DNA of 64,000 nucleotides from a virus, in IMG/VR virus record IMGVR_UViG_3300042934_000426, positions 40,951 to 104,950 of that record. One strand, given 5' to 3'. The notes beneath the pieces are model-generated. The model saw nothing but the letters and a program-made list of their open reading frames with translations, did not search any database and was not told the DNA's origin. Position numbers and translations under genes: made by a program. Below are positions 1 to 64,000 of this stretch, one piece after another. Within the stretch, counting starts at the first letter, position 1. Every line of letters starts with the position of its first letter.

Positions 1-669
1 TGACCGTTCTCTGCCGTCGCTGACTTCGTTAACAATCGTCATGCCTTTATCCGTGCGAACCATCATTTCACTAGAACCGCCACCGTCCGCATTAATCGCA
101 TTGACACAGCCTAACGCCTTCATAATTTCCGCTGATTCTTTCCCCGTCACACCTGTACTATCCCCGCTTCGACCCTCTACGACAACCAGGACGATATTGC
201 TGTTTGCTTTCTGACCAATAAGCGTTCTCGGATTACGCGTCTTAAAGTGTGCATAGCGATTCGCCCCTAAAAAGACCGCTTCCCCGTCTACTAATACCGA
301 ATAGGACAATGACCCACCCCAAAGAACTTTCTCTTTTAATTCAGGAACCTGTTTAGCATTTAGCTGGGTAACGACGAAGCGCCCTTTCTTATCCAGGTAA
401 CATTCCGCGTTATCTCCGTTCGGATTCCCTTTGGCTTCCCCGTCGAACATAACTAGCCCGTTATGCTCCGCGTTGCCTCCAAAATAGCCCAGGTTAATTT
501 TTGCAACTTCTCTGAAGCCCTTTTTCTCCATAGCGGTATGACGAAGAACGGATAGGCGTTCCAGCTTTCCTGCCGTTCCGAAGCTTATAGCTGACGGATT
601 TTTAATCGGGTTAAATTCATAGACATACACATCACTATTAAACAATCGTTTCTTATAAAATTTCGGCAT
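1..669 (-). CDS. Phosphodiester glycosidase (NAGPA/DUF2233-like), 3' end outside window
   Basis: The 223 visible codons start at ATG 669 behind an AAAGGGGAG ribosome site and run off the left edge, so the C terminus is missing. The signature NADGGGSSEM near the end of the visible part (about residues 199-208) matches the GGGSS motif of the NAGPA/DUF2233 phosphodiester glycosidase family, which removes sugar-1-phosphate-linked or capping groups from glycans. No signal peptide or membrane segment is visible. In a phage a role in modifying or degrading a host surface polymer is plausible but inferred. The family call rests on the DGGGSS motif and its surroundings. Confidence 0.7.
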   Translation of the reverse strand, partial: MPKFYKKRLFNSDVYVYEFNPIKNPSAISFGTAGKLERLSVLRHTAMEKKGFREVAKINLGYFGGNAEHNGLVMFDGEAKGNPNGDNAECYLDKKGRFVVTQLNAKQVPELKEKVLWGGSLSYSVLVDGEAVFLGANRYAHFKTRNPRTLIGQKANSNIVLVVVEGRSGDSTGVTGKESAEIMKALGCVNAINADGGGSSEMMVRTDKGMTIVNEVSDGRERS

Positions 670-709
670 TTTTTACTCCCCTTTCGTTGTGCTAATAGCG
701 GATTACGCA

Positions 710-799
710 CTACTTCTTTTTTGAGTATCTTCCGATAGTGAACGCTACCACTACAGAAACACCATAAAACCAACCTTCATAACTAATCCCTAAAAACAT
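710..799 (-). CDS. Tiny membrane protein, 29 aa
   Basis: ATG at 799 follows AAGGGTGAG, which lies inside the end of the upstream zinc-ribbon gene; only one base separates that gene's stop from this start, so coupling is likely. The protein is one hydrophobic stretch (about residues 8-22, rich in F, G, V and A) ending in a basic KKK tail, the usual look of a single-pass membrane peptide. Function unknown. Confidence 0.5.
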   Translation of the reverse strand: MFLGISYEGWFYGVSVVVAFTIGRYSKKK

Positions 800-800
800 G

Positions 801-899
801 TTACTCACCCTTTCTTACTATTTCTGTTTTACATGTTGGACACTTGTACTCATACTGATTATTAAACTCCTGTCCGCAAAAATCACATTTGTTATCCAA
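801..899 (-). CDS. Mini zinc-ribbon protein, 32 aa
   Basis: Starts with TTG at 899 behind AGGTGAGGGAA. The sequence carries two CxxC knuckles (CDFC and CPTC) about 12 residues apart, a complete rubredoxin/zinc-ribbon fold in miniature. It abuts the tiny membrane protein downstream. Such mini zinc ribbons are common in Firmicute phages and have no assigned function. The TTG start and small size keep the confidence moderate, but two spaced CxxC pairs are hard to obtain by chance. Confidence 0.55.
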   Translation of the reverse strand: MDNKCDFCGQEFNNQYEYKCPTCKTEIVRKGE

Positions 900-933
900 T
901 TCCCTCACCTAACTGTTGCGTCATTTGGTTCCA

Positions 934-1218
934 TTATTCAAAATGTAAGAACTTCTCTTCCCAATCTTCGACGATTAATACGATTCCGAAGTCCAGCTTA
1001 AAATAGCGGAAAATCGGTGAATGAGCGGACACTTCCGTCCCTAGTTCGGGTCGTTGATAGAAACCTTCAATTCGGCTCATATGGGCAATAATATCAGGGT
1101 TGATGTGAAGTTCTTTCGGGTAGTTAAGAACGTAATGGTCATACATACGACCTAGCGTGTTTAGGTGCTGGAAAAATTCAGTTAACTGTTGTTTGTATTC
1201 AGCGTCTTTAATTGCCAT
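934..1218 (-). CDS. Hypothetical protein, 94 aa
   Basis: ATG 1218 follows GAGGGAACG and overlaps the last codons of the preceding 53-aa gene. The product is soluble and helical at its N terminus, with many aromatic residues and an acidic C-terminal end (EDWEEKF). No family recognised. Its place in a run of tightly packed small genes downstream of the DNA polymerase suggests an early accessory function. Confidence 0.6.
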   Translation of the reverse strand: MAIKDAEYKQQLTEFFQHLNTLGRMYDHYVLNYPKELHINPDIIAHMSRIEGFYQRPELGTEVSAHSPIFRYFKLDFGIVLIVEDWEEKFLHFE

Positions 1219-1369
1219 TTTTTATCACGTTCCCTCTTGCGTGTTCTTCGTTTAAGTAGTTTATTGCTTGCGAAGCGGTTAGTTCATGCTTTAACATAAA
1301 TTCCTTACCTTCGACCCATGAATATCCCCATTGTCGAAACCATTGATTTAATGTTTTCTTGTCTTCCAT
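1208..1369 (-). CDS. Hypothetical protein, 53 aa
   Basis: ATG 1369 follows GAGGGGGAAAATAGT, a clear ribosome site. The stop at 1208-1210 lies inside the next gene, giving an 11-base overlap. The product is charged, with a WFRQWGYSW aromatic patch near the N terminus and a helical C-terminal half. Not recognised. The good start signal and the overlap with neighbours on both sides support it as real. Confidence 0.55.
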   Translation of the reverse strand: MEDKKTLNQWFRQWGYSWVEGKEFMLKHELTASQAINYLNEEHARGNVIKNGN

Positions 1370-1370
1370 A

Positions 1371-1577
1371 CTATTTTCCCCCTCTCCACTTATCTAATAG
1401 CATGTGGAAGGTAGCGTTAAACTTCCACATCATAACCCAATTTACTGCCGTCATAAAAACTAATTGGGGTGTTAGCTCTCCTATAAAAATACCTAATGGT
1501 ATAACATAGAAGGTACATACTACCACACCGCATATAACGGCTAGCTCTAGGTATAGCTTCCATTTCGTTAGATTCAC
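1371..1577 (-). CDS. Small membrane protein, 68 aa
   Basis: GTG start at 1577 behind AGGGGGATAGACTA. Two hydrophobic segments (about residues 9-33 and 37-50) and a basic C terminus (DKWRGGK) indicate a two-pass membrane protein. It overlaps or abuts the 93-aa gene upstream. Function unknown; superinfection exclusion or envelope modification are possibilities only by analogy with other small early phage membrane proteins. Confidence 0.55.
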   Translation of the reverse strand: MNLTKWKLYLELAVICGVVVCTFYVIPLGIFIGELTPQLVFMTAVNWVMMWKFNATFHMLLDKWRGGK

Positions 1578-1578
1578 A

Positions 1579-1860
1579 CTAGTCTATCCCCCTATATTTT
1601 GGGTCATGAACCCAGCCATTTGTACTTCTATATAATTCTACCCCATTCTTCGGGTCTACGAAAACGTCCTTTTCCGAAATGCCGTGTAATTCCGCTAGCT
1701 CGCGCTTTCGAAGCTGGTGGGGAAGTAAGTCGGTCTTCGGAAGTTGTTTATCTAGCTCTTCGAACGTCCGCTTTTGGTATTCGTCGGATATATCCCGAAC
1801 GTAGACGGGGAATCCCGCTACGCTCGGTACACGCTTCTTTCGTTGGTGTATGGGTATCAT
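1579..1860 (-). CDS. Hypothetical protein, 93 aa
   Basis: ATG 1860 overlaps the TGA of the upstream zinc-binding gene (ATGA arrangement), with GAGGAAGTGAAGGTGAG upstream. The product is hydrophilic, rich in K, R and E, with a LRKRELAELHG helix and a C-terminal region ending in WVHDPKYRGID. No recognised domain. Translational coupling to its neighbour supports it as a genuine gene. Confidence 0.55.
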   Translation of the reverse strand: MIPIHQRKKRVPSVAGFPVYVRDISDEYQKRTFEELDKQLPKTDLLPHQLRKRELAELHGISEKDVFVDPKNGVELYRSTNGWVHDPKYRGID

Positions 1861-2033
1861 TCAATACTCACCTTCACTTCCTCCTTCGGAAGGGCTCCGC
1901 GAACCTCTCGACTGTGCTTGAAACAGTGGATTCCCTGTACCCATTTTTTCGGGTCTTTCGGGTCAGGGTAACCTAGGTTCCATCCTGAATGGGTCAGCTC
2001 ATTACAGATAATACAACGTGTTCGTCTAGCCAT
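1857..2033 (-). CDS. Small zinc-binding protein, 58 aa
   Basis: ATG 2033 stands behind AAGGAGCTGGTAAAA, the ribosome site typical of this phage's early genes. The protein opens with MARRTRCIICNE (a CxxC knuckle) and has a second HC/H pair (IHCFKHS) about 27 residues later, consistent with one zinc site. It overlaps the next gene by ATGA. Function not recognised. Confidence 0.6.
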   Translation of the reverse strand: MARRTRCIICNELTHSGWNLGYPDPKDPKKWVQGIHCFKHSREVRGALPKEEVKVSIE

Positions 2034-2046
2034 TTTTACCAGCTCC

Positions 2047-2565
2047 TTAATTTTCTGTGTGGGTCATTAATTTCTTCCTAGTTTCCTTCGCTATTCTTCC
2101 AGCTTCTTCAGGGTCTTCGAAGTAACCTAGGTAGTGGCTAACGCCTTTAACTGTTACATTTGCTTTCCACTTTCGAAGCCTTTCGTTCCAGCTAACCCCA
2201 CGAATACCGCTCTTCGTACCTGTAACAGCACCTTTACGGTTCTGTGCATTTTGACCCCTAGTAACCACTCGAAGGTTGCTCCGTTCATTATTGAATGGAT
2301 TATGGTCTACATGGTCAACTACTACGTCTTTCCTTCCGTAAGTACCCATTATCCATTGGTGAAGACCGTAAACAACCCGTGATTTTCCTGAATAAATCGC
2401 ACCCCGTATATAGGGCTTACCGTCCGAATACACTATACGCCAGCTATTAGGCAATTCTTGAACCTTTGGAAGGTCTTCGGTGCTAATGAAGACCTTCTCT
2501 TGTTTATCTTTGTACGTTACGTAAATTACTGTGGTATCGCCTAAGACTTCGAATTCGTTTTTCAT
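2047..2565 (-). CDS. HNH homing endonuclease with AP2-like DNA-binding tail
   Basis: 172 aa. The middle contains an HNH nuclease core: WRIVYSDGKPYI region, then VVVDHVDHNPFNNERSNLR (about residues 75-100), with the DH..N..N.R pattern of phage HNH enzymes. The C-terminal third (GVSWNERLRKWKANVTVKG) is an AP2/ERF-like DNA-binding fold often fused to these nucleases. It sits directly after the DNA polymerase gene, its ribosome site (GAGGTAG) lying inside the polymerase stop region, as is common for free-standing homing endonucleases, which often target the neighbouring gene in related phages. Confidence 0.88.
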   Translation of the reverse strand: MKNEFEVLGDTTVIYVTYKDKQEKVFISTEDLPKVQELPNSWRIVYSDGKPYIRGAIYSGKSRVVYGLHQWIMGTYGRKDVVVDHVDHNPFNNERSNLRVVTRGQNAQNRKGAVTGTKSGIRGVSWNERLRKWKANVTVKGVSHYLGYFEDPEEAGRIAKETRKKLMTHTEN

Positions 2566-2569
2566 AGGG

Positions 2570-5170
2570 CTACCTCACTTCTATATTGGCTTTCTTAAAG
2601 AGCGGAATCATATAAGCTATGTCGTCATATGTGACGTCGGTTGCTTCTTTCTTCTCTTTCTTCGGCTTCACCCATGCTGTACCGTCAGCGTCCCAGCTTA
2701 CATCTAAGGCATGTTGCCATATCTTACCGACGGCTGGTTCGGCTATGATAGGTAGAATTTCCGTAAAGCCTTCGAGCGGTGCTTCCATAACCTCTTTTAT
2801 CCAGCGTGCTCCTTCCGAAGCGTATTCGATTGGACATTCAGCCTGGATTTCATCGTGGATTTGCATAACCTGTTTGATATACGGTGCTTCCTTGATGGAA
2901 CGCTTCTTAATCTCCACCATGGCTCTTCGGATGATATCACTTGCTGACCCCTGAATAGGTGTGTTCATGGCTTTGTTTTCTGCGGACTTCCGAATAAACT
3001 CTTTCGGGTGATTAATGTCAGGAATCGGTCTTCGGTTTCCGAAGAGGGTTTCCACATATCCGTATTCTCTAGCGAAGCTGATTTGACTGTCCGCATACCC
3101 TCTAATACCTGGGTAGGTCGCCATGTAGTTGTTGATGAATACTTTCGCTTCGTCTTTGGTCATACCCATTTGTCGGTCTTTGGATAAGCCGAATTCGGTC
3201 ATCCCATAGACGATTCCGAAGTTAACTTTTTTGGCACGATATCGATACGGCTTAAACTTACTCTTTACTTCGTCGATGGTGCATTGTAGCTTGAATACTT
3301 CTCTTGCCACTAGGCTATGAAGGTCAATGTTATCGATAAAGGCTTGAATCATGTTCTTTTCCTGGGCGAACCAGGCGAGAACCTTTAGCTCAATTTGAGA
3401 ATAGTCACATCCGATAAAAATGGTTTCTCCGCTCAATTTATGCGTGATAATCATAATGTTCGGACGGGTAAAAATGTTCTGCTGGGTATAGTCAGCGGTT
3501 AGGTCATAGCTTGGTGCTTCGAAGACCCCTCGAATTCCCATCGGGTCGTTATCGGGTCGTGGGATATTCTGCAAATTCGGCTTCTTCGAAGATAGTCGCC
3601 ACGTACTAACAAGATTGAGCTGGGTGTGCAATTTATTGGTGTCTTTTCGGCAAAACGGAAGCATACCATTCACATAGGTACTAAGAATTTTGGTGTACTT
3701 CGAACGCTCCTTCAGTACTTTCATAAAGGCGCTGTCGCCTTCGTAGCTGTCGATTATGAGCTCCATATTGTCTTTCCCTGTTCCAGGTATTCCTGTCGTC
3801 TTCGAGCGCTCTACGCCCCTTGTATCGACTTGTAGGACGTGGAAGAATAGCCATGACTTATGCTGAGGACTTCCCCAGGAAAACGGCTTCGGTGTCTTGA
3901 TTTCTAAGGCTACAGGGTCACCACGCCATTGACCCATTCCGTAAACCCCAGCGGGTACAATGACGTTACCGTGGTCGTCGACGCCCGCATGGTCTTTCGT
4001 AACCTCTCGTAAGGCTTCGTAGAGTTTTTGTTCGATACAGTCGTCTTCCCAATCTCCCGCTTCGATTTGCTCTTCGGTCATGGTTTCTCTTCCGTATAGC
4101 GCACGAAACGCTACCCGCTCCATATCCCGAAGCTTATCGGGATTCACCCGCCAACCCGCTAACTCAATTTCTCCCAGGGTCATCATAAACGGGACATTCA
4201 GCTCGAAGTACACGTCGTCTAAGCCTTCAGCCACTAGAAGCGGGTAACACTTTAGATACACACCCAGCCCCCAATCACTGTCGGAACAGGCATAGTCAAC
4301 GCTATGCTTATCGACGGGCAATTCGTTAAACGTGCGGTAGCGGGATTGTTTCTTCGTCTTCGGAAGTCCCTTTTTTGCCCCCGACTTGTAGTATTCGCCA
4401 GGGATAGGTTCTTCCCATTCGTGCTTTCCAACCGTTTGCTTAAAGGTTTTAATATTATCTACATGAATCAATCCATGCACCCATCCATCTTTGTCTGCTA
4501 ATAGAGCTTTTGTGGCGGGCTTTAATCCGACTTCGGTTTCTCCTTCTGCTCCGACGGTTTCGGGTAAGGCTAGTTGCTTCACCATCACCAACGTACAAAT
4601 GATTTTTCGGGTCAACGTCTTCGGGAACATATCAATGCCGTGTAATAAGCTCCATTGGTGCTCGGCTTTGATGTTATGGGCAATGACTAGGATTTCAGGG
4701 TCTTCGAGAAGAGGTTTTAAGAACTCTTGCATGATGAAGTCTGTTTCCCAATTCGCTCCGTAGCTAGTATGGTTCATAGGGAAGTAAAACGCCTGACCGA
4801 TTTCCCAGGCTACCGATACCCCTACGATTTCGTGGTCTTGCGGGTCTTGGGTGTCGTCTTCAGGGTCACCGTTTGTTTCATAGTCGAAGCTAATGATTTT
4901 CTTCTTTCGAATTTCCTGAGCTATGGTTCGAAGCTTCGGAAGGTCATTTTTTCCGACCGCATGATAGCCTCTTCCTGGTAGCTCTACATTTAGTATTTGC
5001 TGGACTTCAGCGGTGCTTTCTGCCTGAGCGATTCGTGCCTTCGCTTGCGGACTTAACTTCGTTGGGGTCGTGGTTCTACTTGGTGCGATTACTCGCTTCG
5101 GCTCTTCCCTCTTCGGAAGTGCCTTTTTCTTTTGGCTTGCTACCTTCTCTTTGAGCTTCGCTAGGCTCAT
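2570..5170 (-). CDS. polA: Family A DNA polymerase with 3'-5' exonuclease
   Basis: 866 aa, replicative polymerase. Residues 1-50 are a basic, disordered extension. The DnaQ-like exonuclease follows: ExoI FDYETNGD (D96, E98), ExoII IAHNIKAEHQWSL, ExoIII DYACSDSDWGLGVY. The polymerase domain has motif A CDYSQIELKV (about residue 590), motif B RAKKVNFGIVYGM and motif C MQIHDEIQ (about residue 772). All catalytic acids are present, so it should polymerise and proofread. There is no 5'-3' exonuclease domain. ATG 5170 follows AGGAGCTGGTAACT. It lies downstream of the primase-helicase in the same direction, forming the replication module. Confidence 0.97.
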   Translation of the reverse strand: MSLAKLKEKVASQKKKALPKREEPKRVIAPSRTTTPTKLSPQAKARIAQAESTAEVQQILNVELPGRGYHAVGKNDLPKLRTIAQEIRKKKIISFDYETNGDPEDDTQDPQDHEIVGVSVAWEIGQAFYFPMNHTSYGANWETDFIMQEFLKPLLEDPEILVIAHNIKAEHQWSLLHGIDMFPKTLTRKIICTLVMVKQLALPETVGAEGETEVGLKPATKALLADKDGWVHGLIHVDNIKTFKQTVGKHEWEEPIPGEYYKSGAKKGLPKTKKQSRYRTFNELPVDKHSVDYACSDSDWGLGVYLKCYPLLVAEGLDDVYFELNVPFMMTLGEIELAGWRVNPDKLRDMERVAFRALYGRETMTEEQIEAGDWEDDCIEQKLYEALREVTKDHAGVDDHGNVIVPAGVYGMGQWRGDPVALEIKTPKPFSWGSPQHKSWLFFHVLQVDTRGVERSKTTGIPGTGKDNMELIIDSYEGDSAFMKVLKERSKYTKILSTYVNGMLPFCRKDTNKLHTQLNLVSTWRLSSKKPNLQNIPRPDNDPMGIRGVFEAPSYDLTADYTQQNIFTRPNIMIITHKLSGETIFIGCDYSQIELKVLAWFAQEKNMIQAFIDNIDLHSLVAREVFKLQCTIDEVKSKFKPYRYRAKKVNFGIVYGMTEFGLSKDRQMGMTKDEAKVFINNYMATYPGIRGYADSQISFAREYGYVETLFGNRRPIPDINHPKEFIRKSAENKAMNTPIQGSASDIIRRAMVEIKKRSIKEAPYIKQVMQIHDEIQAECPIEYASEGARWIKEVMEAPLEGFTEILPIIAEPAVGKIWQHALDVSWDADGTAWVKPKKEKKEATDVTYDDIAYMIPLFKKANIEVR

Positions 5171-5182
5171 AGTTACCAGCTC

Positions 5183-5359
5183 CTATCTAAAATACCGTGG
5201 GTGAATGTCCTTTGACTGAAGAGTGTGCAAATTGCCTTCGTCGTCTTCCCCTATGAATTCTTGCGGTTTATCAGGACTATACCCACTTGGATTTTGTTGC
5301 TTAACGGTTACCCATAGACCACTTGCTAATTCCAATCTTACACCGATTTTTGGTAGCAT
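5183..5359 (-). CDS. Hypothetical protein, 58 aa, upstream of polymerase
   Basis: ATG 5359 follows AGGAGCTGGTAAGT, and the stop at 5183 is 12 bases before the polymerase start. The sequence looks like a compact beta-rich fold: a VRLELASGLWVTVKQ strand pair, a middle FIGEDDEGNLHTL hairpin and a QSKDIHPRYFR end, resembling small SH3-like phage proteins. No function assigned. The strong ribosome site and tight fit between two genes make it convincing. Confidence 0.65.
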   Translation of the reverse strand: MLPKIGVRLELASGLWVTVKQQNPSGYSPDKPQEFIGEDDEGNLHTLQSKDIHPRYFR

Positions 5360-5371
5360 ACTTACCAGCTC

Positions 5372-5749
5372 CTATTCACAAATTCTTTTTAGATACTTTT
5401 GGCGTATCTCTTGCATACGTGGCGTCGGAAGGTAGTATTTCTTGGATTCCCTTCGAATCAGTCCTAGTTGCTGAAATAACTTTAATCGCTTTAAGACGGG
5501 CTTATCACTGTAGCCTAGCTCGCCATAAACTTCCTGAGCGGTGACCACACCCCTATCGACGATGAAGGTAATGAGCGCCTTCGTCAGGTCTTTGCTTCCC
5601 TGTTTATTCGTCGGGTGAAGCACGGTGCGAATGAATAACAGGTCTTGAATGGAAAGGGGTTGAATGTCCTTATAGTGACCGCCCCGCTCTTTCCAGCGCT
5701 CGACGTCTTTTTGGTAATTCGATAGCACTTCTAACGCTTTTGCGTCCAA
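5372..5749 (-). CDS. Winged-helix-like protein, 125 aa
   Basis: TTG start at 5749 behind AAAGGAGCTGG. Residues about 60-115 resemble a winged helix: VTAQEVYGELGYSDKPVLKR (helix-turn-helix with recognition helix) followed by LKLFQQLGLIRRESKKYYL (wing). The N-terminal 50 residues look helical. It is the first gene after promoter 5804-5831 and precedes the polymerase, so a transcriptional role or a helper role in replication is possible. The fold call is inferred from pattern only. Confidence 0.65.
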   Translation of the reverse strand: MDAKALEVLSNYQKDVERWKERGGHYKDIQPLSIQDLLFIRTVLHPTNKQGSKDLTKALITFIVDRGVVTAQEVYGELGYSDKPVLKRLKLFQQLGLIRRESKKYYLPTPRMQEIRQKYLKRICE

Positions 5750-5803
5750 TGTTGACCAGCTCCTTTGTCAGAATTCAGTACGACTTCGTACGTTATATGA
5801 TTA

Positions 5804-5831
5804 AGTATAACCAACTTTGAACAAATGTCAA
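5804..5831 (-). promoter_or_regulatory. Sigma-A-type promoter with operator-like word
   Basis: On the minus strand a perfect TTGACA (5826-5831) is followed after 16 bases by TATACT (5804-5809). The spacer contains TTTGTTCAAAGTTGG, a word shared with other early promoters in the window, suggesting a common repressor or activator site. It would drive the winged-helix gene and the polymerase downstream. Confidence 0.75.
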
Positions 5832-5837
5832 CAAGAA

Positions 5838-5862
5838 AAGAAGCCCATTTTCAGGGCTTCCC
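5838..5862 (-). terminator. Intrinsic terminator
   Basis: Minus-strand stem GAAGCCC / GGGCTTC with a short TGAAAAT loop, followed by TTTTCTTG. It ends the unit carrying the primase-helicase and the 72-aa gene and lies immediately upstream of the next promoter. Confidence 0.75.
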
Positions 5863-5866
5863 TTGT

Positions 5867-6085
5867 CTAATTTTGACAGTCCTCACAATTTTCCCATATA
5901 CCCACAATTTCTAAGGTTTCAGCGTCTACGTACAAGTAGACGTTGCTATCACGCCAGCGCCATAGCCCTAAAACCTCATGGTCAGGATGACCTACTTCGT
6001 GCCCGCTCCAATCGCTTTCCCAAAAAAGGTCTTGGTGGTCGACCCACGTTTGACCGCACCCTGGGTGTATTTGTTTTTCTCCCAT
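5867..6085 (-). CDS. Hypothetical protein, 72 aa, Cys/His/Trp-rich
   Basis: ATG 6085 follows AAGGAGCTGGTAAGT, 13 bases after the end of the primase-helicase gene. The product has HPGCGQTW near the N terminus, many Trp and His residues, and ends ENCEDCQN, so a metal site using the C-terminal CxxC plus N-terminal Cys/His is possible. The middle (DSNVYLYVDAETLEIVG) looks like a small beta sheet. No family recognised. Confidence 0.6.
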   Translation of the reverse strand: MGEKQIHPGCGQTWVDHQDLFWESDWSGHEVGHPDHEVLGLWRWRDSNVYLYVDAETLEIVGIWENCEDCQN

Positions 6086-6098
6086 ACTTACCAGCTCC

Positions 6099-9000
6099 TT
6101 ATGTGTTCAAGTATTCAATGAACTTCGGTAACTTCCGAAGCCCATCACGGGTACGTTTAATCATGCTATGCTTCGTGAGGATTGCCAGTCGGTCATTCAC
6201 CTGTTTTCGCTCGAATCCTAACATATCGATAATCTCGGCTGGCTTCAGAATATCGTTCTTTCGGAAGAGCTCTAGGATTTCTTCCGATACGGCTACGTTC
6301 TCCCCGAAGTCCATGTTTTCAAGGGTTTGGCGAATCTCTTCCGCTTCTTCTTCGGTCAGCTCGGATTCTTCTTTGCTCTTGGCACTATAAATGTCTAGGC
6401 GGGCGTTTTGGTTGTCGTAAATCACTTGGATAAAGTCAGCTACATACTCCACATGGTCAGGATTCACAATCACCTTCTCATGCGCTTCGTCGGTTGAATG
6501 AAGCAAGCTTGCTAGACTAATAGCCATACGTGCAATCTTCTTCCGAAGGTCAGACGGCTCTAAAAGCGGAATGTCCTGAGCGTAGCCGTACTTCTCGCCT
6601 AACTCGTCAGCCTTCGCTAGAATCTTACGCATAGCGGGCTTCGTAATCTCAATGTGTTCAGGTTTGCGTGACCACGCCCATAGAATCGAATCCCGAAGAG
6701 CTTCGGAAGTGATTAGTTGAACTTCGGGCTTGTCGTATTCCTGATTGAGTACCGCCTTCGTGACGTCACCTGACTGAAGGAATATCGCCATATCCAAACG
6801 TCTGATATCTGCTGGTGAAGCGAACAACGGTTTTAAGGCTTCTACCCCATGCGTGAAGCTCGATAGCGTTCTTGCCTTCGCTGGGTTCGTTAAAAGGATT
6901 AATCGGACACGGGCGTTGGTTTCGGTGTTGACCGTACGGTCTACTCGAAGTACCCCTGTGGTTCTCGCTTCGGTAATCTTACCAAAGTCTTCAGGGTGTA
7001 ATTCAGAAAATTCGTCGATTGCGATTAGCTTGCGGTCACTAAGCGGGTATTTCCCCCAGGTGATGAACCATCGTTCACCCATTTGCTCTAGGCGGTAGAC
7101 TAATCCTGTACGGGACGTTCCTTCCCCTGACGTCATATTTCCTAGCCCCGCGAATTCCATAATGTTGCTAACAAGCTGGGTCTTCGCTTGCCCTGAATCT
7201 CCGACGAATACCGTTTCCAGCCAGCCACGCTTTTCGAGCTGACCCTGGAAATAATAGTTTAAAGCGGAATGGTAGGTTAATAGTACCGCCAGGTGTGGCT
7301 CGAAGCGTTCTCGTACCAGGGTCACGTTGTCTACCAGGTCGCCTACTAACAGGCTCACTCTATCGTCAATCGTTTCCCCTTCTTGCACCTTGAATACATC
7401 TAATCGTTGTCTAGCCTCTTCGGTCATTTCAAACTTTGATATGCTATCCTCTAACGGCTCTTGCTTTTGGCTCAGAATGGTCGCCATAGCGTTTTTCGGG
7501 TGACTATAGACATAACCCTCTAGGTCATAGTGTGTATTCGCCTGTACGTCATTTCCGACGGCATACACCTTACGGGTCACGTACTCATTTCCTTCTCCGT
7601 CTACTTCCTTCGAAGACCCGTCTTCCCCTTTGACCGTCTTTACACGGTCAGCCATGGGCACCACTAGGAGCTCGGTGATATTTTCGTGTTCCAGCACTTC
7701 GGATTTAACCTTCTTACAGGAAGCTCCTGAATGGTGGAAGAGTATTCCTTTTAGCTGGGTATCATTTTGGTTGGTGGCTTCGATTAGGAATCGTTCATTT
7801 TCATGGAATTCCCGCTCGTATAGCCCACCGAAGTCGTGCATAATACAATCTTTGTCACAGAACGGTTCATGGCTACATACATAGCGAACCTTCTTTGGCA
7901 CAATGTAAGGCGTATCCATTTTCCCTGATACCAGGGCGCTAAACGCTACTTTCTTTCCTGTGAATTCGGCATTAGCTGTCTTCGCTAGGTGCATGTGCTC
8001 GGCTGGCTCTTGGTCAATGGCGAAGTCTTCGTGGGCTGGGCATGCACGCCCCGCACATGGAACGGTTTCATAGTCACGTCCCTTACGCTCTCCTGATAGG
8101 CTTCGAATGAAGGCACAACCGAAGTGGTACTTTTGGTCTTCGTACACCGTTTTAATACACCCAATCGTAGACGCTTGCACTTCCGAAGGAGAAGAGCTAG
8201 TGAACGACTTCGGAATCTTTTTGACCCAATCGCACAAAATCTTGACCGTTTCGCTCATAGGGTAACCAGCGTCTTTATAGTACGAAGCTAGCGCCATTGT
8301 CGCTTTGTTACGGTCGCCTGATTTGAGGATTCCACGCTCGATGATAAATTGAACACATACAGGTACACCTTCCATTTGCTTTAGTACGGTGTCCTTTAGG
8401 GTTACACGGTCTGTATAGAGCTTATCAACTTCTTCCCATGCTTCGACTTTACTCGCATACCATTCGTGAATGTCTTCGTTCAAATTGTACTCACATTGGT
8501 CAGGCGGGTAGAGGTCAGGACGTGGTGACTTTGCCAATCCATTAATGATGTTCCGAAGGTCGCTTTTCACTTCGTCATGGGTCAGTTCTACTTTGAATAG
8601 CCCGCTCTTATAGTGGATGGAATTCACCAGGCGAAGCATGCGACGGGTTCCGTAAATGGAAGAGGAATCTAAGCTTTTTAGTCCTAGCTGGGTTTCTAAG
8701 GTAACCGCGATAAACTTGATAATTCGGTTTAGCTTTTTATGTGGCTGGATTCCCATAATCGTCGGATTCGCAATCACATGGAAGCCCTTCGAACCGCTGA
8801 AGTACACCCTGATTTCGTCTTCAGTTACCTGAAATCGCTCCGTGAAGTAATGAAGAATCTTTACGACGTCACTTCGGCTCATTTCCAGGTTTTTAATCCA
8901 TACAAAATCAGTACACGCCTGGTCACTGTCCACATAGTCATTAATCGATTGATTCGTGTCTTTTGATAACGGAATACCCATTTCGTAATTGCGAAGGTGT

Positions 9001-9368
9001 AATAATAGGTTTTCAGGTAATAGTCCGATTAATTCGTCCGCCTTTACCGCTCCCATTTCGACCAGTCCTGGGGCTTCCTGAATAACACCTTCTTTTACTT
9101 CCGAAGTAAGACTTCGTGAGCTATCAATATCGAAGAATAACGGCATATAAAGGAGCTCGGCTTCCCCATCAGGTCTTACCTTGTTACGAAAAGTTTGAAT
9201 GGTGGAAAATACGTTGTAATTGCCGTATTGTTGCCTGAAGTCTTCCAGCTTATCCGCTTCGGTGCGGTTCCATTTCGTGTTCACGCCCGTTTGCGGGTTC
9301 TTGTGGTAGACGTCCACATAGAGGAAGTCCTCTAGTTTGATTTCGCTTTTCTTTTTCCCTTTTGCCAT
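6099..9368 (-). CDS. AEP primase-MCM-like helicase fusion
   Basis: 1089 aa. The N-terminal third is an archaeo-eukaryotic-type primase: catalytic FFDIDSSR (DID at about 80-82) and the hallmark YFSGSKGFHV (about 189-198). A cysteine cluster (CAF...CAGRACPAH, about 415-450) is probably a zinc site. The C-terminal third is an MCM-type AAA+ helicase: Walker A GDSGQAKT (about 722), Walker B IAIDEFSEL (about 783, with DEF as in MCM rather than DEAD), sensor LILLTNP, and an arginine-finger region SPADIRRLDMAI (about 856), followed by a winged-helix tail. It should prime and unwind at the phage fork. AEP-MCM fusions are known from a Bacillus cereus prophage, so the architecture has precedent. The start follows AGGGGGAAACGGAA. 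Confidence 0.88.
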   Translation of the reverse strand: MAKGKKKSEIKLEDFLYVDVYHKNPQTGVNTKWNRTEADKLEDFRQQYGNYNVFSTIQTFRNKVRPDGEAELLYMPLFFDIDSSRSLTSEVKEGVIQEAPGLVEMGAVKADELIGLLPENLLLHLRNYEMGIPLSKDTNQSINDYVDSDQACTDFVWIKNLEMSRSDVVKILHYFTERFQVTEDEIRVYFSGSKGFHVIANPTIMGIQPHKKLNRIIKFIAVTLETQLGLKSLDSSSIYGTRRMLRLVNSIHYKSGLFKVELTHDEVKSDLRNIINGLAKSPRPDLYPPDQCEYNLNEDIHEWYASKVEAWEEVDKLYTDRVTLKDTVLKQMEGVPVCVQFIIERGILKSGDRNKATMALASYYKDAGYPMSETVKILCDWVKKIPKSFTSSSPSEVQASTIGCIKTVYEDQKYHFGCAFIRSLSGERKGRDYETVPCAGRACPAHEDFAIDQEPAEHMHLAKTANAEFTGKKVAFSALVSGKMDTPYIVPKKVRYVCSHEPFCDKDCIMHDFGGLYEREFHENERFLIEATNQNDTQLKGILFHHSGASCKKVKSEVLEHENITELLVVPMADRVKTVKGEDGSSKEVDGEGNEYVTRKVYAVGNDVQANTHYDLEGYVYSHPKNAMATILSQKQEPLEDSISKFEMTEEARQRLDVFKVQEGETIDDRVSLLVGDLVDNVTLVRERFEPHLAVLLTYHSALNYYFQGQLEKRGWLETVFVGDSGQAKTQLVSNIMEFAGLGNMTSGEGTSRTGLVYRLEQMGERWFITWGKYPLSDRKLIAIDEFSELHPEDFGKITEARTTGVLRVDRTVNTETNARVRLILLTNPAKARTLSSFTHGVEALKPLFASPADIRRLDMAIFLQSGDVTKAVLNQEYDKPEVQLITSEALRDSILWAWSRKPEHIEITKPAMRKILAKADELGEKYGYAQDIPLLEPSDLRKKIARMAISLASLLHSTDEAHEKVIVNPDHVEYVADFIQVIYDNQNARLDIYSAKSKEESELTEEEAEEIRQTLENMDFGENVAVSEEILELFRKNDILKPAEIIDMLGFERKQVNDRLAILTKHSMIKRTRDGLRKLPKFIEYLNT

Positions 9369-9483
9369 TTCCGTTTCCCCCTGTGAGCCTACTTCCGAAG
9401 TAAAGCCTGGGTCGGGTCGCTCCTTATGAGCTTACCTTGCCTTCTTTATCGCTTCGAAGGGCTCGATTAATAATGAAAAGAAT

Positions 9484-9515
9484 AGACCCCTGAAGAGCGA
9501 ATCATTCAGGGGTCT
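9484..9515 (-). terminator. Intrinsic terminator
   Basis: Perfect 11-bp stem AGACCCCTGAA / TTCAGGGGTCT with a 10-base loop, followed on the minus strand by ATTCTTTTCATTATT. It ends the unit that contains the HTH gene, the structured region and the 216-aa gene. The 115 bases between it and the primase start show no gene. Confidence 0.85.
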
Positions 9516-9534
9516 TCATTTTGGTTTCGAAGAA

Positions 9535-10185
9535 CTATTCAGCTTCTACTACGCCTACGTTTTCAAATTCTACACGGCTATAACGAATTTTCTTGTCGTT
9601 ACGGTTTTCCTGACGGCTGATTGTCATTTTCGTATAGATTTGGTTGATGGCGAAGCCCGCTTTGGCTTGTGCTTTTACGTAGTCGATAAAGTTCATAGCG
9701 GAAGCGGTCGGAAGCGTCATGATGTACTCAGTCGGCTCACCTTCTTCGCCTTCTTCGAACCAGCGAATTTCGAATTTCAATTTATATCGGTCGTCTAATT
9801 TCGTGTCGCTATTGTTGTACTTATTGTTGTCTTCGTCAAACCATTGATAGAAGCGTTTTCCGAAGCTTACAACCATTATAATCTCCGTAGCTGTTTCATT
9901 GCTTGCTTTGTAAAGGAAGTTTGTTCCGTCGATGGATACGTAATTACCGCCACCTGTGATATCGTCGATATTATCCAGGATTCCAGCGTTCATAACCGCC
10001 ATTTGATTCGGGTTGTTGTTTACGGCTGGTGTTGCAGATTGGTTACGTGGTGCTGGTGTTTGGTTTGTCATGTGATTACCCCCGTTTTGAACTGTTTGCT
10101 GATTTGCATGTTGGTCTACGTTACCCGCTGGTACTGAGGTTGTTTGGGCTTTTGGTGCTCCCCCACGATTTGCTCTTAATGCCAT
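9535..10185 (-). CDS. Possible single-stranded DNA-binding protein
   Basis: 216 aa from ATG 10185, chosen because AAAGGTGG lies just upstream; the frame is open further upstream but without a ribosome site. Residues 1-75 are low-complexity (Q, N, T, P, A), residues 80-215 form a beta-rich domain with SIDGTNFLYKAS, FGKRFYQWFDEDNNKY and TKMTISRQENRNDKKIRYSRVEF, ending acidic (VGVVEAE). A flexible part plus OB-like beta domain and acidic tail, beside the primase-helicase, fits an SSB-type protein, though the order of flexible and folded parts differs from classic SSB. The function is inferred from context. Confidence 0.5.
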   Translation of the reverse strand: MALRANRGGAPKAQTTSVPAGNVDQHANQQTVQNGGNHMTNQTPAPRNQSATPAVNNNPNQMAVMNAGILDNIDDITGGGNYVSIDGTNFLYKASNETATEIIMVVSFGKRFYQWFDEDNNKYNNSDTKLDDRYKLKFEIRWFEEGEEGEPTEYIMTLPTASAMNFIDYVKAQAKAGFAINQIYTKMTISRQENRNDKKIRYSRVEFENVGVVEAE

Positions 10186-10249
10186 AATGTTTTCCACCTT
10201 TCTGTCAGCTATCGGCTGAACACTGTAATATGATTTGCGGTAGCCTTCG

Positions 10250-10667
10250 ATTTGGTCTACCAAAAGTGATTCGAAGACGCTCGGCACAGTTCCACGTTTA
10301 GCTCACTCATTTCGTCAATCCCGCTTAGTGTCTATGCAAGTATCTATTGCGGGAGAAAGTGAGCGTGTACTGTCTTGCCTTTACGAATTTCCTACCCCTA
10401 GGTCGTTCGTTTGCGTGGGGTACTTCGAATCAGCTTTTGCTAGACCGAAGGGAGCGTCGGTGTAAATCCACCGATACTTTGTTGGTTTGACCCCGCCTAT
10501 TTCGGTCTACCGAAAAGGGTTCATTACCTGGACTGATTACCAGCTTTGGTGGGATTTACGGTGTTTACCGTTCAGCCGTACTTTCGCCCGCTTAAAAGGG
10601 GTACTATTCAGCCATACTAAGAATTGACCTAACCCGTTATGAACGCCTTTCGCTAGACCGAAGCGTG
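10250..10667 (-). ncRNA. Candidate structured non-coding RNA or replication-origin region
   Basis: No credible gene occupies 10186-10667, yet the stretch is full of ordered structure. On the minus strand there are two hairpins with TAGA loops (10499-10516 and 10250-10265), two copies of CTTCGGTCTAGC (10652-10663 and 10439-10450) whose TCTA could pair with those loops, two near-copies of GTAYGGCTGAA in 10575-10616, a long-range complement between 10548-10559 and 10462-10472 (GTAAATCCCACC with GGTGGATTTAC), and a nested stem GCTCACT/AGTGAGC around CCCGC/GCGGG (10301-10364). It is probably transcribed between the HTH and SSB-like genes. It could be an RNA or a replication origin; no known RNA family recognised. 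Confidence 0.5.
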
Positions 10668-10910
10668 TTAAGCTTCAAGTCCCTGGCTCTTTAAGAAGTT
10701 AGCCAGCCCGCTTTGCGGGAAACGACGTACTTTATGTTTTCCTTCAGGATTAATCACCGTATAGGGAATGTTGAAGTCTTCTAGCACCCGATAAAAGGTG
10801 TTTCGGCTTTGGCAAGGGAAGCCCTTGCTACTAAGGTAATCCATGGCTTGTTGCATTGTCAACATTTTATCGTCTACTAGGATTGCTTTTGCTTGCTTTG
10901 CTTTCGCCAC
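10668..10910 (-). CDS. Small helix-turn-helix (excisionase/MerR-like) protein
   Basis: 80 aa from GTG 10910, placed there because AGGAGCGGAAGGCAA sits directly upstream; a GTG at 10946 in the same frame has no ribosome site. The body reads MLTMQQAMDYLSSKG..SRNTFYRVLEDFNIPYT...KHKVRRFPQSGLANFL, a helix-turn-helix with basic wing like excisionases and MerR-family N termini. It is the first gene after a consensus sigma-A promoter carrying the shared operator-like word, so it may be an early regulator, perhaps of its own unit. Confidence 0.72.
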   Translation of the reverse strand: MAKAKQAKAILVDDKMLTMQQAMDYLSSKGFPCQSRNTFYRVLEDFNIPYTVINPEGKHKVRRFPQSGLANFLKSQGLEA

Positions 10911-10969
10911 TTGCCTTCCGCTCCTTTCTTGTTTGAAGTTGTTCACCGTTGTTTAACTTTATATTTCTC

Positions 10970-10998
10970 ATTATAGAGGTGTCCTATACGTTTGTCAA
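10970..10998 (-). promoter_or_regulatory. Consensus sigma-A promoter
   Basis: Perfect TTGACA (10993-10998), 17-base spacer and perfect TATAAT (10970-10975) on the minus strand. Just upstream and touching the -35 box is TTTTGTTCAAAGTTG, the word also found inside three other early promoters in exact or degenerate form. A strong host-read early promoter for the HTH gene and the structured region. Confidence 0.9.
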
Positions 10999-11013
10999 CA
11001 ACTTTGAACAAAA

Positions 11014-11151
11014 TTATTTTATCGGTTTAGAGAATGTTTTATGACACGAATAGCAAACGTAATCTATTTCTGTATCACCTGGAAAAATAACCAAAAAGTC
11101 TGTGTCTGTACTTCCACAGTTAGGGCAACCTACTTTATTAGCTGTCACCAT
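11014..11151 (-). CDS. Mini zinc-ribbon protein, 45 aa
   Basis: ATG 11151 follows GAAGGAAGGGGTCA and overlaps the stop of the 95-aa gene upstream. Two knuckles, CPNC and CYSC, are separated by about 21 residues with a beta hairpin between (FLVIFPGDTEIDYV), a textbook zinc ribbon. The C terminus is KTFSKPIK. Function unknown; it ends just before promoter 10970-10998. Confidence 0.6.
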   Translation of the reverse strand: MVTANKVGCPNCGSTDTDFLVIFPGDTEIDYVCYSCHKTFSKPIK

Positions 11152-11432
11152 TGACCCCTTCCTTCGACGTATGTTTTATGCTTCAGGTCTTCGACTTGTG
11201 TAGCTGTATGAATCGTCTTCGAGCGGGCGTAGAAGGGATAGAAGCCCTTCCCCTCTCGTATACGCTCATTTAACGAATCCTTCGCTTGCTCGGTCATATC
11301 GTTCCAATCGTCGGATTCCCACACTTCCACCATGACTTCGACTTGCATAATCACCACAGCTTTTTTACCCGTACGGGCTGGGGCGACGACTTCCGAAGTG
11401 GGAAGGTCGCCCATATCCTTACGTTCGTTCAT
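11145..11432 (-). CDS. Hypothetical protein, 95 aa
   Basis: Start ATG 11432 follows AAGGGGTGGGTAGT; a GTG three codons upstream lies too close to that ribosome site. The middle holds a beta strand AVVIMQVEVMVEVWE followed by helix DMTEQAKDSLNERIREG, and the C terminus is basic and aromatic. No recognised domain. It overlaps the zinc-ribbon gene by seven bases. Confidence 0.6.
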   Translation of the reverse strand: MNERKDMGDLPTSEVVAPARTGKKAVVIMQVEVMVEVWESDDWNDMTEQAKDSLNERIREGKGFYPFYARSKTIHTATQVEDLKHKTYVEGRGQW

Positions 11433-11469
11433 ACTACCCACCCCTTCAGGTTTTTCTCGATTGACGGCA

Positions 11470-11670
11470 CTAACTCAATGCTAAAATTACATCATCATAT
11501 ATCAGTTTTAATTCCTCAATTGTTATTCCATCTTTTTCATACTCCTTGAATGATTGAACTAATTCAATAGCAATATCGTCTGTTATTTCTCCACTTTTAA
11601 TTCTCATATCAAGAATTCCCACTTTTGTTTCAAGGTCGTTTTTTAATTGTTCAATTTCTATTTTGTTCAA
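11470..11670 (-). CDS. Hypothetical helical protein, 66 aa
   Basis: TTG start at 11670 behind AAAGGAAGATTAAT. The product is acidic, low in cysteine and almost wholly helical (EIEQLKNDLETKVGILDMRI, IELVQSFKEYEKDG). The gene is visibly more A+T-rich than its neighbours and lacks the CTTCGGAAG-type words common around it, so it may be a recent arrival. Function not recognised. Confidence 0.6.
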   Translation of the reverse strand: MNKIEIEQLKNDLETKVGILDMRIKSGEITDDIAIELVQSFKEYEKDGITIEELKLIYDDVILALS

Positions 11671-11726
11671 ATTAATCTTCCTTTCTGTTTTTTAGTGCGT
11701 AATTTGGTTTCATTACCTACTAGACC

Positions 11727-13511
11727 CTATATCAGGTCTAGTAAGTCTTGTGGTGAGCTGAAGAGCTTCTTCATCACTACCTCGTCTTCGTCTACGATGG
11801 CTTTGAAGAGCTCCCGCTTGTTCTCTAGGATTTCGAGCTTCTTCTCTTCGTAGCTTCCTTCGGTAATCATGTTAATAGCGGTGACGGCTGACTTCACCCC
11901 GTTACGGTGGGCACGGGCATAAATTTGTTCCATCTTTTGCGGGTTGAATAGCTGGTCATAGCATATCACATATGACCCCATAGAAAGGTCTAGCCCGTAG
12001 TTACCAGCGGTGGTCATCAGCACACATTGAATGTCCCCGTTTTGGAATTCATTCTGAATCCGTCCTGTTTCGGTCGCTTTCAGTCCACCTTTGATGTAGC
12101 CAATTTGCTCCTTCCGAAGTCCTAACTTTTCATTGCTGGTTAGCCATGTGTAAAGTATGTCTGTCATTTCCTTGTATTGGCTGAACAGGATAAACTTGTG
12201 GCGGTGTGGGTCAAGGTCAACAATAATATCGCCTAGGGCGTTCATTTTTCCGCTTTCTTCAGGTAAGTTCGAATTTTCCATCACCTTCCGAAGTAGGGCT
12301 GGTGAATCGCATACTTGCTGAAGGCGGGTAATTTGCGCTAGTGCTTCCAGGTAGGAAAACTCGCTTCCTTGCTCTTTCGCGATTTCTAGGATTCCGTCTT
12401 TTACTTGCTTATACAGTCGTTGTTGTTCCTTCGTCATTTTAACCGAATAGTTAACCACGGATAGTGGTGGTAGGTCAGGTAGTGCGTCCGCTTTCGACTT
12501 CCGAAGCATGATAGGTTCTAGGCGCTTCGTCAGCTCACTAATCATTTGGGGCTTTGGTGCAACAGGTTTTCCAAAGAAGTCCATTTCTACATAGCGGTCT
12601 AGGAACTTGTAGTAAGTACCTAAGATACCAGGTCGGCAAAAATCGGTTAGTGTCCATAGTTCTTGAATGTTATTTTCAAGCGGTGTTCCTGTTCCCAGGA
12701 TTTTACGACCCGCTGGTTTCAGCTTCTTAATCAAGTTCTTCGTCGTTTGTGCCTTCGGGTTCTTAATACGATGGGCTTCGTCTAGGATAACCAACCAGCG
12801 TCCATCTACAGGTGGGATAATGTCCATATCCCGAAGGAAGAGCTCATAGTTCATAATCGTCACATCAGCCCCATATTCGTATTGCTGATATTGCACTTCA
12901 CGAAGCTTTGCACCTGTCAGCTTCTCCTTCGTACCGTCTTCCCATTCGACCGTTTCCCGCTTGTCACCGTCAATCACGACATATTCCAGCGACGTCCATT
13001 TTTTGACTTCCTTTTCCCAGGTGGAATACTTCAAAGGTGACGGGCATACCACCAATAGATAATCGACTAATCCTTTGTTCTTCCAATCGACGAAGCTCGC
13101 TAGCCCCGTGAGTGATTTTCCTAATCCCATATCGAAGGCTAGGATAGCACCCTCTCCGTCTTCGAGCGTATCCAGGAACGCCTTCCCTACCGCCTGGTAC
13201 GGGTAAAGCTCTCCTTTTAATCCTTTGATTTTTCCGCTTACTTTCTTTTCGTCAATGCTTTTCACGGCTACCGCTTTTTGCTGACGGTCTTTTAAGTCCT
13301 TGAATACTTGCTTGACAGCTGGTGCAATTTCTAACGAAGGCATAATACGCAAAGCGTCTTCGGTTGATTCTAATGGGATTTCCCAGCGTTTCGCTGAACG
13401 CTCCCAGGCTGACCCAGGGATTGCACGAATCAAGTCTTTATAGCTGAATGTCTTTCCAGCGAAATAAAGTGTTTTGCTACTGCCTTCTGATAACTGTAAA
13501 CTGATTGTCAT
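11727..13511 (-). CDS. SNF2-family helicase with HARP-like N terminus
   Basis: 594 aa from ATG 13511, preferred over GTG 13520 because AAAGGAGC is properly spaced only for the ATG. Residues about 10-55 (KTFSYKDLIRAIPGSAWER...RWEIPLES) resemble the HARP domain of SMARCAL1-like annealing helicases. The motor is complete: Walker A DMGLGKS, DEAH box LDEAHRIKN, motif III GTGTPLENN, and motif VI QIYARAHRNG. It is probably a DNA-dependent ATPase that remodels forks or recombination intermediates. It is the first gene of a unit with the repeated leader element and hairpin. The stop codon lies in a GGTCTAG-type stem. Confidence 0.93.
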   Translation of the reverse strand: MTISLQLSEGSSKTLYFAGKTFSYKDLIRAIPGSAWERSAKRWEIPLESTEDALRIMPSLEIAPAVKQVFKDLKDRQQKAVAVKSIDEKKVSGKIKGLKGELYPYQAVGKAFLDTLEDGEGAILAFDMGLGKSLTGLASFVDWKNKGLVDYLLVVCPSPLKYSTWEKEVKKWTSLEYVVIDGDKRETVEWEDGTKEKLTGAKLREVQYQQYEYGADVTIMNYELFLRDMDIIPPVDGRWLVILDEAHRIKNPKAQTTKNLIKKLKPAGRKILGTGTPLENNIQELWTLTDFCRPGILGTYYKFLDRYVEMDFFGKPVAPKPQMISELTKRLEPIMLRKSKADALPDLPPLSVVNYSVKMTKEQQRLYKQVKDGILEIAKEQGSEFSYLEALAQITRLQQVCDSPALLRKVMENSNLPEESGKMNALGDIIVDLDPHRHKFILFSQYKEMTDILYTWLTSNEKLGLRKEQIGYIKGGLKATETGRIQNEFQNGDIQCVLMTTAGNYGLDLSMGSYVICYDQLFNPQKMEQIYARAHRNGVKSAVTAINMITEGSYEEKKLEILENKRELFKAIVDEDEVVMKKLFSSPQDLLDLI

Positions 13512-13534
13512 ATGTGACACGCTCCTTTTGTTTT

Positions 13535-13588
13535 GGGGGTTCTATCCCCTCATGATTAACATACATACGCTTTTATTCTTTCTCTACG
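13535..13588 (-). promoter_or_regulatory. Repeated promoter-like element plus 5' leader hairpin (copy 1)
   Basis: Minus strand: GTAGAG, an A-rich run with AATAAAAG, then CGTATGTATG, TTAATCATGAG, a GGGG...CCCC hairpin (13535-13549), CAAAACAAAAGGAGC and the helicase start. The same order recurs at 18.9, 19.55 and 19.98 kb. The TATGTA block has the spacing of a -10 box 7-10 bases before the G-rich hairpin. It overlaps the stop of the upstream gene. Confidence 0.6.
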
Positions 13589-13809
13589 CTGGAATAATCC
13601 TTCTCTACGATACCCTTCAGGTATTGGTAATAGAAGTTTTTCCAGCCACCACGCTTCGGATAAGTAAGCACCGTTATATTGCCCTTCCGAACCACGACTT
13701 CCTTTAGTACGGGTTCGGTTCGTATATCGAAGCCAGCGGTTATTAATACCCGAACACATTCCATTTTGTAGTCGTACCACGTCCAACTAGGCTTCGGCTC
13801 CTTAATCAT
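13573..13809 (-). CDS. Hypothetical protein, 78 aa
   Basis: ATG 13809 overlaps the stop of the 173-aa gene; only a weak CTGGTGAATC precedes it, so expression is probably by coupling. A second frame (13556-13786) overlaps it almost fully but lacks a start signal. The product is basic and aromatic (TWYDYKMECVRVLITAG, WKNFYYQYLKG), perhaps a small alpha/beta fold. Its stop codon sits inside the leader element of the next unit. Confidence 0.55.
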   Translation of the reverse strand: MIKEPKPSWTWYDYKMECVRVLITAGFDIRTEPVLKEVVVRKGNITVLTYPKRGGWKNFYYQYLKGIVEKDYSSVEKE

Positions 13810-14323
13810 ACTGATTCACCAGGCTTCGGAAGACTACTAGGTGCTTTTTATACCGTTCTAATCGCTCTTCTAGGTCTACTTTCTTTTTATTCAATCGATT
13901 GTAATATCCTGGTGGTACAGGTGATGGTCTAAAGGTAGTCAAGTTACGTTCTGTATATTGAATGGATTCTTTACACGCTTCAATTTTGCTTTCTAGGTTA
14001 CGAATTGCCCATTGTATTGCTTCCTTTTGTTCCCCGTCCAGTCCATAGTTTATCATGCTTCCCAGCTCCTTTTTGCCTTCTTCCGAAGGTTCTTCAATGG
14101 TAATGACTAAAGCATAATCGAAGTCAGGCTTCAATTCGATTTTCTTACCTGTGTCGATAACGTGTAAAAACTTCTTGCCGTCTTCTTTGACGATTTCACC
14201 GTCCCATACGCCATTATCCACACTAAACTTCGTTCCGACGGAAAGCATATACATATCAGTGGTTGTGCCAAAATAACGCCCGTTACTATCGGGTAATTTA
14301 TATATAAATTTGCTTCTGTCCAT
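13802..14323 (-). CDS. Hypothetical protein, 173 aa, with C-terminal coiled coil
   Basis: ATG 14323 follows AAAGGAGCTGGCGAA. The N-terminal 90 residues look beta-rich (YFGTTTDMYMLSVGTKFSV, DFDYALVITIEEP), the rest is helical with heptad-like spacing (IRNLESKIEACKESIQYTER, KKKVDLEERLERYKKHLV). It is first in a unit behind promoter 14345-14373. No family recognised; the coiled coil suggests oligomerisation. Confidence 0.65.
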   Translation of the reverse strand: MDRSKFIYKLPDSNGRYFGTTTDMYMLSVGTKFSVDNGVWDGEIVKEDGKKFLHVIDTGKKIELKPDFDYALVITIEEPSEEGKKELGSMINYGLDGEQKEAIQWAIRNLESKIEACKESIQYTERNLTTFRPSPVPPGYYNRLNKKKVDLEERLERYKKHLVVFRSLVNQYD

Positions 14324-14344
14324 TTCGCCAGCTCCTTTTCACTT

Positions 14345-14373
14345 AGTATACCACAACTTTGACTAAATATGAA
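14345..14373 (-). promoter_or_regulatory. Probable sigma-A promoter with operator-like word
   Basis: Minus strand TATACT (14345-14350) lies 17 bases after a weak TTCATA. The spacer contains AGTCAAAGTTGTGG and the upstream side GAAGTTGTTC, variants of the GTTCAAAGTTG word seen in the promoters at 5.8, 11.0 and 17.8 kb. Weak -35 with operator-like overlap fits a regulated early promoter. Confidence 0.55.
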
Positions 14374-14387
14374 CAACTTCGTTCAAG

Positions 14388-14411
14388 TAAAAAGCTGGGT
14401 ATTAACCCAGC
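14388..14411 (-). terminator. Intrinsic terminator overlapping a stop codon
   Basis: Stem GCTGGGT / ACCCAGC with a TAAT loop, followed by TTTTTACTTG on the minus strand. The left arm overlaps the last codons and stop of the 90-aa gene, so the unit ends exactly at its coding end. Confidence 0.8.
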
Positions 14412-14674
14412 CCGCCTTCGCCATTATAAGGGTTTTCGTCTGTACTTAATGGATTATAGGGCAAGACCTCACACCGCCATACATACGTACGGCTGATAAA
14501 GCTCATTCCTTGTGACGGTACGACTTCGAAGTCATCATTCTCTTCTAGTACGTGGGTCAGTACAAAGCTCGTTGCCGTTTCCTGGGTCAATACCCCTACA
14601 ATATGTGTCGGCATAAGCGACCCTTCGGTCTGTGGTACTAAGTGCAATCGCACCCATGTTTCAGGTTGGTTCAT
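14402..14674 (-). CDS. Hypothetical protein, 90 aa
   Basis: ATG 14674 stands behind AAGGAGCTGAAAATA. The product looks like a small beta domain (VRLHLVPQTEG, HIVGVLTQETATSFVLTHVL, YVWRCEVLPYN) with an acidic/glycine tail. It overlaps the upstream gene by about 14 bases and is the last gene before a terminator. No recognised function. Confidence 0.6.
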   Translation of the reverse strand: MNQPETWVRLHLVPQTEGSLMPTHIVGVLTQETATSFVLTHVLEENDDFEVVPSQGMSFISRTYVWRCEVLPYNPLSTDENPYNGEGGLG

Positions 14675-14906
14675 TATTTTCAGCTCCTTCGATTATTTTC
14701 GGTGACCGTCCTGTTAAGGTCAGCACCCATTCCAGGAAGTCAGGGTCACCAGGAACTAGGTCAAACCGTTCCTGTACCTTTTTCATTTCCTTTGTGTAGG
14801 TTTCACGGTCGATTTCACATAGCTCTAGTTGGCTCGGTATTTCTCCGAATAACTCCATCATAAAGACTTCGAAGGCAACTGTCACTCTACTTTTTTCCTC
14901 TGTCAT
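14661..14906 (-). CDS. Hypothetical protein, 81 aa
   Basis: ATG 14906 is preferred over ATG 14915 because AAGGA is properly spaced only for the inner one. The product is acidic and helical (VTVAFEVFMMELFGEIPSQL, TYTKEMKKVQERFDLV), ending IIEGAENNEPT. Not recognised. It overlaps both neighbours slightly, in keeping with coupled translation. Confidence 0.55.
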   Translation of the reverse strand: MTEEKSRVTVAFEVFMMELFGEIPSQLELCEIDRETYTKEMKKVQERFDLVPGDPDFLEWVLTLTGRSPKIIEGAENNEPT

Positions 14907-14911
14907 AGTCT

Positions 14912-15628
14912 TCATTCCTTCCCGAATATACCGTTATCAACGGCAATGTAAAAATCCTTCGTACTCATAGAACATCCACAGCATTTACGATAACCCGTCC
15001 AGGCATGGTAGTGAAAAGGTTGCCAGTCTACGCAATACCCACAATAAAGGGCTTCTTTATTGCTTGGTTTTGCTTCCACTAGGTTCCGAAGTTTAGCTTC
15101 GTCTAGGCGCATTTGAAGCTTCTTCGGTAGAACGCTAGGCTTTAGTAAGGTGATGAATCGGTCTTCGGAAGCCCCTTTATTCAGGCGCTTGAAAAGGTCT
15201 TGCTTCGCCTTGTATGACAGCTCCCTCATTTGGAATACGCTTACTTGCTCTTCATGCTTCACAGGTTCGTCGGGCGACGTCGTTCTTGTATGAGCTGGTC
15301 TAGGTTCGGCTGGTGGATTTGGGCGTTCGCTGGTAACAATAGGCTTCGAAGCTTCTGTGCTCTTTCTTGCTTCAGGCTTTTGCTTTGGTTCTTGTTTGAT
15401 AGCTTGCTTGACTTCTTCCTTCTTGCCATTTGCTTTCTTCCCTTCAGTGGTCTTCGGAAGCTTAACTGGCGGTGCTGGGCGTGCTGGTGTCTTTTTAGTT
15501 GCCACGGTAGCGGGTGTTGCGGTCTTCTTTGATTGCACTTCGGAAGTCTTCGTAGTAGTCGGTTGAGCTGGTGTAGCCGTAGTCCCAGGTACTCTTTTCT
15601 TCTTTGCGTTTTTCGTTGCGATTGTCAT
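14912..15628 (-). CDS. Basic disordered protein with C-terminal zinc site, 238 aa
   Basis: ATG 15628 follows GGGGGAAATGACA; ATG 15634 is an alternative. Residues 5-130 are a disordered K/P/T/A-rich stretch (KKTPARPAPPVKLPKTTEG type), the next part is helical, and the end carries LYCGYCVDWQPFHYHAW...KCCGCSMS, a CxxC/CCxC zinc site. Lysine-rich tails of this kind bind nucleic acid non-specifically. No family recognised. Its first 45 codons overlap another reading frame (15495-15794). Confidence 0.6.
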   Translation of the reverse strand: MTIATKNAKKKRVPGTTATPAQPTTTKTSEVQSKKTATPATVATKKTPARPAPPVKLPKTTEGKKANGKKEEVKQAIKQEPKQKPEARKSTEASKPIVTSERPNPPAEPRPAHTRTTSPDEPVKHEEQVSVFQMRELSYKAKQDLFKRLNKGASEDRFITLLKPSVLPKKLQMRLDEAKLRNLVEAKPSNKEALYCGYCVDWQPFHYHAWTGYRKCCGCSMSTKDFYIAVDNGIFGKE

Positions 15629-15794
15629 TGTCATTTCCCCCATTACATGTAATCTGATAACTGTTATATGAATCTCGTATGTGTATAGCTGTGTGCTGGT
15701 TATGTGAAGGGCTTCGCTCGACAAAAGGAGCGAAGACCCATGACACACATTTCAAAAATATCCATCCTACGACTATCCAGAATAGGACTATCAT
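15495..15794 (-). CDS. Possible membrane-anchored small protein, 99 aa
   Basis: ATG 15794 overlaps the TGA of the 148-aa gene (ATGA), with no strong ribosome site of its own. The N terminus is a clear membrane anchor (MIVLFWIVVGWIFLKCVSW), followed by a hydrophilic part. The last 134 bases overlap the start of the 238-aa gene in another frame, so part of this ORF may be a shadow. The real portion is most likely the N-terminal anchor and the 35 residues after it. Confidence 0.4.
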   Translation of the reverse strand: MIVLFWIVVGWIFLKCVSWVFAPFVERSPSHNQHTAIHIRDSYNSYQITCNGGNDNDNRNEKRKEEKSTWDYGYTSSTDYYEDFRSAIKEDRNTRYRGN

Positions 15795-16237
15795 AGTTTC
15801 AGCACGGCTTCCTTGAATTCCTTGATAGCCGTCTTAATTTCCCTTCGTTGGTTCTTCGTCGAAGCGGTATGGTCGTACTCGCTAACGATTTCTTGCTCTA
15901 CGTCTTCGTACATTTGCCACAGGTAAATAGCGGTACCTCGATAAAGAAAGACGAATACGTGGTCTTTGTAGACGATTCGGTGGTTACCTTTCGCATACTC
16001 TCCGTGTATCATAGCTTCGTGCATGTTTCTACTTTTCAGCTTCCGAAGACCGTCAATATAGACGCTCTTCGGAAATTGGTGGATAAAGCTGACCGCAAGT
16101 TTTCGAGCGGTATCAGGTTCTAACAGCTTCAAGAGGTCTTCCCTTTTTGCTCCATATATTTGAGATAAGTAAACCTGGTAACCACCAGGTTTACTTCGAT
16201 AACTATTCAACGGTAATAAGCTCCCCATCACGTACAT
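15791..16237 (-). CDS. Hypothetical protein, 148 aa
   Basis: ATG 16237 follows AAAGGGGTGT and overlaps the end of the SprT-like gene by 35 bases in another frame; ATG 16228 is an alternative. The product is mixed alpha/beta with HRIVYKDHVFVFLYRGTAIY in the middle and a long basic C-terminal helix (RREIKTAIKEFKEAVLK). The middle strands vaguely recall RelE-type folds, but no catalytic pattern is clear. Confidence 0.55.
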   Translation of the reverse strand: MYVMGSLLPLNSYRSKPGGYQVYLSQIYGAKREDLLKLLEPDTARKLAVSFIHQFPKSVYIDGLRKLKSRNMHEAMIHGEYAKGNHRIVYKDHVFVFLYRGTAIYLWQMYEDVEQEIVSEYDHTASTKNQRREIKTAIKEFKEAVLKL

Positions 16238-17528
16238 ACACCCCTTTGTTAAAGTCGATTTGGTGACGCTTCGCCTGATAGGTAATCGTCGCTGGTGTCT
16301 TTCCGAAGTGCTCCGCTACCGCCTTCATGGAACCTAATTCCCGATAAAGCGTGATAATGTCTTCAGGGTTATCGTGGCTTCGAAGTCTTTGGTTCTTCAC
16401 TTCTACCGCTACGATTTTTGCCTTCGGCTTCTTTGGTGTTTTTGGTTCTTCCGTTTTCACTTTTTTCGTCCCCTTCGGCTTCTTTGGTGCTTTAGGCTTT
16501 TCTTCCGAAGCTTGCTTTTCTTGCTCTTGTTCGATTTCCTTTACTTCTTCATTGTTCACTTCGTCAGGCACGACTTCAGCGGTGTTATAGGCTATCCAAT
16601 GAGTATACCCCTCTTTGTAAGCGTTATGACCTTTTTGGTACGTCCCTTCTTGTGCTTCGGTGATAGGCTCAGTCGATGTCCCTTTATGCTCTTCGATAAA
16701 GAATTCCTTTTCGTCCTTGGACTTGAATTTTTCGAAGTAGCGATAAGAGGCGCGCATATTCTTTTCAATCGCGTCTTCTCCTGGCTTCTCGACGTGTGAC
16801 TGTGTTACCTGAATGACTTTCCCACCCTTCGGTACTTCAATATAAGGGGTATCACAAACCATACACACCGCATGAATCTGACGTGTGCACCATACCGTAA
16901 TACGGTGACCATTCGAAGCCACACAACGACAAATGAACTTACGGTTATAGCTTTGTGGTTCAGGCATTTTGGCTATATTCCCATAGCATTGAGCGCCTTT
17001 TGCGGGAATTCCTACAATTTGCGCGTAATCTTTGAAATCTTTGTTATGCCAATCTTTCGGGCGCTTCTTTTGGTTCTCTGTCGGTTCTTCACCAGGCTTC
17101 GCATATAACACTTCGTCTTGCCATTGGTGAATCATTTCGTGTCGAAGCGTTTCTAGGATTCGCTCTTCCGTATTTAATACGATGAAGTTTCGGTTAAAGC
17201 GAATATGACGCTCAATCCCCATATTATCGGTGCCTGGCGTGTAGTTGCCTAATGTCTTATTAGAAAGCTTATCAATGGTAATCAGAGGGTAAGATAATTG
17301 ACCCTTGAAGTATTCTCTATTGTAGTCTTCCCACTTCTTATAAAGAAGCCCTAAGAATTCATTTTCCTTCGTTAGAAGCCCCATTAGCGCCTTCTTTAGC
17401 GTTTCTTGGTCTACTTCGATAATCTCCTGTTCGTCAGGCTTTTGTAGGATGGTACCATCCCCTAAGTCCACTTCCACCATATCGACTACTTGTTCGACTT
17501 CTTTCTTTTTCCCTTTCGTTTTAGCCAT
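16203..17528 (-). CDS. SprT-like zinc metalloprotease fused to HTH
   Basis: 441 aa from ATG 17528 behind AAGGAGCTGGCTGAAC. The N-terminal half is a SprT/SprTN-type domain: YFKGQLSYPLITIDKLSN, then the catalytic LRHEMIHQWQ (HExxH) and a third ligand in WHNKDFKDYA. A zinc ribbon follows (CRC...WC...CMVC, about residues 199-227). After a K/P-rich linker (about 330-375) comes a C-terminal HTH-like segment (IITLYRELGSMKAVAEHF GKTPATITYQAKR). SprT proteins cleave DNA-protein crosslinks in other systems; here substrate and timing are unknown. The fused HTH suggests targeting to DNA. Confidence 0.82.
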   Translation of the reverse strand: MAKTKGKKKEVEQVVDMVEVDLGDGTILQKPDEQEIIEVDQETLKKALMGLLTKENEFLGLLYKKWEDYNREYFKGQLSYPLITIDKLSNKTLGNYTPGTDNMGIERHIRFNRNFIVLNTEERILETLRHEMIHQWQDEVLYAKPGEEPTENQKKRPKDWHNKDFKDYAQIVGIPAKGAQCYGNIAKMPEPQSYNRKFICRCVASNGHRITVWCTRQIHAVCMVCDTPYIEVPKGGKVIQVTQSHVEKPGEDAIEKNMRASYRYFEKFKSKDEKEFFIEEHKGTSTEPITEAQEGTYQKGHNAYKEGYTHWIAYNTAEVVPDEVNNEEVKEIEQEQEKQASEEKPKAPKKPKGTKKVKTEEPKTPKKPKAKIVAVEVKNQRLRSHDNPEDIITLYRELGSMKAVAEHFGKTPATITYQAKRHQIDFNKGVYVRDGELITVE

Positions 17529-17555
17529 GTTCAGCCAGCTCCTTGTATTTTATTT

Positions 17556-17600
17556 TAGGGGGCTTTCGCCCCTTCTAAGTGTAGTATACGCTTCCGAAGT
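17556..17600 (-). promoter_or_regulatory. Leader hairpin with probable -10 box upstream of SprT-like gene
   Basis: Minus strand: GAAGCGTATACTACACTTAGAAG, then GGGGCGAAAGCCCCC (a GNRA-looped hairpin at 17558-17572), TAAAATAAAATAC and AAGGAGCTGG. The order matches the four repeated leaders at 13.5, 18.9, 19.55 and 19.98 kb, but with TATACT instead of TATGTA. Probably a promoter plus mRNA-stabilising 5' hairpin. Confidence 0.5.
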
Positions 17601-17605
17601 ATTTT

Positions 17606-17755
17606 TTATTCCTTCGTTGCATTTGCTTTAATGAAAGACATAGAACCTTGTACAACCAATAACGTAGGTAAATGTGACGTGCTACCCTTCGGTTCACGAA
17701 TAGCCGTTTCAAGTTCTTTTTCTAATTGTTTCCATGCCTTTTCGTAATCGACCAT
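17606..17755 (-). CDS. Small hypothetical protein, 49 aa
   Basis: ATG 17755 follows GAGGGGGTGGGGGTAT, behind promoter 17796-17824. The N terminus is a helix (YEKAWKQLEKELETAIRE) and the C terminus has a second short helix (TLLVVQGSMSFIKA). This two-helix layout resembles small conserved phage proteins of unknown function. A different frame (17709-17834) with a perfect ribosome site overlaps its start. Confidence 0.6.
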   Translation of the reverse strand: MVDYEKAWKQLEKELETAIREPKGSTSHLPTLLVVQGSMSFIKANATKE

Positions 17756-17795
17756 ATACCCCCACCCCCTCAACTCCGTTTTTGGTTCTAAAATT

Positions 17796-17824
17796 AGTAT
17801 ACAACAATGAACAACAATTTACAA
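17796..17824 (-). promoter_or_regulatory. Sigma-A-like promoter with operator-like word
   Basis: Minus strand TTGTAA (17819-17824), 17 bases, TATACT (17796-17801). The spacer ATTGTTGTTCATTGTTG carries a variant of the GTTCAAAGTTG word found at other early promoters. It lies 40 bases downstream of cassette A and drives the 49-aa gene. Confidence 0.6.
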
Positions 17825-17864
17825 GCGTAAACATTTACCACCTCCTTTTCAGGCAAAAAATTTT

Positions 17865-18046
17865 GGGAAATCGCCTATTACGTATCAACTCGTACGTAAT
17901 ACTCAATGACACACGCTATAGTGTCTATCTGAAAAATTTTTTATTTTTCTCTCCGCTGATAAAAAATAAAAAAATAAATTTTTGAAAATCAAAACCCTTG
18001 TGACACCACTACTACGTACCAACTCGTACGTAATAGAAGGTTTCCC
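17865..18046. repeat. 182-bp quasi-palindromic cassette, copy A
   Basis: Bounded by GGGAAA (17865) and TTTCCC (ending 18046). Inside, 11 bases from each end, are two inverted repeats TATTACGTA-8-TACGTAATA (17876-17901, and 18010-18035 with one mismatch), both with loops of the NCAACTCG type. The centre is very A+T-rich with AAAAATTTTTTATTTTT and AAAAATAAAAAAATAAATTTTT facing each other. It lies between transcription units in a gene-free stretch (17835-18164). A second copy of the same length lies in opposite orientation at 48235-48416. Function unknown: origin, partition, recombination or termination site are all possible. Confidence 0.85.
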
Positions 18047-18111
18047 ATTTCATTTTTGACTTATTAGGTGTTTTTTCTCTTATTTTGTGAATGTTTTCAC
18101 TTAACAAATAA

Positions 18112-18146
18112 GGAAATTTTAGGCTATTATTTTCCTAAAATTCCCA
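18112..18146 (-). terminator. Probable terminator, A+T-rich stem
   Basis: Minus strand GGAATTTTAGG and CCTAAAATTTCC form an 11-bp imperfect stem around a 10-base loop, followed by TTATTTGTT. It lies 20 bases after the stop of the 233-aa gene and just before cassette A. Confidence 0.6.
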
Positions 18147-18164
18147 TCATATACCCCCTAGGGA

Positions 18165-18866
18165 TTACTGTTCGAATACTTCAGCTTGTGACTTCGGAAT
18201 CCATCTTTCGAATTTTTGATTATTCAGTTTCTTTACAAACTGTTGGCGCACCTTCTTTCGTTCTGCCTTCGACATACCTAAGACACCCGCTGGGTCATAG
18301 GGAATACCTAACCTATCCGCACACGTCGCACCGAAGCCTGTAACCATGCTAGCGGGCTCAGTGAGTTGCTTCGAACAACGAGCACAAAAGGTCATATCGG
18401 TTAGCATATCTGCATAGCCTTCGACTAACCAGGCTTTTGCGGATTCCGCTTTGACCTTCCCTGTAATGATACGGCTGTCAATTCCTAGGCTCTTCATAAG
18501 GAACGGCTTGATTTTAAGTGTGATGGTCGGGTAGTTACCAGCTTCGGAAGCCTTCTTCTTTTCTTCGTTTTGCTTCGTCCATTCTTTTTCACGTTCCATA
18601 CACTTGCGAACCGCATTAGCCATGTTATCTGTGAATACAGCGCCTTCGTCATGCTTTGCTTTCATATCCAATAGAAATTGAAACGGTTTTGTTTTCTTCG
18701 AAGCTTCTGTTAAGAATGTTCCGAATTCTTCGATTTGTTTTTGGTACGCTCCATTTAACTTCGCTTTTTCCATATCCTTCGTATAAGCGTCTGTAAGTGC
18801 CTTATCTGCCTTTGTAACCTTTTTCGCTACTTCTTCCTTATAAGTTCTTTTCGCCTTCAATACCAT
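18165..18866 (-). CDS. Hypothetical protein with zinc-binding motif, 233 aa
   Basis: ATG 18866 follows AAGGAGCTGGGAAGC; the frame is open upstream but that part is the hairpin leader. Residues 1-110 are helical and highly charged. Residues about 165-195 carry CARCSKQLTEPASMVTGFG followed by ATCADRLG, a zinc knuckle pattern (CxxC...C) as in DUF6011-type phage proteins. The C terminus is basic. It is a monocistronic unit with its own leader element and terminator, so probably made in quantity. Function unknown. Confidence 0.65.
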   Translation of the reverse strand: MVLKAKRTYKEEVAKKVTKADKALTDAYTKDMEKAKLNGAYQKQIEEFGTFLTEASKKTKPFQFLLDMKAKHDEGAVFTDNMANAVRKCMEREKEWTKQNEEKKKASEAGNYPTITLKIKPFLMKSLGIDSRIITGKVKAESAKAWLVEGYADMLTDMTFCARCSKQLTEPASMVTGFGATCADRLGIPYDPAGVLGMSKAERKKVRQQFVKKLNNQKFERWIPKSQAEVFEQ

Positions 18867-18898
18867 GCTTCCCAGCTCCTTAAAATGGTTTTGTTTTA

Positions 18899-18959
18899 GG
18901 GGAGCTTTAAGGGCTCCCCTCATACTTAACATACATACGTCTTTTGTTTTGCTCTACAG
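18899..18959 (-). promoter_or_regulatory. Repeated promoter-like element plus 5' leader hairpin (copy 2)
   Basis: Minus strand: GTAGAGCAAAACAAAAGACG, TATGTATGTTAAGTATGAG, then the hairpin GGGGAGC-7-GCTCCCC (18899-18919), TAAAACAAAACC and AAGGAGCTGG before the 233-aa gene. Same order and spacing as the copies at 13.55, 19.56 and 19.98 kb. Confidence 0.65.
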
Positions 18960-18960
18960 C

Positions 18961-19509
18961 TTAGAAGAAGAAGATTCCCAGGTCTTCTCTCCAATACGTG
19001 TCGTCCTGGTATGGTGTGAACATTCCTACGGCACGCTCTTTCGCTTCGATACCGCCATTCCACCATAGAATCGTTTGGAAGCCTTTGTACGTTCCCGAAG
19101 CGTGTAACATATCCTCTGCCGTGCGACTTAGTGTGCGGACATTCGCTTCAGCGTCTTCAGTCTTCGTGATTCCGAAGAATGGTTTGTAGTCCATATTGAC
19201 CAGGTATAAGAAGTAGTCCATAGCGATAGCGTTGTACTGTGCTTTGTGCATAAGAGCGATTCGTTGAATATCCATAGTCTTATTCTTTTTACGCTTGTTG
19301 TGACCCAGCTCGCTCATTTCACTTCTGATTTCTTGATACAGGTTGTGATTCTCTTCGATTTGACGCTTGATACGTGTTTCGAATGTTACGACGTTTCCAA
19401 AAGCTTCGGTTGTTTCTTGGCGAATCATATCCAGCACTTCGAATGAATGAATCCCGTGATTGTTGTTTTGTGTGTCCAGGTTTTTGTAACGTAATGATGT
19501 TCTTGTCAT
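18961..19509 (-). CDS. Hypothetical protein, 182 aa
   Basis: ATG 19509 behind AGGAGCTGGATAAA. The product is soluble, helical in the middle (RIKRQIEENHNLYQEIRSEM, IALMHKAQYNAIAMDYFLYL) and ends in an aromatic run (WREDLGIFFF). No domain recognised. It forms a single-gene unit between two leader elements, implying independent, possibly high, expression at the same stage as its neighbours. Confidence 0.65.
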   Translation of the reverse strand: MTRTSLRYKNLDTQNNNHGIHSFEVLDMIRQETTEAFGNVVTFETRIKRQIEENHNLYQEIRSEMSELGHNKRKKNKTMDIQRIALMHKAQYNAIAMDYFLYLVNMDYKPFFGITKTEDAEANVRTLSRTAEDMLHASGTYKGFQTILWWNGGIEAKERAVGMFTPYQDDTYWREDLGIFFF

Positions 19510-19535
19510 TTTATCCAGCTCCTAGTTTTTATTTT

Positions 19536-19594
19536 GGGGAGCTTCGGAAGCTCCCTCATACTTACCATACATACGGCTTTTATTTTCCTCTACG
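19536..19594 (-). promoter_or_regulatory. Repeated promoter-like element plus 5' leader hairpin (copy 3)
   Basis: Minus strand: GTAGAGGAAAATAAAAGCCG, TATGTATGGTAAGTATGAG, hairpin GGGAGCTTCCGAAGCTCCC (19537-19555, nine-base arms around one base, itself containing CTTCCGAAG), CAAAATAAAAACT and AGGAGCTGG. Precedes the 182-aa gene. Confidence 0.65.
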
Positions 19595-19607
19595 GTGCTT
19601 CGGAAGC

Positions 19608-19940
19608 CTATAAAGTCTTCACGTAGTCTAATCCATAATTGTATACAGTTATAAGTCCATTTGTGCGTTTTTGTACCTTCACCATGATACGTTCATTGGT
19701 TACATGGATATTGAATAGGTAGCAATGGCTCTTTACGTAAGTTGTAGCATAAGCAACGGAAATAATAAGCGTATCGTCTTTCTTTTCCTTTGTAGCCGTA
19801 CCGTCAACTAAGAAATCGAGTACCGATTGAATCATTTGTTTTACTTCTTCCTTCGACTGAATCATTTTCCCTACAAATACCTTAATGAATAAGTCGTTTG
19901 CCATTTTCATAAAGTGTTTTTCTGTTATTGCTTTCATCAT
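19608..19940 (-). CDS. Hypothetical protein, 110 aa
   Basis: ATG 19940 (or 19937) follows AAGGAGCTGGTT; the open frame upstream is leader. The N-terminal half is helical (TEKHFMKMANDLFIKVFVG, EEVKQMIQSVLDFLV), the C-terminal half looks beta (TLIISVAYATTYVKSHCYLF, ERIMVKVQKRTNGLITVYNY). Not recognised. Single-gene unit behind leader copy 4. Confidence 0.65.
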   Translation of the reverse strand: MMKAITEKHFMKMANDLFIKVFVGKMIQSKEEVKQMIQSVLDFLVDGTATKEKKDDTLIISVAYATTYVKSHCYLFNIHVTNERIMVKVQKRTNGLITVYNYGLDYVKTL

Positions 19941-19961
19941 AACCAGCTCCTTTTTTGTTTT

Positions 19962-20014
19962 AGGGGCTTTCCCCCTCATTATTACCATACATACGTCTTT
20001 TATTTTATTCTACG
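19962..20014 (-). promoter_or_regulatory. Repeated promoter-like element plus 5' leader hairpin (copy 4)
   Basis: Minus strand: GTAGAATAAAATAAAAGACG, TATGTATGGTAATAATGAG, the short hairpin GGGGGAAAGCCCC (19962-19974), TAAAACAAAAA and AAGGAGCTGG. It follows the HU terminator by about 30 bases, which supports its being a promoter. Confidence 0.65.
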
Positions 20015-20044
20015 CCCTTCGGAAGTGTATTATCCACGTCAATA

Positions 20045-20085
20045 AATAGAAAAAGACCCATGCCTTCAGGGGTGGCATGGGTCTT
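20045..20085 (-). terminator. Strong intrinsic terminator after HU gene
   Basis: Perfect 12-bp stem AAGACCCATGCC / GGCATGGGTCTT with a 9-base loop, followed by TTTCTATTTATT on the minus strand. Confidence 0.9.
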
Positions 20086-20116
20086 ACAGGGGTATTCGGG
20101 TTAGGTTAAGTATAGC

Positions 20117-20470
20117 TTACTTTAACGCGTCTTTCAATGCCTTACCAGGTTTGAACGCTGGATATTTACCACCAGCAATTTCAAGTTCTTCGCCTGTTTG
20201 TGGATTGCGTCCCTTTCTTGCTTGACGCTCACGCACTTCGTACACGCCATGACCTATGTAGCGTACTTTATCACCATTTTGAAGAGCACCTAAGATAAGG
20301 GACTTCTCAGCGTCTAAGATTTTACCGATAACGCCCTGAGATACTTCGACAGGGTGGTCACCCGCTTTTAGTTCTTCCTGAATGGCTTTGACCATATCCT
20401 CTTTACCGAAAATCGTTCCTTTTGTTTCGACTACTTCTACAGGTGCTTCTACAGCTTTTTTCTTTGCCAT
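20117..20470 (-). CDS. HU/IHF-family DNA-binding protein
   Basis: 117 aa, about 25 residues longer than bacterial HU because of an N-terminal extension ([18 protein letters not shown]). The HU core follows: helices [12 protein letters not shown] and [21 protein letters not shown], then the strand [20 protein letters not shown], the DNA-binding arm with the signature [12 protein letters not shown] and the end [13 protein letters not shown]. It should bend and compact DNA as a dimer. It has its own promoter and terminators on both sides. Start chosen by AAAGGAGATAAAGAATC. Confidence 0.95.
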
Positions 20471-20536
20471 GATTCTTTATCTCCTTTGGGTCTATGCCCA
20501 TATTGAATTCGGTAGCTCACCAGCTCCGTTAAGGCG

Positions 20537-20566
20537 ACTATATCACTCTCGGATAAGCTTCGTCAA
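20537..20566 (-). promoter_or_regulatory. Sigma-A-like promoter for HU gene
   Basis: Minus strand TTGACG (20561-20566), 18-base spacer, TATAGT (20537-20542). It starts a few bases after terminator 20569-20615. A spare ribosome-like site, CGGAGCTGG, lies at 20518-20527 in the leader without a gene attached. Confidence 0.7.
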
Positions 20567-20568
20567 TA

Positions 20569-20615
20569 GAAAAAGCTCCCGAAGCGTATTGGTGGGCTCT
20601 TCGGGAGCTTTTTCT
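20569..20615. terminator. Strong terminator, 17-bp stem
   Basis: AGAAAAAGCTCCCGAAG pairs perfectly with CTTCGGGAGCTTTTTCT around an 12-13-base loop; T runs on both sides make it potentially bidirectional. It begins at the stop codon of the small holin-like gene and closes the late/lysis unit. Confidence 0.92.
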
Positions 20616-20793
20616 ATTTCTTTTCCTTTTTCGGTTTCATGAAAATACCCGCAATCGCTATACCCGCTAATGTAAGGTCAGCTATAGCGTTGGTTAATTC
20701 CCCAGGTACTTCGTAGCCTGTAGCATGCTTTACTACGACGGCAAGTGCGGATATCACAGGAATGAGTAACGCTTTATTGAATGTATGCTTCAT
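20614..20793 (-). CDS. Holin-like small membrane protein, 59 aa
   Basis: ATG 20793 overlaps the amidase stop (ATGA) and has AAAGGAGCG upstream. The protein has two hydrophobic helices (ALLIPVISALAVVV and AIADLTLAGIAIAGIF) separated by a short GYEVPGEL turn, and ends with a charged tail KPKKEKK. Size, two-helix hairpin, basic tail and position after the amidase all fit a class II holin. It is the last gene of the late unit. Confidence 0.75.
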   Translation of the reverse strand: MKHTFNKALLIPVISALAVVVKHATGYEVPGELTNAIADLTLAGIAIAGIFMKPKKEKK

Positions 20794-21548
20794 AGGTTTC
20801 GACGCTCCTTTATGACAATAGGTTTATAGCCTTTCGCCTTCAATTCGTCCTGAAGTCTTTTTGCGTTGTCTTCGTTTTCGTATGCCCCTACTTGAACAAG
20901 GAAAACGTACCCTTCCGAAGTGGGCTTTGTAGGTGAAGGTGTCGGCTTCGGAACGTAGGTCTTCCCAAAAATCTCACATATTGCCTTCGCCAGCTCCACC
21001 GCGCACTCACGACGGTACTCGTCCGATAGAAGCCTCTTCACGTCGTCTTGGTTGTCCATAAAGCCCAGCTCGACAAGAATCGAAACAGGCTTGACGTTCT
21101 TTATCATGTAAAGCCATGCCCCAGGTTTTAAACCTCTATCCTTCATTTTAGTTCCTTGCATAACGTGATGATGAACCACTTGCGCTACCTTTTTCGATAG
21201 AGCGGAAGTTTCATAGTAAAGCGTTTCGATACCGCCCGCCTTATCGTTTAAGATTCCGTCGAAGGCGTTGGCATGGATTTCTACGTGAAGGTGTGCCCCT
21301 GATTCATTCACACGCTTCGCACGGGTTTCTAGTGGTACATCTATCTTGTCGTGGTCAACATCTACATGCTTAATCCCACAACGCTTCAGTTCTTCAGCTA
21401 AGTAGTCTTGGACGGCTTCGTTGAACTCTTTTTCTTTCATACGCTGACCATTTCGCTGTGGTAGTGGTGGCGTTTCTTTTCCGTTGGTATCGTATCCATG
21501 CCCCGCTGAAGACGATACGATTGGTTCAGACACCTGAATAAGTGCCAT
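20790..21548 (-). CDS. N-acetylmuramoyl-L-alanine amidase with SPOR domain (endolysin)
   Basis: 252 aa from ATG 21548 behind AGGGGGACAACCTAT; the frame is open upstream but without a ribosome site there. Amidase_3 signatures: SAGHGYDTNG with the first zinc His, HVEIHANAFDG with the second His, and VELGFMDNQDD with the catalytic Glu. After a P/T-rich linker (about residues 187-200) comes a SPOR domain (FLVQVGAYENEDNAKRLQDE) that should bind peptidoglycan. No signal peptide, so export would need the holin. Cleaves the amide bond between MurNAc and the stem peptide. Confidence 0.93.
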   Translation of the reverse strand: MALIQVSEPIVSSSAGHGYDTNGKETPPLPQRNGQRMKEKEFNEAVQDYLAEELKRCGIKHVDVDHDKIDVPLETRAKRVNESGAHLHVEIHANAFDGILNDKAGGIETLYYETSALSKKVAQVVHHHVMQGTKMKDRGLKPGAWLYMIKNVKPVSILVELGFMDNQDDVKRLLSDEYRRECAVELAKAICEIFGKTYVPKPTPSPTKPTSEGYVFLVQVGAYENEDNAKRLQDELKAKGYKPIVIKERRNL

Positions 21549-21561
21549 ATAGGTTGTCCCC

Positions 21562-21864
21562 CTATGCGATAATTTTCTTATGGATTTCACTTACTTTATC
21601 ATTCGTATCTTTTGCCGTGTCGACACCCTTCCGAAGCGTTTCCATAATTTCCTTTTGGAATTCGATTTCCCGCTCGGCTTGCTTGGCAAAAACGTCTGAC
21701 AAACTATTAAAAGCGTCCGTGTTCTTGTTCAGCGAATCGGTGCTGTTTGCCCATTGTGTCATCACTAGCCTAAAGGCTTGGTAGCCGAAGTAGATAACCG
21801 CAATCGCGATTCCTATGCCCCCCAGGTCTTTTGCTAGCTTGAACCACTCGAAATCAATCGTCAT
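21562..21864 (-). CDS. BhlA/holin-like one-pass membrane protein
   Basis: 100 aa. One membrane helix (GGIGIAIAVIYFGYQAFRLV, about residues 15-34) is followed by a long amphipathic helix/coiled coil (EREIEFQKEIMETLRKG, TAKDTNDKVSEIHKK). This resembles BhlA/XhlA-type proteins of Bacillus lysis cassettes, although here the membrane helix is N-terminal. It lies between the papain-like hydrolase and the amidase, consistent with lysis or with a holin partner. Confidence 0.65.
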   Translation of the reverse strand: MTIDFEWFKLAKDLGGIGIAIAVIYFGYQAFRLVMTQWANSTDSLNKNTDAFNSLSDVFAKQAEREIEFQKEIMETLRKGVDTAKDTNDKVSEIHKKIIA

Positions 21865-21910
21865 ACCCCCTGACCCCTTCCTTCCAAAATTCCAGCCCTG
21901 ATTACTTATT

Positions 21911-22420
21911 CTATTTTACCACCTGGTAACCATTTGAAATAGAGCTAACCTTCCGAAGGTTATAAACTTGGATAAGTTCATGAGGGTACACGTCCCCTAC
22001 ACCTATTTGTAGCAACCGCTTCACGCCTACTACGTAAAAAATGTAGTCGACCACTTCGGAACAATACAATTTGTTTTTCTCTTCGATAAGCGTACGATTG
22101 GACTTCCACCAGCTTCGAAGTATTAAACCGACCATTTCTAGGTAGTCGTAAGCCTTTCCTTCCTGTGTGTAGGCTAGAAGCTCGATATGAAACTGTTGCT
22201 TACGGGTTAGCTCGGTGCGGTAGACTTCGAACACTTCCGAAGGCTGTATACGTCGTATCTTCGTTTTTGTAAACCGCTGGGCTTCGAGCACAAGCGGTGT
22301 TCCGTCAATGTCTTCCCCTATGACTAAGGCTACATGGGTGTAAGATGACTTCGTGATGTAAGCAATAACCTTAGAAATAAGGGAACGTCCCTTGAAAAAA
22401 AGTACGTCCCCTGTTTTCAT
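21911..22420 (-). CDS. Papain-like (YiiX/NlpC-P60 type) cysteine hydrolase
   Basis: 169 aa from ATG 22420 behind GGGAGCTAGGAGC. The order MKTGDVLFFKGRSLISKVI, then SSYTHVALVIGE (His) and KLYCSEVVDYIF (Cys) matches circularly permuted papain-like hydrolases of the YiiX/YaeF group, where the conserved His precedes the Cys. Such enzymes cleave peptide, amide or ester bonds at the envelope. Placed just before the amidase, it may help lysis or act on wall or lipid at infection. Confidence 0.72.
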   Translation of the reverse strand: MKTGDVLFFKGRSLISKVIAYITKSSYTHVALVIGEDIDGTPLVLEAQRFTKTKIRRIQPSEVFEVYRTELTRKQQFHIELLAYTQEGKAYDYLEMVGLILRSWWKSNRTLIEEKNKLYCSEVVDYIFYVVGVKRLLQIGVGDVYPHELIQVYNLRKVSSISNGYQVVK

Positions 22421-22433
22421 GCTCCTAGCTCCC

Positions 22434-23075
22434 TTACCAATTAATAGCGTCGACTTTGGCAAAACCGACTGAGGAAGTATCTGATATCAGTGTAACCGCC
22501 TGTTTAAGTTGGTCGTATTTGAATAGTTGAGCTTTCTTATGCGCTAATCCTTCGGAATGAATTTTTAGCCATTCTTCCCGTGTGTGCACGACATAACCAG
22601 CGTCTTCGGTTTTCCATGGAACATCGATAATCGAAGGGTCGCTAGTTAGCTCGTCTTTCTGACCAATAAAGTTAATTTGGTCATCCCGATTGGTTCGGTA
22701 GTGGTGACCATTTATCTTCGAAGTGAAGCCTTCTTCGATAGCCAGCTCACACAAGCGTTTTAAGCTGGCGATTTTGATAGCTTTTAAGTTCGCTAGACCT
22801 TCCGCTTGCACAATACCTTTATCATAGGTGAACTCAAGCACCCTTTTTTCAGCATTGATACGATACCCTGTGCATTTCGAGAACTCTTCGTCATAGGCTC
22901 CGTAGTCTAGCTCTAGCACGTCAAACGTTCCTTCTGGTTGTTTCGCTAGAATCGAATAGGCTTCGATGTCTTGTTCAACGGTTGTTTCTATGACATCACC
23001 TTGCATTTTTCCTGTATCCAGGATGATACGCCCTGTGTCTTTCTCAAAATAAATTCTACGCTTAATGTACTTCAT
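22434..23075 (-). CDS. Tail fibre-associated protein with DUF4376-like domain
   Basis: 213 aa behind AAGGAGGGTAAAAATA. The N-terminal half is beta-rich; the C-terminal half (SKINGHHYRTNRDDQINF to KAQLFKYDQLKQAV) matches the DUF4376 pattern found in many phage tail proteins, where a DUF4376 segment often links fibre parts. It follows the tail fibre gene directly, so a fibre accessory or chaperone role is likely. Confidence 0.65.
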   Translation of the reverse strand: MKYIKRRIYFEKDTGRIILDTGKMQGDVIETTVEQDIEAYSILAKQPEGTFDVLELDYGAYDEEFSKCTGYRINAEKRVLEFTYDKGIVQAEGLANLKAIKIASLKRLCELAIEEGFTSKINGHHYRTNRDDQINFIGQKDELTSDPSIIDVPWKTEDAGYVVHTREEWLKIHSEGLAHKKAQLFKYDQLKQAVTLISDTSSVGFAKVDAINW

Positions 23076-23113
23076 TATTTTTACCCTCCTTCAATAGCCC
23101 ATTAAAATAGTGT

Positions 23114-26100
23114 CTACAAGCTTCCTTCGTAGGCGTACCATTCCCACGTAACAACCTGTCCCGCTTGATAGGAGCTAAAGGTAAAACCTGTAGATGTAGT
23201 AGAAGCTGTACCATAAGATGTGTAAACGTTACCGCCATTATGGTACCAATCATAACAGTTCATAGCGTCTTCTCTTGCTATTTGACCTGCGTCACTATTC
23301 TTGTACCATGAGCCAACGATTGTTCTTCTAAATAATAAACTGGAACCTGTAGTGAATCCCATAAGAAGAACCACAGCGGGCTCAAAAGCTAAGTTGTTTA
23401 CGGTTTGTACAGTGTCGGGATTAATAAAATAAAAGGCTCCTGACGCTTTCCGTCCAACGGTTCCTGTGACCCCGAAAATATTGACACCTTTTAGGATATT
23501 AAAAGCCTTTAAGTCAGCGTCACCCGCAATCGTAATCGCACTAGAGTAATAGCCCGCTGGTTTCGTTTGATTACTAGCCGAAGGGGTAACGGTTCCACCC
23601 GCTCCATTATTTGCTATGGTTCCTGATACGACTGCCCCATTGACGAAGGCTTTTCGCCCTGTAAGGATTTGTGAAGCGCTTGCTGGTGCTGTCGCTTCGG
23701 TTGTATCGATGACGTTCGTCGCTCCCGCTACTCCGAAGATATTGACACCCGCTTTGATGTTGGCGCTCACTAGGTCAGTGTCACCAGCCACCGAACCACC
23801 ACTGTAGTAACCCGCTGGTATAGAAATAGCGCTTGCTCCTGGTGTAAAGCTAGGACTTCCTTGGTTCGGCATGGTTCCTGTTGTTTTTGTCCCATTTACC
23901 CAGGCAATTCGACCCGTCAAAATCTGTGAATTTGTTGCTGGGGATGTACCTTCTGTCGTGTCTACTACCTGGGACTTTCCAGCTACCCCAAAGATATCCA
24001 CGCCCGCTTTAATGTTCGCACTTATGAGGTCAGGGTCACCCGCTATGGAGCCACCGCTATAGTAGCCCGCTGAAAGAGGGATAGAGCCTATTCCTGGTGT
24101 AAAGCTAGGACTTCCTTGGTTCGGCATGGTTCCTGTGACCTTCGCCCCGTTCACGAAGCCTATTTTACCTGTCAGAATTTGCCCCGCACTCGCTGGCGAA
24201 GTCGCTTCGGAAGTATCGACGACGTTCGTCGCTCCCACTACTCCGAAAATATCCACGCCCGCTTTGATGTTGGCACTCACTAAGTCGGTATCTCCGCTGA
24301 TAGTAATGGCGCTTGAATAGTAGCCCGCTGGCTTCGTTTGGTTAGCCGTTCCTGGTGTGACCGTTCCACCCGCTCCATTGTTTGCCATGGTGCCTGTGAC
24401 CTTTGCCCCTTGGACGAAGCCCACTTTTCCTGATAGGACGTCACCAGCCGTGATTCGATTCGCAACCGTCGCTTCGGCTGTGTCGACCACTTCGGTTTTC
24501 CCCGCTACCCCAAAGATATCCACACCCGCTTTGATGTTGGCGCTTATAAGGTCAGCGTCCCCTACAATAACGCTTGGGTTTCCTAATCCGTAGTAACCGT
24601 AAGGAATCGTTATGTCTGTCGCTCCAGGTGTAAAGGTCTTTTTTGTTCCTACTAAAGCATAATCAGGCATAGTCCCTACTTTTTTAACCCCATTTACAAA
24701 CCCTACGTAACCTTCTCGTAAATCTTGAACATCTATAGGTTTAGTCGCGTCGGAAGTATCGACGACGTTCGTCGCTCCCACTACTCCGAAAATATCCACG
24801 CCCGCTTTGATATTCGCGCTTATGAGGTCAGCGTCACCACTAATAGTAATAGCGCTTGAATAATAGCCCGCTGGCTTCGTTTGGTTCGCTGTGCTTGGTG
24901 TGACCGTGCCACCCGCTCCATTGTTTGCCATGGTTCCCGTGACCTTTGCCCCTTGGACGAAGCCTACTTTCCCTGTAAGCATATCACCAGCCGTTACACG
25001 GTTACCAACGGTCGCTTCGGAAGTGTCTACCACTTCTGTTTTCCCCGCCACACCGAAGATATTCACGCCCGCTTTGATGTTGGCTGAAATCAGGTCAGCG
25101 TCACCTGAAATGACGCCCGCACCACTATGGTATCCGTCAGGGATTGTAATATTAGCGGTTCCTGGTGTAGCGCCCCATGCCCCTCTATCAGGCATAGTAC
25201 CTGTGATTTTCGCACCATTTACAAACCCAACTCTTCCCGCTAATACACGCCCTACCGTAATAGGAGAAGGTACTTCGGTGGTATCCACCACTTCGGTTTT
25301 CCCCGCTACCCCAAAAATATCAGCACCCGCTTTGATGTTGGCGCTCACTAAATCAGCGTCACCCGCTATGGTGATATCCGTAGAGTAATACCCATAGCCT
25401 TTTGTTTGGTTCGCTGTACCAGGTGTGACCGTTCCACCAGCTCCACGATTCGGCATATCTCCGATTAGCTTCACACCATTTACGAAGGCTACTTTATTAT
25501 TTACGATATGACCTGTTATAGCTGGTGAGGTCGCTTCGGAAGTGTCGACCACTTCGGTTTTCCCCGCTACGCCAAAGATATCTACGCCCGCTCGAATATT
25601 ACCTGTTAGAAGGTCAGCGTCGCCCGCTACGGTACCTGTACCATCGTGGTAACCCGCTGGTATCGTTTGATTCGCTGTCCCAGGCGTTATGCTCGTTGTA
25701 GAAGTTGCCATGGTTCCTGTGACCTTAGCCCCGTTGACGAAGGCAACTTTAGGCGCTAAAATGTGGCTCGCTCCCGCTGGATTAAGCGCTTCGGAAGTGT
25801 CTGATACCGTCGACGTCCCCGCTACACCAAAGATGTTCACGCCCGCTTTGATATTGCCTGGTACTAAGTCGGGGTCACCTTCGATGGTAATCGCTCCATC
25901 ATAAACACCCGCCCCCTTTACGATATTGGCTGTACCTGGTGTGATGGTTTGAGCCGTTGTTGCTTGCACCGCTAGCGTCCCTGTTACGAGCGCACCATTG
26001 ACATAAGCTTTCTGCCCGCTTCGGATTTGACCCGCACTTGCTGGGTTTGTGCTTACGGACGTGTTTACGACGTTTGTGTCACCCGCTACTCCGAAGATAT

Positions 26101-27520
26101 TAACGCCCGCCTTAATGTTGGCTGTTACGAGGTCTGCGTCTGTTATCTGTATGTTAGGTTCACCACCAGGGTAGTAACCTTTTGGTACATGTACAGACAC
26201 CGATGTATCCGTATTCGTATTTATCCATGTAGTATCTTCATTTACAACGCCTGTTTTATTAGTCATAGACCCTGTTTGGTCACCTGTATCATTTGAGAAT
26301 GTTTTTCCGCTCAATACTTCTGCTGGTTGAGCGTTTCCTGACCCCCCTTCACCCTGTAAGATAAAATCCGTGCCGTTATAGACCAGCGTATAAACGCTTC
26401 CTGTTTTTAAGTTTCCAGCGGATAAAAGACCGCCATTCCCTTTTTTAATCGTCTTCGCGCCTAAACCGTTCACGTTAACCGTTGCGGAACCTGTATTATC
26501 CGCATGAATCTCTAATCGAAGCGATAGTCCTTTGACTAGGGTAGGGGCTGGCGTTAAAGTAGCGGTATAAGCCGTTCCTGTGCCCGCTGACACGACATAA
26601 GGCGTGTGAAGGGTAAAGGTATTCGCGTGGGCGTTTAAGGTCGTTTGAGTGACTAGTGATTCCCATGCTGTCCATGTACTGTTTGACTTCTTTCGACTAT
26701 ACGTACCTTCGGGGTTCGTACCAATCGCAATTTGTACCCCACCTGTTGCGGAAGTTTTTATATGAATAATACCGTAGTAATCAGCTAGTATACCTCTTGG
26801 ACTGTTTGTTAGGTTTGTTCCTTGATAAAAACCTGTTACGTCTAAAGTATTTAAGTCTGTGCTACCAATATCTTTCGCCACACTACCCAATCCGAAGCCC
26901 TTCGCAAAGTTAATCGCATTAGTTTCAGCGGTACTCGATAAGGCGGTCGCAATCGCTCTAGCGTCCGCTAGAATGGTTGTATCTGTAAATGTTAGTTTCT
27001 GTACCGTAGGTTGACCCCCTACCGCCACAATATCGCACAGCTTTTGGAAGGTACCTGTCCCTACGTTCGTCTTCGTCAACTGATAGGTCACTTGTAGTCT
27101 TCGGGTCGTTTCCTCTCCCATACGAGCGTCTAGCATGGTATTCGGTACGGTTGTCGAAGTCGCTAAGTCCCCATGCTTCTTAATTCCGTCTGTATGAGCT
27201 TTCACGCTCTCGATTTTATTTAAGTAAACAGCGTCCCCACTGGCTACGGCAAAATCGGTCGAAGTAAGGAGGATAATTTCCCCGTCAATCGATACGTATT
27301 CATTCGTGATATTCAGCTTCCCGTTGGCTACGGCATACGTTCCCATGTACAGAGGTCTGCTTCCGAAGACTAATTGTAGTAGTCGTGCGGTTCGGAAGTT
27401 TTGGATATCCTGAGCTTCGTTGAGCTCGGCTTCGGTTATCTTCGCGTCCGCACCGAAAATGACCTTCTTAAATTGTGCTTCTTTGTTGAAATAACTATCG
27501 ACTGTAAAAATAGCTGGCAT
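23114..27520 (-). CDS. Large repeat-rich tail fibre / receptor-binding protein
   Basis: 1468 aa. N-terminal 150 residues (MPAIFTVDSYFNKEAQFKKV start) look like a baseplate attachment domain. Residues about 225-295 (GFYQGTNLTNSPRG..., ...TWTAWESL) match the pyocin-knob domain. Residues about 400-1360 contain eleven copies of a module of about 85 residues, each with a [D]xDLxxxNIKAGVxIFGVxG core and a later GxVxFVNGAKVTGTM segment. The last 110 residues (ASGAFYFINPDTVQTVNNLAF to WYAYEGSL) are unique and probably the receptor-binding tip. It lies at the end of the baseplate operon. Confidence 0.88.
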   Translation of the reverse strand: MPAIFTVDSYFNKEAQFKKVIFGADAKITEAELNEAQDIQNFRTARLLQLVFGSRPLYMGTYAVANGKLNITNEYVSIDGEIILLTSTDFAVASGDAVYLNKIESVKAHTDGIKKHGDLATSTTVPNTMLDARMGEETTRRLQVTYQLTKTNVGTGTFQKLCDIVAVGGQPTVQKLTFTDTTILADARAIATALSSTAETNAINFAKGFGLGSVAKDIGSTDLNTLDVTGFYQGTNLTNSPRGILADYYGIIHIKTSATGGVQIAIGTNPEGTYSRKKSNSTWTAWESLVTQTTLNAHANTFTLHTPYVVSAGTGTAYTATLTPAPTLVKGLSLRLEIHADNTGSATVNVNGLGAKTIKKGNGGLLSAGNLKTGSVYTLVYNGTDFILQGEGGSGNAQPAEVLSGKTFSNDTGDQTGSMTNKTGVVNEDTTWINTNTDTSVSVHVPKGYYPGGEPNIQITDADLVTANIKAGVNIFGVAGDTNVVNTSVSTNPASAGQIRSGQKAYVNGALVTGTLAVQATTAQTITPGTANIVKGAGVYDGAITIEGDPDLVPGNIKAGVNIFGVAGTSTVSDTSEALNPAGASHILAPKVAFVNGAKVTGTMATSTTSITPGTANQTIPAGYHDGTGTVAGDADLLTGNIRAGVDIFGVAGKTEVVDTSEATSPAITGHIVNNKVAFVNGVKLIGDMPNRGAGGTVTPGTANQTKGYGYYSTDITIAGDADLVSANIKAGADIFGVAGKTEVVDTTEVPSPITVGRVLAGRVGFVNGAKITGTMPDRGAWGATPGTANITIPDGYHSGAGVISGDADLISANIKAGVNIFGVAGKTEVVDTSEATVGNRVTAGDMLTGKVGFVQGAKVTGTMANNGAGGTVTPSTANQTKPAGYYSSAITISGDADLISANIKAGVDIFGVVGATNVVDTSDATKPIDVQDLREGYVGFVNGVKKVGTMPDYALVGTKKTFTPGATDITIPYGYYGLGNPSVIVGDADLISANIKAGVDIFGVAGKTEVVDTAEATVANRITAGDVLSGKVGFVQGAKVTGTMANNGAGGTVTPGTANQTKPAGYYSSAITISGDTDLVSANIKAGVDIFGVVGATNVVDTSEATSPASAGQILTGKIGFVNGAKVTGTMPNQGSPSFTPGIGSIPLSAGYYSGGSIAGDPDLISANIKAGVDIFGVAGKSQVVDTTEGTSPATNSQILTGRIAWVNGTKTTGTMPNQGSPSFTPGASAISIPAGYYSGGSVAGDTDLVSANIKAGVNIFGVAGATNVIDTTEATAPASASQILTGRKAFVNGAVVSGTIANNGAGGTVTPSASNQTKPAGYYSSAITIAGDADLKAFNILKGVNIFGVTGTVGRKASGAFYFINPDTVQTVNNLAFEPAVVLLMGFTTGSSLLFRRTIVGSWYKNSDAGQIAREDAMNCYDWYHNGGNVYTSYGTASTTSTGFTFSSYQAGQVVTWEWYAYEGSL
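23450..26320 (-). repeat. Eleven tandem repeats of about 255 bp inside tail fibre gene
   Basis: The repeated protein module is also highly similar at DNA level: stretches such as AAGATATCCACGCCCGCTTT recur with few changes every 240-290 bases. Copy-number change by slippage or recombination would lengthen or shorten the fibre in whole modules. Confidence 0.9.
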
Positions 27521-27538
27521 GTAGCTCGTCCCCCTTTA

Positions 27539-28123
27539 TTAAAACGTAATACGCCATGTGACGGATAATTGCATACCGTTGGCTTTATTCCACACAGGAA
27601 ACACCTTGTAGTTAAACATATAGCCTGAATTGAGCGTAACCGTGGCGTCGCCACCAAAAAGACCCATTTCGACTAGTGCACCGTTGGCTTCGGTGTCGGT
27701 AAAGCTAACCGTAAACTCAATCACGTTGGTTTCGGTACCTGTTGCATTTCCTGAACCGTCGATGTACGTCCAGGCGCTTATCGCTTTTCGGAATAAGGCG
27801 GTTCGAAGTTGGGTTTGGGTGAGCGATTCAGGTTGTGGCGCTTGTGTCGTGCCTGTTCCGACGCCTGTTCCGACTTCTAGGTGCGTGATACCCGCTCCCC
27901 AATTCGCCCCAGGACGCATACGCTTCGCAATAAATTGAGAAGCCTTCGAAACAATTAAGTTCTTTAGATGGAACTCTTTTTCTGCGTGAAGTTGGCTTCG
28001 GTCTAAGTACCCTTGCCCGTTTGCTTCGTCTATCCATATCATTTTAGGGTCTTCTTTGTGCAAGTAGGCACTAACGAAGCCCTTTGCCCCTAGTGACTGG
28101 TCTTCTTCGAAAAAATAATCCAC
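27539..28123 (-). CDS. Baseplate/tail fibre connector protein, 194 aa
   Basis: Behind AAGGGGGTAGTTTTAGTGG. The second half is beta-rich (NVIEFTVSFTDTEANGALVE, GYMFNYKVFPVWNKANG, LSVTWRITF), the style of phage tail fibre network proteins, with a TG-rich turn region in the middle (GTGVGTGTTQAPQPES). It is between the baseplate P2-I-like gene and the fibre, so a role joining the two is likely. No exact family recognised. Confidence 0.55.
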   Translation of the reverse strand: MDYFFEEDQSLGAKGFVSAYLHKEDPKMIWIDEANGQGYLDRSQLHAEKEFHLKNLIVSKASQFIAKRMRPGANWGAGITHLEVGTGVGTGTTQAPQPESLTQTQLRTALFRKAISAWTYIDGSGNATGTETNVIEFTVSFTDTEANGALVEMGLFGGDATVTLNSGYMFNYKVFPVWNKANGMQLSVTWRITF

Positions 28124-28136
28124 TAAAACTACCCCC

Positions 28137-29153
28137 TTACATTTCTTTAATAATGGTACCGCCTTGTGTCATGACCATGCTAACTCTTTCAATAATACGT
28201 TTGTCTGATATAGATAGCTTATGTGTGCTGTTCAAACGGCTACTGTTTAATATGAATCCACTCAATGCTTGACCCGCTGGTATAACGGTGTAGTCCTCTT
28301 CGGCTTTTCCGAAGTTAACACTAACGGTTCGATACGATTGGTTAATGGATGGGAACGTATCCCCTTTAAAGCTTCGGAAGGACACAGGGTAGTCTTCTGA
28401 AAAGTCCACCGCATAGTTCAGAATGTAGTCTACGCCCGCCCCTTTTAAGGTCTTAATGAGGTCATGAATCTTTTGAGCGGAAGACATATATTCAGGTGTA
28501 ACACGGACTTCGAATTTCGCTGGTAGATAGTCTTGCACCTTTACCACCGCATTAATGTAAAAGCTTACGAGCTCTTCGATAGCGACGTCATTCGCTTTTA
28601 CACGGTTAATAGACAAAAACGCTCTTCGAAGGAGCATTTCATCGGTTTCATCACGTAATCTCTTAATCTTGAAAAATCCTACCCAATAATCCAGCCATTC
28701 GCCCCGTGCGGACGGTAAAAGGATTTGCTCGACCGCTACGTCGATGTCATTACCCGCTTCGGTTAGCTTTCGATGGAACGGGTACATCACCCGCCATAGA
28801 TTTGATGTAAAGCCATAGAGGGTTTCCCCGTCATTTAAAAGGCTTCGGTTCGCCACTTCGAGAAGAACTAAAGCGGATTCTTGGGCGATATTTGAGTTGA
28901 TAACAGTTAGGTCGTACCCCATTCCCCTAGCGGTCGTCACGACGTCGTTCACCGTCATATCATCCAGGTGGATTTCTTGTGATTGGGTCAAATACTTCGA
29001 ATAAGGTAAAGAGTGGAAGGATAAAATTCCACTCTCGATAGTCAATAAATGATGTTGACCTGTACCCTTCCGAAGTGTAAGTGTAGGGGAGATACGACTG
29101 TTTTCATACCATATTCGGTTCACTTTTTCGAGCAAATTGCGTAGCATTTGCAT
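28137..29153 (-). CDS. Baseplate wedge protein (P2 gpI-like)
   Basis: 338 aa from ATG 29153 behind AGAGGGGTGACCTAC; the frame extends upstream without a ribosome site. The C-terminal part and the repeated LPSARGEWLDYWVGFFKIKR segment (wedge-type, as in gpI/gp7-family proteins, where transits to LRRAFLSINRVKAND follow) point to a wedge component downstream of baseplate J. Operon order (gp25-like, J-like, this, fibre) fits the P2/PBSX scheme (XkdU-like). Confidence 0.7.
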   Translation of the reverse strand: MQMLRNLLEKVNRIWYENSRISPTLTLRKGTGQHHLLTIESGILSFHSLPYSKYLTQSQEIHLDDMTVNDVVTTARGMGYDLTVINSNIAQESALVLLEVANRSLLNDGETLYGFTSNLWRVMYPFHRKLTEAGNDIDVAVEQILLPSARGEWLDYWVGFFKIKRLRDETDEMLLRRAFLSINRVKANDVAIEELVSFYINAVVKVQDYLPAKFEVRVTPEYMSSAQKIHDLIKTLKGAGVDYILNYAVDFSEDYPVSFRSFKGDTFPSINQSYRTVSVNFGKAEEDYTVIPAGQALSGFILNSSRLNSTHKLSISDKRIIERVSMVMTQGGTIIKEM

Positions 29154-29169
29154 GTAGGTCACCCCTCTT

Positions 29170-30312
29170 TTACACTTCGTAAATAATCGAATTGTTAACG
29201 GCAATCGTGGTCGCTCCGACCGTTATGTTATCCATTACGTACGACGTGCCGTTGTTGACGGACAAATTCACTTTAATATCATAAACCCCGTTGACGAGCT
29301 TGATAAGAGCGGAAAGTTCGGAATGGACGATGGTTTGTCCTAAACGAAGACGATAGAAGAAGGACTGAATTTCTTTTTCGACCATTTTCTTTACGTCACT
29401 TTCGATTGCCCACTCTGCAACCGTCAATTTCAGTTTAATTTTAACATAGGTCACATTGGCTGGGTAGATGTTCACTTTCGTCCCCGCAATTTTATAGCCG
29501 TATACCCGTGACCCATTGACGTCGGTATATCCCCGAAGGATTTTCTGTATTTCGGTTTGAAGGTTAGCCGAAGGTGCTCCTACCCCATTCCATACATACA
29601 AGTCTACCTGACCTAGCTTCGTTACCAGGTCTTCGGTCGCACTTGCTTGTAAAACTTGTTCCGTTACAAGACCATTGCTGTCCACAAGCTTCGCTGTCTT
29701 CGCTCCGTATTCAATAGCGGGTAGTGTTCCCCTAGAGTTCGAATCCATGTAATCCTGAAAACGTACTTTTTGGTCTTCGGGTGTTTCTTCGTCCTTCCCG
29801 TTAATGAAGGCTCTTGGATTGGTCACCGTATCAAGACCGAAGGGCTTTTGAACGAAGGTGTTAATCGTTCCCGCTTCGACGTTGCTAACCGCTCCCGCTT
29901 CGTTGCATATCACTAACACTTCGACGGACGTATACCCGATGGGTAACACAGCGTCCACAGCGGTATGGAAAATGATAGGCGGTCGGTATTCATTCGGCTC
30001 TGCGATAACTTCGGTTCCCGCTGGGATAAAAATCTCTTCGGTCGAAGGCTCTTCACGTCCAAAGATAACGGTGTCGGAAGACGGAACCGCTTGTGCCTTA
30101 TCGAAGCCGATAACCGCATACAGGTTCGTTTCGATTAATTTCTTCGCGGAACGGAAGGCACGGTCATACAATCCTTCAATCGCTACAGCGAAGGCTTCGA
30201 AAAGGGTACGTATAACTGACCCTCTTCGGAAGTCTGTAAGTTTCGGGCTCACCGCCCGTGCCCATTTCATCATTTTGTCTAGCGTTTGTTCTTTACTCTG
30301 ACGTTCGAACAT
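29170..30312 (-). CDS. Baseplate J-like wedge protein
   Basis: 380 aa. The N-terminal FRRGSVIRTLFEAFAVAIEG and the middle FIPAGTEVIAEPN, GAVSNVEAGTIN and NPRAFINGKDEETPEDQKVR are the conserved signatures of P2 gpJ / PBSX XkdT / T4 gp6 family proteins, which form the baseplate wedge ring. The start codon touches the stop of the upstream gp25-like gene. Length is normal for the family. Confidence 0.93.
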   Translation of the reverse strand: MFERQSKEQTLDKMMKWARAVSPKLTDFRRGSVIRTLFEAFAVAIEGLYDRAFRSAKKLIETNLYAVIGFDKAQAVPSSDTVIFGREEPSTEEIFIPAGTEVIAEPNEYRPPIIFHTAVDAVLPIGYTSVEVLVICNEAGAVSNVEAGTINTFVQKPFGLDTVTNPRAFINGKDEETPEDQKVRFQDYMDSNSRGTLPAIEYGAKTAKLVDSNGLVTEQVLQASATEDLVTKLGQVDLYVWNGVGAPSANLQTEIQKILRGYTDVNGSRVYGYKIAGTKVNIYPANVTYVKIKLKLTVAEWAIESDVKKMVEKEIQSFFYRLRLGQTIVHSELSALIKLVNGVYDIKVNLSVNNGTSYVMDNITVGATTIAVNNSIIYEV

Positions 30313-31259
30313 TATACCGTGCCCCCTATCTGTAGACCTATTAGCTCTATAACCTCTTCTAGGCTCACGACTTTCATTGCTACGTCTATTCTAACCGACC
30401 CTTCGGAAGGCTGTATATGAATGTTTTTTATCGTAGGTTCATGAATTCGGTCTTCGTAGGAAAGAGCCTCTAATATTTCGATTTCTAAGCGCTTCGGAAG
30501 TGCTTCTGCTGGGATACTTCCATTTCCGATAATCGTAGGAATATTGGTTCCCCAATTATAATCGCTTGGATTATCCCCTTTTTCCGCTTTTAATCGTTGG
30601 GCAACGGCTTGCTTCACATTGTCGACGAAGCTAACGGTAGCAAGGTCACCGTTTAAGGATATCACGAAGTCGTCTTGCTCTAACTTTATGTCCTCTCCAT
30701 AAAAATACTTTGCTCGGTTGTAGCCTCCATCCGTAGTCAAAAGGATATCGTTCTCTTCCGAAGGAATAAACAGGTAATCCCCCGTTGTTAAAACTTTGCC
30801 TTCGATACCGCCCCGAATCGGGCTAGGATTGGTGACGACGGAAAAGTGAACGAAGTGTCGAGCGAAGTCGTCCCCTAGCACTTGCACCGCATTATTCAGC
30901 GTATTTCCCTGTAAACCTGGAACCATGGAACGGACGTGCAAATAAGCTTCGGAAGTCCCCGCTGGTATTGTCACATCTTGTGTGGTTACGTAGGTTTTGA
31001 CGACGGCATTGAGAATACTCGGCTTCGTATGAAGCTTCCAGCCTTTTTTCACTGTTACGTCCGATTGGGCATTTTCTCGTTTCACATACATGTACCCTTG
31101 GGCATAGGTAAGGAAGCGGTCTTCGTCTTCGGTGCTGATATAGGGACTAACTAGACTATTATATTCAATAATATCCATTACCCTAGTTTCATTTCCGAAG
31201 TATCTTACGGATAACGATTCGAGCGTGTCCATATCCGTCAATTTATGTCGTACAGGCAT
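30312..31259 (-). CDS. gp25-like baseplate protein with N-terminal LysM-like domain
   Basis: 315 aa, much longer than T4 gp25 (132). Residues 1-45 (HKLTDMDTLESLSVRYFGN to VMDIIEYNSL) look like a LysM/gp53-type domain. A beta-rich middle (AGTSEAYLHVRSMVPGLQG) follows. Residues about 195-300 (ISLNGDLATVSFVDNVKQAV, DYNWGTNIPTI, EALSYEDRI) are the gp25/W lysozyme-like wedge domain. Behaves as a fused gp53-gp25 type wedge component next to the J-like protein. Confidence 0.78.
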   Translation of the reverse strand: MPVRHKLTDMDTLESLSVRYFGNETRVMDIIEYNSLVSPYISTEDEDRFLTYAQGYMYVKRENAQSDVTVKKGWKLHTKPSILNAVVKTYVTTQDVTIPAGTSEAYLHVRSMVPGLQGNTLNNAVQVLGDDFARHFVHFSVVTNPSPIRGGIEGKVLTTGDYLFIPSEENDILLTTDGGYNRAKYFYGEDIKLEQDDFVISLNGDLATVSFVDNVKQAVAQRLKAEKGDNPSDYNWGTNIPTIIGNGSIPAEALPKRLEIEILEALSYEDRIHEPTIKNIHIQPSEGSVRIDVAMKVVSLEEVIELIGLQIGGTV

Positions 31260-31272
31260 TGGCTATCGCTCC

Positions 31273-31659
31273 TTATATGGCGTTTTTATCCACTTCGTTA
31301 GAAGGGTTGTAAGGCTCCGTGCTGACGTATTCGTTCCCGTTGGCTGTATGACTATACAAAAGGTCGTTAAACCCCTCCTGGATAGCTCTAATGTTGATTA
31401 GAATGTCATAGCATACGTTCGGGGCTCTACCTAGCACATCACATACATTATGGCTCGTTTCTAGTACGTTCCGAAGTTCGGCTATATTCAAGTACACTTT
31501 TTCTGCTCGTCTATCGTTATACGCGTTTATCGCTTCTTGAACTTTTTGTGCGTAGGTGTATATCAAGCCTATATCCGCACTAACCGTCGCTACTTCAGGG
31601 AAATTAGAATAGAGAAATTCTTCCTTTGGGCTTCGTTGGCTTTTCGGTAGTATACTCAT
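31273..31659 (-). CDS. Baseplate-region hypothetical protein, 128 aa
   Basis: ATG 31659 overlaps the stop of the upstream gene (ATGA). The product is helical (DIGLIYTYAQKVQEAINAYN, VYLNIAELRNVLETS, YDILINIRAIQEGFND). Located between the Dit-like gene and the gp25-like gene, it is probably a small baseplate component or assembly helper; family not recognised. Confidence 0.55.
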   Translation of the reverse strand: MSILPKSQRSPKEEFLYSNFPEVATVSADIGLIYTYAQKVQEAINAYNDRRAEKVYLNIAELRNVLETSHNVCDVLGRAPNVCYDILINIRAIQEGFNDLLYSHTANGNEYVSTEPYNPSNEVDKNAI

Positions 31660-32273
31660 TCAATTATCCACCCCCCGCTTCGCTGGTACCCGCTTCGTTC
31701 GAACTGGCTACCTATCTCCCCCATGTAGCTTATCGCATTGGTTAGGTCGGTACTTACGTGGGCATTAGGGTCGTAGCCTGTTTTGCTTAGTAAATCTTGT
31801 TGCCCTAACTTTTTCGTACAAACAAAACGAAGCTCATAGCGGTAAAGCGTGGCTTCTGATTTGCTTCGCATTAAACGGAATGATAGTGGAACGACTTTGT
31901 AGAATTCGGAATCTTCCCAATTAAACCAATACATTTCGATTTGTGTCGACTTCGTTTCCACATAATAGCGGTAGACTTTATCTCGAAAAGCTTTCCATTC
32001 GGTATACCCATCGAATACGTCACCTGACGCTTTTCTCCTGGCGTGGAAGCCTGTTGTGCCTGAAATAGACACATTCGGTAACCCCTTACCGAAGTCGCTG
32101 ATATACGCACCGCCTAGCGTTTGTACGACGTTCGTTCGTGGCGGTTCATCCATGGACATATCAGAGGGATTCAGCAAAAGCGTATGGGTATACACAATTT
32201 TACCGTTGTTCCGAATCTCGAAGGTATATTTATAAAAGCTTCGAGCTAGTCGTGAGGATAGTAATTGTGGCAT
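31656..32273 (-). CDS. Dit-like / baseplate hub-associated protein, 205 aa
   Basis: The N-terminal half contains LLLNPSDMSMDEPPRTNVVQ followed by TLGGAYISDFGKGLPNVSIS, a pattern seen in XkdP/gp53-region tail proteins with a beta-sandwich, and the middle YWFNWEDSEFYKVVPLSFRL ... LYRYELRFVCTKK continues the sheet. Location between spike and gp25-like genes supports a hub adaptor. Named by context, not by a firm family match. Confidence 0.6.
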   Translation of the reverse strand: MPQLLSSRLARSFYKYTFEIRNNGKIVYTHTLLLNPSDMSMDEPPRTNVVQTLGGAYISDFGKGLPNVSISGTTGFHARRKASGDVFDGYTEWKAFRDKVYRYYVETKSTQIEMYWFNWEDSEFYKVVPLSFRLMRSKSEATLYRYELRFVCTKKLGQQDLLSKTGYDPNAHVSTDLTNAISYMGEIGSQFERSGYQRSGGWIIE

Positions 32274-32286
32274 GTATAAACCCCCT

Positions 32287-32865
32287 TTACGTGTTATCGA
32301 TACTTAAATTTTCTCCATTAGCGGTGATACTAGAGCCCGTCATGGTGATGTTTCCTGATAAAGAAATCGCGGGTGCGACTACTTCGACTTTTGTTGTGCC
32401 TGTTAATTTAAGTGTAGGGGCAACTACTTCGACTACTCCCGAAGGTCGAAAAACGCGGGTCTTCGTGGATGTTAGTTCCACGTAAGGACGTTGCTCCTTC
32501 TTCGTATCGTCTAGTAGATTACCTTCTCTATCCTTATCCGAAGCGGGAAGCTGTACCCGTACGTAGTCTTTTCCAATCAAGATACGATTAGACGTGTAGG
32601 ACTGATTACGAACGAATCCCGCCATATACGGGGTGTCTTTTCTGCCTTCCATATAACCGACAATGACCATATCGCCTTCGATAGGCTCACGGTCGACGTC
32701 GCCTAAGACCCATACGTTTGTTGTGGCTCCATAGTCTAGGAATACGACGTCGATTTTCCCGTACTTCTTATAGTTGGCTACACTAACCACTTTGCCTATT
32801 TTTGTTTTTTCATAGGTGGGTGTTCGATGTACCTTCGGACTTCCTAGTGAGTTTTGTCTTTGCAT
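32287..32865 (-). CDS. Baseplate spike (P2 gpV-like)
   Basis: 192 aa. Residues 20-95 are an OB-fold like gpV/gp5 N termini (KIGKVVSVANYKKYGKIDVV, GDMVIVGYMEGRKDTPYMAG), and the C-terminal 60 residues (VEVVAPTLKLTGTTKVEVVA, ISLSGNITMTGSSITANG) form the repetitive triple beta-helix of a membrane-piercing spike. It follows the gpD-like hub gene as in P2 and PBSX. Expected to be a trimer at the tail tip. Confidence 0.85.
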   Translation of the reverse strand: MQRQNSLGSPKVHRTPTYEKTKIGKVVSVANYKKYGKIDVVFLDYGATTNVWVLGDVDREPIEGDMVIVGYMEGRKDTPYMAGFVRNQSYTSNRILIGKDYVRVQLPASDKDREGNLLDDTKKEQRPYVELTSTKTRVFRPSGVVEVVAPTLKLTGTTKVEVVAPAISLSGNITMTGSSITANGENLSIDNT

Positions 32866-32877
32866 GTTACCACCCCT

Positions 32878-34386
32878 TTAATTGACCAATTCGTTTAACT
32901 CCATTCCCCTTGTCACTTGGAGCGTTGTTGTCCAGCCTTCAAACACGTTAAACGAGTGTGAAACGCCTTCGACGTAGAATTCCTTCGTAAACGAAGGAGA
33001 ACGGTACACGACACGATGACCTACTCGGATATTGGCGTTCCCTCTGATTTCCAATGTTCCCGACCAATAGTTGTGATTATTCTCATACCAGGCTTTGAGT
33101 TTGGCGGTGTATGCCTTCGTCATGGTTTCGAGCGTCTTTCCGTGCTTATTCTTTTCGCTTTCTAAGATTTCAAGCCCTTCGATATCCACTTCGAGCGGGC
33201 TTAATCCGTAGCGCTTCACATGAGATTCGTTTATTAAAGGCGGGCACGCTTTTTTTAGGTCTATGCCTAATGGATTAACGGTTGTTCCCGCCCAAAATAA
33301 ATTGTAGTGCTCTCCGTCGCTTTTGGTTAGGTCTTCGTAGTGACATTCGTCTGCGTCGATTCGGTGGCTGACTAAACGGCTTCGAAGAGCAGAGCTGTAA
33401 GGCGTTTCACGAAGGCATAAAACCACCTTCGCCCCGTCTTCTCCGAATTGAAAAGACGTACCTGGGTAAAATCCTTTACCCTTCGGAAGGTTACCTTTTT
33501 CCACACTACTTGATTCTTCGACTTCATGCGGTACCGCTCTTCCTACTTCGGATGGATTCCATGCTTCATTTGGGCTTCGTACGTCTATCCATAGTTCAGT
33601 AAACGGTTTAATCGAAGCTCGTTCAAGCATATTCCATAATGAGCCTTCGTATTGGTCAGCACTAAAGAGGAAAGGAAGGAAGAAGTTAATCTTTCCTAAT
33701 TGATAACGGATAATTTGCCCCGCTTGTATCGTTTGCTTTCCTTTTCTGCCCCCGCCCATTTCATTGTAAACCGTCCACTCGGTATCATGGTATTTCATAA
33801 AGATATACCGCATGATATTGTCAATGAGTACGGCTGGTGTTCCTTTCATAATGCTGTCAGCGGTAAATACTTTCATCATTTCTATCCAGCCTACTTCGGT
33901 CAAGAAATGGCTCGCACTACTTGTTTTTCCTCCAATAGCGGGATAAAACTTCAGTAAGTCTTTTACAAATAGCTTTCCGAAGTCTCTTCCTGAAATCGTC
34001 GTTTGAACGGTAGGCTCCCCGTTTTCTCCTACGCTTCGACGGACGCTAATCGAATCGATTAAGCCCACCATGACCGTCGTGGTGACTTCGCCTATATAGC
34101 CCATTTCTATTACCACAATATCATTTGTGGTAAGGTAGGTTCGCCATTGGCTCCCCGCCAGGGAAATCGTGAAACTCCCAGCGGGGCTTTCTAGCGTTTT
34201 ATTGGTCATAATGGATAACACTTGGTTCATCGGGTTTAAGACTTCTCCGTACTGGTTCGTTTCTCCCCCGTAAGCATGGTAGCACTTTTCCTTCGTATGG
34301 AAACTCACTTTCAACTTCGGTTGATATACTCTAACGTCCAGTGGTGTTCGTAATACGTATTGCATTTCGGTGTTATTCGGATTCAT
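32878..34386 (-). CDS. Baseplate hub protein (gpD/XkdQ-like)
   Basis: 502 aa. MTNKTLESPAGSFTISLAG, then IVVIEMGYIGEVTTTVMVGL and the closing segment LEIRGNANIRVGHRVVYRSP with FYVEGVSHSFNVFEGWTTTL are the signatures of XkdQ/late control D proteins, which form the trimeric hub at the end of the tail tube. Gene order tape measure, hub, spike is preserved. Confidence 0.9.
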   Translation of the reverse strand: MNPNNTEMQYVLRTPLDVRVYQPKLKVSFHTKEKCYHAYGGETNQYGEVLNPMNQVLSIMTNKTLESPAGSFTISLAGSQWRTYLTTNDIVVIEMGYIGEVTTTVMVGLIDSISVRRSVGENGEPTVQTTISGRDFGKLFVKDLLKFYPAIGGKTSSASHFLTEVGWIEMMKVFTADSIMKGTPAVLIDNIMRYIFMKYHDTEWTVYNEMGGGRKGKQTIQAGQIIRYQLGKINFFLPFLFSADQYEGSLWNMLERASIKPFTELWIDVRSPNEAWNPSEVGRAVPHEVEESSSVEKGNLPKGKGFYPGTSFQFGEDGAKVVLCLRETPYSSALRSRLVSHRIDADECHYEDLTKSDGEHYNLFWAGTTVNPLGIDLKKACPPLINESHVKRYGLSPLEVDIEGLEILESEKNKHGKTLETMTKAYTAKLKAWYENNHNYWSGTLEIRGNANIRVGHRVVYRSPSFTKEFYVEGVSHSFNVFEGWTTTLQVTRGMELNELVN

Positions 34387-34394
34387 GCTACCAC

Positions 34395-37300
34395 CTACCT
34401 TCGAGTTGGATTCACTAGTAATTTCTGTTGCTCGTAATCTTTAATCGCTTGGGAAATGAGCTTCCGAAGTGAACTTTCTGACCGCTCATTTAGGCTTGCT
34501 ACGTCACCGCCCAGCTTCACATTTACCTGAATCGTCTTCGTCGAAGCGGTGTTTTCCCATTTACCGACGTCAGAATCACCCGCGCCTTGTAAGGCTTTCA
34601 TGAGCTCCATTGGGTTTTTGTATGTCCCTTGTTTACTCAGATAACCTAAGTGTAAGTGAGAACCTGTAGTCGATTCCCCACTACCAGGCTTATTTCTATC
34701 CCCACCGATGTTTCCGATGTACTGACCTTGTGCAACTGTCGCGTTTTTGTTCTTCTTATCGAAGAACTCTTCTAAAATCTTAGGGGCTATCTTCGATAGG
34801 TGGCTGTAGAAGTAGGTTTCGCCATTTTCCATTTCGATACCAATTTCCGTACCGCCTCCGTTCGTGTTCTTCTTCTTGTCTTTGTCATACTTTCCACCGT
34901 CGTCCATCGTAATGAACTTAATCCTACCGCCCGCTAAAGCTTGGATAGAATCTCCCTGATTTCCGTCGATGTCTAAGCCCCCATGCGCTTTTCCTGTACG
35001 AAAGTTTTCCATAGCTCCGAAGCCCGATGTAATACGGTTCTGCCAGCCTTTGAAGAATCCGTCAGCGGTGACGCCTGTTGTAGGGATTCCGAAGTTGCTC
35101 ATATACTTCGTTACGCCATTTACCCAATGCTGGTTTAAGCCTGTCGGGTCGTTCTTCGCTCCTACAGGAGCATACTTCTTTTGAATCTCTTCAATCGTCG
35201 TAAGTCCTTTGTCCGTATAGAGGCGCTTCAAGTTACTTGCCATGGCTTCGATACCCTTTTCGATACTTTCGAAGCTCATTAGACCGTTTTTACCCATCAT
35301 ACCGCCTACGTTGTTTTTATTCTTTACCGCATTAGACGTCCCGTTTCCTGTTTCGTGCATAGCGACCGAAGCAAGAAAAGCGGGGTCAATACCATACTTA
35401 TTACCCGCGCGCATAAAGGCTAGCCCTTGACCTGATAGCTCCCCTTTTAGCTGGCTGTCTAGCTGTTTACCTGTGACGCCTGACATCCTAGTGACATCAT
35501 ACCCACTTCCGAAGTTCCCGTTATCAAAAGCACTTCCACCAGGTATAAGCTCCTTCACAATCTCGATGAAATCGCCCCACATGGTCTTAAAGCCGTCTGC
35601 CCATTTCATATGGGTGTCGGTTACTTTGTCGAGCTCGGTTTTCCCATTTTCCTTGAATTTAATGAGTTGGTCGTTACCATCCCTCTTAAACTCTTCGAAG
35701 GTCTTAGCGGTGTGAACTTTTTGGGATTCGGCTTTATCTTCGACTTTCTTTCCTGAATGGAAAAAGCCTTCGACGCCTTCTTTTAGTCCTAGCCAGTTTT
35801 TCGGGTTCAAGTACTTATAGACGTCCTCTTCGTCAACGAAGGGAATAACACTGGCTAGCTCTGTAAAGAATCGGTCTGTGCCTATGCCCGCTGTTTTCGG
35901 GTCTAGCCCCGCGTTTTTCGCCCACTCTTTATGTTGCTCTTCGGAACCTGGTTTCATTGCTTCACTAATCGCATAGCCCGTACCTAACGTTAGCGCGGTT
36001 GGTAACCCTAAGAATGGGATAATATTCGATAACGTATCTGCGTCCGTGTCTATGCTCTTCTTTTTCTTTTTCTTAGATTTCGACTTCTTTTTATCTTTGT
36101 CACCGATGACCGTTGAATCGTCATCATCGTCCTTGCCTCCACCGCCTAGTAGCGGTAGTCTTTCTGTTAGGATTGACCCTAGTCCCGCTATTGCGCCAAC
36201 GGTCGCTAGCTCTTTCCAATGTTCTTTCATAAAATCAAGAATTTCTTTTGCGGGGTCACCCGAACTTGTAATGGCTTCGAGAACTTCGGTCACGGTTTCT
36301 TTTAGCTCCGTTACGACCGTTAAAATCGGCTGACCGATGTTTTCAAGTTGTTTATCGAAGCGGGAATTCACGTCAAGAATTTTCTGACCTAGCTGACCCA
36401 TACGCTCCTGATACTTCGCTGTTCCGTCCCCGTTTTCCAGGTCTTTCATGACGTCTGCCATTTTATCCTTATCGAAGGCGTTTAAGCCGTCTGTAGCGCT
36501 GTATAGGTCGTCTACCTGGCGCTTCGTCGCATTATAGCCACCGTCTTGTAACCATCGTTGAAGCATACGCTTCATAAGGTCTTCGTTGCCACCTGATTTT
36601 TCCTTTAAGAAGTCAGCCATGGCGGGTAGGTTATCTTCGTTCATTAGTCCGTCTTCGAAGCTCATTTCTAGGTCGTATAGCCCCATATTTCCGTATTTCT
36701 TTGGGTTATGGCGCTGTAGGGCTTGCATGCCCATGTACTTCCAATTATTGCCTTCGCCAGGGGTATAAATGCCCCCTAGACCACCAATGATGTTCGCTCC
36801 TTGCTGACCCGTTAGTTTCATCATGCCTTGCTCCATACCTATTGTATCGAGCGTCGTTTGATAAGCGAGAATTTGTTTCGCTCCCGTGTCTTTTAACGTC
36901 GTATTCATTTGACCTAACAATCCAGCGGACGTTTGCATGACTTCGAGAATACGCGGGGTCATTCCTGACTTCGCTACCGAAGCCCCTATCATATCAGAGA
37001 ATTCGCTTGGACTTGTGGTACCGCCCAGCTCTTTTACGGCTGATAAGCTCGAAGCGGTTTCTTGTACGTCTAGCCCATAAGCTCTTCCGAATTTTAAGGC
37101 ATGTTCGGTTTCGTTCTCACTAAGGGCTCCCGCTTGTCGACTGAAGGAATCTTGAAATTGCCAGGATTCTGCGGACGTGTAGCCCATTTTGTCACGTCGA
37201 CCGATATCCCCCATCGTGTCCCACATACCTTTAGCGGAACCACTGTACTCGTCCCCTCTTATGCGCTGGGATAAGTCCATCGGGGTTACCTGGGAATCAA

Positions 37301-37880
37301 ACGCTTTTTGGTAGGCTTCCATTGCCATCGACGTAATGCCTGATATTCCAGCTAGTCCGAAGGCAAATTTACCTAGCCCCATCATTTTGCCTATACCTGT
37401 ACCGACTAGACCACGCTCGATATTACTTCCTTCGTGACCACCCGAAGAGCGACCAGCTCCCGAACCTGACGTCGGTTGCACTTCGTATCTTTCGGATTCT
37501 TGATTTCGGTTCTTATACAGGTCTTCGACCGCCATTAGTTTCTTTCGAATTAAATCAAGCTCTTTCTCCCGTGCTTTGATTTGCTTATTCAGGTCTTCTT
37601 GTTCTGACCTAGACGATTTTTCCTTCTTACGATTTAGGTCTTCGACGACGGCATTTTGACGGTCGAATTCGCGGTTTAAGTCACGCATAGTGGACTTAAA
37701 TCGCTCCCTATATAAATCAAGAGCACGAAGTTGGGTATCGTCAAACACTCCCCCTCTTCGTGCTCCTTTGTCTATCTCACCTAGGACACTATTAAGGTCT
37801 TTCTGAAGGTGTTTCAAACCCCGTTCGAGCTGACCGAATTCTCCCCTAGCACTCACTCGTATTGAATGTTCACTAGCCAT
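34395..37880 (-). CDS. Tape measure protein with glucosaminidase-like and M23 peptidase domains
   Basis: 1161 aa. N-terminal 130 residues are a coiled coil (NREFDRQNAVVEDLNRKKEK); the middle has two hydrophobic stretches typical of tape measures. Residues about 805-930 (FMRAGNKYGIDPAFLASVAM HETGNGTSN) form a glucosaminidase/transglycosylase-like domain with the catalytic-type Glu in HETGNG. Residues about 965-1105 (GFGAMENFRTGKAHGGLDID and GSHLHLGYL) are an M23 LytM endopeptidase with the HxxxD and HxH zinc ligands. The tail tip should therefore carry wall-opening activity. It follows the frameshift-linked chaperone genes as expected. Confidence 0.93.
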   Translation of the reverse strand: MASEHSIRVSARGEFGQLERGLKHLQKDLNSVLGEIDKGARRGGVFDDTQLRALDLYRERFKSTMRDLNREFDRQNAVVEDLNRKKEKSSRSEQEDLNKQIKAREKELDLIRKKLMAVEDLYKNRNQESERYEVQPTSGSGAGRSSGGHEGSNIERGLVGTGIGKMMGLGKFAFGLAGISGITSMAMEAYQKAFDSQVTPMDLSQRIRGDEYSGSAKGMWDTMGDIGRRDKMGYTSAESWQFQDSFSRQAGALSENETEHALKFGRAYGLDVQETASSLSAVKELGGTTSPSEFSDMIGASVAKSGMTPRILEVMQTSAGLLGQMNTTLKDTGAKQILAYQTTLDTIGMEQGMMKLTGQQGANIIGGLGGIYTPGEGNNWKYMGMQALQRHNPKKYGNMGLYDLEMSFEDGLMNEDNLPAMADFLKEKSGGNEDLMKRMLQRWLQDGGYNATKRQVDDLYSATDGLNAFDKDKMADVMKDLENGDGTAKYQERMGQLGQKILDVNSRFDKQLENIGQPILTVVTELKETVTEVLEAITSSGDPAKEILDFMKEHWKELATVGAIAGLGSILTERLPLLGGGGKDDDDDSTVIGDKDKKKSKSKKKKKKSIDTDADTLSNIIPFLGLPTALTLGTGYAISEAMKPGSEEQHKEWAKNAGLDPKTAGIGTDRFFTELASVIPFVDEEDVYKYLNPKNWLGLKEGVEGFFHSGKKVEDKAESQKVHTAKTFEEFKRDGNDQLIKFKENGKTELDKVTDTHMKWADGFKTMWGDFIEIVKELIPGGSAFDNGNFGSGYDVTRMSGVTGKQLDSQLKGELSGQGLAFMRAGNKYGIDPAFLASVAMHETGNGTSNAVKNKNNVGGMMGKNGLMSFESIEKGIEAMASNLKRLYTDKGLTTIEEIQKKYAPVGAKNDPTGLNQHWVNGVTKYMSNFGIPTTGVTADGFFKGWQNRITSGFGAMENFRTGKAHGGLDIDGNQGDSIQALAGGRIKFITMDDGGKYDKDKKKNTNGGGTEIGIEMENGETYFYSHLSKIAPKILEEFFDKKNKNATVAQGQYIGNIGGDRNKPGSGESTTGSHLHLGYLSKQGTYKNPMELMKALQGAGDSDVGKWENTASTKTIQVNVKLGGDVASLNERSESSLRKLISQAIKDYEQQKLLVNPTRR

Positions 37881-37918
37881 AGATTACCCCCCTTTATGAA
37901 AACAAAGATAAAGGGAAG

Positions 37919-38293
37919 CTAGTCTATATCTTCCCAATCGTCTTCGTCTATGATTTCCTTCTTCGGAAGTTGGTTATTAGCCGTCTTGTAGATAGCTGGT
38001 GTGTCCGATAAACGACGGTCTATCTCTTCGGATTCCTTATCGTAGTCATCGTAGTCACTGTCTACATAGACTTCCTTATTCTCGTTGCTATTCGCTTTAT
38101 CTAATAAGATATGCTCGAATTCTAAGTCAATTTGTTCAGGTGTCATGGCTAGTATTCGTGGGTCAGTAGGTGGTAAGCACCCTCCGTTCCCCGCATAGAA
38201 CTTCCGAAGGTACCACATTTTACGCTCACTTGGTAGCTGGACTATCTCCTTCAGGTTCAAACTTTTTACGAAAGGAGTTTTCCCATACCTCAT
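37919..38293 (-). CDS. Tail assembly chaperone, downstream frame (gpT-like)
   Basis: 124 aa if started at ATG 38293, but no ribosome site precedes that ATG. It overlaps the upstream chaperone frame by 68 bases, and is in the frame reached by a +1 or -2 shift. The C terminus is very acidic (YVDSDYDDYDKESEEID, DEDDWEDID). Its position between tube and tape measure is that of the gpGT extension, so it is probably made as a fusion by programmed frameshifting rather than independently. Confidence 0.7.
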   Translation of the reverse strand: MRYGKTPFVKSLNLKEIVQLPSERKMWYLRKFYAGNGGCLPPTDPRILAMTPEQIDLEFEHILLDKANSNENKEVYVDSDYDDYDKESEEIDRRLSDTPAIYKTANNQLPKKEIIDEDDWEDID

Positions 38294-38681
38294 ATTGAGC
38301 GTAGACGTGATAAAGAACTTCAGGCTCTTTTACCTCTTCAATGTCTAACAACCATTCAGGGCACTTCGTTACGACTGTTGCTAAAACAGCCATACAATGT
38401 GCTAATGTTTTGACACTATTGTCCACTAGGTTTACGTCCTTTACACCCGCTTTTCGAAGGTACTCGGATTTCTTTCCACCCATTTGCATGTATTCGAAGG
38501 TAGTCGGTCGTTTGAATTCTACCCAGCCTTGGAACTTTGTTCCGAAGTCCGATTCGAAGTCAATATACGTACCGTTTTTTAGGTTACCGCCTAGATGGAT
38601 TTGCTCTGCTTGTTCTGCAAGTGCTTGCTGTTTCATTAGCTCTTGGATTTTCTCTAAATTGTCCTCATTACCCATGGTCAT
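38226..38681 (-). CDS. Tail assembly chaperone, upstream frame (XkdN/gpG-like)
   Basis: 151 aa from ATG 38681 behind CGGAGCTGGGTAGA. The N-terminal helix (EKIQELMKQQALAEQ), strand GWVEFKRPTTFEYMQM and helical rest match XkdN-like chaperones that coat the tape measure protein during tail assembly. The end (NSFRKKFEPEGDSPATK) overlaps the next gene in another frame; an A5G run at 38262-38267 is a possible slip site. Confidence 0.8.
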   Translation of the reverse strand: MTMGNEDNLEKIQELMKQQALAEQAEQIHLGGNLKNGTYIDFESDFGTKFQGWVEFKRPTTFEYMQMGGKKSEYLRKAGVKDVNLVDNSVKTLAHCMAVLATVVTKCPEWLLDIEEVKEPEVLYHVYAQYEVWENSFRKKFEPEGDSPATK

Positions 38682-38732
38682 TCTACCCAGCTCCGTTCTA
38701 CATTTTGGTAATCAATTTCTCTTTCATTATAA

Positions 38733-38764
38733 AACAACCCCTACCAAAAGGGTAGGGGTGTTTT
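38733..38764 (-). terminator. Terminator after tail tube gene
   Basis: Stem AACACCCCTACC / GGTAGGGGTTGTT around a CTTTT loop, followed by TTTATAATGAAAG on the minus strand. Partial termination here would raise tube over chaperone expression, as in other phages. The TATAAT next to it could also act as a -10 box for the chaperone genes, but no clear -35 is visible. Confidence 0.8.
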
Positions 38765-38784
38765 CAGCTTCGGAACCTCTTACA

Positions 38785-39222
38785 TTAAATCGCTGTTTCC
38801 ACTGTACCTTGGTCAGCGGATAAATAGTTCCATGTTGCGTTCTCGCCTGAAATAGCGTTTACTCGGAAGTTCTCGCTATAGTCAGCTAGTGAACAACCAC
38901 GGTATACCACAACGATATCACCTGTAAAGCGGTCTGTGATTTCAATGTCGATGACATTCATTTTCAGAATCCCTTCGCCTAGAACCGCTAGACCTAAGTC
39001 TTTTAGGGACTTCTTACGGATTTTAAACTTGTCGAAGGTTACGGAACCTTCGTAACGCAACGGTACGTGTTCCTGGGGCATAATGCTCCCAATTTCGTAC
39101 TGTGCTTCTTGCCCAAAGGAACGTCTACCATCTACCGATTGAGCTCGTCCTACTTCTTGACCGCCAATTTTCAAACGAATCGTGTGACCCGCATGGGCTT
39201 GTTGGTTTGTTATGTTTGCCAT
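38785..39222 (-). CDS. Tail tube protein (XkdM-like)
   Basis: 145 aa. Starts MANITNQQAHAGHTIRLKIG and contains VGRAQSVDGRRSFGQEAQYE and PLRYEGSVTFDKFKIRK, typical of XkdM/gp19-type tubes with a beta-sandwich forming stacked hexameric rings. It lies directly after the sheath gene and before a strong terminator. Confidence 0.88.
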   Translation of the reverse strand: MANITNQQAHAGHTIRLKIGGQEVGRAQSVDGRRSFGQEAQYEIGSIMPQEHVPLRYEGSVTFDKFKIRKKSLKDLGLAVLGEGILKMNVIDIEITDRFTGDIVVVYRGCSLADYSENFRVNAISGENATWNYLSADQGTVETAI

Positions 39223-39251
39223 GAGTTTATCCCCCTTTTGATTCCGCTAAA

Positions 39252-40361
39252 TTATAGCGTGAAGTGTGAAGTGATTAAGAAATTATTGATAGGTAGAGTT
39301 GGTTTCCCTTCCCAATCAATAAGGAACGCTGTACCTGACTTAACAACTTTTACAGAATCTTGTACATAATCTGTAATCCAGCCGTTCTTCTTGTACTCTT
39401 CGATACGAGAAACAGCGTCGTTATAGATAGTGATTTCGATTCCTGGTACACCCGCTTTACCTACGTGTTTGTTTTCCATCGTTTCACGCATATCTTGGCT
39501 CATGACGTCTTTTAACGTAGACACGGATAATTCACGCTCTGTTAAGTCCGTAGAAGACGATGTTGTAACACCTTGAACAACTCGAATTCCTCTACCTTTT
39601 ACGATTTCAGCAACCGCGATACCAGCCACTAGTAAATCACCTAGGTCTGTCGGTTCATACTGCTTTTCTAAGCCAGCGAAGCTCACATAATCGTATGTGA
39701 TAGGGTCTTGAGGGTTTTTGCCAGCCCATAAGCCCGCATAAGCTGAAGCAAGTTCAACCGAAGTCTTTAGTACCTTCGACCCGTCTGCTCCTGTTTCATA
39801 CACGGCTGGTGAAGCTATCACAATACGTGAATCCGCAATAGCCGTCTTCAGTGTGATGATTTCTTCTTTCGTCTTCCCGCTTGCATGACCTACGAAGGCT
39901 CTGCGTTCTTTGCGGTTAGATGTACTTGAAGACGTCACCACATGTGTTTTCACCTTTGTTAAGATAGCTGTTTCGGTTGTAACCGCTACGATACCATCCA
40001 CGAATTCCATGTTAAAGGCGTCAATCGCTTTTTGCCATTCTGCGTCGGTTGCGGGTGTTTGGGCTGTAGCCGTCTTCGATACAACGGAAACCGCGATTAA
40101 GTCCGCTCCATGGCTCCATGCGATTCTCATATTGTTGAGTAAATCGCCTTCGCCTAATTCTTCTGTTGCAAGCTTCGTTGTTTGTGAATTATACCAGCGC
40201 ACTTCTGCTATACCTACATCGGTAATTGCTGTCGTCGTTACCCCTACGAAGCCTAACGCACGAAATGAACCTAATTGAGAAGGTGTCATATTGCTTGTGT
40301 CGACTGTAGAGTAAGAACCAGGACGTCTAATTTGTGCTCCACCAAACGCTATTGTTGTCAT
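39252..40361 (-). CDS. Contractile tail sheath protein (XkdK-like)
   Basis: 369 aa, at the short end for sheaths. N terminus GGAQIRRPGSYSTVDTSNMT is the typical sheath opening; the middle (NRKERRAFVGHASGKTKEEI) and the C terminus (VEITIYNDAVSRIEEYKKNG WITDYVQDSVKVVKSGTAF pattern) are those of the compact XkdK group. Contraction drives the tube through the host envelope. This makes the phage a myovirus. Confidence 0.9.
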   Translation of the reverse strand: MTTIAFGGAQIRRPGSYSTVDTSNMTPSQLGSFRALGFVGVTTTAITDVGIAEVRWYNSQTTKLATEELGEGDLLNNMRIAWSHGADLIAVSVVSKTATAQTPATDAEWQKAIDAFNMEFVDGIVAVTTETAILTKVKTHVVTSSSTSNRKERRAFVGHASGKTKEEIITLKTAIADSRIVIASPAVYETGADGSKVLKTSVELASAYAGLWAGKNPQDPITYDYVSFAGLEKQYEPTDLGDLLVAGIAVAEIVKGRGIRVVQGVTTSSSTDLTERELSVSTLKDVMSQDMRETMENKHVGKAGVPGIEITIYNDAVSRIEEYKKNGWITDYVQDSVKVVKSGTAFLIDWEGKPTLPINNFLITSHFTL

Positions 40362-40379
40362 AATCGGTTTACCCCCTTA

Positions 40380-40616
40380 TTAATATGCTCGATTTGCTTG
40401 CGCTTCGAAGTCTCGTTTCCACTCGTCTTCGGAACGCTCCTGAAGACCTTTTTCAGCCTTCAACGCTTCGTATTTGAAGCTTGCTACCAGCCCAGGATTG
40501 ACCTTAGCTTTCGCAATATATTTTTCGAAGCTGACCATTTCCGCTTCCGTAGCCTTCGCTTCCGAAGCTTGTAAGTCGACTTCTGTAGCTTTTAAATTAC
40601 GCTTTTTTGTACTCAT
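40380..40616 (-). CDS. Small helical protein upstream of sheath, 78 aa
   Basis: ATG 40616 follows GGGGGAAACCGCT. Highly charged, helical (LQASEAKATEAEMVSFEKYI, KYEALKAEKGLQERSEDEW). In Firmicute myophages a small gene often lies between tail terminator and sheath; function not known. Confidence 0.6.
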   Translation of the reverse strand: MSTKKRNLKATEVDLQASEAKATEAEMVSFEKYIAKAKVNPGLVASFKYEALKAEKGLQERSEDEWKRDFEAQANRAY

Positions 40617-40628
40617 AGCGGTTTCCCC

Positions 40629-41171
40629 CTACCCTTTCATTCTAGTAGTCACTGTCACAGCACTAATCGGTTCTACGGTAGATACGAAGGTCACATCCAT
40701 CGGATTTAAGTAGCTCATTGTAATACTCGTCCAGTACAGCGCGGTATTCGCCTGTTGCATGGTGCTGTCTTGCTCGTCACGCCCGCTTCGAAGGGTGATA
40801 TTGAGAAGCCCCTTTTCTACTAAACTAGGACGAATAGCAAAGAGTATCGCCTTCGTATGAAGACCTAATCTATCCCGCTCGTCTGCGTTGGTATGCCATA
40901 CGCGGACTTCTAAGGATTCTTGAAAGAAGGTACCATAAAACGTTCGATATTCCTTCATTTCTGCGTCGTAGAAATGCCCTTGTGCGTCCGCTAAACTCTG
41001 CTCGGATTCGTTGTCGTCTACTCGATTAATCCCAATACACGGCATTTCTGCTTGAGTAAGTGGGTCGGCTTTGATGACCTTTACGTTTCCAAAGTTAAAC
41101 TTCGGAAGCTCTCTTTTTAACTGATTCACGATTTCGCTCTTTACGTCTACGTGCTGGAAGGTAAAGCTCAT
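40629..41171 (-). CDS. Tail terminator / tail completion protein
   Basis: 180 aa. The alpha/beta pattern (VDVKSEIVNQLKRELPKF, then PCIGINRVDD, FFQESLEVRVWHTNADERDR, LHTKAILFAIRPSLVEKG) matches phage tail-completion proteins, in which helices pack on a sheet and form a ring at the head-proximal end. Immediately upstream of the sheath region and overlapping its neighbour by adjacency (171/172). Confidence 0.65.
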   Translation of the reverse strand: MSFTFQHVDVKSEIVNQLKRELPKFNFGNVKVIKADPLTQAEMPCIGINRVDDNESEQSLADAQGHFYDAEMKEYRTFYGTFFQESLEVRVWHTNADERDRLGLHTKAILFAIRPSLVEKGLLNITLRSGRDEQDSTMQQANTALYWTSITMSYLNPMDVTFVSTVEPISAVTVTTRMKG

Positions 41172-42008
41172 TTAATCACCGCCTAATCCCATAAAGTATA
41201 AGTCCATTTCGAAGCCTTGCCTAATTAAGTGGAGCACTTCTTCCCTGGTGTTCTCGACGACGGCTTCCCTTATTGGGCGTGGTTTCACCCCTGGGTGTTG
41301 CCAGCTCGACGGGTCACTATTCGTCGATACTCTTCGGAAGGTTAGATATTGTGTGTGCCCAGCTTTTCCTACTCTTACCATACCCGAAAATTGTCCACTT
41401 TTCCACGTATATTTTTGTCCTGGATGTGGAGCGATATGACTTCGTTGTCCTTGCGAAGTTTCTTTCAATCGACCATTCCATACATATTTTCGTCCCGTGA
41501 AAAAGGCTTTTAATGCCCCGTTTCTTCGGCTGAAGCCTAGCTTATTAGCTTGCTGATAGACATTGACGGGCATAGCGGATAGCCCACTTGTTCCAGGTGT
41601 GCCGTGTCGGAAGGGCACCGTAATAAACTTACCTCCGTCTTTCATGGGCTTCGCCTTTGGGCTAGCGAGTAACCCAGGCTTCATATCGAAGGGTTTGATA
41701 CCGTCTTCGATGGTGTTCCCATGCGGGGAAGTTGAAATAATTTCGCCTGTTAAGTCTTCGGGAAATCGAAGACCGTTTTCAATGCTTCGGATGTACTCAC
41801 CTGTTACCACATTTATACGAAATGTGCCCCCTGAATAGGTGACGGTTGCCCCCGAAGCGTATTGAATCCAGGTTCTTTGCACGACGTCCACGGTAGCGGA
41901 ACGAACCGCCTCCTTCGTATAGGGAAGCTCCCCTTTGCCCGCTCGTTCTACCGCTTTTAAGACGTTATCAAGGCTCGGAAGGTCGGCACTAATAGTGATT
42001 AGGCTCAT
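41172..42008 (-). CDS. HK97-gp10-like neck/tail completion protein
   Basis: 278 aa. N-terminal ISADLPSLDNVLKAVERAGK and EAVRSATVDVVQRTWIQYAS have the look of HK97 gp10-type proteins, with a long basic beta-rich C-terminal extension (RSHIAPHPGQKYTWKSGQFS). Located between the zinc-binding neck gene and the tail terminator. The family call is by layout and weak motif. Confidence 0.6.
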   Translation of the reverse strand: MSLITISADLPSLDNVLKAVERAGKGELPYTKEAVRSATVDVVQRTWIQYASGATVTYSGGTFRINVVTGEYIRSIENGLRFPEDLTGEIISTSPHGNTIEDGIKPFDMKPGLLASPKAKPMKDGGKFITVPFRHGTPGTSGLSAMPVNVYQQANKLGFSRRNGALKAFFTGRKYVWNGRLKETSQGQRSHIAPHPGQKYTWKSGQFSGMVRVGKAGHTQYLTFRRVSTNSDPSSWQHPGVKPRPIREAVVENTREEVLHLIRQGFEMDLYFMGLGGD

Positions 42009-42783
42009 TTACGAATAACCCCCCGCCTGGTGAGTTGGGCTTATTGTTTAAGCCCCATGCTCTTTGGCGTAGGACTACTTTCTTCGGAAGGTCTTGACCA
42101 TCTTGGTATCGTTGTTCAGGTAGTTGGGTCAGCACCGTAAACGAAGGTCTATGGGTGTAGAGCACACTATATTTTTCGCCTTCGGAAGGCTGATTCCCGT
42201 CTTCCTTCCATACAATCCGATTGCGTTCGACTTCGAAGTCCACGCCTTTATCATACTCGTATACTTTGCCTTCTTCCAGGCTCGTTCTTCGAACCTTCCG
42301 CACTTCGGTAACATCTTCATTAATCAGCGTGTCTGCTAGTCTTCCGTACATAGGAATACCCTTTTGAATGATTTCTGACGTTTTATACTCGTCGTCTAAG
42401 ACGGTAATAATATCAAATTGACCCACTTCGAAGACAGGATTATCACGGGTATACCTCAGCGTTTCCACTCCACTCGTATTCGTTGGGTTTGGGATGACCT
42501 CAAAAACCCGCTTCGGAACAACGAGAACAGCGTCCCCGATTTCGAATAATCCCGCCATTTCCTCATACCCCTTCGAATGGGCAATACTCATAAGAAGGAC
42601 TTTTTCTTCTTGTGGGTCTTCATAGGTGTAGCCTAGACCGTAGCAAGCGGGGCATGAGTAGGCGGGTTGACCACTATCCAGATTCCAGCATGAACACACA
42701 ATGGCTTCCCGCCACCGCACGACACGTCCACGCCTGGCTATCATTTGTTCGTATTTATCCGCATGAAGCTTTACACTTGGCAT
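41989..42783 (-). CDS. Neck protein with zinc site, 264 aa
   Basis: The N-terminal part has AIVCSCWNLDSGQPAYSCPACYG, four cysteines in CxC...CxxC spacing, a zinc site seen in head-completion proteins of several myophages. The rest is beta-rich (EIGDAVLVVPKRVFEVIPNP, VFEVGQFDIITVLDDEYKT). It lies between the connector and the gp10-like gene, as expected for a head-tail joining protein. Confidence 0.6.
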   Translation of the reverse strand: MPSVKLHADKYEQMIARRGRVVRWREAIVCSCWNLDSGQPAYSCPACYGLGYTYEDPQEEKVLLMSIAHSKGYEEMAGLFEIGDAVLVVPKRVFEVIPNPTNTSGVETLRYTRDNPVFEVGQFDIITVLDDEYKTSEIIQKGIPMYGRLADTLINEDVTEVRKVRRTSLEEGKVYEYDKGVDFEVERNRIVWKEDGNQPSEGEKYSVLYTHRPSFTVLTQLPEQRYQDGQDLPKKVVLRQRAWGLNNKPNSPGGGLFVNEPNHY

Positions 42784-42806
42784 TGGTTAGTCGCTCCCTT
42801 CTCTCT

Positions 42807-43688
42807 TTATAACCCCGTCATCGTGAAGCCACGGTAGACACTTCGGGCTGACCCTTTTTTGAAGAAATTATCTACTTCGTCTTGAAGCTGTTTTTGATGT
42901 GCTCCGTACGTTGCTGACGTTGCCGAAGCTGTTGTGCTGAAGGATTCGCTTAGACCGTCTATCGAAGTCGATAGAGAAGCAACCCCCGCTAGTACTGCGT
43001 CACCCGCGATACCTAGGGTATCAATAGCGGACATTTTAGCGATTACATTTCGCACGTCATTAGGCACTTCATGGAGCGGAAAGCCCGCTTCGTAGTCCAC
43101 ATACCACATTTGCGGTAGCTGTGAGTTAATCCGTCCTGTGACGAAGGGATAACCCGACTGTGACCCGCCCAACATAGCAAAGAGCGTAGGGTCGCCCGCA
43201 TAAGGGACTAGGTGAAGCTGACCTTGTTCAGGATAGAGCTTAATCCACTGTTTAACCGTGTCCGAAGCGGTAAAATCCATAATGACCTGACCATTCGGAA
43301 GAACCAATTTTAAGCCGTTTAGCTTCTGTACAGGACGCTCCCGAAGCTGAAGGAATCCGTATTGCATGTAGTCACGGGCTGAATAGTCATAAGCTGGTTC
43401 AGCCTTATCGTAGTCTACTCCCTTCGTAAGTCCACGCTCTTCGGGATTCGTGACGATTTTCAACGGCTTTAGGAAAACCCCCAGGTGCTTTTCCATTTCG
43501 TCGATTGCCCCTAAAAGGAATTGAAGAATATCTTCGTCACTCATAGGAATTCCCCGCTCATTGGTTAAGGGTAATCCATAACACCATCGATTTCGTACTT
43601 CCGAAGGCGTTGGAAGGTTCGTTGTGGATACAATCGTCTTCGAACCGTCCGCTTCGGTGACTTCTCGGTAGTAAGGTGTCACTAGCAT
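42807..43688 (-). CDS. Head-tail connector (adaptor) protein
   Basis: 293 aa behind AGGGGGGTGCTTCT. N-terminal helices (SDEDILQFLLGAIDEMEKHL) recall gp15/gp6-type adaptors; the middle is beta-rich and VDYEAGFPLHEVPNDVRNVI followed by AKMSAIDTLGIAGDAVL is a recurrent motif of PBSX-like head-tail adaptors (the DYxAG...VP..V..AI...A pattern). Position right after the capsid genes agrees. Confidence 0.72.
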   Translation of the reverse strand: MLVTPYYREVTEADGSKTIVSTTNLPTPSEVRNRWCYGLPLTNERGIPMSDEDILQFLLGAIDEMEKHLGVFLKPLKIVTNPEERGLTKGVDYDKAEPAYDYSARDYMQYGFLQLRERPVQKLNGLKLVLPNGQVIMDFTASDTVKQWIKLYPEQGQLHLVPYAGDPTLFAMLGGSQSGYPFVTGRINSQLPQMWYVDYEAGFPLHEVPNDVRNVIAKMSAIDTLGIAGDAVLAGVASLSTSIDGLSESFSTTASATSATYGAHQKQLQDEVDNFFKKGSARSVYRGFTMTGL

Positions 43689-43700
43689 AGAAGCACCCCC

Positions 43701-43973
43701 CTAGTATCCGTAGGCTACTACGGTGACTACGCCTGTCGCTTTGAATTTGTAAACCGTTAAAGGTATGGGTCTAGTGGTATTTGCTTTAATCGGAATAGCT
43801 GTTCCTTGGTGTCCTTGTTCGGGATAGTCATTGACTAAGAAATCGACTGCCGAAGCGGTGTCATTCGTCACTTCGATGTAACCGAAGTTCCCATGCTCGT
43901 CGATAATTTTCTCCGTATTCGCTGGAACATTAATAAATGCTTTAACTTTACGTAAGCCTATCGGTGTCGCCAT
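43701..43973 (-). CDS. Small beta-rich head protein, 90 aa
   Basis: ATG 43973 behind AAGGGGTGACGTAA. The sequence is a likely small beta barrel (FGYIEVTNDTASAVDFLVND, RPIPLTVYKFKATGVVTVVA). Its place just after the capsid gene suggests head decoration or a head-completion function; no family recognised. Confidence 0.55.
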   Translation of the reverse strand: MATPIGLRKVKAFINVPANTEKIIDEHGNFGYIEVTNDTASAVDFLVNDYPEQGHQGTAIPIKANTTRPIPLTVYKFKATGVVTVVAYGY

Positions 43974-43985
43974 TTACGTCACCCC

Positions 43986-44249
43986 TTAGTTAGCCTTCGG
44001 TTTTGCTGGTGCTTTCTTCGGAAGAGCTTTTTTAGGCGCTTCAGGTACTTCAGGCGCTTCCTCTTCCTTATCATCGTCTTCGGAAGGGTCTGTGTACACC
44101 ACTTCTTCATATCCTGGGATTTGAAGAAGGACTTCGATAACCTCTTCGTCTTCGATTTCCGCAATTCCTTCAGCATTAAATTCTACTTCTTTGGTTAATA
44201 CGACTGTTGTGATAGGGTATTCCCCATACACTTTCTTAATTTGTTTCAT
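43986..44249 (-). CDS. Small head-region protein with acidic then basic tail, 87 aa
   Basis: ATG 44249 behind GAAGGGAGAAAAGAGCTG. Residues 1-50 look folded (YGEYPITTVVLTKEVEFNAE, VIEVLLQIPGYEEVVY); residues 51-65 are almost all D/E, residues 66-87 K/P/A. An overlapping frame at 43979-44176 lacks a start signal. Unknown function, possibly bound to capsid or DNA. Confidence 0.6.
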   Translation of the reverse strand: MKQIKKVYGEYPITTVVLTKEVEFNAEGIAEIEDEEVIEVLLQIPGYEEVVYTDPSEDDDKEEEAPEVPEAPKKALPKKAPAKPKAN

Positions 44250-44282
44250 CAGCTCTTTTCTCCCTTCGAATAATAAAATTTA

Positions 44283-44318
44283 AAAAGGGAGGCTAGAATC
44301 TAGCCCTAGCCCCCCTTC
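44283..44318 (-). terminator. Terminator after major capsid gene
   Basis: Minus strand AAGGGGGGCTA ... TAGCCTCCCTT stem with inner GGCTAG/CTAGCC alternatives, then TTTTTAAATTTT. It would separate high-level capsid expression from the neck genes. Confidence 0.75.
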
Positions 44319-44329
44319 ATGTTCAATTA

Positions 44330-45811
44330 TTAACGGTCTACTGCTTTCACTGTTCCGAAGCTAGTTGCCCCATAAGAAGGGTTGAATAGCTCACGGTTTG
44401 AGTTGATTCCTAGTTTACCGATGTTCTTGATAACTACGCAACGACGTGGGTTGTACACTTGAACCATACCGTAAAGTAGAATCATGAAACGCTCTGAAGC
44501 GGAAATTCTAGCAAGTGGAAGCTTCATTAATGGAGCTAATTGCTTGAATGTTAATACGTTTTCAGAATCGTTATCGATTAATACGGCTGTGTCCGTTCCA
44601 GGAATATCGAAGTTACGGTCAGCGATTGTTTGCGTTGCACCCGCCTTAGCGTCAGCCACTTCGAAGGCGAATAATGCTTTCGTAGGGTCTGAAGTTACGC
44701 CACGGTACACTTTGTAAGACTTCGCTACAGGGTCGCTTGTTACGCGATTGATAAGGATGTCTACACGTTGTCCAGCCGTTACCGCTACTGAGCCTAATGC
44801 CACAGGAGCAGATTCCCCAGCACTATTCTTCGCTGATACGAAGTAGAAGTATGTGCTAGCTGTATGCTTCGCTGTAGTGTCCGCTACCGCTACTAATTGA
44901 GAAGCTGGGAATGTTGGAATTCCTGGTGCTCCTTTTTGAGATTGAGCTTTCGGTGCGCCTTGTGGCTTCAAGAAAATGTTATTCACGAAGTTAATATTCG
45001 CTGTATTAGCTGAATATCCACGAACAGGTGCCCCTAATGTCATGCCGTCTGTCGAAGGCATAGCAATACGTTGACGAGCATATAATAACTTCGAGAAGTC
45101 CTTATGTGCTTGGTTTGTAATGTGAAGGTCTAAGTTCGCATTACCATAGTTGTCCGCTACGATGGTCGCTACGTCTTCCAACGTGTTTTCATCTAACGTT
45201 TCGCCACGCATATCAATAATATGTTGGGTTTCGTAAGGCTTGCCCTTAACGAAGTCTGTGATTTGTTTGATTACACCGTCAAACGCTAATGGGTCTACGC
45301 TTGAATCAGCGAAGTAAAGCATGCGCTCTAATTGCTGAAGCAACCATAATGTACCATTTTGAGATTCACGGGCAACAATGTCACCCACTGTGTTACGCAC
45401 TAGCGTAGCTGGGTGTGTTACTACTCTCGTAGTCCCTAGGAATTTCACCATTTGGGATTGACGAATGTAGTTGCTGTCCTCTTCGTTCGGTAAACCGCCT
45501 TCCATGAAGAAAGGAGAAGAATCGCCACCGAAGCTGTCTAATACGTTGAATTCTTCAACAGTATTGAACGCTTGTTTTTTGCCGATTGTCTTCCAAAACT
45601 TAATGTGTTGCTCGCCAGCCGTTACAATCTTTAAAGTCCCCTCTAAAGATTGTGGACGAAGAGCGGACATATCATTGTATGCACCGTTGCCATAAGCTTC
45701 TCCGTCTTGCCCTGTACCTAGGGCTTTGTTTAATTCTTCAAGGTTCTGCCAGTTATCGACACCAAAGCCTTGAACGTCTTCTTGACCACCATTTGGTAAA
45801 AAGTTACTCAT
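44330..45811 (-). CDS. Major capsid protein with beta-sandwich insertion
   Basis: 493 aa behind AAGGGGGTATACACGC. The N-terminal 50 residues are G/N/E-rich and probably removed. The body (LKIVTAGEQHIKFWKTIGKK, FMEGGLPNEEDSNYIRQSQM, ATLVRNTVGDIVARESQNGT) fits capsid proteins of large Firmicute myophages with an HK97-type fold. Residues about 300-410 (STYFYFVSAKNSAGESAPVA, KSYKVYRGVTSDPTKALFAF) read like an inserted FN3/Ig-like domain, likely exposed on the capsid surface. It follows the protease/scaffold gene. Confidence 0.85.
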   Translation of the reverse strand: MSNFLPNGGQEDVQGFGVDNWQNLEELNKALGTGQDGEAYGNGAYNDMSALRPQSLEGTLKIVTAGEQHIKFWKTIGKKQAFNTVEEFNVLDSFGGDSSPFFMEGGLPNEEDSNYIRQSQMVKFLGTTRVVTHPATLVRNTVGDIVARESQNGTLWLLQQLERMLYFADSSVDPLAFDGVIKQITDFVKGKPYETQHIIDMRGETLDENTLEDVATIVADNYGNANLDLHITNQAHKDFSKLLYARQRIAMPSTDGMTLGAPVRGYSANTANINFVNNIFLKPQGAPKAQSQKGAPGIPTFPASQLVAVADTTAKHTASTYFYFVSAKNSAGESAPVALGSVAVTAGQRVDILINRVTSDPVAKSYKVYRGVTSDPTKALFAFEVADAKAGATQTIADRNFDIPGTDTAVLIDNDSENVLTFKQLAPLMKLPLARISASERFMILLYGMVQVYNPRRCVVIKNIGKLGINSNRELFNPSYGATSFGTVKAVDR

Positions 45812-45840
45812 GCGTGTATACCCCCTTCTTGGATTGTCGG

Positions 45841-47454
45841 CTATAAGCCTAATTGTTGTCTAAGCGATTCAGGTAATCCTAGGCTCTGAAGCGGTGTGCC
45901 AGCTTCGAATCTAGCAATAGCAGAACCAGGGATTTCCCCTTTATCGAAGCTCTTCATCAGAATATTCCCGATTTGATTTCGATTTAAAGGTTGACCACCT
46001 GTTTCGATAGACTTCTGAAGTGTTTGCACTTCACGCCCGCTTACGACGCTTTTGCGTCCTACGGGACGGTTTAACACTTCGTTAAGTGACTTTTCAAGCG
46101 AATCAATGCGTTCCGCTTGCGCTTCGATAACCGCTAAGGACTTTTGCATAGCTTCACCGAAGGTTGCAAGTGACTTAACAATCGTGTTTTGTTGCTTCGT
46201 TACACTTCCCATCGACTTTTCGAATCCTTCTAAATAGAATCCGATTTCGTCTGTTAAAGAAGTGAGGAAGTCAGACACTTCGAACGCTTGACCGTGTTCT
46301 TCCGCTAATGACTTCGAAAGATTCGTGCGAAGGGATTTCTCGACTTCTTCGTCGTCCTCTCCGTCGCCTTCGTCCCCTTGGTCGTCATCGTCCTGGTCAC
46401 CTTCGTCACCTTGGTCGTCGTCGTCCTGGTTACCTTCGTCATCGTCCTCATTCATGGACTTTTCAAGGTCTTCGTCTTCTTCGTTTTCGAAGTCGTTTTC
46501 GTCCTCTTCATTGTCCATTTCAAGAGATTTTTGAAGCTCTTCTAAGTCTGTGTCTAACAAACTAGAAAGAGTATTCTTCACGTTTTCAGGCATACTAGCA
46601 CCTCCTATAAATTTTTGAATGGATTTCAATATTGGTAGCTTTTCAGCTATATACGAAGCGAAGTCTTCCGCTTCATCATAATCCAGCCCTTTTGATAACG
46701 CACAATGTAAGGCTTCGATTTCTATGTCGTCAGCATAGCTGGTTACGAATGATTTCTTTAGTAGCTCCTGTTTAACGAAGCTTCGAAATAGGTTTAACCA
46801 ATCGTCTTGCGGGTCAGGTGTTTTCACACCGCCTTCGAGCGACTGTGGCGTGACGGCATGAATGGCTCCTATGTCCATAGACTTGTCCATTTCAGGCATA
46901 TCAATCGTCAACTCATGGTGTTTAGCGAAGGACTTCGCTAGTTCAGCCCATGTAGTTGTATTGACAGGATTCATCGTTAAAACAACGTTCCGAAGGACAG
47001 ATTTCACAATCTTTCCTGTTTTACGGTCACGCTCTTTGACGTTTCCTTCGATTGACCAGCCCATTGTACGCTTCGTATTCGACTTTTGAAGGTCTTCGAT
47101 AGTCTTTACCGCTTGGCGGGTTAGTTCACGCTGGGCAAACAATCTCCCTTTTACGTGGATTCCGTTCACCGACTTTTTAATGGTCGGATGTTCGAAGCGT
47201 CCTACCTTCACTTCTAAAGGTTCACCGATAAACTGATTCGGGCTATTCCCATGCTCGTATTTTATCCAGCCTTTTTCTAAGAAGTAGGAGCAATCCATCC
47301 CTTCGGGGCTTATGCTATCATCCTCTTCGTCTGTATCATCCGAAGACATCACACCTTGTACGATGTAATCACCGTTTTCATCTACCTCGATAGACTTTTC
47401 GATGGGTACATAGAGATTATAGGTATCCGATAAGACGTTAAATGGTTCGCTCAT
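45841..47454 (-). CDS. Prohead protease fused to scaffold-like region
   Basis: 537 aa behind GTGAGGTGAAATT. Residues 1-175 are a herpesvirus/HK97-type prohead protease: YEHGNSPNQFIGEPLEVKVG (His), GIHVKGRLFAQRELTRQAV, and RTMGWSIEGNVKERD with the likely catalytic Ser, followed by VVLTMNPVNTTTWAELAKS. Residues about 300-390 are an extremely acidic D/E/Q run and the rest is coiled coil, as in scaffolds that fold the capsid and are then digested. Position just upstream of the capsid gene is standard. Confidence 0.82.
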   Translation of the reverse strand: MSEPFNVLSDTYNLYVPIEKSIEVDENGDYIVQGVMSSDDTDEEDDSISPEGMDCSYFLEKGWIKYEHGNSPNQFIGEPLEVKVGRFEHPTIKKSVNGIHVKGRLFAQRELTRQAVKTIEDLQKSNTKRTMGWSIEGNVKERDRKTGKIVKSVLRNVVLTMNPVNTTTWAELAKSFAKHHELTIDMPEMDKSMDIGAIHAVTPQSLEGGVKTPDPQDDWLNLFRSFVKQELLKKSFVTSYADDIEIEALHCALSKGLDYDEAEDFASYIAEKLPILKSIQKFIGGASMPENVKNTLSSLLDTDLEELQKSLEMDNEEDENDFENEEDEDLEKSMNEDDDEGNQDDDDQGDEGDQDDDDQGDEGDGEDDEEVEKSLRTNLSKSLAEEHGQAFEVSDFLTSLTDEIGFYLEGFEKSMGSVTKQQNTIVKSLATFGEAMQKSLAVIEAQAERIDSLEKSLNEVLNRPVGRKSVVSGREVQTLQKSIETGGQPLNRNQIGNILMKSFDKGEIPGSAIARFEAGTPLQSLGLPESLRQQLGL

Positions 47455-47489
47455 AATTTCACCTCACTTTATGGCTTCATATGAAACAA

Positions 47490-47575
47490 GGACAATCCAC
47501 AATACACCCCTGGCTAGGTTAGAGCTGGTAGAAACCTTGGCTAGAGTGGTTATTGCGGACTGTCCTTGTTTGATA
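47490..47575 (-). promoter_or_regulatory. Long hairpin in leader of protease/capsid unit
   Basis: Minus-strand AAACAAGGACA then GTCCGCAATA pair with TATTGTGGAT then TGTCCTTGTTT, a 21-bp stem (three G-U pairs), continued by CACTCT/GGGGTG and AGGTT/AACCT inner helices. It lies 40 bases upstream of the protease start in a 200-base gene-free stretch. No clean T run follows, so an RNA processing (RNase III type) or regulatory site is more likely than a terminator. TTGAAC-17-AATAAA upstream (about 47590-47620) is only a weak promoter candidate. Confidence 0.6.
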
Positions 47576-47657
47576 TGGACTTTGTTGCCCTTTTTTATTC
47601 ACTTTTGATTACTTTTGTTCAACTACTTTCGAGTTTACCATTAACTTCCGAAGAGCG

Positions 47658-47873
47658 TCAACGGTCATTTTTCATATTTAAAACGTGCTTCGTCTTCGGG
47701 GGAGCTTCAGGCATAGACCCCAACTGTAACGGGACGGCTACCTTCGTTTTGCACGTTGGGCATAGGGCGTGTGCTTCTCCATTATGGAATAATACCATTC
47801 GGCTTCGTAGCTTGACGCCCCCATCAGTGGTAGAATCCATTAGTATCCTATTACAACTTGGGCAATGTATCAT
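47658..47873 (-). CDS. Zinc-ribbon protein, 71 aa
   Basis: ATG 47873 behind AAAGGGGGAGCTTT. It opens MIHCPSCNRILMDSTTDGGV and has ALCPTCKTKVAVP about 30 residues later: two CxxC knuckles with strands between, a zinc ribbon like Com-type or rubredoxin-like phage proteins. The C terminus is basic. First folded gene upstream of the capsid protease leader. Could regulate translation of late messages, as Mu Com does, but this is a guess. Confidence 0.65.
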   Translation of the reverse strand: MIHCPSCNRILMDSTTDGGVKLRSRMVLFHNGEAHALCPTCKTKVAVPLQLGSMPEAPPKTKHVLNMKNDR

Positions 47874-47921
47874 AAAGCTCCCCCTTTCCTGATTATAACA
47901 GTAATTTTCTGACTTCGGAAG

Positions 47922-48197
47922 TTAGTTTTTACCGATAGACTTCGCGACCCTTTCCAGGTGTTCGTTCGTGTAGTTTACCCTTTGACACGATTTTATCAAG
48001 TTTTTCCATACTTGTCGAAGCTTTTCTTTTCGCTCGTCCCCGTGTAGACCAGCGTCGGAAAGCTGGTTTTGGTAGCTTTGTAAGTTGTTGACGAAGTAGG
48101 TGTAACAACTTTGAGCTTCGGAAGTGCTTTTTATCTCTTCCTGAAAGGAATGTTCGTCGAAAAGAAAGCTCGTATTATTCACTGAATTTTCTGACAT
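47922..48197 (-). CDS. Hypothetical helical protein, 91 aa
   Basis: ATG 48197 behind AGGGGGTTATTCTTATT, just downstream of cassette B. Helical throughout (TYFVNNLQSYQNQLSDAG, REKLRQVWKNLIKSCQRVN type stretches), ending VAKSIGKN. Not recognised. It is the first gene after the cassette and may share its control. Confidence 0.6.
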   Translation of the reverse strand: MSENSVNNTSFLFDEHSFQEEIKSTSEAQSCYTYFVNNLQSYQNQLSDAGLHGDERKEKLRQVWKNLIKSCQRVNYTNEHLERVAKSIGKN

Positions 48198-48234
48198 AAT
48201 AAGAATAACCCCCTATATAAGAGATATTTTTCAT

Positions 48235-48416
48235 GGGAAACCTTCTATTACGTACGAGTTGGTACGTAGTAATGGTGTCACAGAGGTTTTGATTTTCAAA
48301 AATTATTTTTTTATTTTTCTTCACCTGAAGGATAAAAATAAAAAATTTTTCTCTTAGACTTCGAACGTCTGCATGCCACTATTACGTATCAACTCGTACG
48401 TAATAGAGGGTTTCCC
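48235..48416. repeat. 182-bp quasi-palindromic cassette, copy B (inverted relative to A)
   Basis: Bounded by GGGAAACC (48235) and GGTTTCCC (ending 48416). Inverted repeats TATTACGTA-8-TACGTAGTA (48246-48271) and TATTACGTA-8-TACGTAATA (48380-48405) sit 11 bases from each end; the centre has facing A/T runs around CTTCACCTGAAG. The first 45 bases match the reverse complement of copy A (17865-18046) except for one base, and both copies are exactly 182 bp. It lies between the terminator of the 2302-aa gene and the 91-aa gene. Confidence 0.87.
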
Positions 48417-48429
48417 AAAATTTTTTAAG

Positions 48430-48458
48430 AAAAAGAGGGCTAAAAACCCTCTTTTTCA
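48430..48458. terminator. Strong terminator after the 2302-aa gene
   Basis: AAAAAGAGGG / CCCTCTTTTT perfect stem with a 7-base A-rich loop, T run on either strand. It lies 20 bases after the stop and just before cassette B. Confidence 0.9.
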
Positions 48459-48477
48459 GAATTGTTTCTTTATCTTA

Positions 48478-51400
48478 CTAAAGCATTATAACCAGTTTTA
48501 GGGACTTCGCTACCGCTTTCCCTTGGGTTGTTCCACTTCCGACTTTTAAATCACTTGTCTTCGGTGTTTTCACCTTCGGAAGTGTTTGGTTTTGCGCCCC
48601 TTTCGGCTTGGCACCCGCTTTACGCTTGGCGCTTCGTGAAAACCCTCTTCCTGTCATAGCACGGGCTGAAGCGGTATCACTCAACTTGTCTTGCTTCTCT
48701 AGTTGCTTCGTTGAATTCACCACATTCGAAATATTCTTCATTTTCGTATCCTGTGCGTCAAACATGAAGTCTTCGATGGTTCCAGGCATATGAAGCGATT
48801 CGACACGGGTTGTGTTGGCTCTGCCTACTGCCTTATGGGACTTCCAGCTATCCGAACGTCTGACACGGGCGGTAAACTGTGCCATTTTCTGTGGGTTCCA
48901 GTCTTGGTCGAAGTGTATCATCATGTGAGCGTTTCCGAAGTCAACGCCTTCTTTACCCGCTGGTGATACCGTCGTTGCCCATAGGTGACCTTGGTTGTTC
49001 ACGTAGTCCGCTCCGCTATCAGCCTTCGAACCACGGAAGCCTACCTTCGTATCTTCACGGTCTGTCGCTTCCCCTGTGAACTGTCCATGACCGAACTTGT
49101 CGCCTACCTTCGAAGCCCACTTATGCAATTCAGGATGTCCCGTTTCAGGGTGTGCCAGGTCTTTTAGTACTCCGTCCACAATGTCCGTTCCGAAAGTAGT
49201 GTAAGAAGACTTCACCACTAGCTTCGGCATGATTTCAGGCTTACCAGCCTTACGTCTTTCGTTGTTCTCATGAGCTACTTCATCCAGGTACTTCGATACA
49301 CGTTCCTTCAGGTAATCAGCCTTCGGGTTGTTGTGGTGAAGTGGAGCTAGAAGCTTTGGTGACCCGTCTTCGTTTTTCAGGTAACCGCCTTTGCCATCGC
49401 TTTCATAATAACGCTTGTGACCGTCCCCGTCTACTTCGAAAGGAATCGGCTCGCTCTTATCCTTTTTGTCCCCGCTTGTAGTCTGCTGTACTCCTGTGGC
49501 TTCGCTATCGAAGGCATTGGAACCAGGGACATACATTTTGCTCGCTAGTGGGGCGTTTAGGTACTTCTGAAGCTTCTGCATAGCGGTTAAATAGTTTTGG
49601 CTCTTCTTCCCGCTGGCATTATCGAAGCCCGTTGTAGAAGCTTGCTGAAGTTCCTGAAGCTTCGACTTCGGAAGGTACTTTTCCTGAAGCTGGCTGTACT
49701 CGTCGTACATTTTTTGCATGCTCGGCTTCATATTCGTCGGCTTGAACGTACGAACTTCGTACTCTTCCCCGCTCTTCGCTTTGGCTGTGACTGTGCCTTC
49801 GTCGAAGTCGGTGATACTATGCTTCGTTCCATAGTAGTCGTTGGTCGCATGGTCACGGCTTCGGTCTACTAAGTTACCTACGAAGTCATTTTGTGGGTTC
49901 GGATTGTCAGGCGTTCCACTCGCTCCTGATAAGTGTGGGAAGTGGATTTTCGAACCGTCGTTAAACTTTACATCTTCCCCGCCACGGAATTGAACGAAGT
50001 TGGCTAGAATGTCCCCTAGCTTACCCGCCTTCGCTGGGTTGACCCCGACGATTTTCCCGTTTCGGTCTTTAATCATATACTCATTGGTGAATTCCTGACG
50101 TGAGCCTAGCTCATGTTTCCCGCCTGAAATGGTGTCAATTAAGCTGTGAATCTCACGGGCGTCATTTTCCATTGGCGTTCCTGATAAGCCCCATACGTTT
50201 TTGAACTTGTCGGTCGCTTCGGCTAGAGACTTCCCGCGCTTCCCGCCCTGGTTCTTAAAGGCGTGTACTTCGTCAATCGTAATGTTATCGTACAATCCCG
50301 AAGCTGTTAACGCGTCTTTGTTTCTCATAAAGGTGTCATAGCTCATGATATGGAAGTCATGGTCAGAATCGTGGTGAGCGTCTAGGTTGTTTAGCAAGTC
50401 CTTCGTATGAACGACTTCGTGCTCTTTACCCGCTTGACCCCACAGTTTCTTACCGTCTTCACCCTTCGTATGACCGCTGAAAGACGAAGACCCCCCGATA
50501 AACGCACCCTTCATTGAAGTGTGGTCGGTGATTTCCTTACCCCAATCGGACATAATCCCCTTCGGAGCCACAATGAGCGTTTTCTTCGGCTTTTGTCCCT
50601 TAGATAATTGCTTCGCCTTATAATGGGCGTGAGCGACAACCCCTAGAATGGTCTTACCTGTTCCCATTCCGTGACCCGCAATACCACGCTTACGCTCGAC
50701 TAGGTGAGCTACCCCTTGTAGCTGTGTGCCGTACAATCCTTGCTTTTCATCCATAAGGAAGCTCTTCGGATTGAATTGAGCCTTGTAGTGGTCATCGAAG
50801 CTTCCGCGCTTCGTATTGACTTGTGACGGCTGGTAGTTTTCCTGGTAATATTTACGTCCTTCGGGACTGTCAATATCACGGAATACTCGGTCTTTACTTC
50901 GGAAGTAGTCGGCTAGGTGCTCCTGTGCGTCATGTGCCATCGAGATACCGCTACCTTCACGGGAAAGTATGTCCCGAAGTTCTTCGAACTTATTGGTGGA
51001 CACTTTCGCTATACCGTCCTTACTTACTGCAACCCCTTCGCTCGCTACTACGTCCCGAAGGTGTTCAGGAACGTGCAAGTCTAGGTCTTTGGTGTAACTC
51101 GACTTGAATTGCTTCAATAACCCTTTGCCCGCCTTCGAGCGTCCTAAGACCTTCTCTAAGCGTTTCATTTGGCTATCGTTTAATTCCAGGTCTTTCTTCA
51201 GGTTGCCTTCTTTATCGAAGGCGGTGGTGTTGATTTTGGCTTTCTTTAGCGCTTCGGCAAATAAGGTTTTCGCCTTTTCTGCTCTAGCTGTATCACGTTT
51301 GCCTTCCGAAGCTGGTTTGAATAGGTCATTCGTGTTCATACGGTGTGTACCCGTTTGACCCACTTTCAATACGGCATTACCGCTATTGGATAAGGTACGC

Positions 51401-54400
51401 CCTTTTTCCTTCGCTGGTTTCAGCTCATTCTTATTGAATAGCCCGACAAGCTGACCGTCGCTGTTGATAACCTGGAAAGCTCCGTTTTCCGTTTCCTGAG
51501 TAATCTTACCCTTTTTCCATGTGTTTCCGTCTTGGTACATGACCGCATTGCCTTGTTTCATTTTGACGTCATTCACATTGGTATGTTTTCGGTCGACTAA
51601 TTTCCCATTTTTGAATAAAGCTTTGATAGGTTCGCCTGTCGAAGGGTCTACTGCTCCCTTCGGAATATCGCGACTATCAATGTATCGATATCCCTTATAG
51701 GTTCCTGAAGCCACTACAGGAGCGCCTTTCCCATCGTATAGTAGCTCAATATGGTGCCCCAATGCGTCCCCAATGTGGACGTCACTTCCCGCATGAGCCG
51801 TTACCCAGGCACGATTACCGACGGCATTTTTCATGACTTCGTGAAGGTCTTCAGCCGTATTCACGTCTTTATGTTGCTTCAGAAGTCTAGCCATGATAGG
51901 GTCAGTGATTTTCCCGCTTCCATCCACTTCGATAACGTTTTGGGTGCCGTCTTCGTTTTCTTGGGCAAAGGTCTTACGTCCCGTCTTCGCGTCGTGGTCA
52001 ACTAGCTTGAAGTTCTTGTGCGTCATTTCGTCTTGCATACCTAGTCTTGTTTGGCTTCGGAAGCTCTTGGCTTCGTCTTCGGATAGCTCCTTGAACATCG
52101 GGCTTGTGCCGTCTTTGTTAGCGTCCGCTAGTAACTTTTCCGAAGAGTTGATATTCGTCCCCAGGTACTTGTTTAGCTTTGACCAGCTATGCGCGATATC
52201 GTCAGTTGCAAAGTGCTCTCCTGTTTCAGGGTCGAAGGCTTCGGAAATGTATGATGTATAGTTATTTTTCTTGTCGTCCATACGGTGAGCGACTTGAACA
52301 ACCATACTTTTCCCTGTCGTTGGGTTACCAATTTGGTAGTGCCCTTCAGGTATCATACGCTTCGTCATTTCTTCTCCCGCACGGGTCATTTCCTTTTGTC
52401 CGATTAGGCTAGCCAGCTCGTCCGTTGATAGGTCTTTCTTTGCCATTTCCTGTATGGTTGAACTCATACCATCTTGGCTTCGAAGTGCCATAGAGTTAGC
52501 GGTTTTCGAGATAGCTTCGAAGTCGGCTTTGTGCTCCTTAAAGAAGTTTTCAGCGTCCTTTTTGGCTGGCTTCGTAATGCCGTTTTCTTCTAGGTATTGC
52601 TTGTATGCTTCCACTTTGTCCTGAAGGAAATTGGCGACGTCTTCCGTTAGGATTTTATGCCCTACGAAGCGTTTTCGCTCTTCGTCACCCATTGAATCGT
52701 AGGCTTCTTTTTCTTCGTCGGATAAAGTGTGATACATGCCGATACCTTTATGGCTATGTTCCTTCGCTTTTTGCTTAATTCCGCTTACGTGGTCTTTCAG
52801 GTTCTCTAAGTCCTCTTCGAAGGCTTGAATTCCCATATCTAAGCGGTCTTTGTCTTCGTCCCCGTGGTTGAATTCCAGCTCGCCTGTTTCGTGGTTGATT
52901 TTCGCCCCGAATTTGTTCATGTGCATATCCTTCGCACGGGCGGTCTTCTTCGAATCGTCTTTAATCTTTGCCCACTCTTCATGAGCTTTGGCTTCCTTGT
53001 TCTTACGGTGCTCGGCTAGTTCTTCCTCTTCATGGTGGAATTCTAGTCCTTCTTCCTGGTCAGTGATACCATGGTTTTTCGCTTGTTCCTCTCGGTGGCT
53101 AGAGTTTTTAGAATCGTACTTGATTTCCCCATCACCTGTGATAAGGATTTTTTTACCGCCCCAGCTAATCCACGCTGACCCAGGATTCTTGACGAGAAGT
53201 TCTTCAGACCAGGTAAGTGCCCCTTGTTTCTGCTTTACCCGTTCCTGTTGCGTCTTCGCCATTCCCTGAATCTTAGCCTTGTTCTTTTTTGCGTATTCGC
53301 TTGCCTTTGCATTGGTGGAGCTATTCGAAGCCCCTTTATGGGCAAACATCGACTTTTGAAGCTCTTCGAATTCACCGAACGCCTTACGAAGCTCTTCGGA
53401 AGCTGGTAATGTGTGCTCGACGATTCGTGCACTTACCTGTCCTTCGTCATTAACGATATAGGCTCCGACGTACTCAGTAGGTGATAGAGATTTCTTAATA
53501 TCGAATAACGTTTCACCTGTTGCTACTCTTGTAAACTTCTGACGAAGGATACTCGCGTCAAGACCCCAGCTATTAAGGGACTTAATCAGGTTCAATTCGT
53601 ACCATGACTTCAAAATCATATTGAAGACGAAGCTCTTTAGCATAGCGAGCTGTTGAATGGCTGGATGATTGTTCGCATGAGCCTGAGCGATTTTCCCCAT
53701 AGCGCTTCGAACCCACTTGTCTACCCATTTTTCTCCATAGCTTGTTCCATGCACAGCATTATAGCGGTCAGCGATTTCCTGATTCGTTAAGTTCGCTTGG
53801 TTACGCTTTTCGGAAGGCTGGGAGAACTTATACGTCATCAGTTTAATTTCATCGTCACTTAATCCCATATCAGCCATAGCTTTCGGAAGTGTGCCTTCTA
53901 GTTCCTTCTGACGCTCTTTACGCTCATACACTTCTTCAGGGGAACGCCCTTCGTCCTGGATATTGCTTGTAATCGTTACGCTACCTTCTTCCGAAGCACG
54001 GTTCTTGTCGGCTGATACCGTCTTCTGCTGGCTTGCATAGGCACGAAGCTGACGAACACGTTCGGCTGGGTCGGTTTCTTGTTTGTTAGTCGCCACCCAC
54101 TCGCTTTTCTTATCATCCCAATAAGGAGCCTTGACGATTGGCGCTTCCTTGAATTCCTTCGAATTCTTCATAAGATGTGCGCCTAGTTCTTCGTCCGAAG
54201 GCGTACGTCCTAGCTCATGAGATAGCTGAGTGTGGGCGTTGTTCATATCCACATTTGCCATACGAACGGCATGCGGTAATGGGATATCGTTTAAGAAGTC
54301 ATACACGTCGTTTTTCAGCTTATCTTTGATACGTTGAGCTACATGTGCCCCCATATCGGCTGAAGGGTGCTGAGTGCCCGCCATGACGTTGTGGAGGGTT

Positions 54401-55386
54401 TCGAACATCGTCGCACGCGCTGACTGAAGCATATCACCATAGAAGCCTGTTTCCTGGTTGATGACGTTCTCGCTTCGGGTCGCTTTGTTCCCGATTCGGT
54501 TGATTTGCGAAGCTAGGTTCATACCTAGGGCACGACCACGCTTTAATACTAGGTGACGAGCAAACTTGTCATTCGCGTCTGTAATTTCTCCCGCTAACTT
54601 CTTAATGTCTTCGGCATTACGCTTTTCAGGTGGTAAGCTCATAAGCTTTTGTACCTTTGATGATTCCCACATTTCCGTAATGGAAGCATTATCCTTCGTA
54701 GCCGTTGCTTCGTTGAAATCCTGGACTTCTTGGTTCGCTTTATGGTTATCTTCGGTTTTGGTTAGGCGTTTAACAGGGTCAAGCTCTACGCGCTTAATCG
54801 CTGGTGCTTCTAAGTCACGCTTCTTTTTCGCTTGTCGAATCGCTTTGTTTTCAGCCGTCGCCTTCTTTTTCATATCCTTGACCTTTGCGGTTTGCGCTTT
54901 CTTCCGCTCTTTGGTTGTCTTGTTGACTTCCTTCATCACCTGTTTAACGGTAGGCTTTTTTGCTTCCGAAGCTGTTTTCGCCTTCTTTGCTGGTGCTTTC
55001 GTTGTCGGGTCAGCGATTACCTTTGCTTTACCTGTACCGTTTGCCTTCGTAGCGGTTTTGGTGGCTTTAGTTTTTTCTACCTTTGCCTTCGTTGCCTTCT
55101 TTTTCTTTTTGTCCGCTTTTTGGGCGTCCATGACCTTCTTATGGTCATTCGCATGAAGAACACTGTCCTTCGCTACTTTTGTGAGTTTTCCTTCGTCCGT
55201 CCGTACTTTGTAATGTCCGTCCCCGACTTCCTGGACTACCCCCGTTTTCCCTGTCTTCGTGACTACTCGGCTACCGCCTTTGACGGTGCTGAATTTACCG
55301 AACTTGTCCCGTGGGTGCATTTCTTCCCGCCAGCTTTTTTCAAGCTGAGAAGACAAGTCGATAAAAAGGAATGGTCTTGTTGCCAT
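48478..55386 (-). CDS. Giant polyvalent protein: sigma-70-like block and SNF2 helicase
   Basis: 2302 aa behind GAAGGGGGTAGACCAA. Residues 35-75 form an SH3-like segment; 85-200 is a K/A/T-rich linker. Residues about 262-575 align with sigma-70 regions 2-4: ITDANDKFARHLVLKRGRAL and FYGDMLQSARATMFETLHNV (region 2), IPLPHAVRMANVDMNN plus LSHELGRTPSDEELGAHL (region 3), SPEEVYERKERQKELEGTLP and LTNQEIADRYNAVHG...VDKWVRSAMGKIAQ (region 4). Residues about 600-1300 are helical with a second SH3-like part. Residues about 1545-2210 are a complete SNF2 motor: Walker A GHGMGTGKT (about 1568), IDEVHAFKNQ (about 1703), GLSGTPMEND, QFTARVRRSD (about 2172). Lying in the head-gene cluster, it is probably packaged and injected. 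Confidence 0.85.
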   Translation of the reverse strand: MATRPFLFIDLSSQLEKSWREEMHPRDKFGKFSTVKGGSRVVTKTGKTGVVQEVGDGHYKVRTDEGKLTKVAKDSVLHANDHKKVMDAQKADKKKKKATKAKVEKTKATKTATKANGTGKAKVIADPTTKAPAKKAKTASEAKKPTVKQVMKEVNKTTKERKKAQTAKVKDMKKKATAENKAIRQAKKKRDLEAPAIKRVELDPVKRLTKTEDNHKANQEVQDFNEATATKDNASITEMWESSKVQKLMSLPPEKRNAEDIKKLAGEITDANDKFARHLVLKRGRALGMNLASQINRIGNKATRSENVINQETGFYGDMLQSARATMFETLHNVMAGTQHPSADMGAHVAQRIKDKLKNDVYDFLNDIPLPHAVRMANVDMNNAHTQLSHELGRTPSDEELGAHLMKNSKEFKEAPIVKAPYWDDKKSEWVATNKQETDPAERVRQLRAYASQQKTVSADKNRASEEGSVTITSNIQDEGRSPEEVYERKERQKELEGTLPKAMADMGLSDDEIKLMTYKFSQPSEKRNQANLTNQEIADRYNAVHGTSYGEKWVDKWVRSAMGKIAQAHANNHPAIQQLAMLKSFVFNMILKSWYELNLIKSLNSWGLDASILRQKFTRVATGETLFDIKKSLSPTEYVGAYIVNDEGQVSARIVEHTLPASEELRKAFGEFEELQKSMFAHKGASNSSTNAKASEYAKKNKAKIQGMAKTQQERVKQKQGALTWSEELLVKNPGSAWISWGGKKILITGDGEIKYDSKNSSHREEQAKNHGITDQEEGLEFHHEEEELAEHRKNKEAKAHEEWAKIKDDSKKTARAKDMHMNKFGAKINHETGELEFNHGDEDKDRLDMGIQAFEEDLENLKDHVSGIKQKAKEHSHKGIGMYHTLSDEEKEAYDSMGDEERKRFVGHKILTEDVANFLQDKVEAYKQYLEENGITKPAKKDAENFFKEHKADFEAISKTANSMALRSQDGMSSTIQEMAKKDLSTDELASLIGQKEMTRAGEEMTKRMIPEGHYQIGNPTTGKSMVVQVAHRMDDKKNNYTSYISEAFDPETGEHFATDDIAHSWSKLNKYLGTNINSSEKLLADANKDGTSPMFKELSEDEAKSFRSQTRLGMQDEMTHKNFKLVDHDAKTGRKTFAQENEDGTQNVIEVDGSGKITDPIMARLLKQHKDVNTAEDLHEVMKNAVGNRAWVTAHAGSDVHIGDALGHHIELLYDGKGAPVVASGTYKGYRYIDSRDIPKGAVDPSTGEPIKALFKNGKLVDRKHTNVNDVKMKQGNAVMYQDGNTWKKGKITQETENGAFQVINSDGQLVGLFNKNELKPAKEKGRTLSNSGNAVLKVGQTGTHRMNTNDLFKPASEGKRDTARAEKAKTLFAEALKKAKINTTAFDKEGNLKKDLELNDSQMKRLEKVLGRSKAGKGLLKQFKSSYTKDLDLHVPEHLRDVVASEGVAVSKDGIAKVSTNKFEELRDILSREGSGISMAHDAQEHLADYFRSKDRVFRDIDSPEGRKYYQENYQPSQVNTKRGSFDDHYKAQFNPKSFLMDEKQGLYGTQLQGVAHLVERKRGIAGHGMGTGKTILGVVAHAHYKAKQLSKGQKPKKTLIVAPKGIMSDWGKEITDHTSMKGAFIGGSSSFSGHTKGEDGKKLWGQAGKEHEVVHTKDLLNNLDAHHDSDHDFHIMSYDTFMRNKDALTASGLYDNITIDEVHAFKNQGGKRGKSLAEATDKFKNVWGLSGTPMENDAREIHSLIDTISGGKHELGSRQEFTNEYMIKDRNGKIVGVNPAKAGKLGDILANFVQFRGGEDVKFNDGSKIHFPHLSGASGTPDNPNPQNDFVGNLVDRSRDHATNDYYGTKHSITDFDEGTVTAKAKSGEEYEVRTFKPTNMKPSMQKMYDEYSQLQEKYLPKSKLQELQQASTTGFDNASGKKSQNYLTAMQKLQKYLNAPLASKMYVPGSNAFDSEATGVQQTTSGDKKDKSEPIPFEVDGDGHKRYYESDGKGGYLKNEDGSPKLLAPLHHNNPKADYLKERVSKYLDEVAHENNERRKAGKPEIMPKLVVKSSYTTFGTDIVDGVLKDLAHPETGHPELHKWASKVGDKFGHGQFTGEATDREDTKVGFRGSKADSGADYVNNQGHLWATTVSPAGKEGVDFGNAHMMIHFDQDWNPQKMAQFTARVRRSDSWKSHKAVGRANTTRVESLHMPGTIEDFMFDAQDTKMKNISNVVNSTKQLEKQDKLSDTASARAMTGRGFSRSAKRKAGAKPKGAQNQTLPKVKTPKTSDLKVGSGTTQGKAVAKSLKLVIML

Positions 55387-55406
55387 TTGGTCTACCCCCT
55401 TCGTTA

Positions 55407-55428
55407 AATAGAAAAGGCTTCTTCCGAA
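55407..55428 (-). terminator. Possible weak terminator
   Basis: Minus strand GGCTTC-GGAA-GAAGCC hairpin followed by TTTTCTATTT, between the stop of the 1109-aa gene and the start of the 2302-aa gene. Short stem; may only attenuate. Confidence 0.5.
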
Positions 55429-55467
55429 GCCCCTTCGTTGTCCTTCTTATTTTAGCAAACATTGGCA

Positions 55468-58400
55468 CTACTTGGCTATCGGAATTACGAGCATACCTTC
55501 AGAAGAAGTTTTTCCCTTCACGACGATTTCACCGTCCACGGCTCTTATGTGGTCAGGCTTCGGAAGAGCGATAACATACGCCTGGCTTTCATTGTACAGG
55601 TCATAGTTACTCCTAGCGTAACCTTGTGCCTGGCTGTATAGGGTCGAGAAGCACGTATAAGAATTGTTCTTGTCTGCGTCGTTTCCTTTACCCTTCGATT
55701 CAACGAAGCCGTTCTTTCGGATAAAGTCTAGCTCCTTTTGACCAATGCCACGGTAGATATAGTTTTCGTCGTCAGCGAATACCTCTTTGCCCAGGGCTTC
55801 CCTTCCGATTCGTCGAAGTTCGTCTTCGCTGAGTAACCTTCCGTGCTTCTTTTCATGGTGCTGGTGATGGTGCGTATGGGCTGGGTAGTGAAATCCCTTC
55901 CATACCTCCTGATACGCTTCGATTGCCCGCTGGCGTTCGATTTCATTCGGTGTATTCATGACCACACACGGAACATGGGTAAAGTCACACAGGTGACTAG
56001 CTTCGTAGCGGTGTTGACCGTCGTGTATATCATAATTGAAGCCTATCACAATCGGTTCTAGATTTTCACCCGCTACCATACGTTCGACGTTCTCCTGTAC
56101 CTTATCCCAATTCGTTGCCTTTTCCGTTTGGTAAACCGTTTTTAATCGGTTGAGTGGGATATAAATGACTTCCGAAGGATTCGGTACGTTATAAGCGCTT
56201 CGGCTACCCCTGAATTGGGCGTTTAGGTTGGTACTGTGTATACTACCTAATAACTCTTCTAGGCTCACCCGACGCATGTTTCCAGGTACGTCGAAGCTCT
56301 TCAGCAATTCCATTTCCAGGGCTTTCTTCAGGGCTTTGTTCTTCGAAATGTAGCTCACTAGGGCTTCCATGTGCTTGTGCATGTGGGCGCGTTCTTTTCC
56401 TAGTGGGAAAGGTGCTCCTAGGGCTTTGACCGCCCCTTCTTCTGTTCCATGCACCAGGTAGTTGTTATAGCGTTTGTCCTTCTTCAATTTATCCTGTACG
56501 TAGCTTTCGAAGACCCTGGCGAAGACTTCGGCTGGTTGTGACCAATAGTGTGCCCCGTTCTGTTGCTTGCCTGGCTGGGTCATTTCCATACGGCTCATGT
56601 ACTCACTTTTGCCTGTTTGGATTTCAATATGACCTCTGTACGGCTCACCGCTGTACTTCCCGCCATTTTGCTTTAGTTGAAGCTCTTTTGCCAGGTAGTG
56701 CGGTAGCTCGTTTAGTTCCCGTTTCCGCTTTTGTTCATACTTCTTAATCTCTTTTTCCCTAGCTGTGTCATTGCTATAGTAGGAGCTCGTCTTCACCCGA
56801 CTAATAGCGGTGTCATACTGGTTGTTAATCTTACTCGACCAATGCTGGTACACTTCTTCAGGCTTCATGCCACTACCGACTTGTCTACGCATTTCAGGGT
56901 AGTAGCGTCCGATACTCTTCGCTTCGGAATCGAGTAGGAGTTGGACTGTCCCGCCTGGCTCTCCTGGTGTCGGCTTCTCAATCGCTTCCATGACGTTGTT
57001 AAAAAGCTCTTTTAGCTTCGGGTCATGGTTGCCCATGCTTCCTTCCGAAGCGTGACCCAGGGATTCTTGTCCCCCATTGCTGTACTGATACATAATGTTA
57101 TCTAAGGCATGACCCCATTCGTGAGCTAGTGAACCCGCTCCCCCGTACTTCGTCATATTAATAACCTTACGGTCAGGTTCATAGTGAGCTAGTGAACCAC
57201 CCTTCCCTCTCGCTCCGAAGGCAATGGCTAGTCGTCCGTTAAGAGAAATATCCTTCGGGTCGATTCCCAGCACGTCGGATAGGTCGTTAAAGGCTTCGGC
57301 ACAGCGCTGAAGGTGGTACTTCCCGCTAGAATCATTGACCCAATTTCCGAACTCGACGCCACGCACCCCGAAGTCTTTCATCAGGTCTTCAGGCTTCATG
57401 ACCTTCGTTGGTTTCCCGCCTGTACGAAGGTGCTCGGCTTCGGCTTTGCGCTCCCATACCTTATTTTCTTCGCCTTTTTTCTTCGGTGCCTTTTTAGCTT
57501 GCGGGGTCAGGTACTTGTCCCATCCTTCTTTTGTGTTCTTGTTCACGGTCTGAATCGTTCGGTCACGGCTGTCCCAATCGGTAAAGAAGTTATTGAATTT
57601 CTCCCCCAGGGCTTCGAAGTTGAACGCTTGCTTATCCTTCATACCCTGAATAAAGCGGTCTTCGTATTCCTTTTTGAGCTTTTTGGCTTGCTCGATTTCT
57701 TCGGGCTTCAGTGGGAAACGCTCATACTGTGAAATACCGTTTGCGCGCTTCGTTTGATATTCAATCGTTCGTGCCCAGCTTGAAAGGTTCTTTGTGCTGG
57801 TATTGCGTCCGTATTCGGACAGTTCCCGAATGGCGTTACGCATATTTTCCCAGGTCTTAATCCCCGCTATTTGTCGATGAAACTTCGTCATAGCCACTAA
57901 GTAGGCTTTACGGGTTTCAGGTGTGGACGGGTCAGGCTTCGGAGCCATTCTATCGAAGAGCAATTTCTTCATGATAGCTGTTGGAAGCTCCGTCCCGTTG
58001 GCATGCTCGTCTTCGAAGCTGAATCCTGGTAGTAGGTTCGCCTTCGTGACCATCTTTTCCGCAATCGCCCCGCTCATTTTTTCTAACTCGTCTAGGCTCG
58101 TTGCGGTTGGCTTCGCCTTGAATCCAGCGATAAATTCGTCCTTACGTGCTCCCCCTACCTTGTCGCCTACGTCATACGCTAGTTCTCGATTCTTTTGGGC
58201 TTCGTGACGTGTATCTTTGGCGTTCTTTTTACCAGCGGTTTTGGGTTTGGTAGCTCCACCTTCGGAAGTGGCTTTGGGTTTTCCTGAAACAGGCTTTCCA
58301 GCTCCGCTTGACTTAGTTTCGGTGGTTGCTCCTTTGCTAGTACTTTTTGGTTTAGTTGTTTTAGTAGCACGTTTACCCGCTCCTTCTGTTTTCGTAGGTT

Positions 58401-58797
58401 TCGAAGTGGTTTTCTTAGGTGCTTTTGTGGTCTTCGGTTCTTTTACTTCCGAAGCTTGCTTGCTAGTCTTTTTTGGCTCTTTTCCTTTGCTTGCTCCTGA
58501 AGCTTTTTTAGGTTCGGCTTTGCCTTTACTTTTACCAGCATTTTTCTTCTCTCCCTTTTTGGGCTTCGAAGTTTTATCGTGATTTTCTTGGTGCTCTTTT
58601 AACTGTGCCTTCGTTGCCTTTTTTGCTCCCGAAGCTCCTGGGATAGCCCCCGCTAGCACTTTCCCATCTTTAATGTAAATATGGTGACCTTTAACGGTTT
58701 TCCACTCACCGCCAGGCGGTAGCTCTTTATGAACCGCCTTGGCTTGTGTCCGTGTAATCGCTTTGATTAGGTCAAATTCTCCTGGTTTGAGTATCAT
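55468..58797 (-). CDS. Polyvalent protein: LPD1 zincin, ParB-like and ART-like domains
   Basis: 1109 aa; ATG 58797 overlaps the previous stop (ATGA), with GAGGGGGTTTACACG upstream. Residues 8-55 share a motif with the 473-aa neighbour (ITRTQAKAVHKELPPGGEW, KGHHIYIKDGKVLAGAIPG). Residues 60-215 are a K/T/S-rich linker. Residues about 470-600 match LPD1 of phage polyvalent proteins: FGVRGVEFGNWV, LAIAFGARGKGGSLAHYEPD and SLAHEWGHALDN with the zinc HExxH. Residues about 880-960 resemble a ParB/Srx fold (IPLNRLKTVYQTE, VIGFNYDIHDGQHRYEA). The end (YIYRGIGQKELDFIRKNGFV, YTCFSTLYSQAQGYARS) resembles an ADP-ribosyltransferase. Likely virion cargo acting on host targets at infection. Confidence 0.8.
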   Translation of the reverse strand: MILKPGEFDLIKAITRTQAKAVHKELPPGGEWKTVKGHHIYIKDGKVLAGAIPGASGAKKATKAQLKEHQENHDKTSKPKKGEKKNAGKSKGKAEPKKASGASKGKEPKKTSKQASEVKEPKTTKAPKKTTSKPTKTEGAGKRATKTTKPKSTSKGATTETKSSGAGKPVSGKPKATSEGGATKPKTAGKKNAKDTRHEAQKNRELAYDVGDKVGGARKDEFIAGFKAKPTATSLDELEKMSGAIAEKMVTKANLLPGFSFEDEHANGTELPTAIMKKLLFDRMAPKPDPSTPETRKAYLVAMTKFHRQIAGIKTWENMRNAIRELSEYGRNTSTKNLSSWARTIEYQTKRANGISQYERFPLKPEEIEQAKKLKKEYEDRFIQGMKDKQAFNFEALGEKFNNFFTDWDSRDRTIQTVNKNTKEGWDKYLTPQAKKAPKKKGEENKVWERKAEAEHLRTGGKPTKVMKPEDLMKDFGVRGVEFGNWVNDSSGKYHLQRCAEAFNDLSDVLGIDPKDISLNGRLAIAFGARGKGGSLAHYEPDRKVINMTKYGGAGSLAHEWGHALDNIMYQYSNGGQESLGHASEGSMGNHDPKLKELFNNVMEAIEKPTPGEPGGTVQLLLDSEAKSIGRYYPEMRRQVGSGMKPEEVYQHWSSKINNQYDTAISRVKTSSYYSNDTAREKEIKKYEQKRKRELNELPHYLAKELQLKQNGGKYSGEPYRGHIEIQTGKSEYMSRMEMTQPGKQQNGAHYWSQPAEVFARVFESYVQDKLKKDKRYNNYLVHGTEEGAVKALGAPFPLGKERAHMHKHMEALVSYISKNKALKKALEMELLKSFDVPGNMRRVSLEELLGSIHSTNLNAQFRGSRSAYNVPNPSEVIYIPLNRLKTVYQTEKATNWDKVQENVERMVAGENLEPIVIGFNYDIHDGQHRYEASHLCDFTHVPCVVMNTPNEIERQRAIEAYQEVWKGFHYPAHTHHHQHHEKKHGRLLSEDELRRIGREALGKEVFADDENYIYRGIGQKELDFIRKNGFVESKGKGNDADKNNSYTCFSTLYSQAQGYARSNYDLYNESQAYVIALPKPDHIRAVDGEIVVKGKTSSEGMLVIPIAK

Positions 58798-60215
58798 CGT
58801 GTAAACCCCCTCATGAACGCCTGAACGTCCCCTAGTGACTTTTCTAGAGCGTCCCTGTCGTCAATCGCTCCTACGTATAAGTGTAAGCCTTCGTCGTCGA
58901 TATGGTGATGGAGTAGGGTGTGACCTACATTTGACTTCCGAAGTGCTTTAATCGCTTTTAAAAGTAACGCCTTTAACAGGTCTAGCTTGCCTTGTTCGTT
59001 GTAATCAATACCCTTACCGTGGTCTTTCACCTGTATAATGCTAGGGTCATAGACACCTATTTGCCAGCCTTCTTCCTTGAATTCGTCGAGCTTATCGACG
59101 ACGGCTTTGTACCCATTCTTCTTGGCGAATATTTCGTAAGGAGATACCTTCATAGGCTTCACGTCACGTCCCCATAGCTTCTTTAGTTCTTCTGCTTGTT
59201 CGTTGAAGGTGCTATAGTTTTGCTCAGGTGACCAACTACTTGTGTCGATACCTTTCAAATGCTTTAGAACGAAGCCCATCATCTTTTCCATTGTGCCTTC
59301 GTTGTAGTGGTCATTAAAGTCCTCAAGGATATCTTGTAGTTCCTTTGGTCGCCCGTTTGTGCAATCCAAAAGGTGCTTCTTCGGTACAAGTGCCTTTACG
59401 ACCGCTGGGGCTTTCTTTTCGGTGAAGAAATCCACAATTTCCTTCGTGTCATTTCCTTTGCTCCGTCCGTCCGTGTACTTACTTGGTACAGGTAGTCCCT
59501 TTGCTTGTCGGTCAGCTATCCACTTTTGACGGTCGTCGTGGTCTTTGTGGTCGAAGGCTGGACTTTTGAAATAGGCACAGTTTCCGAAGTCATCCCATGA
59601 CCCCTGTAGTTTATGGATATAGTCGAAACCGTTCGCTAAGATATTGTCCAGTCGGGCTAGCTTCGTGCCGTGGAACATTTCGACGGTTTCTTCGGAAGTT
59701 TGCTCTTCCTTTGGCTTTGCTGGTTTGGCTTGCCTTTTTAGTTTTGTATCAATAACTAGCTTCGGTTCTTTCTTCGAAGGTGCTTTTGCTCCTGTCTCCG
59801 TTGCTTTCGGTTTGGCGGTGGTGCTAGGTTTACTTCCACTAGCGGGTTTAGGTTTTGGGCTACTTGATACCCCTGAAACAGTCTTTTTAGGCTTTTTAGA
59901 AATCTCACTCTTTTCAGCTCCTTTGGTTTTCGAAGCTGGTGTTTTCGCTTTGGTGTTTTTCTTCGCTTCTTTATCGATGTGTGCCTGGTGTGCTTTTAGG
60001 TGTTCCTTCGTCGCCTTCTTAGGCTTCGTCACCCCAGGAATACTACCCGCTAACACTTTGCCGTCCTTTATGTAGACGTGGTGACCTTTAATCGTACGCC
60101 ACTCGCCCCCGTCGGGTAGGTCTTTATGGACGCTTTTGGCTTGGCTTCGGGTAATAGATTTGAATAAATCCAGGTCGTCATTGACTACCTGGATTCCGTG
60201 TAGGTTTACTAGCAT
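58794..60215 (-). CDS. Polyvalent protein with ADP-ribosyltransferase-like domain
   Basis: 473 aa behind GGGGGTTCAACC. Residues 16-62 (LFKSITRSQAKSVHKDLPDG, RTIKGHHVYIKDGKVLAGS) are shared with the 1109-aa protein and may be a head-targeting or protease-cleaved signal. A disordered K/P/S linker (65-175) follows. Residues about 178-390 look like an ART fold: VEMFHGTKLARLDNILANGF, then CAYFKSPAFDHKD and later GWQIGVYDPSIIQV. The C-terminal 65 residues are a separate helical-beta cap (SNVGHTLLHHHIDDEGLHLY). Between the MuF-like gene and the protease, hence probably carried in the head. Confidence 0.7.
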   Translation of the reverse strand: MLVNLHGIQVVNDDLDLFKSITRSQAKSVHKDLPDGGEWRTIKGHHVYIKDGKVLAGSIPGVTKPKKATKEHLKAHQAHIDKEAKKNTKAKTPASKTKGAEKSEISKKPKKTVSGVSSSPKPKPASGSKPSTTAKPKATETGAKAPSKKEPKLVIDTKLKRQAKPAKPKEEQTSEETVEMFHGTKLARLDNILANGFDYIHKLQGSWDDFGNCAYFKSPAFDHKDHDDRQKWIADRQAKGLPVPSKYTDGRSKGNDTKEIVDFFTEKKAPAVVKALVPKKHLLDCTNGRPKELQDILEDFNDHYNEGTMEKMMGFVLKHLKGIDTSSWSPEQNYSTFNEQAEELKKLWGRDVKPMKVSPYEIFAKKNGYKAVVDKLDEFKEEGWQIGVYDPSIIQVKDHGKGIDYNEQGKLDLLKALLLKAIKALRKSNVGHTLLHHHIDDEGLHLYVGAIDDRDALEKSLGDVQAFMRGFTR

Positions 60216-60244
60216 GGTTGAACCCCCTTATGCTTCGGAAGGCT

Positions 60245-60505
60245 CTAGCCCTTCCATCGTTCTACCTGTCTGTTAACTAATTTTCTAGGTGGCTCGGATT
60301 CGGTAAAGTAGGCGTTGTAAATGGTTCTGCCTACTCGGACTTTCATTTCCATGATGTGCCCCTTCTTTACCAGCACCTTCAGTTGTTTACGGGTCGCAAT
60401 TCCCGCTTCGGTTAGGCTTTTCGCTAATACAGGATAGCCCGTATCTCTCACTAGCACGTTGACTGAATTTCGGACATAGTTAACATAGTTTTCTTGTAAT
60501 TTCAT
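60245..60505 (-). CDS. Small winged-helix-like protein, 86 aa
   Basis: ATG 60505 behind AAAGGAGCTGGTAAGACC, overlapping the upstream stop (ATGA). VLAKSLTEAGIATRKQLKVL followed by VKKGHIMEMKVRVGRTIYNA reads as helix-turn-helix plus wing. One of few late genes with the early-type AAGGAGCTGG site, which may mean expression at both stages. Possible regulator or head accessory. Confidence 0.55.
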   Translation of the reverse strand: MKLQENYVNYVRNSVNVLVRDTGYPVLAKSLTEAGIATRKQLKVLVKKGHIMEMKVRVGRTIYNAYFTESEPPRKLVNRQVERWKG

Positions 60506-60750
60506 GGTCTTACCAGCTCCTTTTTATGCTTAACTACCAGGCGAAGTCGTTGCAAATGGTCAAATGCGTTCAGTTCGTTGTACATGGTCGGTATGTAGTC
60601 GAACCAATTCCCGCCCTGGGCTTTTAGTTGCTCGTTAGCTTCGTCCCTCATAGCCGTTACTTCGTTTTCCCATTGATAGTCTTTCATACCGATAATTTGC
60701 TCTTCGGTGTACTCTCGTACAATTTCAATCCTGATTTTTTTGTCTTCCAC
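60502..60750 (-). CDS. Hypothetical protein, 82 aa
   Basis: GTG start at 60750 behind AAGGAGCTGGGGAAC. Acidic and helical (YTEEQIIGMKDYQWENEVTA, EANEQLKAQGGNWFDYIPTM) with a basic end (LVVKHKKELVRP). Overlaps the next gene by ATGA. Not recognised; transcribed with the head genes. Confidence 0.6.
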   Translation of the reverse strand: MEDKKIRIEIVREYTEEQIIGMKDYQWENEVTAMRDEANEQLKAQGGNWFDYIPTMYNELNAFDHLQRLRLVVKHKKELVRP

Positions 60751-60772
60751 GTTCCCCAGCTCCTTCGTGAAT

Positions 60773-62083
60773 CTATTGGTCTATCATTTTACGAATCTTT
60801 TCTAGTTGGGCTTCGATATTCGGGTCAGGGGCTAGCCCACGCTTTGCCCGCTCTTCCGCTATCAGCTCTGCGGTTGTTTTCCTCTTAAATGTACCATCTT
60901 TATCCACATTGTAGAAGCGGGAAATTCGATGGGGTCTGCAACTACAGTTTGGATGGATAGGAAAACAGGCTCGCCAGGCTGTCGAAGGTCTGCCCATATT
61001 GGTTTTTCCCGCCCATACGTATTTCATATCGTTGTCGTAGCTCTCTTCGGAAGGCGGTACTTTTAGGACGATGAACTCTCTCCCTATTACTAGACTTCGG
61101 CAATGCTTACACGCATTGACTGACCCGATACCTGTAACCCGTTCGCCTTCTTCTAATCCCGATAGGTAGGCGTCATTGGTCGCCATAGCTAGTTCAGTCA
61201 TGGCAACCCTTCGCCAATCTCGGTTATGGTCACCGAAGCGGTCGAAGAGCTCTTGTGCTAGTTTTTGGGCTGTCCATCGTTCTTTCTTCGCTTGTATCAC
61301 TAGCTGGCGAACCCCCGCTATATGCTTTTCACTAATTTCGGTTAGTTTATCCCCAGCGTGGAGGCTGGCGTGTCTGACGGCTTCGGTTTCTTGTGCTGTA
61401 AGCGGGAGCACTTCGACTTTACGACCTTTGCGCTCTTCTTTTTGCTTTTCCCGAAGCGTTAAGACCACGCCTTCTTTCCTTGCTGGTTCGATAGACTGAG
61501 GCACACGGTCTAGGTAGCCTGATAGCACTTCGAAGTTTTCCCGCTCTGCCTGGTTGTGTATCTTTCCGATAAATCCAGCCCGAACCATGAATTCTTCGGC
61601 TTTCTTGGCATAGTCGGGAATATCCTTCCGAAGGAATTCATCAAGCTTTTTCACTTGTGCTTGGGTCATGGCTTTTCCGTCATTGACCCATTTCATAAAG
61701 CTCTCCCGCTTCTTACGCCCCGCTTGAATGAGGGCACTCATGTTATTACGTCCCGAATCGGTTGCCTTTAGAAGGTCGAAGCCTTCGAAGCTCTTTTCGC
61801 TCGTAAATGGGCTGTCTGTTTCGGCTAGTGGTAAGCCTAGTAATGCCATTACATGAGTGAATCGATTGAGCTCTTCTTCGGCTAGGTCGGTGAAGAGCTG
61901 GTCTTCTGCCCAGGATAGAAGCGGGTCGGGATTCTTTTCCCATAGCTTGCTTTCGCTTGACTTCACAGGGAGCCTTTTGGTCTTCGGAAGCTTCTCAGCT
62001 TCGAAGAGGACATTCAGGATTTCATTTCGGTCTTTATCGTCTAGGTCTAGTAGACCTGAAGGTAGGTTTAATACTCGTCCCAT
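60773..62083 (-). CDS. Minor head protein (MuF / SPP1 gp7-like)
   Basis: 436 aa; start overlaps the end of the portal gene by 16 bases. C-terminal MuF signature: RRVAMTELAMATNDAYLSGL, then GSVNACKHCRSLVIGREF and FPIHPNCSCRPHR, with the Cys/His cluster typical of Phage_Mu_F proteins. The N-terminal half is helical. MuF proteins bind portal, travel with the DNA in some phages and are needed for head formation or genome delivery. Confidence 0.9.
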   Translation of the reverse strand: MGRVLNLPSGLLDLDDKDRNEILNVLFEAEKLPKTKRLPVKSSESKLWEKNPDPLLSWAEDQLFTDLAEEELNRFTHVMALLGLPLAETDSPFTSEKSFEGFDLLKATDSGRNNMSALIQAGRKKRESFMKWVNDGKAMTQAQVKKLDEFLRKDIPDYAKKAEEFMVRAGFIGKIHNQAERENFEVLSGYLDRVPQSIEPARKEGVVLTLREKQKEERKGRKVEVLPLTAQETEAVRHASLHAGDKLTEISEKHIAGVRQLVIQAKKERWTAQKLAQELFDRFGDHNRDWRRVAMTELAMATNDAYLSGLEEGERVTGIGSVNACKHCRSLVIGREFIVLKVPPSEESYDNDMKYVWAGKTNMGRPSTAWRACFPIHPNCSCRPHRISRFYNVDKDGTFKRKTTAELIAEERAKRGLAPDPNIEAQLEKIRKMIDQ

Positions 62084-63885
62084 GTGACCTCAATCCCCTT
62101 GCTTCGGAAGTCGTCTTCAATGGACTTCTTAATCTTGTCCTTCTTTTCCTTTTGGGCTTTCTGCTCGGCTGTCATTTTGGCTAGTTTTTCCTGGTGTCCA
62201 TGGTCGAGCTTCTTCACTTCCAGGTTTTGCTTATGGGTGTTTACAAGTTTGTTGCGGTCGTGTAGCTGGTCGACGCCTTTTTGTTGCATAGCGTGTTCAT
62301 GCTGTTTATCCATGATTTCAAGCTGGCGTTTGTGCGCGTCTTCTTCGCCTTCTTTGCCTCTTTCGTGTTCCACGTCGCCCTGGGCTTGTGCTTGCTGTTG
62401 CTGGTTTTCTTGCTGTTCTGCATTTATATCAGCCATGAATACTTGAATGAGCTGGGCGTTGGCTGGTGCATTAGCCCACTTCGGAAGTTCCCCGCCATTC
62501 TCCTTCTTGATTTCTTCGATATCCACGTCGTTTTCTTTCCACAGCATAGCCACCGTTTTCACACCCGCTTCGAGCTGGGTTTTCTGACGTTCTAGCTTTT
62601 TGTCTTCGTCCTCTTCGTCTACCCCTATCCATTCGAAGACGTATTCGTCGTCAATCAGGTCGACGACTTCGCTGTTAAATGTATCTGATAGGAAGTTCAT
62701 GAGCGGGATAAAGCCTTTATCCTTTGACCCTTCCATTTTGGCTTCGGTGTTATCTGAAGCGCTCATAGAATTACTTGACGTCCAACTCTTGAATCCGACT
62801 TCGTTCGGGTCAATTTGGTAGACCGCACAGGCTATGTTGAAGAGGAATTCTAGGAATTCGTTGAATTCCATATCTCGGTTGCTGTTTTTGAATGGGGTAA
62901 ACTTAAACCCTTGCCCCTCTTCAAGTGCCATAACGGGTACTGCCCATTTGCCAGGTGCTCCCGTGGTTAGGCTCTTCCAATGACGCTTGAACCCTTCTAG
63001 GTGCTTATCCTGGTATTTCCCTACGACTTCTAACACCCCTTGTGGTAAGTGGCTATGGCTGAAGTAGCTCGTATTATAGCGTACCCCATTCATAATGCCT
63101 GTGACGATTTCAATCAGGGTTTCCAGCTCGCTCATTCCGAAGTCCACCATATCTAGGTCGGTGCGTGGGTTTCGAATCGCATAGGCTAATTCGTCTTCGG
63201 TGAATTCCGCTACCGTACGACCGTTGACTTTTTGGACGTAGGCGATATTGTCGCCTCCCGCTTTGACCCCGCCTTTGGTTTCAGGGATATACACAGGCAC
63301 TTCGTAGTCTAGTTCTCCTGTCGGGTTGTTTAGTACTAGCTCAATCGTTGAGCCGTCTACTGCCCACAATTCAGCGACTTCGTTTTTGACGCTGGCTACC
63401 TTCTCGAAGGCTAGTACGTCTAGTGTGAGGGAATCATAAACAGTCTTCCGAAGGAAGGTGTTAAAATTGTCCTTCCGAACTTTGTTCTTGACCGCTCCTG
63501 TTTTGAGGAAAAATTCTTCGATTTCCATAGCCCGCTTCTTTTGGGCGTCGGTCATTTTGGCTTCGCGGTCTTTTAATCGAATACGGAAGCCCATATCCCC
63601 GTCGAAGCGCGGTCTTCGAGCGTAACGTGCCACCTGGTTGAGGCGGGTGTTAATGATAGCGCTCACGGCTGGTACTGTTGCCATTCTTCGAAGGGTTGTG
63701 TAAGGAATAGCCGTCGGCTTCGAACGAACGCCCAGGAAGCCTCCCATGTTATTAAATGGGTCAATAATGGCACTCTTCGGCTCTTGTGCTTTTTGCATAT
63801 CGTCTTTCATGGCTTTATAAAGCGCTTCGGATTCCCCAGGAAGCGGGGCTCTGTTGGCGTTCCATATGTGTAAGATTTCGCTCAT
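62068..63885 (-). CDS. Portal protein
   Basis: 605 aa from ATG 63885 behind AAGGGGTGAGAAC. FGMSELETLIEIVTGIMNGV, NTSYFSHSHLPQGVLEVVGK and FLFNIACAVYQIDPNEVGFK are the clear signatures of SPP1/HK97-type portals (the helix motif NxxxFxxGxxPxGVLE). The C terminus is Q/K-rich and helical (EQQENQQQQAQAQGDVE, EKKDKIKKSIEDDFRS). It forms the dodecameric ring for packaging and head-tail joining. Confidence 0.95.
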   Translation of the reverse strand: MSEILHIWNANRAPLPGESEALYKAMKDDMQKAQEPKSAIIDPFNNMGGFLGVRSKPTAIPYTTLRRMATVPAVSAIINTRLNQVARYARRPRFDGDMGFRIRLKDREAKMTDAQKKRAMEIEEFFLKTGAVKNKVRKDNFNTFLRKTVYDSLTLDVLAFEKVASVKNEVAELWAVDGSTIELVLNNPTGELDYEVPVYIPETKGGVKAGGDNIAYVQKVNGRTVAEFTEDELAYAIRNPRTDLDMVDFGMSELETLIEIVTGIMNGVRYNTSYFSHSHLPQGVLEVVGKYQDKHLEGFKRHWKSLTTGAPGKWAVPVMALEEGQGFKFTPFKNSNRDMEFNEFLEFLFNIACAVYQIDPNEVGFKSWTSSNSMSASDNTEAKMEGSKDKGFIPLMNFLSDTFNSEVVDLIDDEYVFEWIGVDEEDEDKKLERQKTQLEAGVKTVAMLWKENDVDIEEIKKENGGELPKWANAPANAQLIQVFMADINAEQQENQQQQAQAQGDVEHERGKEGEEDAHKRQLEIMDKQHEHAMQQKGVDQLHDRNKLVNTHKQNLEVKKLDHGHQEKLAKMTAEQKAQKEKKDKIKKSIEDDFRSKGIEVTWDEY

Positions 63886-63889
63886 GTTC

Positions 63890-64000
63890 TCACCCCTTTA
63901 TGAATGACATAATTTCACCGAAGCCTGTTAGCTTTGTAGCTTGCTTAATCGGTTGTAATTCTTCTGTGATTACAATAGTTGGCACGCTCATAACGTCGTA
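63890..64000 (-). CDS. Thioredoxin/glutaredoxin-like protein, 3' end only
   Basis: Only the last 36 residues are in the window, reading YDVMSVPTIVITEELQPIKQ then ATKLTGFGEIMSFIKG and TGA at 63890-63892. The VPTIVI stretch is the cis-proline strand of thioredoxin folds, followed by the final strand/helix. The active-site CxxC would be outside. It precedes the portal gene closely (stop before AAGGGGTGAG site). Confidence 0.5.
   Translation of the reverse strand, partial: YDVMSVPTIVITEELQPIKQATKLTGFGEIMSFIKG

What the first reader, a model, noticed from the sequence alone, without database searches (positions are those of the whole stretch)
48478..60215. 11.7-kb cassette of three giant polyvalent proteins within the head gene cluster
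Seen: three consecutive genes (473, 1109 and 2302 aa) sit between the MuF-like head gene and the capsid protease. All have a short N-terminal module, a long Lys-rich disordered linker and then effector-type domains (ART-like, LPD1 zincin, ParB-like, ART-like, sigma-like, SNF2). They fill about 18% of the window. Known: polyvalent proteins with LPD domains are described as injected effectors in host takeover and counter-defence, and P1 DarB is a virion SNF2-type antirestriction protein. Inference: this is an infection-starting cargo set.
Basis: partly seen in the sequence, partly recalled or inferred. Interest (0 to 1): 0.88.

Follow-up and report, generated by a model that had tools for sequence, protein, structure and literature searches.

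The report
Capsid-cleaved phage cargo carrying sigma factor
Next to its capsid genes this uncultivated phage carries three long genes whose proteins look like cargo loaded into the virus head, cut into separate effectors by the capsid protease and injected into the bacterium; one effector is a sigma factor, the protein that tells RNA polymerase where to start, which I have not found described as phage cargo before.

Summary
The same cassette sits between the MuF-like gene and the capsid protease in every relative whose contig spans the slot; it was not found in 50,697 cultured-phage records. Three results go beyond the finding. (1) C2302 residues ~228-580 are a divergent but nearly full sigma-70 factor: profile, Pfam and AlphaFold/Foldseek agree. 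(2) A motif, [LIVMF]xK|[SA]-hydrophobic, marks the capsid-protein N-terminus and riddles the scaffold. The solved mature capsid protein of phage 812, in a family with a homologous protease, starts exactly at such a site. In the cassette the motif follows the N-terminal leaders and sits between domains (sigma|SNF2, LPD1|ParB, ParB|ART-like) across orthologues. (3) Two phages 98.8% identical in DNA diverge exactly at one such site, where one carries an extra tag-plus-peptidase module. Best reading: packaged polyproteins, cut by the head protease inside the prohead into separately injected effectors. Virion presence, cleavage and sigma activity are inferred, not shown. The cargo idea is supported; the P1 DarB parallel is not (no methylase), and the ART assignments are weak. 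A new variant of a known kind (polyvalent proteins plus T4/phiKZ-type processed ejection proteins).

The parts
58794..60215 (-). Gene A (473 aa): leader 1-19 ending DLFK|SIT, M1 tag, Lys-rich linker 62-165, PARP/ART-like domain ~173-400, candidate cut sites 413-457
55468..58797 (-). Gene B (1109 aa): leader 1-12 (DLIK|AIT), M1 tag, linker, zincin HEWGH at 559, LPD1 745-819, cut sites 823/831, ParB-like 866-968, cut-site variant VWK|GF at 965, ART-like ~1014-1107
48478..55386 (-). Gene C (2302 aa): leader 1-17 (QLEK|SW), HPRD module, linker, sigma-70 ~228-580, cut-site cluster 582-678, conserved middle of unknown function, SNF2 ATPase ~1550-2220
53647..54705 (-). Sigma-70-like part of gene C (residues 228-580)
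53353..53643 (-). Cut-site cluster of gene C (residues 582-678; motifs at 582, 591, 600, 630, 666, 676) between the sigma part and the rest, conserved in orthologues
48429..48457 (.). Strong stem-loop (terminator-like) just after the gene C stop codon
45841..47454 (-). Fused head maturation protease and scaffold; predicted cutting enzyme; 17 copies of the motif (0.4 expected)
44330..45811 (-). Major capsid protein; predicted maturation site ELNK|ALG, motif at residue 27
60773..62083 (-). MuF-like head protein, upstream border
62068..63885 (-). Portal protein; candidate site ALYK|AM, motif at residue 22

Best explanation
A, B and C are virion cargo polyproteins. They are made with the head genes and drawn into the prohead core by short N-terminal leaders. 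The capsid maturation protease then cuts them after Lys at [LIVMF]xK|[SA]-hydrophobic sites, the rule inferred for the capsid protein and scaffold. Cutting removes the leaders and frees separate effectors: a sigma-70-like factor (C ~18-584, 63.5 kDa) and an SNF2 ATPase fragment (C ~679-2302, ~181 kDa); a zincin-LPD1 fragment, a ParB-like domain and an ART-like domain from B; and an ART-like protein from A. They are ejected with the DNA. The sigma factor would bind host RNA polymerase at entry and direct it to early phage promoters before any phage gene is expressed; the ART-like, zincin, ParB-like and SNF2 parts would modify host targets or protect incoming DNA. Shown by computation: gene positions, sigma-70 homology, enrichment and conservation of the motif, module swapping at a site. 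Inferred: packaging, cleavage, ejection and activity.
For: Cassette in the same slot in relatives. Motif observed/expected: scaffold 17/0.4, cassette 17/3.5 (0 of 500 shuffles); KS-only form 17/0.28, 10/1.36, and 10/9.5 in 103 other ORFs. Capsid-protein N-terminal site present in every relative examined and in SPO1, DAC16, MA9V-3 and Kayvirus MSA6. Mature phage 812 capsid chain (PDB 9row, 9rox, 9roz) starts right after DVVK; proteases homologous (33% to SPO1, E=1e-25) with invariant His68 and Ser134. In C the sites cluster in the leader and at 582-678; in B at LPD1|ParB in 10/10 and ParB|next in 9/10 when K|G is allowed, the tenth keeping LWKS. Near-identical L029 and L031 diverge at the ELWKS codons. 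Sigma: 35 of 36 PDB profile hits, all 44 Foldseek hits at E<=1e-3, Sigma70_r3 in 7/7.
Against: No proteomics exists; the virus is known only from metagenomes. The motif is short, and other ORFs show a mild excess for the looser form (31 vs 20). Window B has VWKGF, not KS, at the ParB|ART junction, and four B relatives have K|G rather than K|S or K|A at LPD1|ParB. The L029/L031 copies of C lack a full match in the leader. The sigma part lacks the tryptophan pair of region 2.3-2.4 (alignment), so promoter melting may differ or be lost. ART assignments are weak and most of C 690-1400 has no recognisable fold.
Confidence: 0.7

Rival explanations
1. The proteins are packaged but split by the zincin metallopeptidase inside B, as proposed for polyvalent proteins, not by the capsid protease.
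For: Zincin HEWGH in B; Iyer et al. 2017 propose such self-processing (PMC5512222).
Against: The sites match the motif of capsid protein and scaffold, which carry it also in SPO1 and Kayvirus, where no such cassette lies in the head cluster. C carries the same sites but no zincin was detected in it.
Confidence: 0.12
2. Effectors made late and acting in the infected cell, not packaged; location next to head genes reflects shared regulation.
For: Direct virion evidence is missing; SNF2 and sigma proteins are common cytoplasmic phage proteins; the phage has a separate conventional sigma gene.
Against: Leaders and interdomain sites of capsid-protease type; constant position inside the head cluster.
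Confidence: 0.12
3. The motif is a docking or packaging signal for the scaffold core, not a cleavage site, and the proteins are packaged whole.
For: It is repeated in the scaffold; T4 internal proteins use short targeting sequences (PMC5694885).
Against: The mature phage 812 capsid chain begins exactly after the K of the motif.
Confidence: 0.06

Closest known systems
Polyvalent proteins of phages and conjugative elements (Iyer et al. 2017, PMC5512222)
   Same: Large multidomain proteins with metallopeptidase, LPD, ParB-like, RadC, SNF2 and possible ART domains, shuffled between relatives, next to virion genes
   Different: A sigma-70 factor as a domain (the word sigma does not occur in that paper) and conserved capsid-protease-type sites between domains
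T4 internal proteins and Alt; phiKZ/SPN3US ejection proteins (PMC5694885, PMC10052503)
   Same: Propeptide removed by the head protease; T4 targeting propeptides are 10-20 residues, here the predicted leaders of A, B and C are 12-19
   Different: Cut after LxK rather than T4-type or AXE sites, and predicted internal cuts that separate several effectors
phiKZ and N4 virion RNA polymerases
   Same: Transcription machinery carried into the cell for early genes
   Different: Here a sigma factor to redirect the host polymerase, not a polymerase
Phage P1 DarB
   Same: SNF2-type ATPase in a head-associated protein
   Different: No methylase domain found; fused to a sigma factor and an unknown conserved region
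Herelleviridae head cluster (SPO1, Kayvirus)
   Same: Homologous capsid protein and protease, same cleavage motif
   Different: In SPO1 and Kayvirus MSA6 no such cassette between portal and protease

Membership tests
Polyvalent proteins | Two or more conflict/effector domains in one polypeptide, including LPD or metallopeptidase | tested here: met
   B: zincin, LPD1, ParB-like; C: sigma, SNF2
Polyvalent proteins | Domain shuffling among relatives | tested here: met
Polyvalent proteins | Delivered into the host with the DNA | not testable with these tools
   needs virion proteomics
Sigma-70 family | Collinear regions 2-4 and sigma fold | tested here: met
Sigma-70 family | Conserved promoter-melting aromatics of region 2.3-2.4 (a functional feature, not needed for homology) | tested here: not met
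   WW of sigma-A aligned to non-aromatic residues; lowers the claim of ordinary promoter opening
Sigma-70 family | Binds core RNA polymerase and directs initiation | not testable with these tools
   needs biochemistry
Head-protease-processed ejection proteins | N-terminal propeptide ending at a head-protease site | tested here: met
   by motif only:
Head-protease-processed ejection proteins | Mature fragments in the virion | not testable with these tools
   no virion available
P1 DarB-like methylase-helicase | Adenine methylase with SNF2 ATPase | tested here: not met
   no methylase match in A, B or C
ADP-ribosyltransferases | Recognisable ART fold and NAD-binding motifs | tested here: inconclusive
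   PARP E=0.009 for A; no match for the B C-terminal domain

The most novel reading that the evidence does not exclude
The phage packages a sigma-70 factor as part of a capsid-protease-cut polyprotein and injects it, so that host RNA polymerase is redirected at the moment of entry. This would be, as far as I could find, the first virion-delivered sigma factor, built into a modular system in which each effector follows a protease site and usually a short tag.
Probability: 0.55. Interest if true: 0.85.

Novelty: new variant of a known kind. Interest (0 to 1): 0.74.

Why it matters
It offers a readable rule for which phage proteins are head cargo and where they are cut, in a clade linked by homologous capsid protein and protease to the well-studied SPO1/Twort-like phages. 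It suggests a third way of starting early transcription, beside packaging a polymerase (N4, phiKZ) and modifying the host one (T4 Alt): injecting a sigma factor. The rule may help find cargo in other phages with homologous proteases, and the claim can be tested with recombinant proteins.

Tried and rejected
MA9V-3 has a 1459-aa gene in the same slot, but by eye it looks like a tail fibre/beta-helix protein, without BLAST similarity to the cassette and with one motif; not counted. C 690-1400 folded and searched: no significant structural match, only an SH3/Tudor-like patch. C-terminal domain of B against PDB and Pfam: nothing useful. Bacterial and archaeal genomes searched for C: none, so no host or prophage was identified. 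Sigma part, A, and the M1 tag region of B against cultured phages: none. No paper with phrases for packaged or injected sigma factors; absence there is weak evidence, as the library holds open-licence papers only. SNF2 part compared with PDB: ISWI/Rad54-like, no RapA among the hits. In one search the junction finder missed L008 (different flanking letters); one search lists its six sites, so the rate ratio of 38 is an underestimate.

Full report
The window is 40951-104950 of a 104,950-bp virus record. The three ORFs are as described and lie on the same strand as portal, MuF-like protein, protease/scaffold and capsid protein. Pfam finds a contractile-sheath protein, a family A DNA polymerase, an MCM-like protein and a class II ribonucleotide reductase; separate searches find a conventional sigma factor gene elsewhere in the record.

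Relatives were found in IMG/VR with the capsid protein, gene C and the sigma part. In all whose contig spans the slot, the cassette sits between MuF and protease. No match to gene C or its sigma part was found in 50,697 phage records; domain-level matches of B to other phages exist.

Sigma factor. A profile of residues 228-580 from seven orthologues hits sigma-70 proteins in 35 of 36 PDB matches, best E 1.8e-4, with regions 2.4-3, and weakly 3.2, in order. Sigma70_r3 matches all seven members, best 3e-7. The AlphaFold model (pLDDT 74) matches only sigma chains at E<=1e-3, over 312-375 columns, though global TM-scores are low (0.19-0.29), probably because the relative domain orientation is not fixed in the model. 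The tryptophan pair that helps melt promoters is not conserved.

Cleavage motif. [LIVMF]xK[SA][LIVMFWY] occurs 17 times in the protease/scaffold against 0.4 expected and 17 times in the cassette against 3.5; the strict KS form is at chance in the other 103 ORFs (10 against 9.5). It marks the capsid-protein N-terminus throughout the relatives and in SPO1, DAC16, MA9V-3 and Kayvirus. The mature capsid protein of phage 812 in PDB 9row/9rox/9roz lacks the first 24 residues of the 463-aa precursor and starts at DVVK|SF. The proteases are homologous, with invariant His68 and Ser134. That the window protease cuts at this motif is therefore inferred by homology, not shown. The motif was first noticed by eye in these same sequences and then counted; the independent checks are the PDB chain and the relatives.

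In gene C the motif occurs in the leader and in a cluster at 582-678, between the sigma part and the rest, and rarely elsewhere (one search corrects the L008 count). In the B family, with K|G allowed as well, it lies at LPD1|ParB in 10 of 10 and at ParB|next in 9 of 10, the tenth (L029) keeping LWKS but not the following hydrophobic residue.

Module exchange. The M1 tag (K[DE]LPPGGxWxTxxGHHVYIxDGK) starts A and B but is internal in L027, L031 and L039/L043, directly after or close to a motif. L029 and L031 are 98.7-98.8% identical on both sides; identity ends at the ELWKS codons, where L031 carries an extra M1 plus a second zincin before a diverged ART-like domain. L035 carries the A-type ART-like domain in place of the B-type one; L039 starts with a RadC unit.

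Reading. These facts fit polyproteins packaged into the head and cut by the capsid protease, as T4 and SPN3US internal proteins are trimmed (PMC5694885, PMC10052503), but here apparently also cut between effectors. Iyer et al. (PMC5512222) proposed zincin self-processing, which remains possible for B. No experiment bears on this virus; confidence is set accordingly.

Noticed in passing
L008:14734-15612: The relative's gene C is interrupted in the SNF2 Walker A region by a group I intron (Rfam RF00028, E 1e-16) with a 213-aa ORF that looks LAGLIDADG-like by eye.
   Followed up: partly
L027:6210-7304 and L018:4366-8133: Extra genes next to C in one lineage: one looks by eye like a GH25-type lysozyme with cell-wall-binding repeats (suggesting a Gram-positive host), others of unknown function.
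   Followed up: no
L029:2862-4409, C-terminus: The A-position protein of L029 ends in KKSIALYIDLRKERR, which resembles the N-terminal leader of gene C (LYIDLxK).
   Followed up: no
window 11727-13520: A second, separate SNF2-type helicase gene (597 aa) distant from the cassette.
   Followed up: no
record 28720-30117 (outside the window): A conventional sigma factor gene, also in two relatives; possibly used for later genes.
   Followed up: partly
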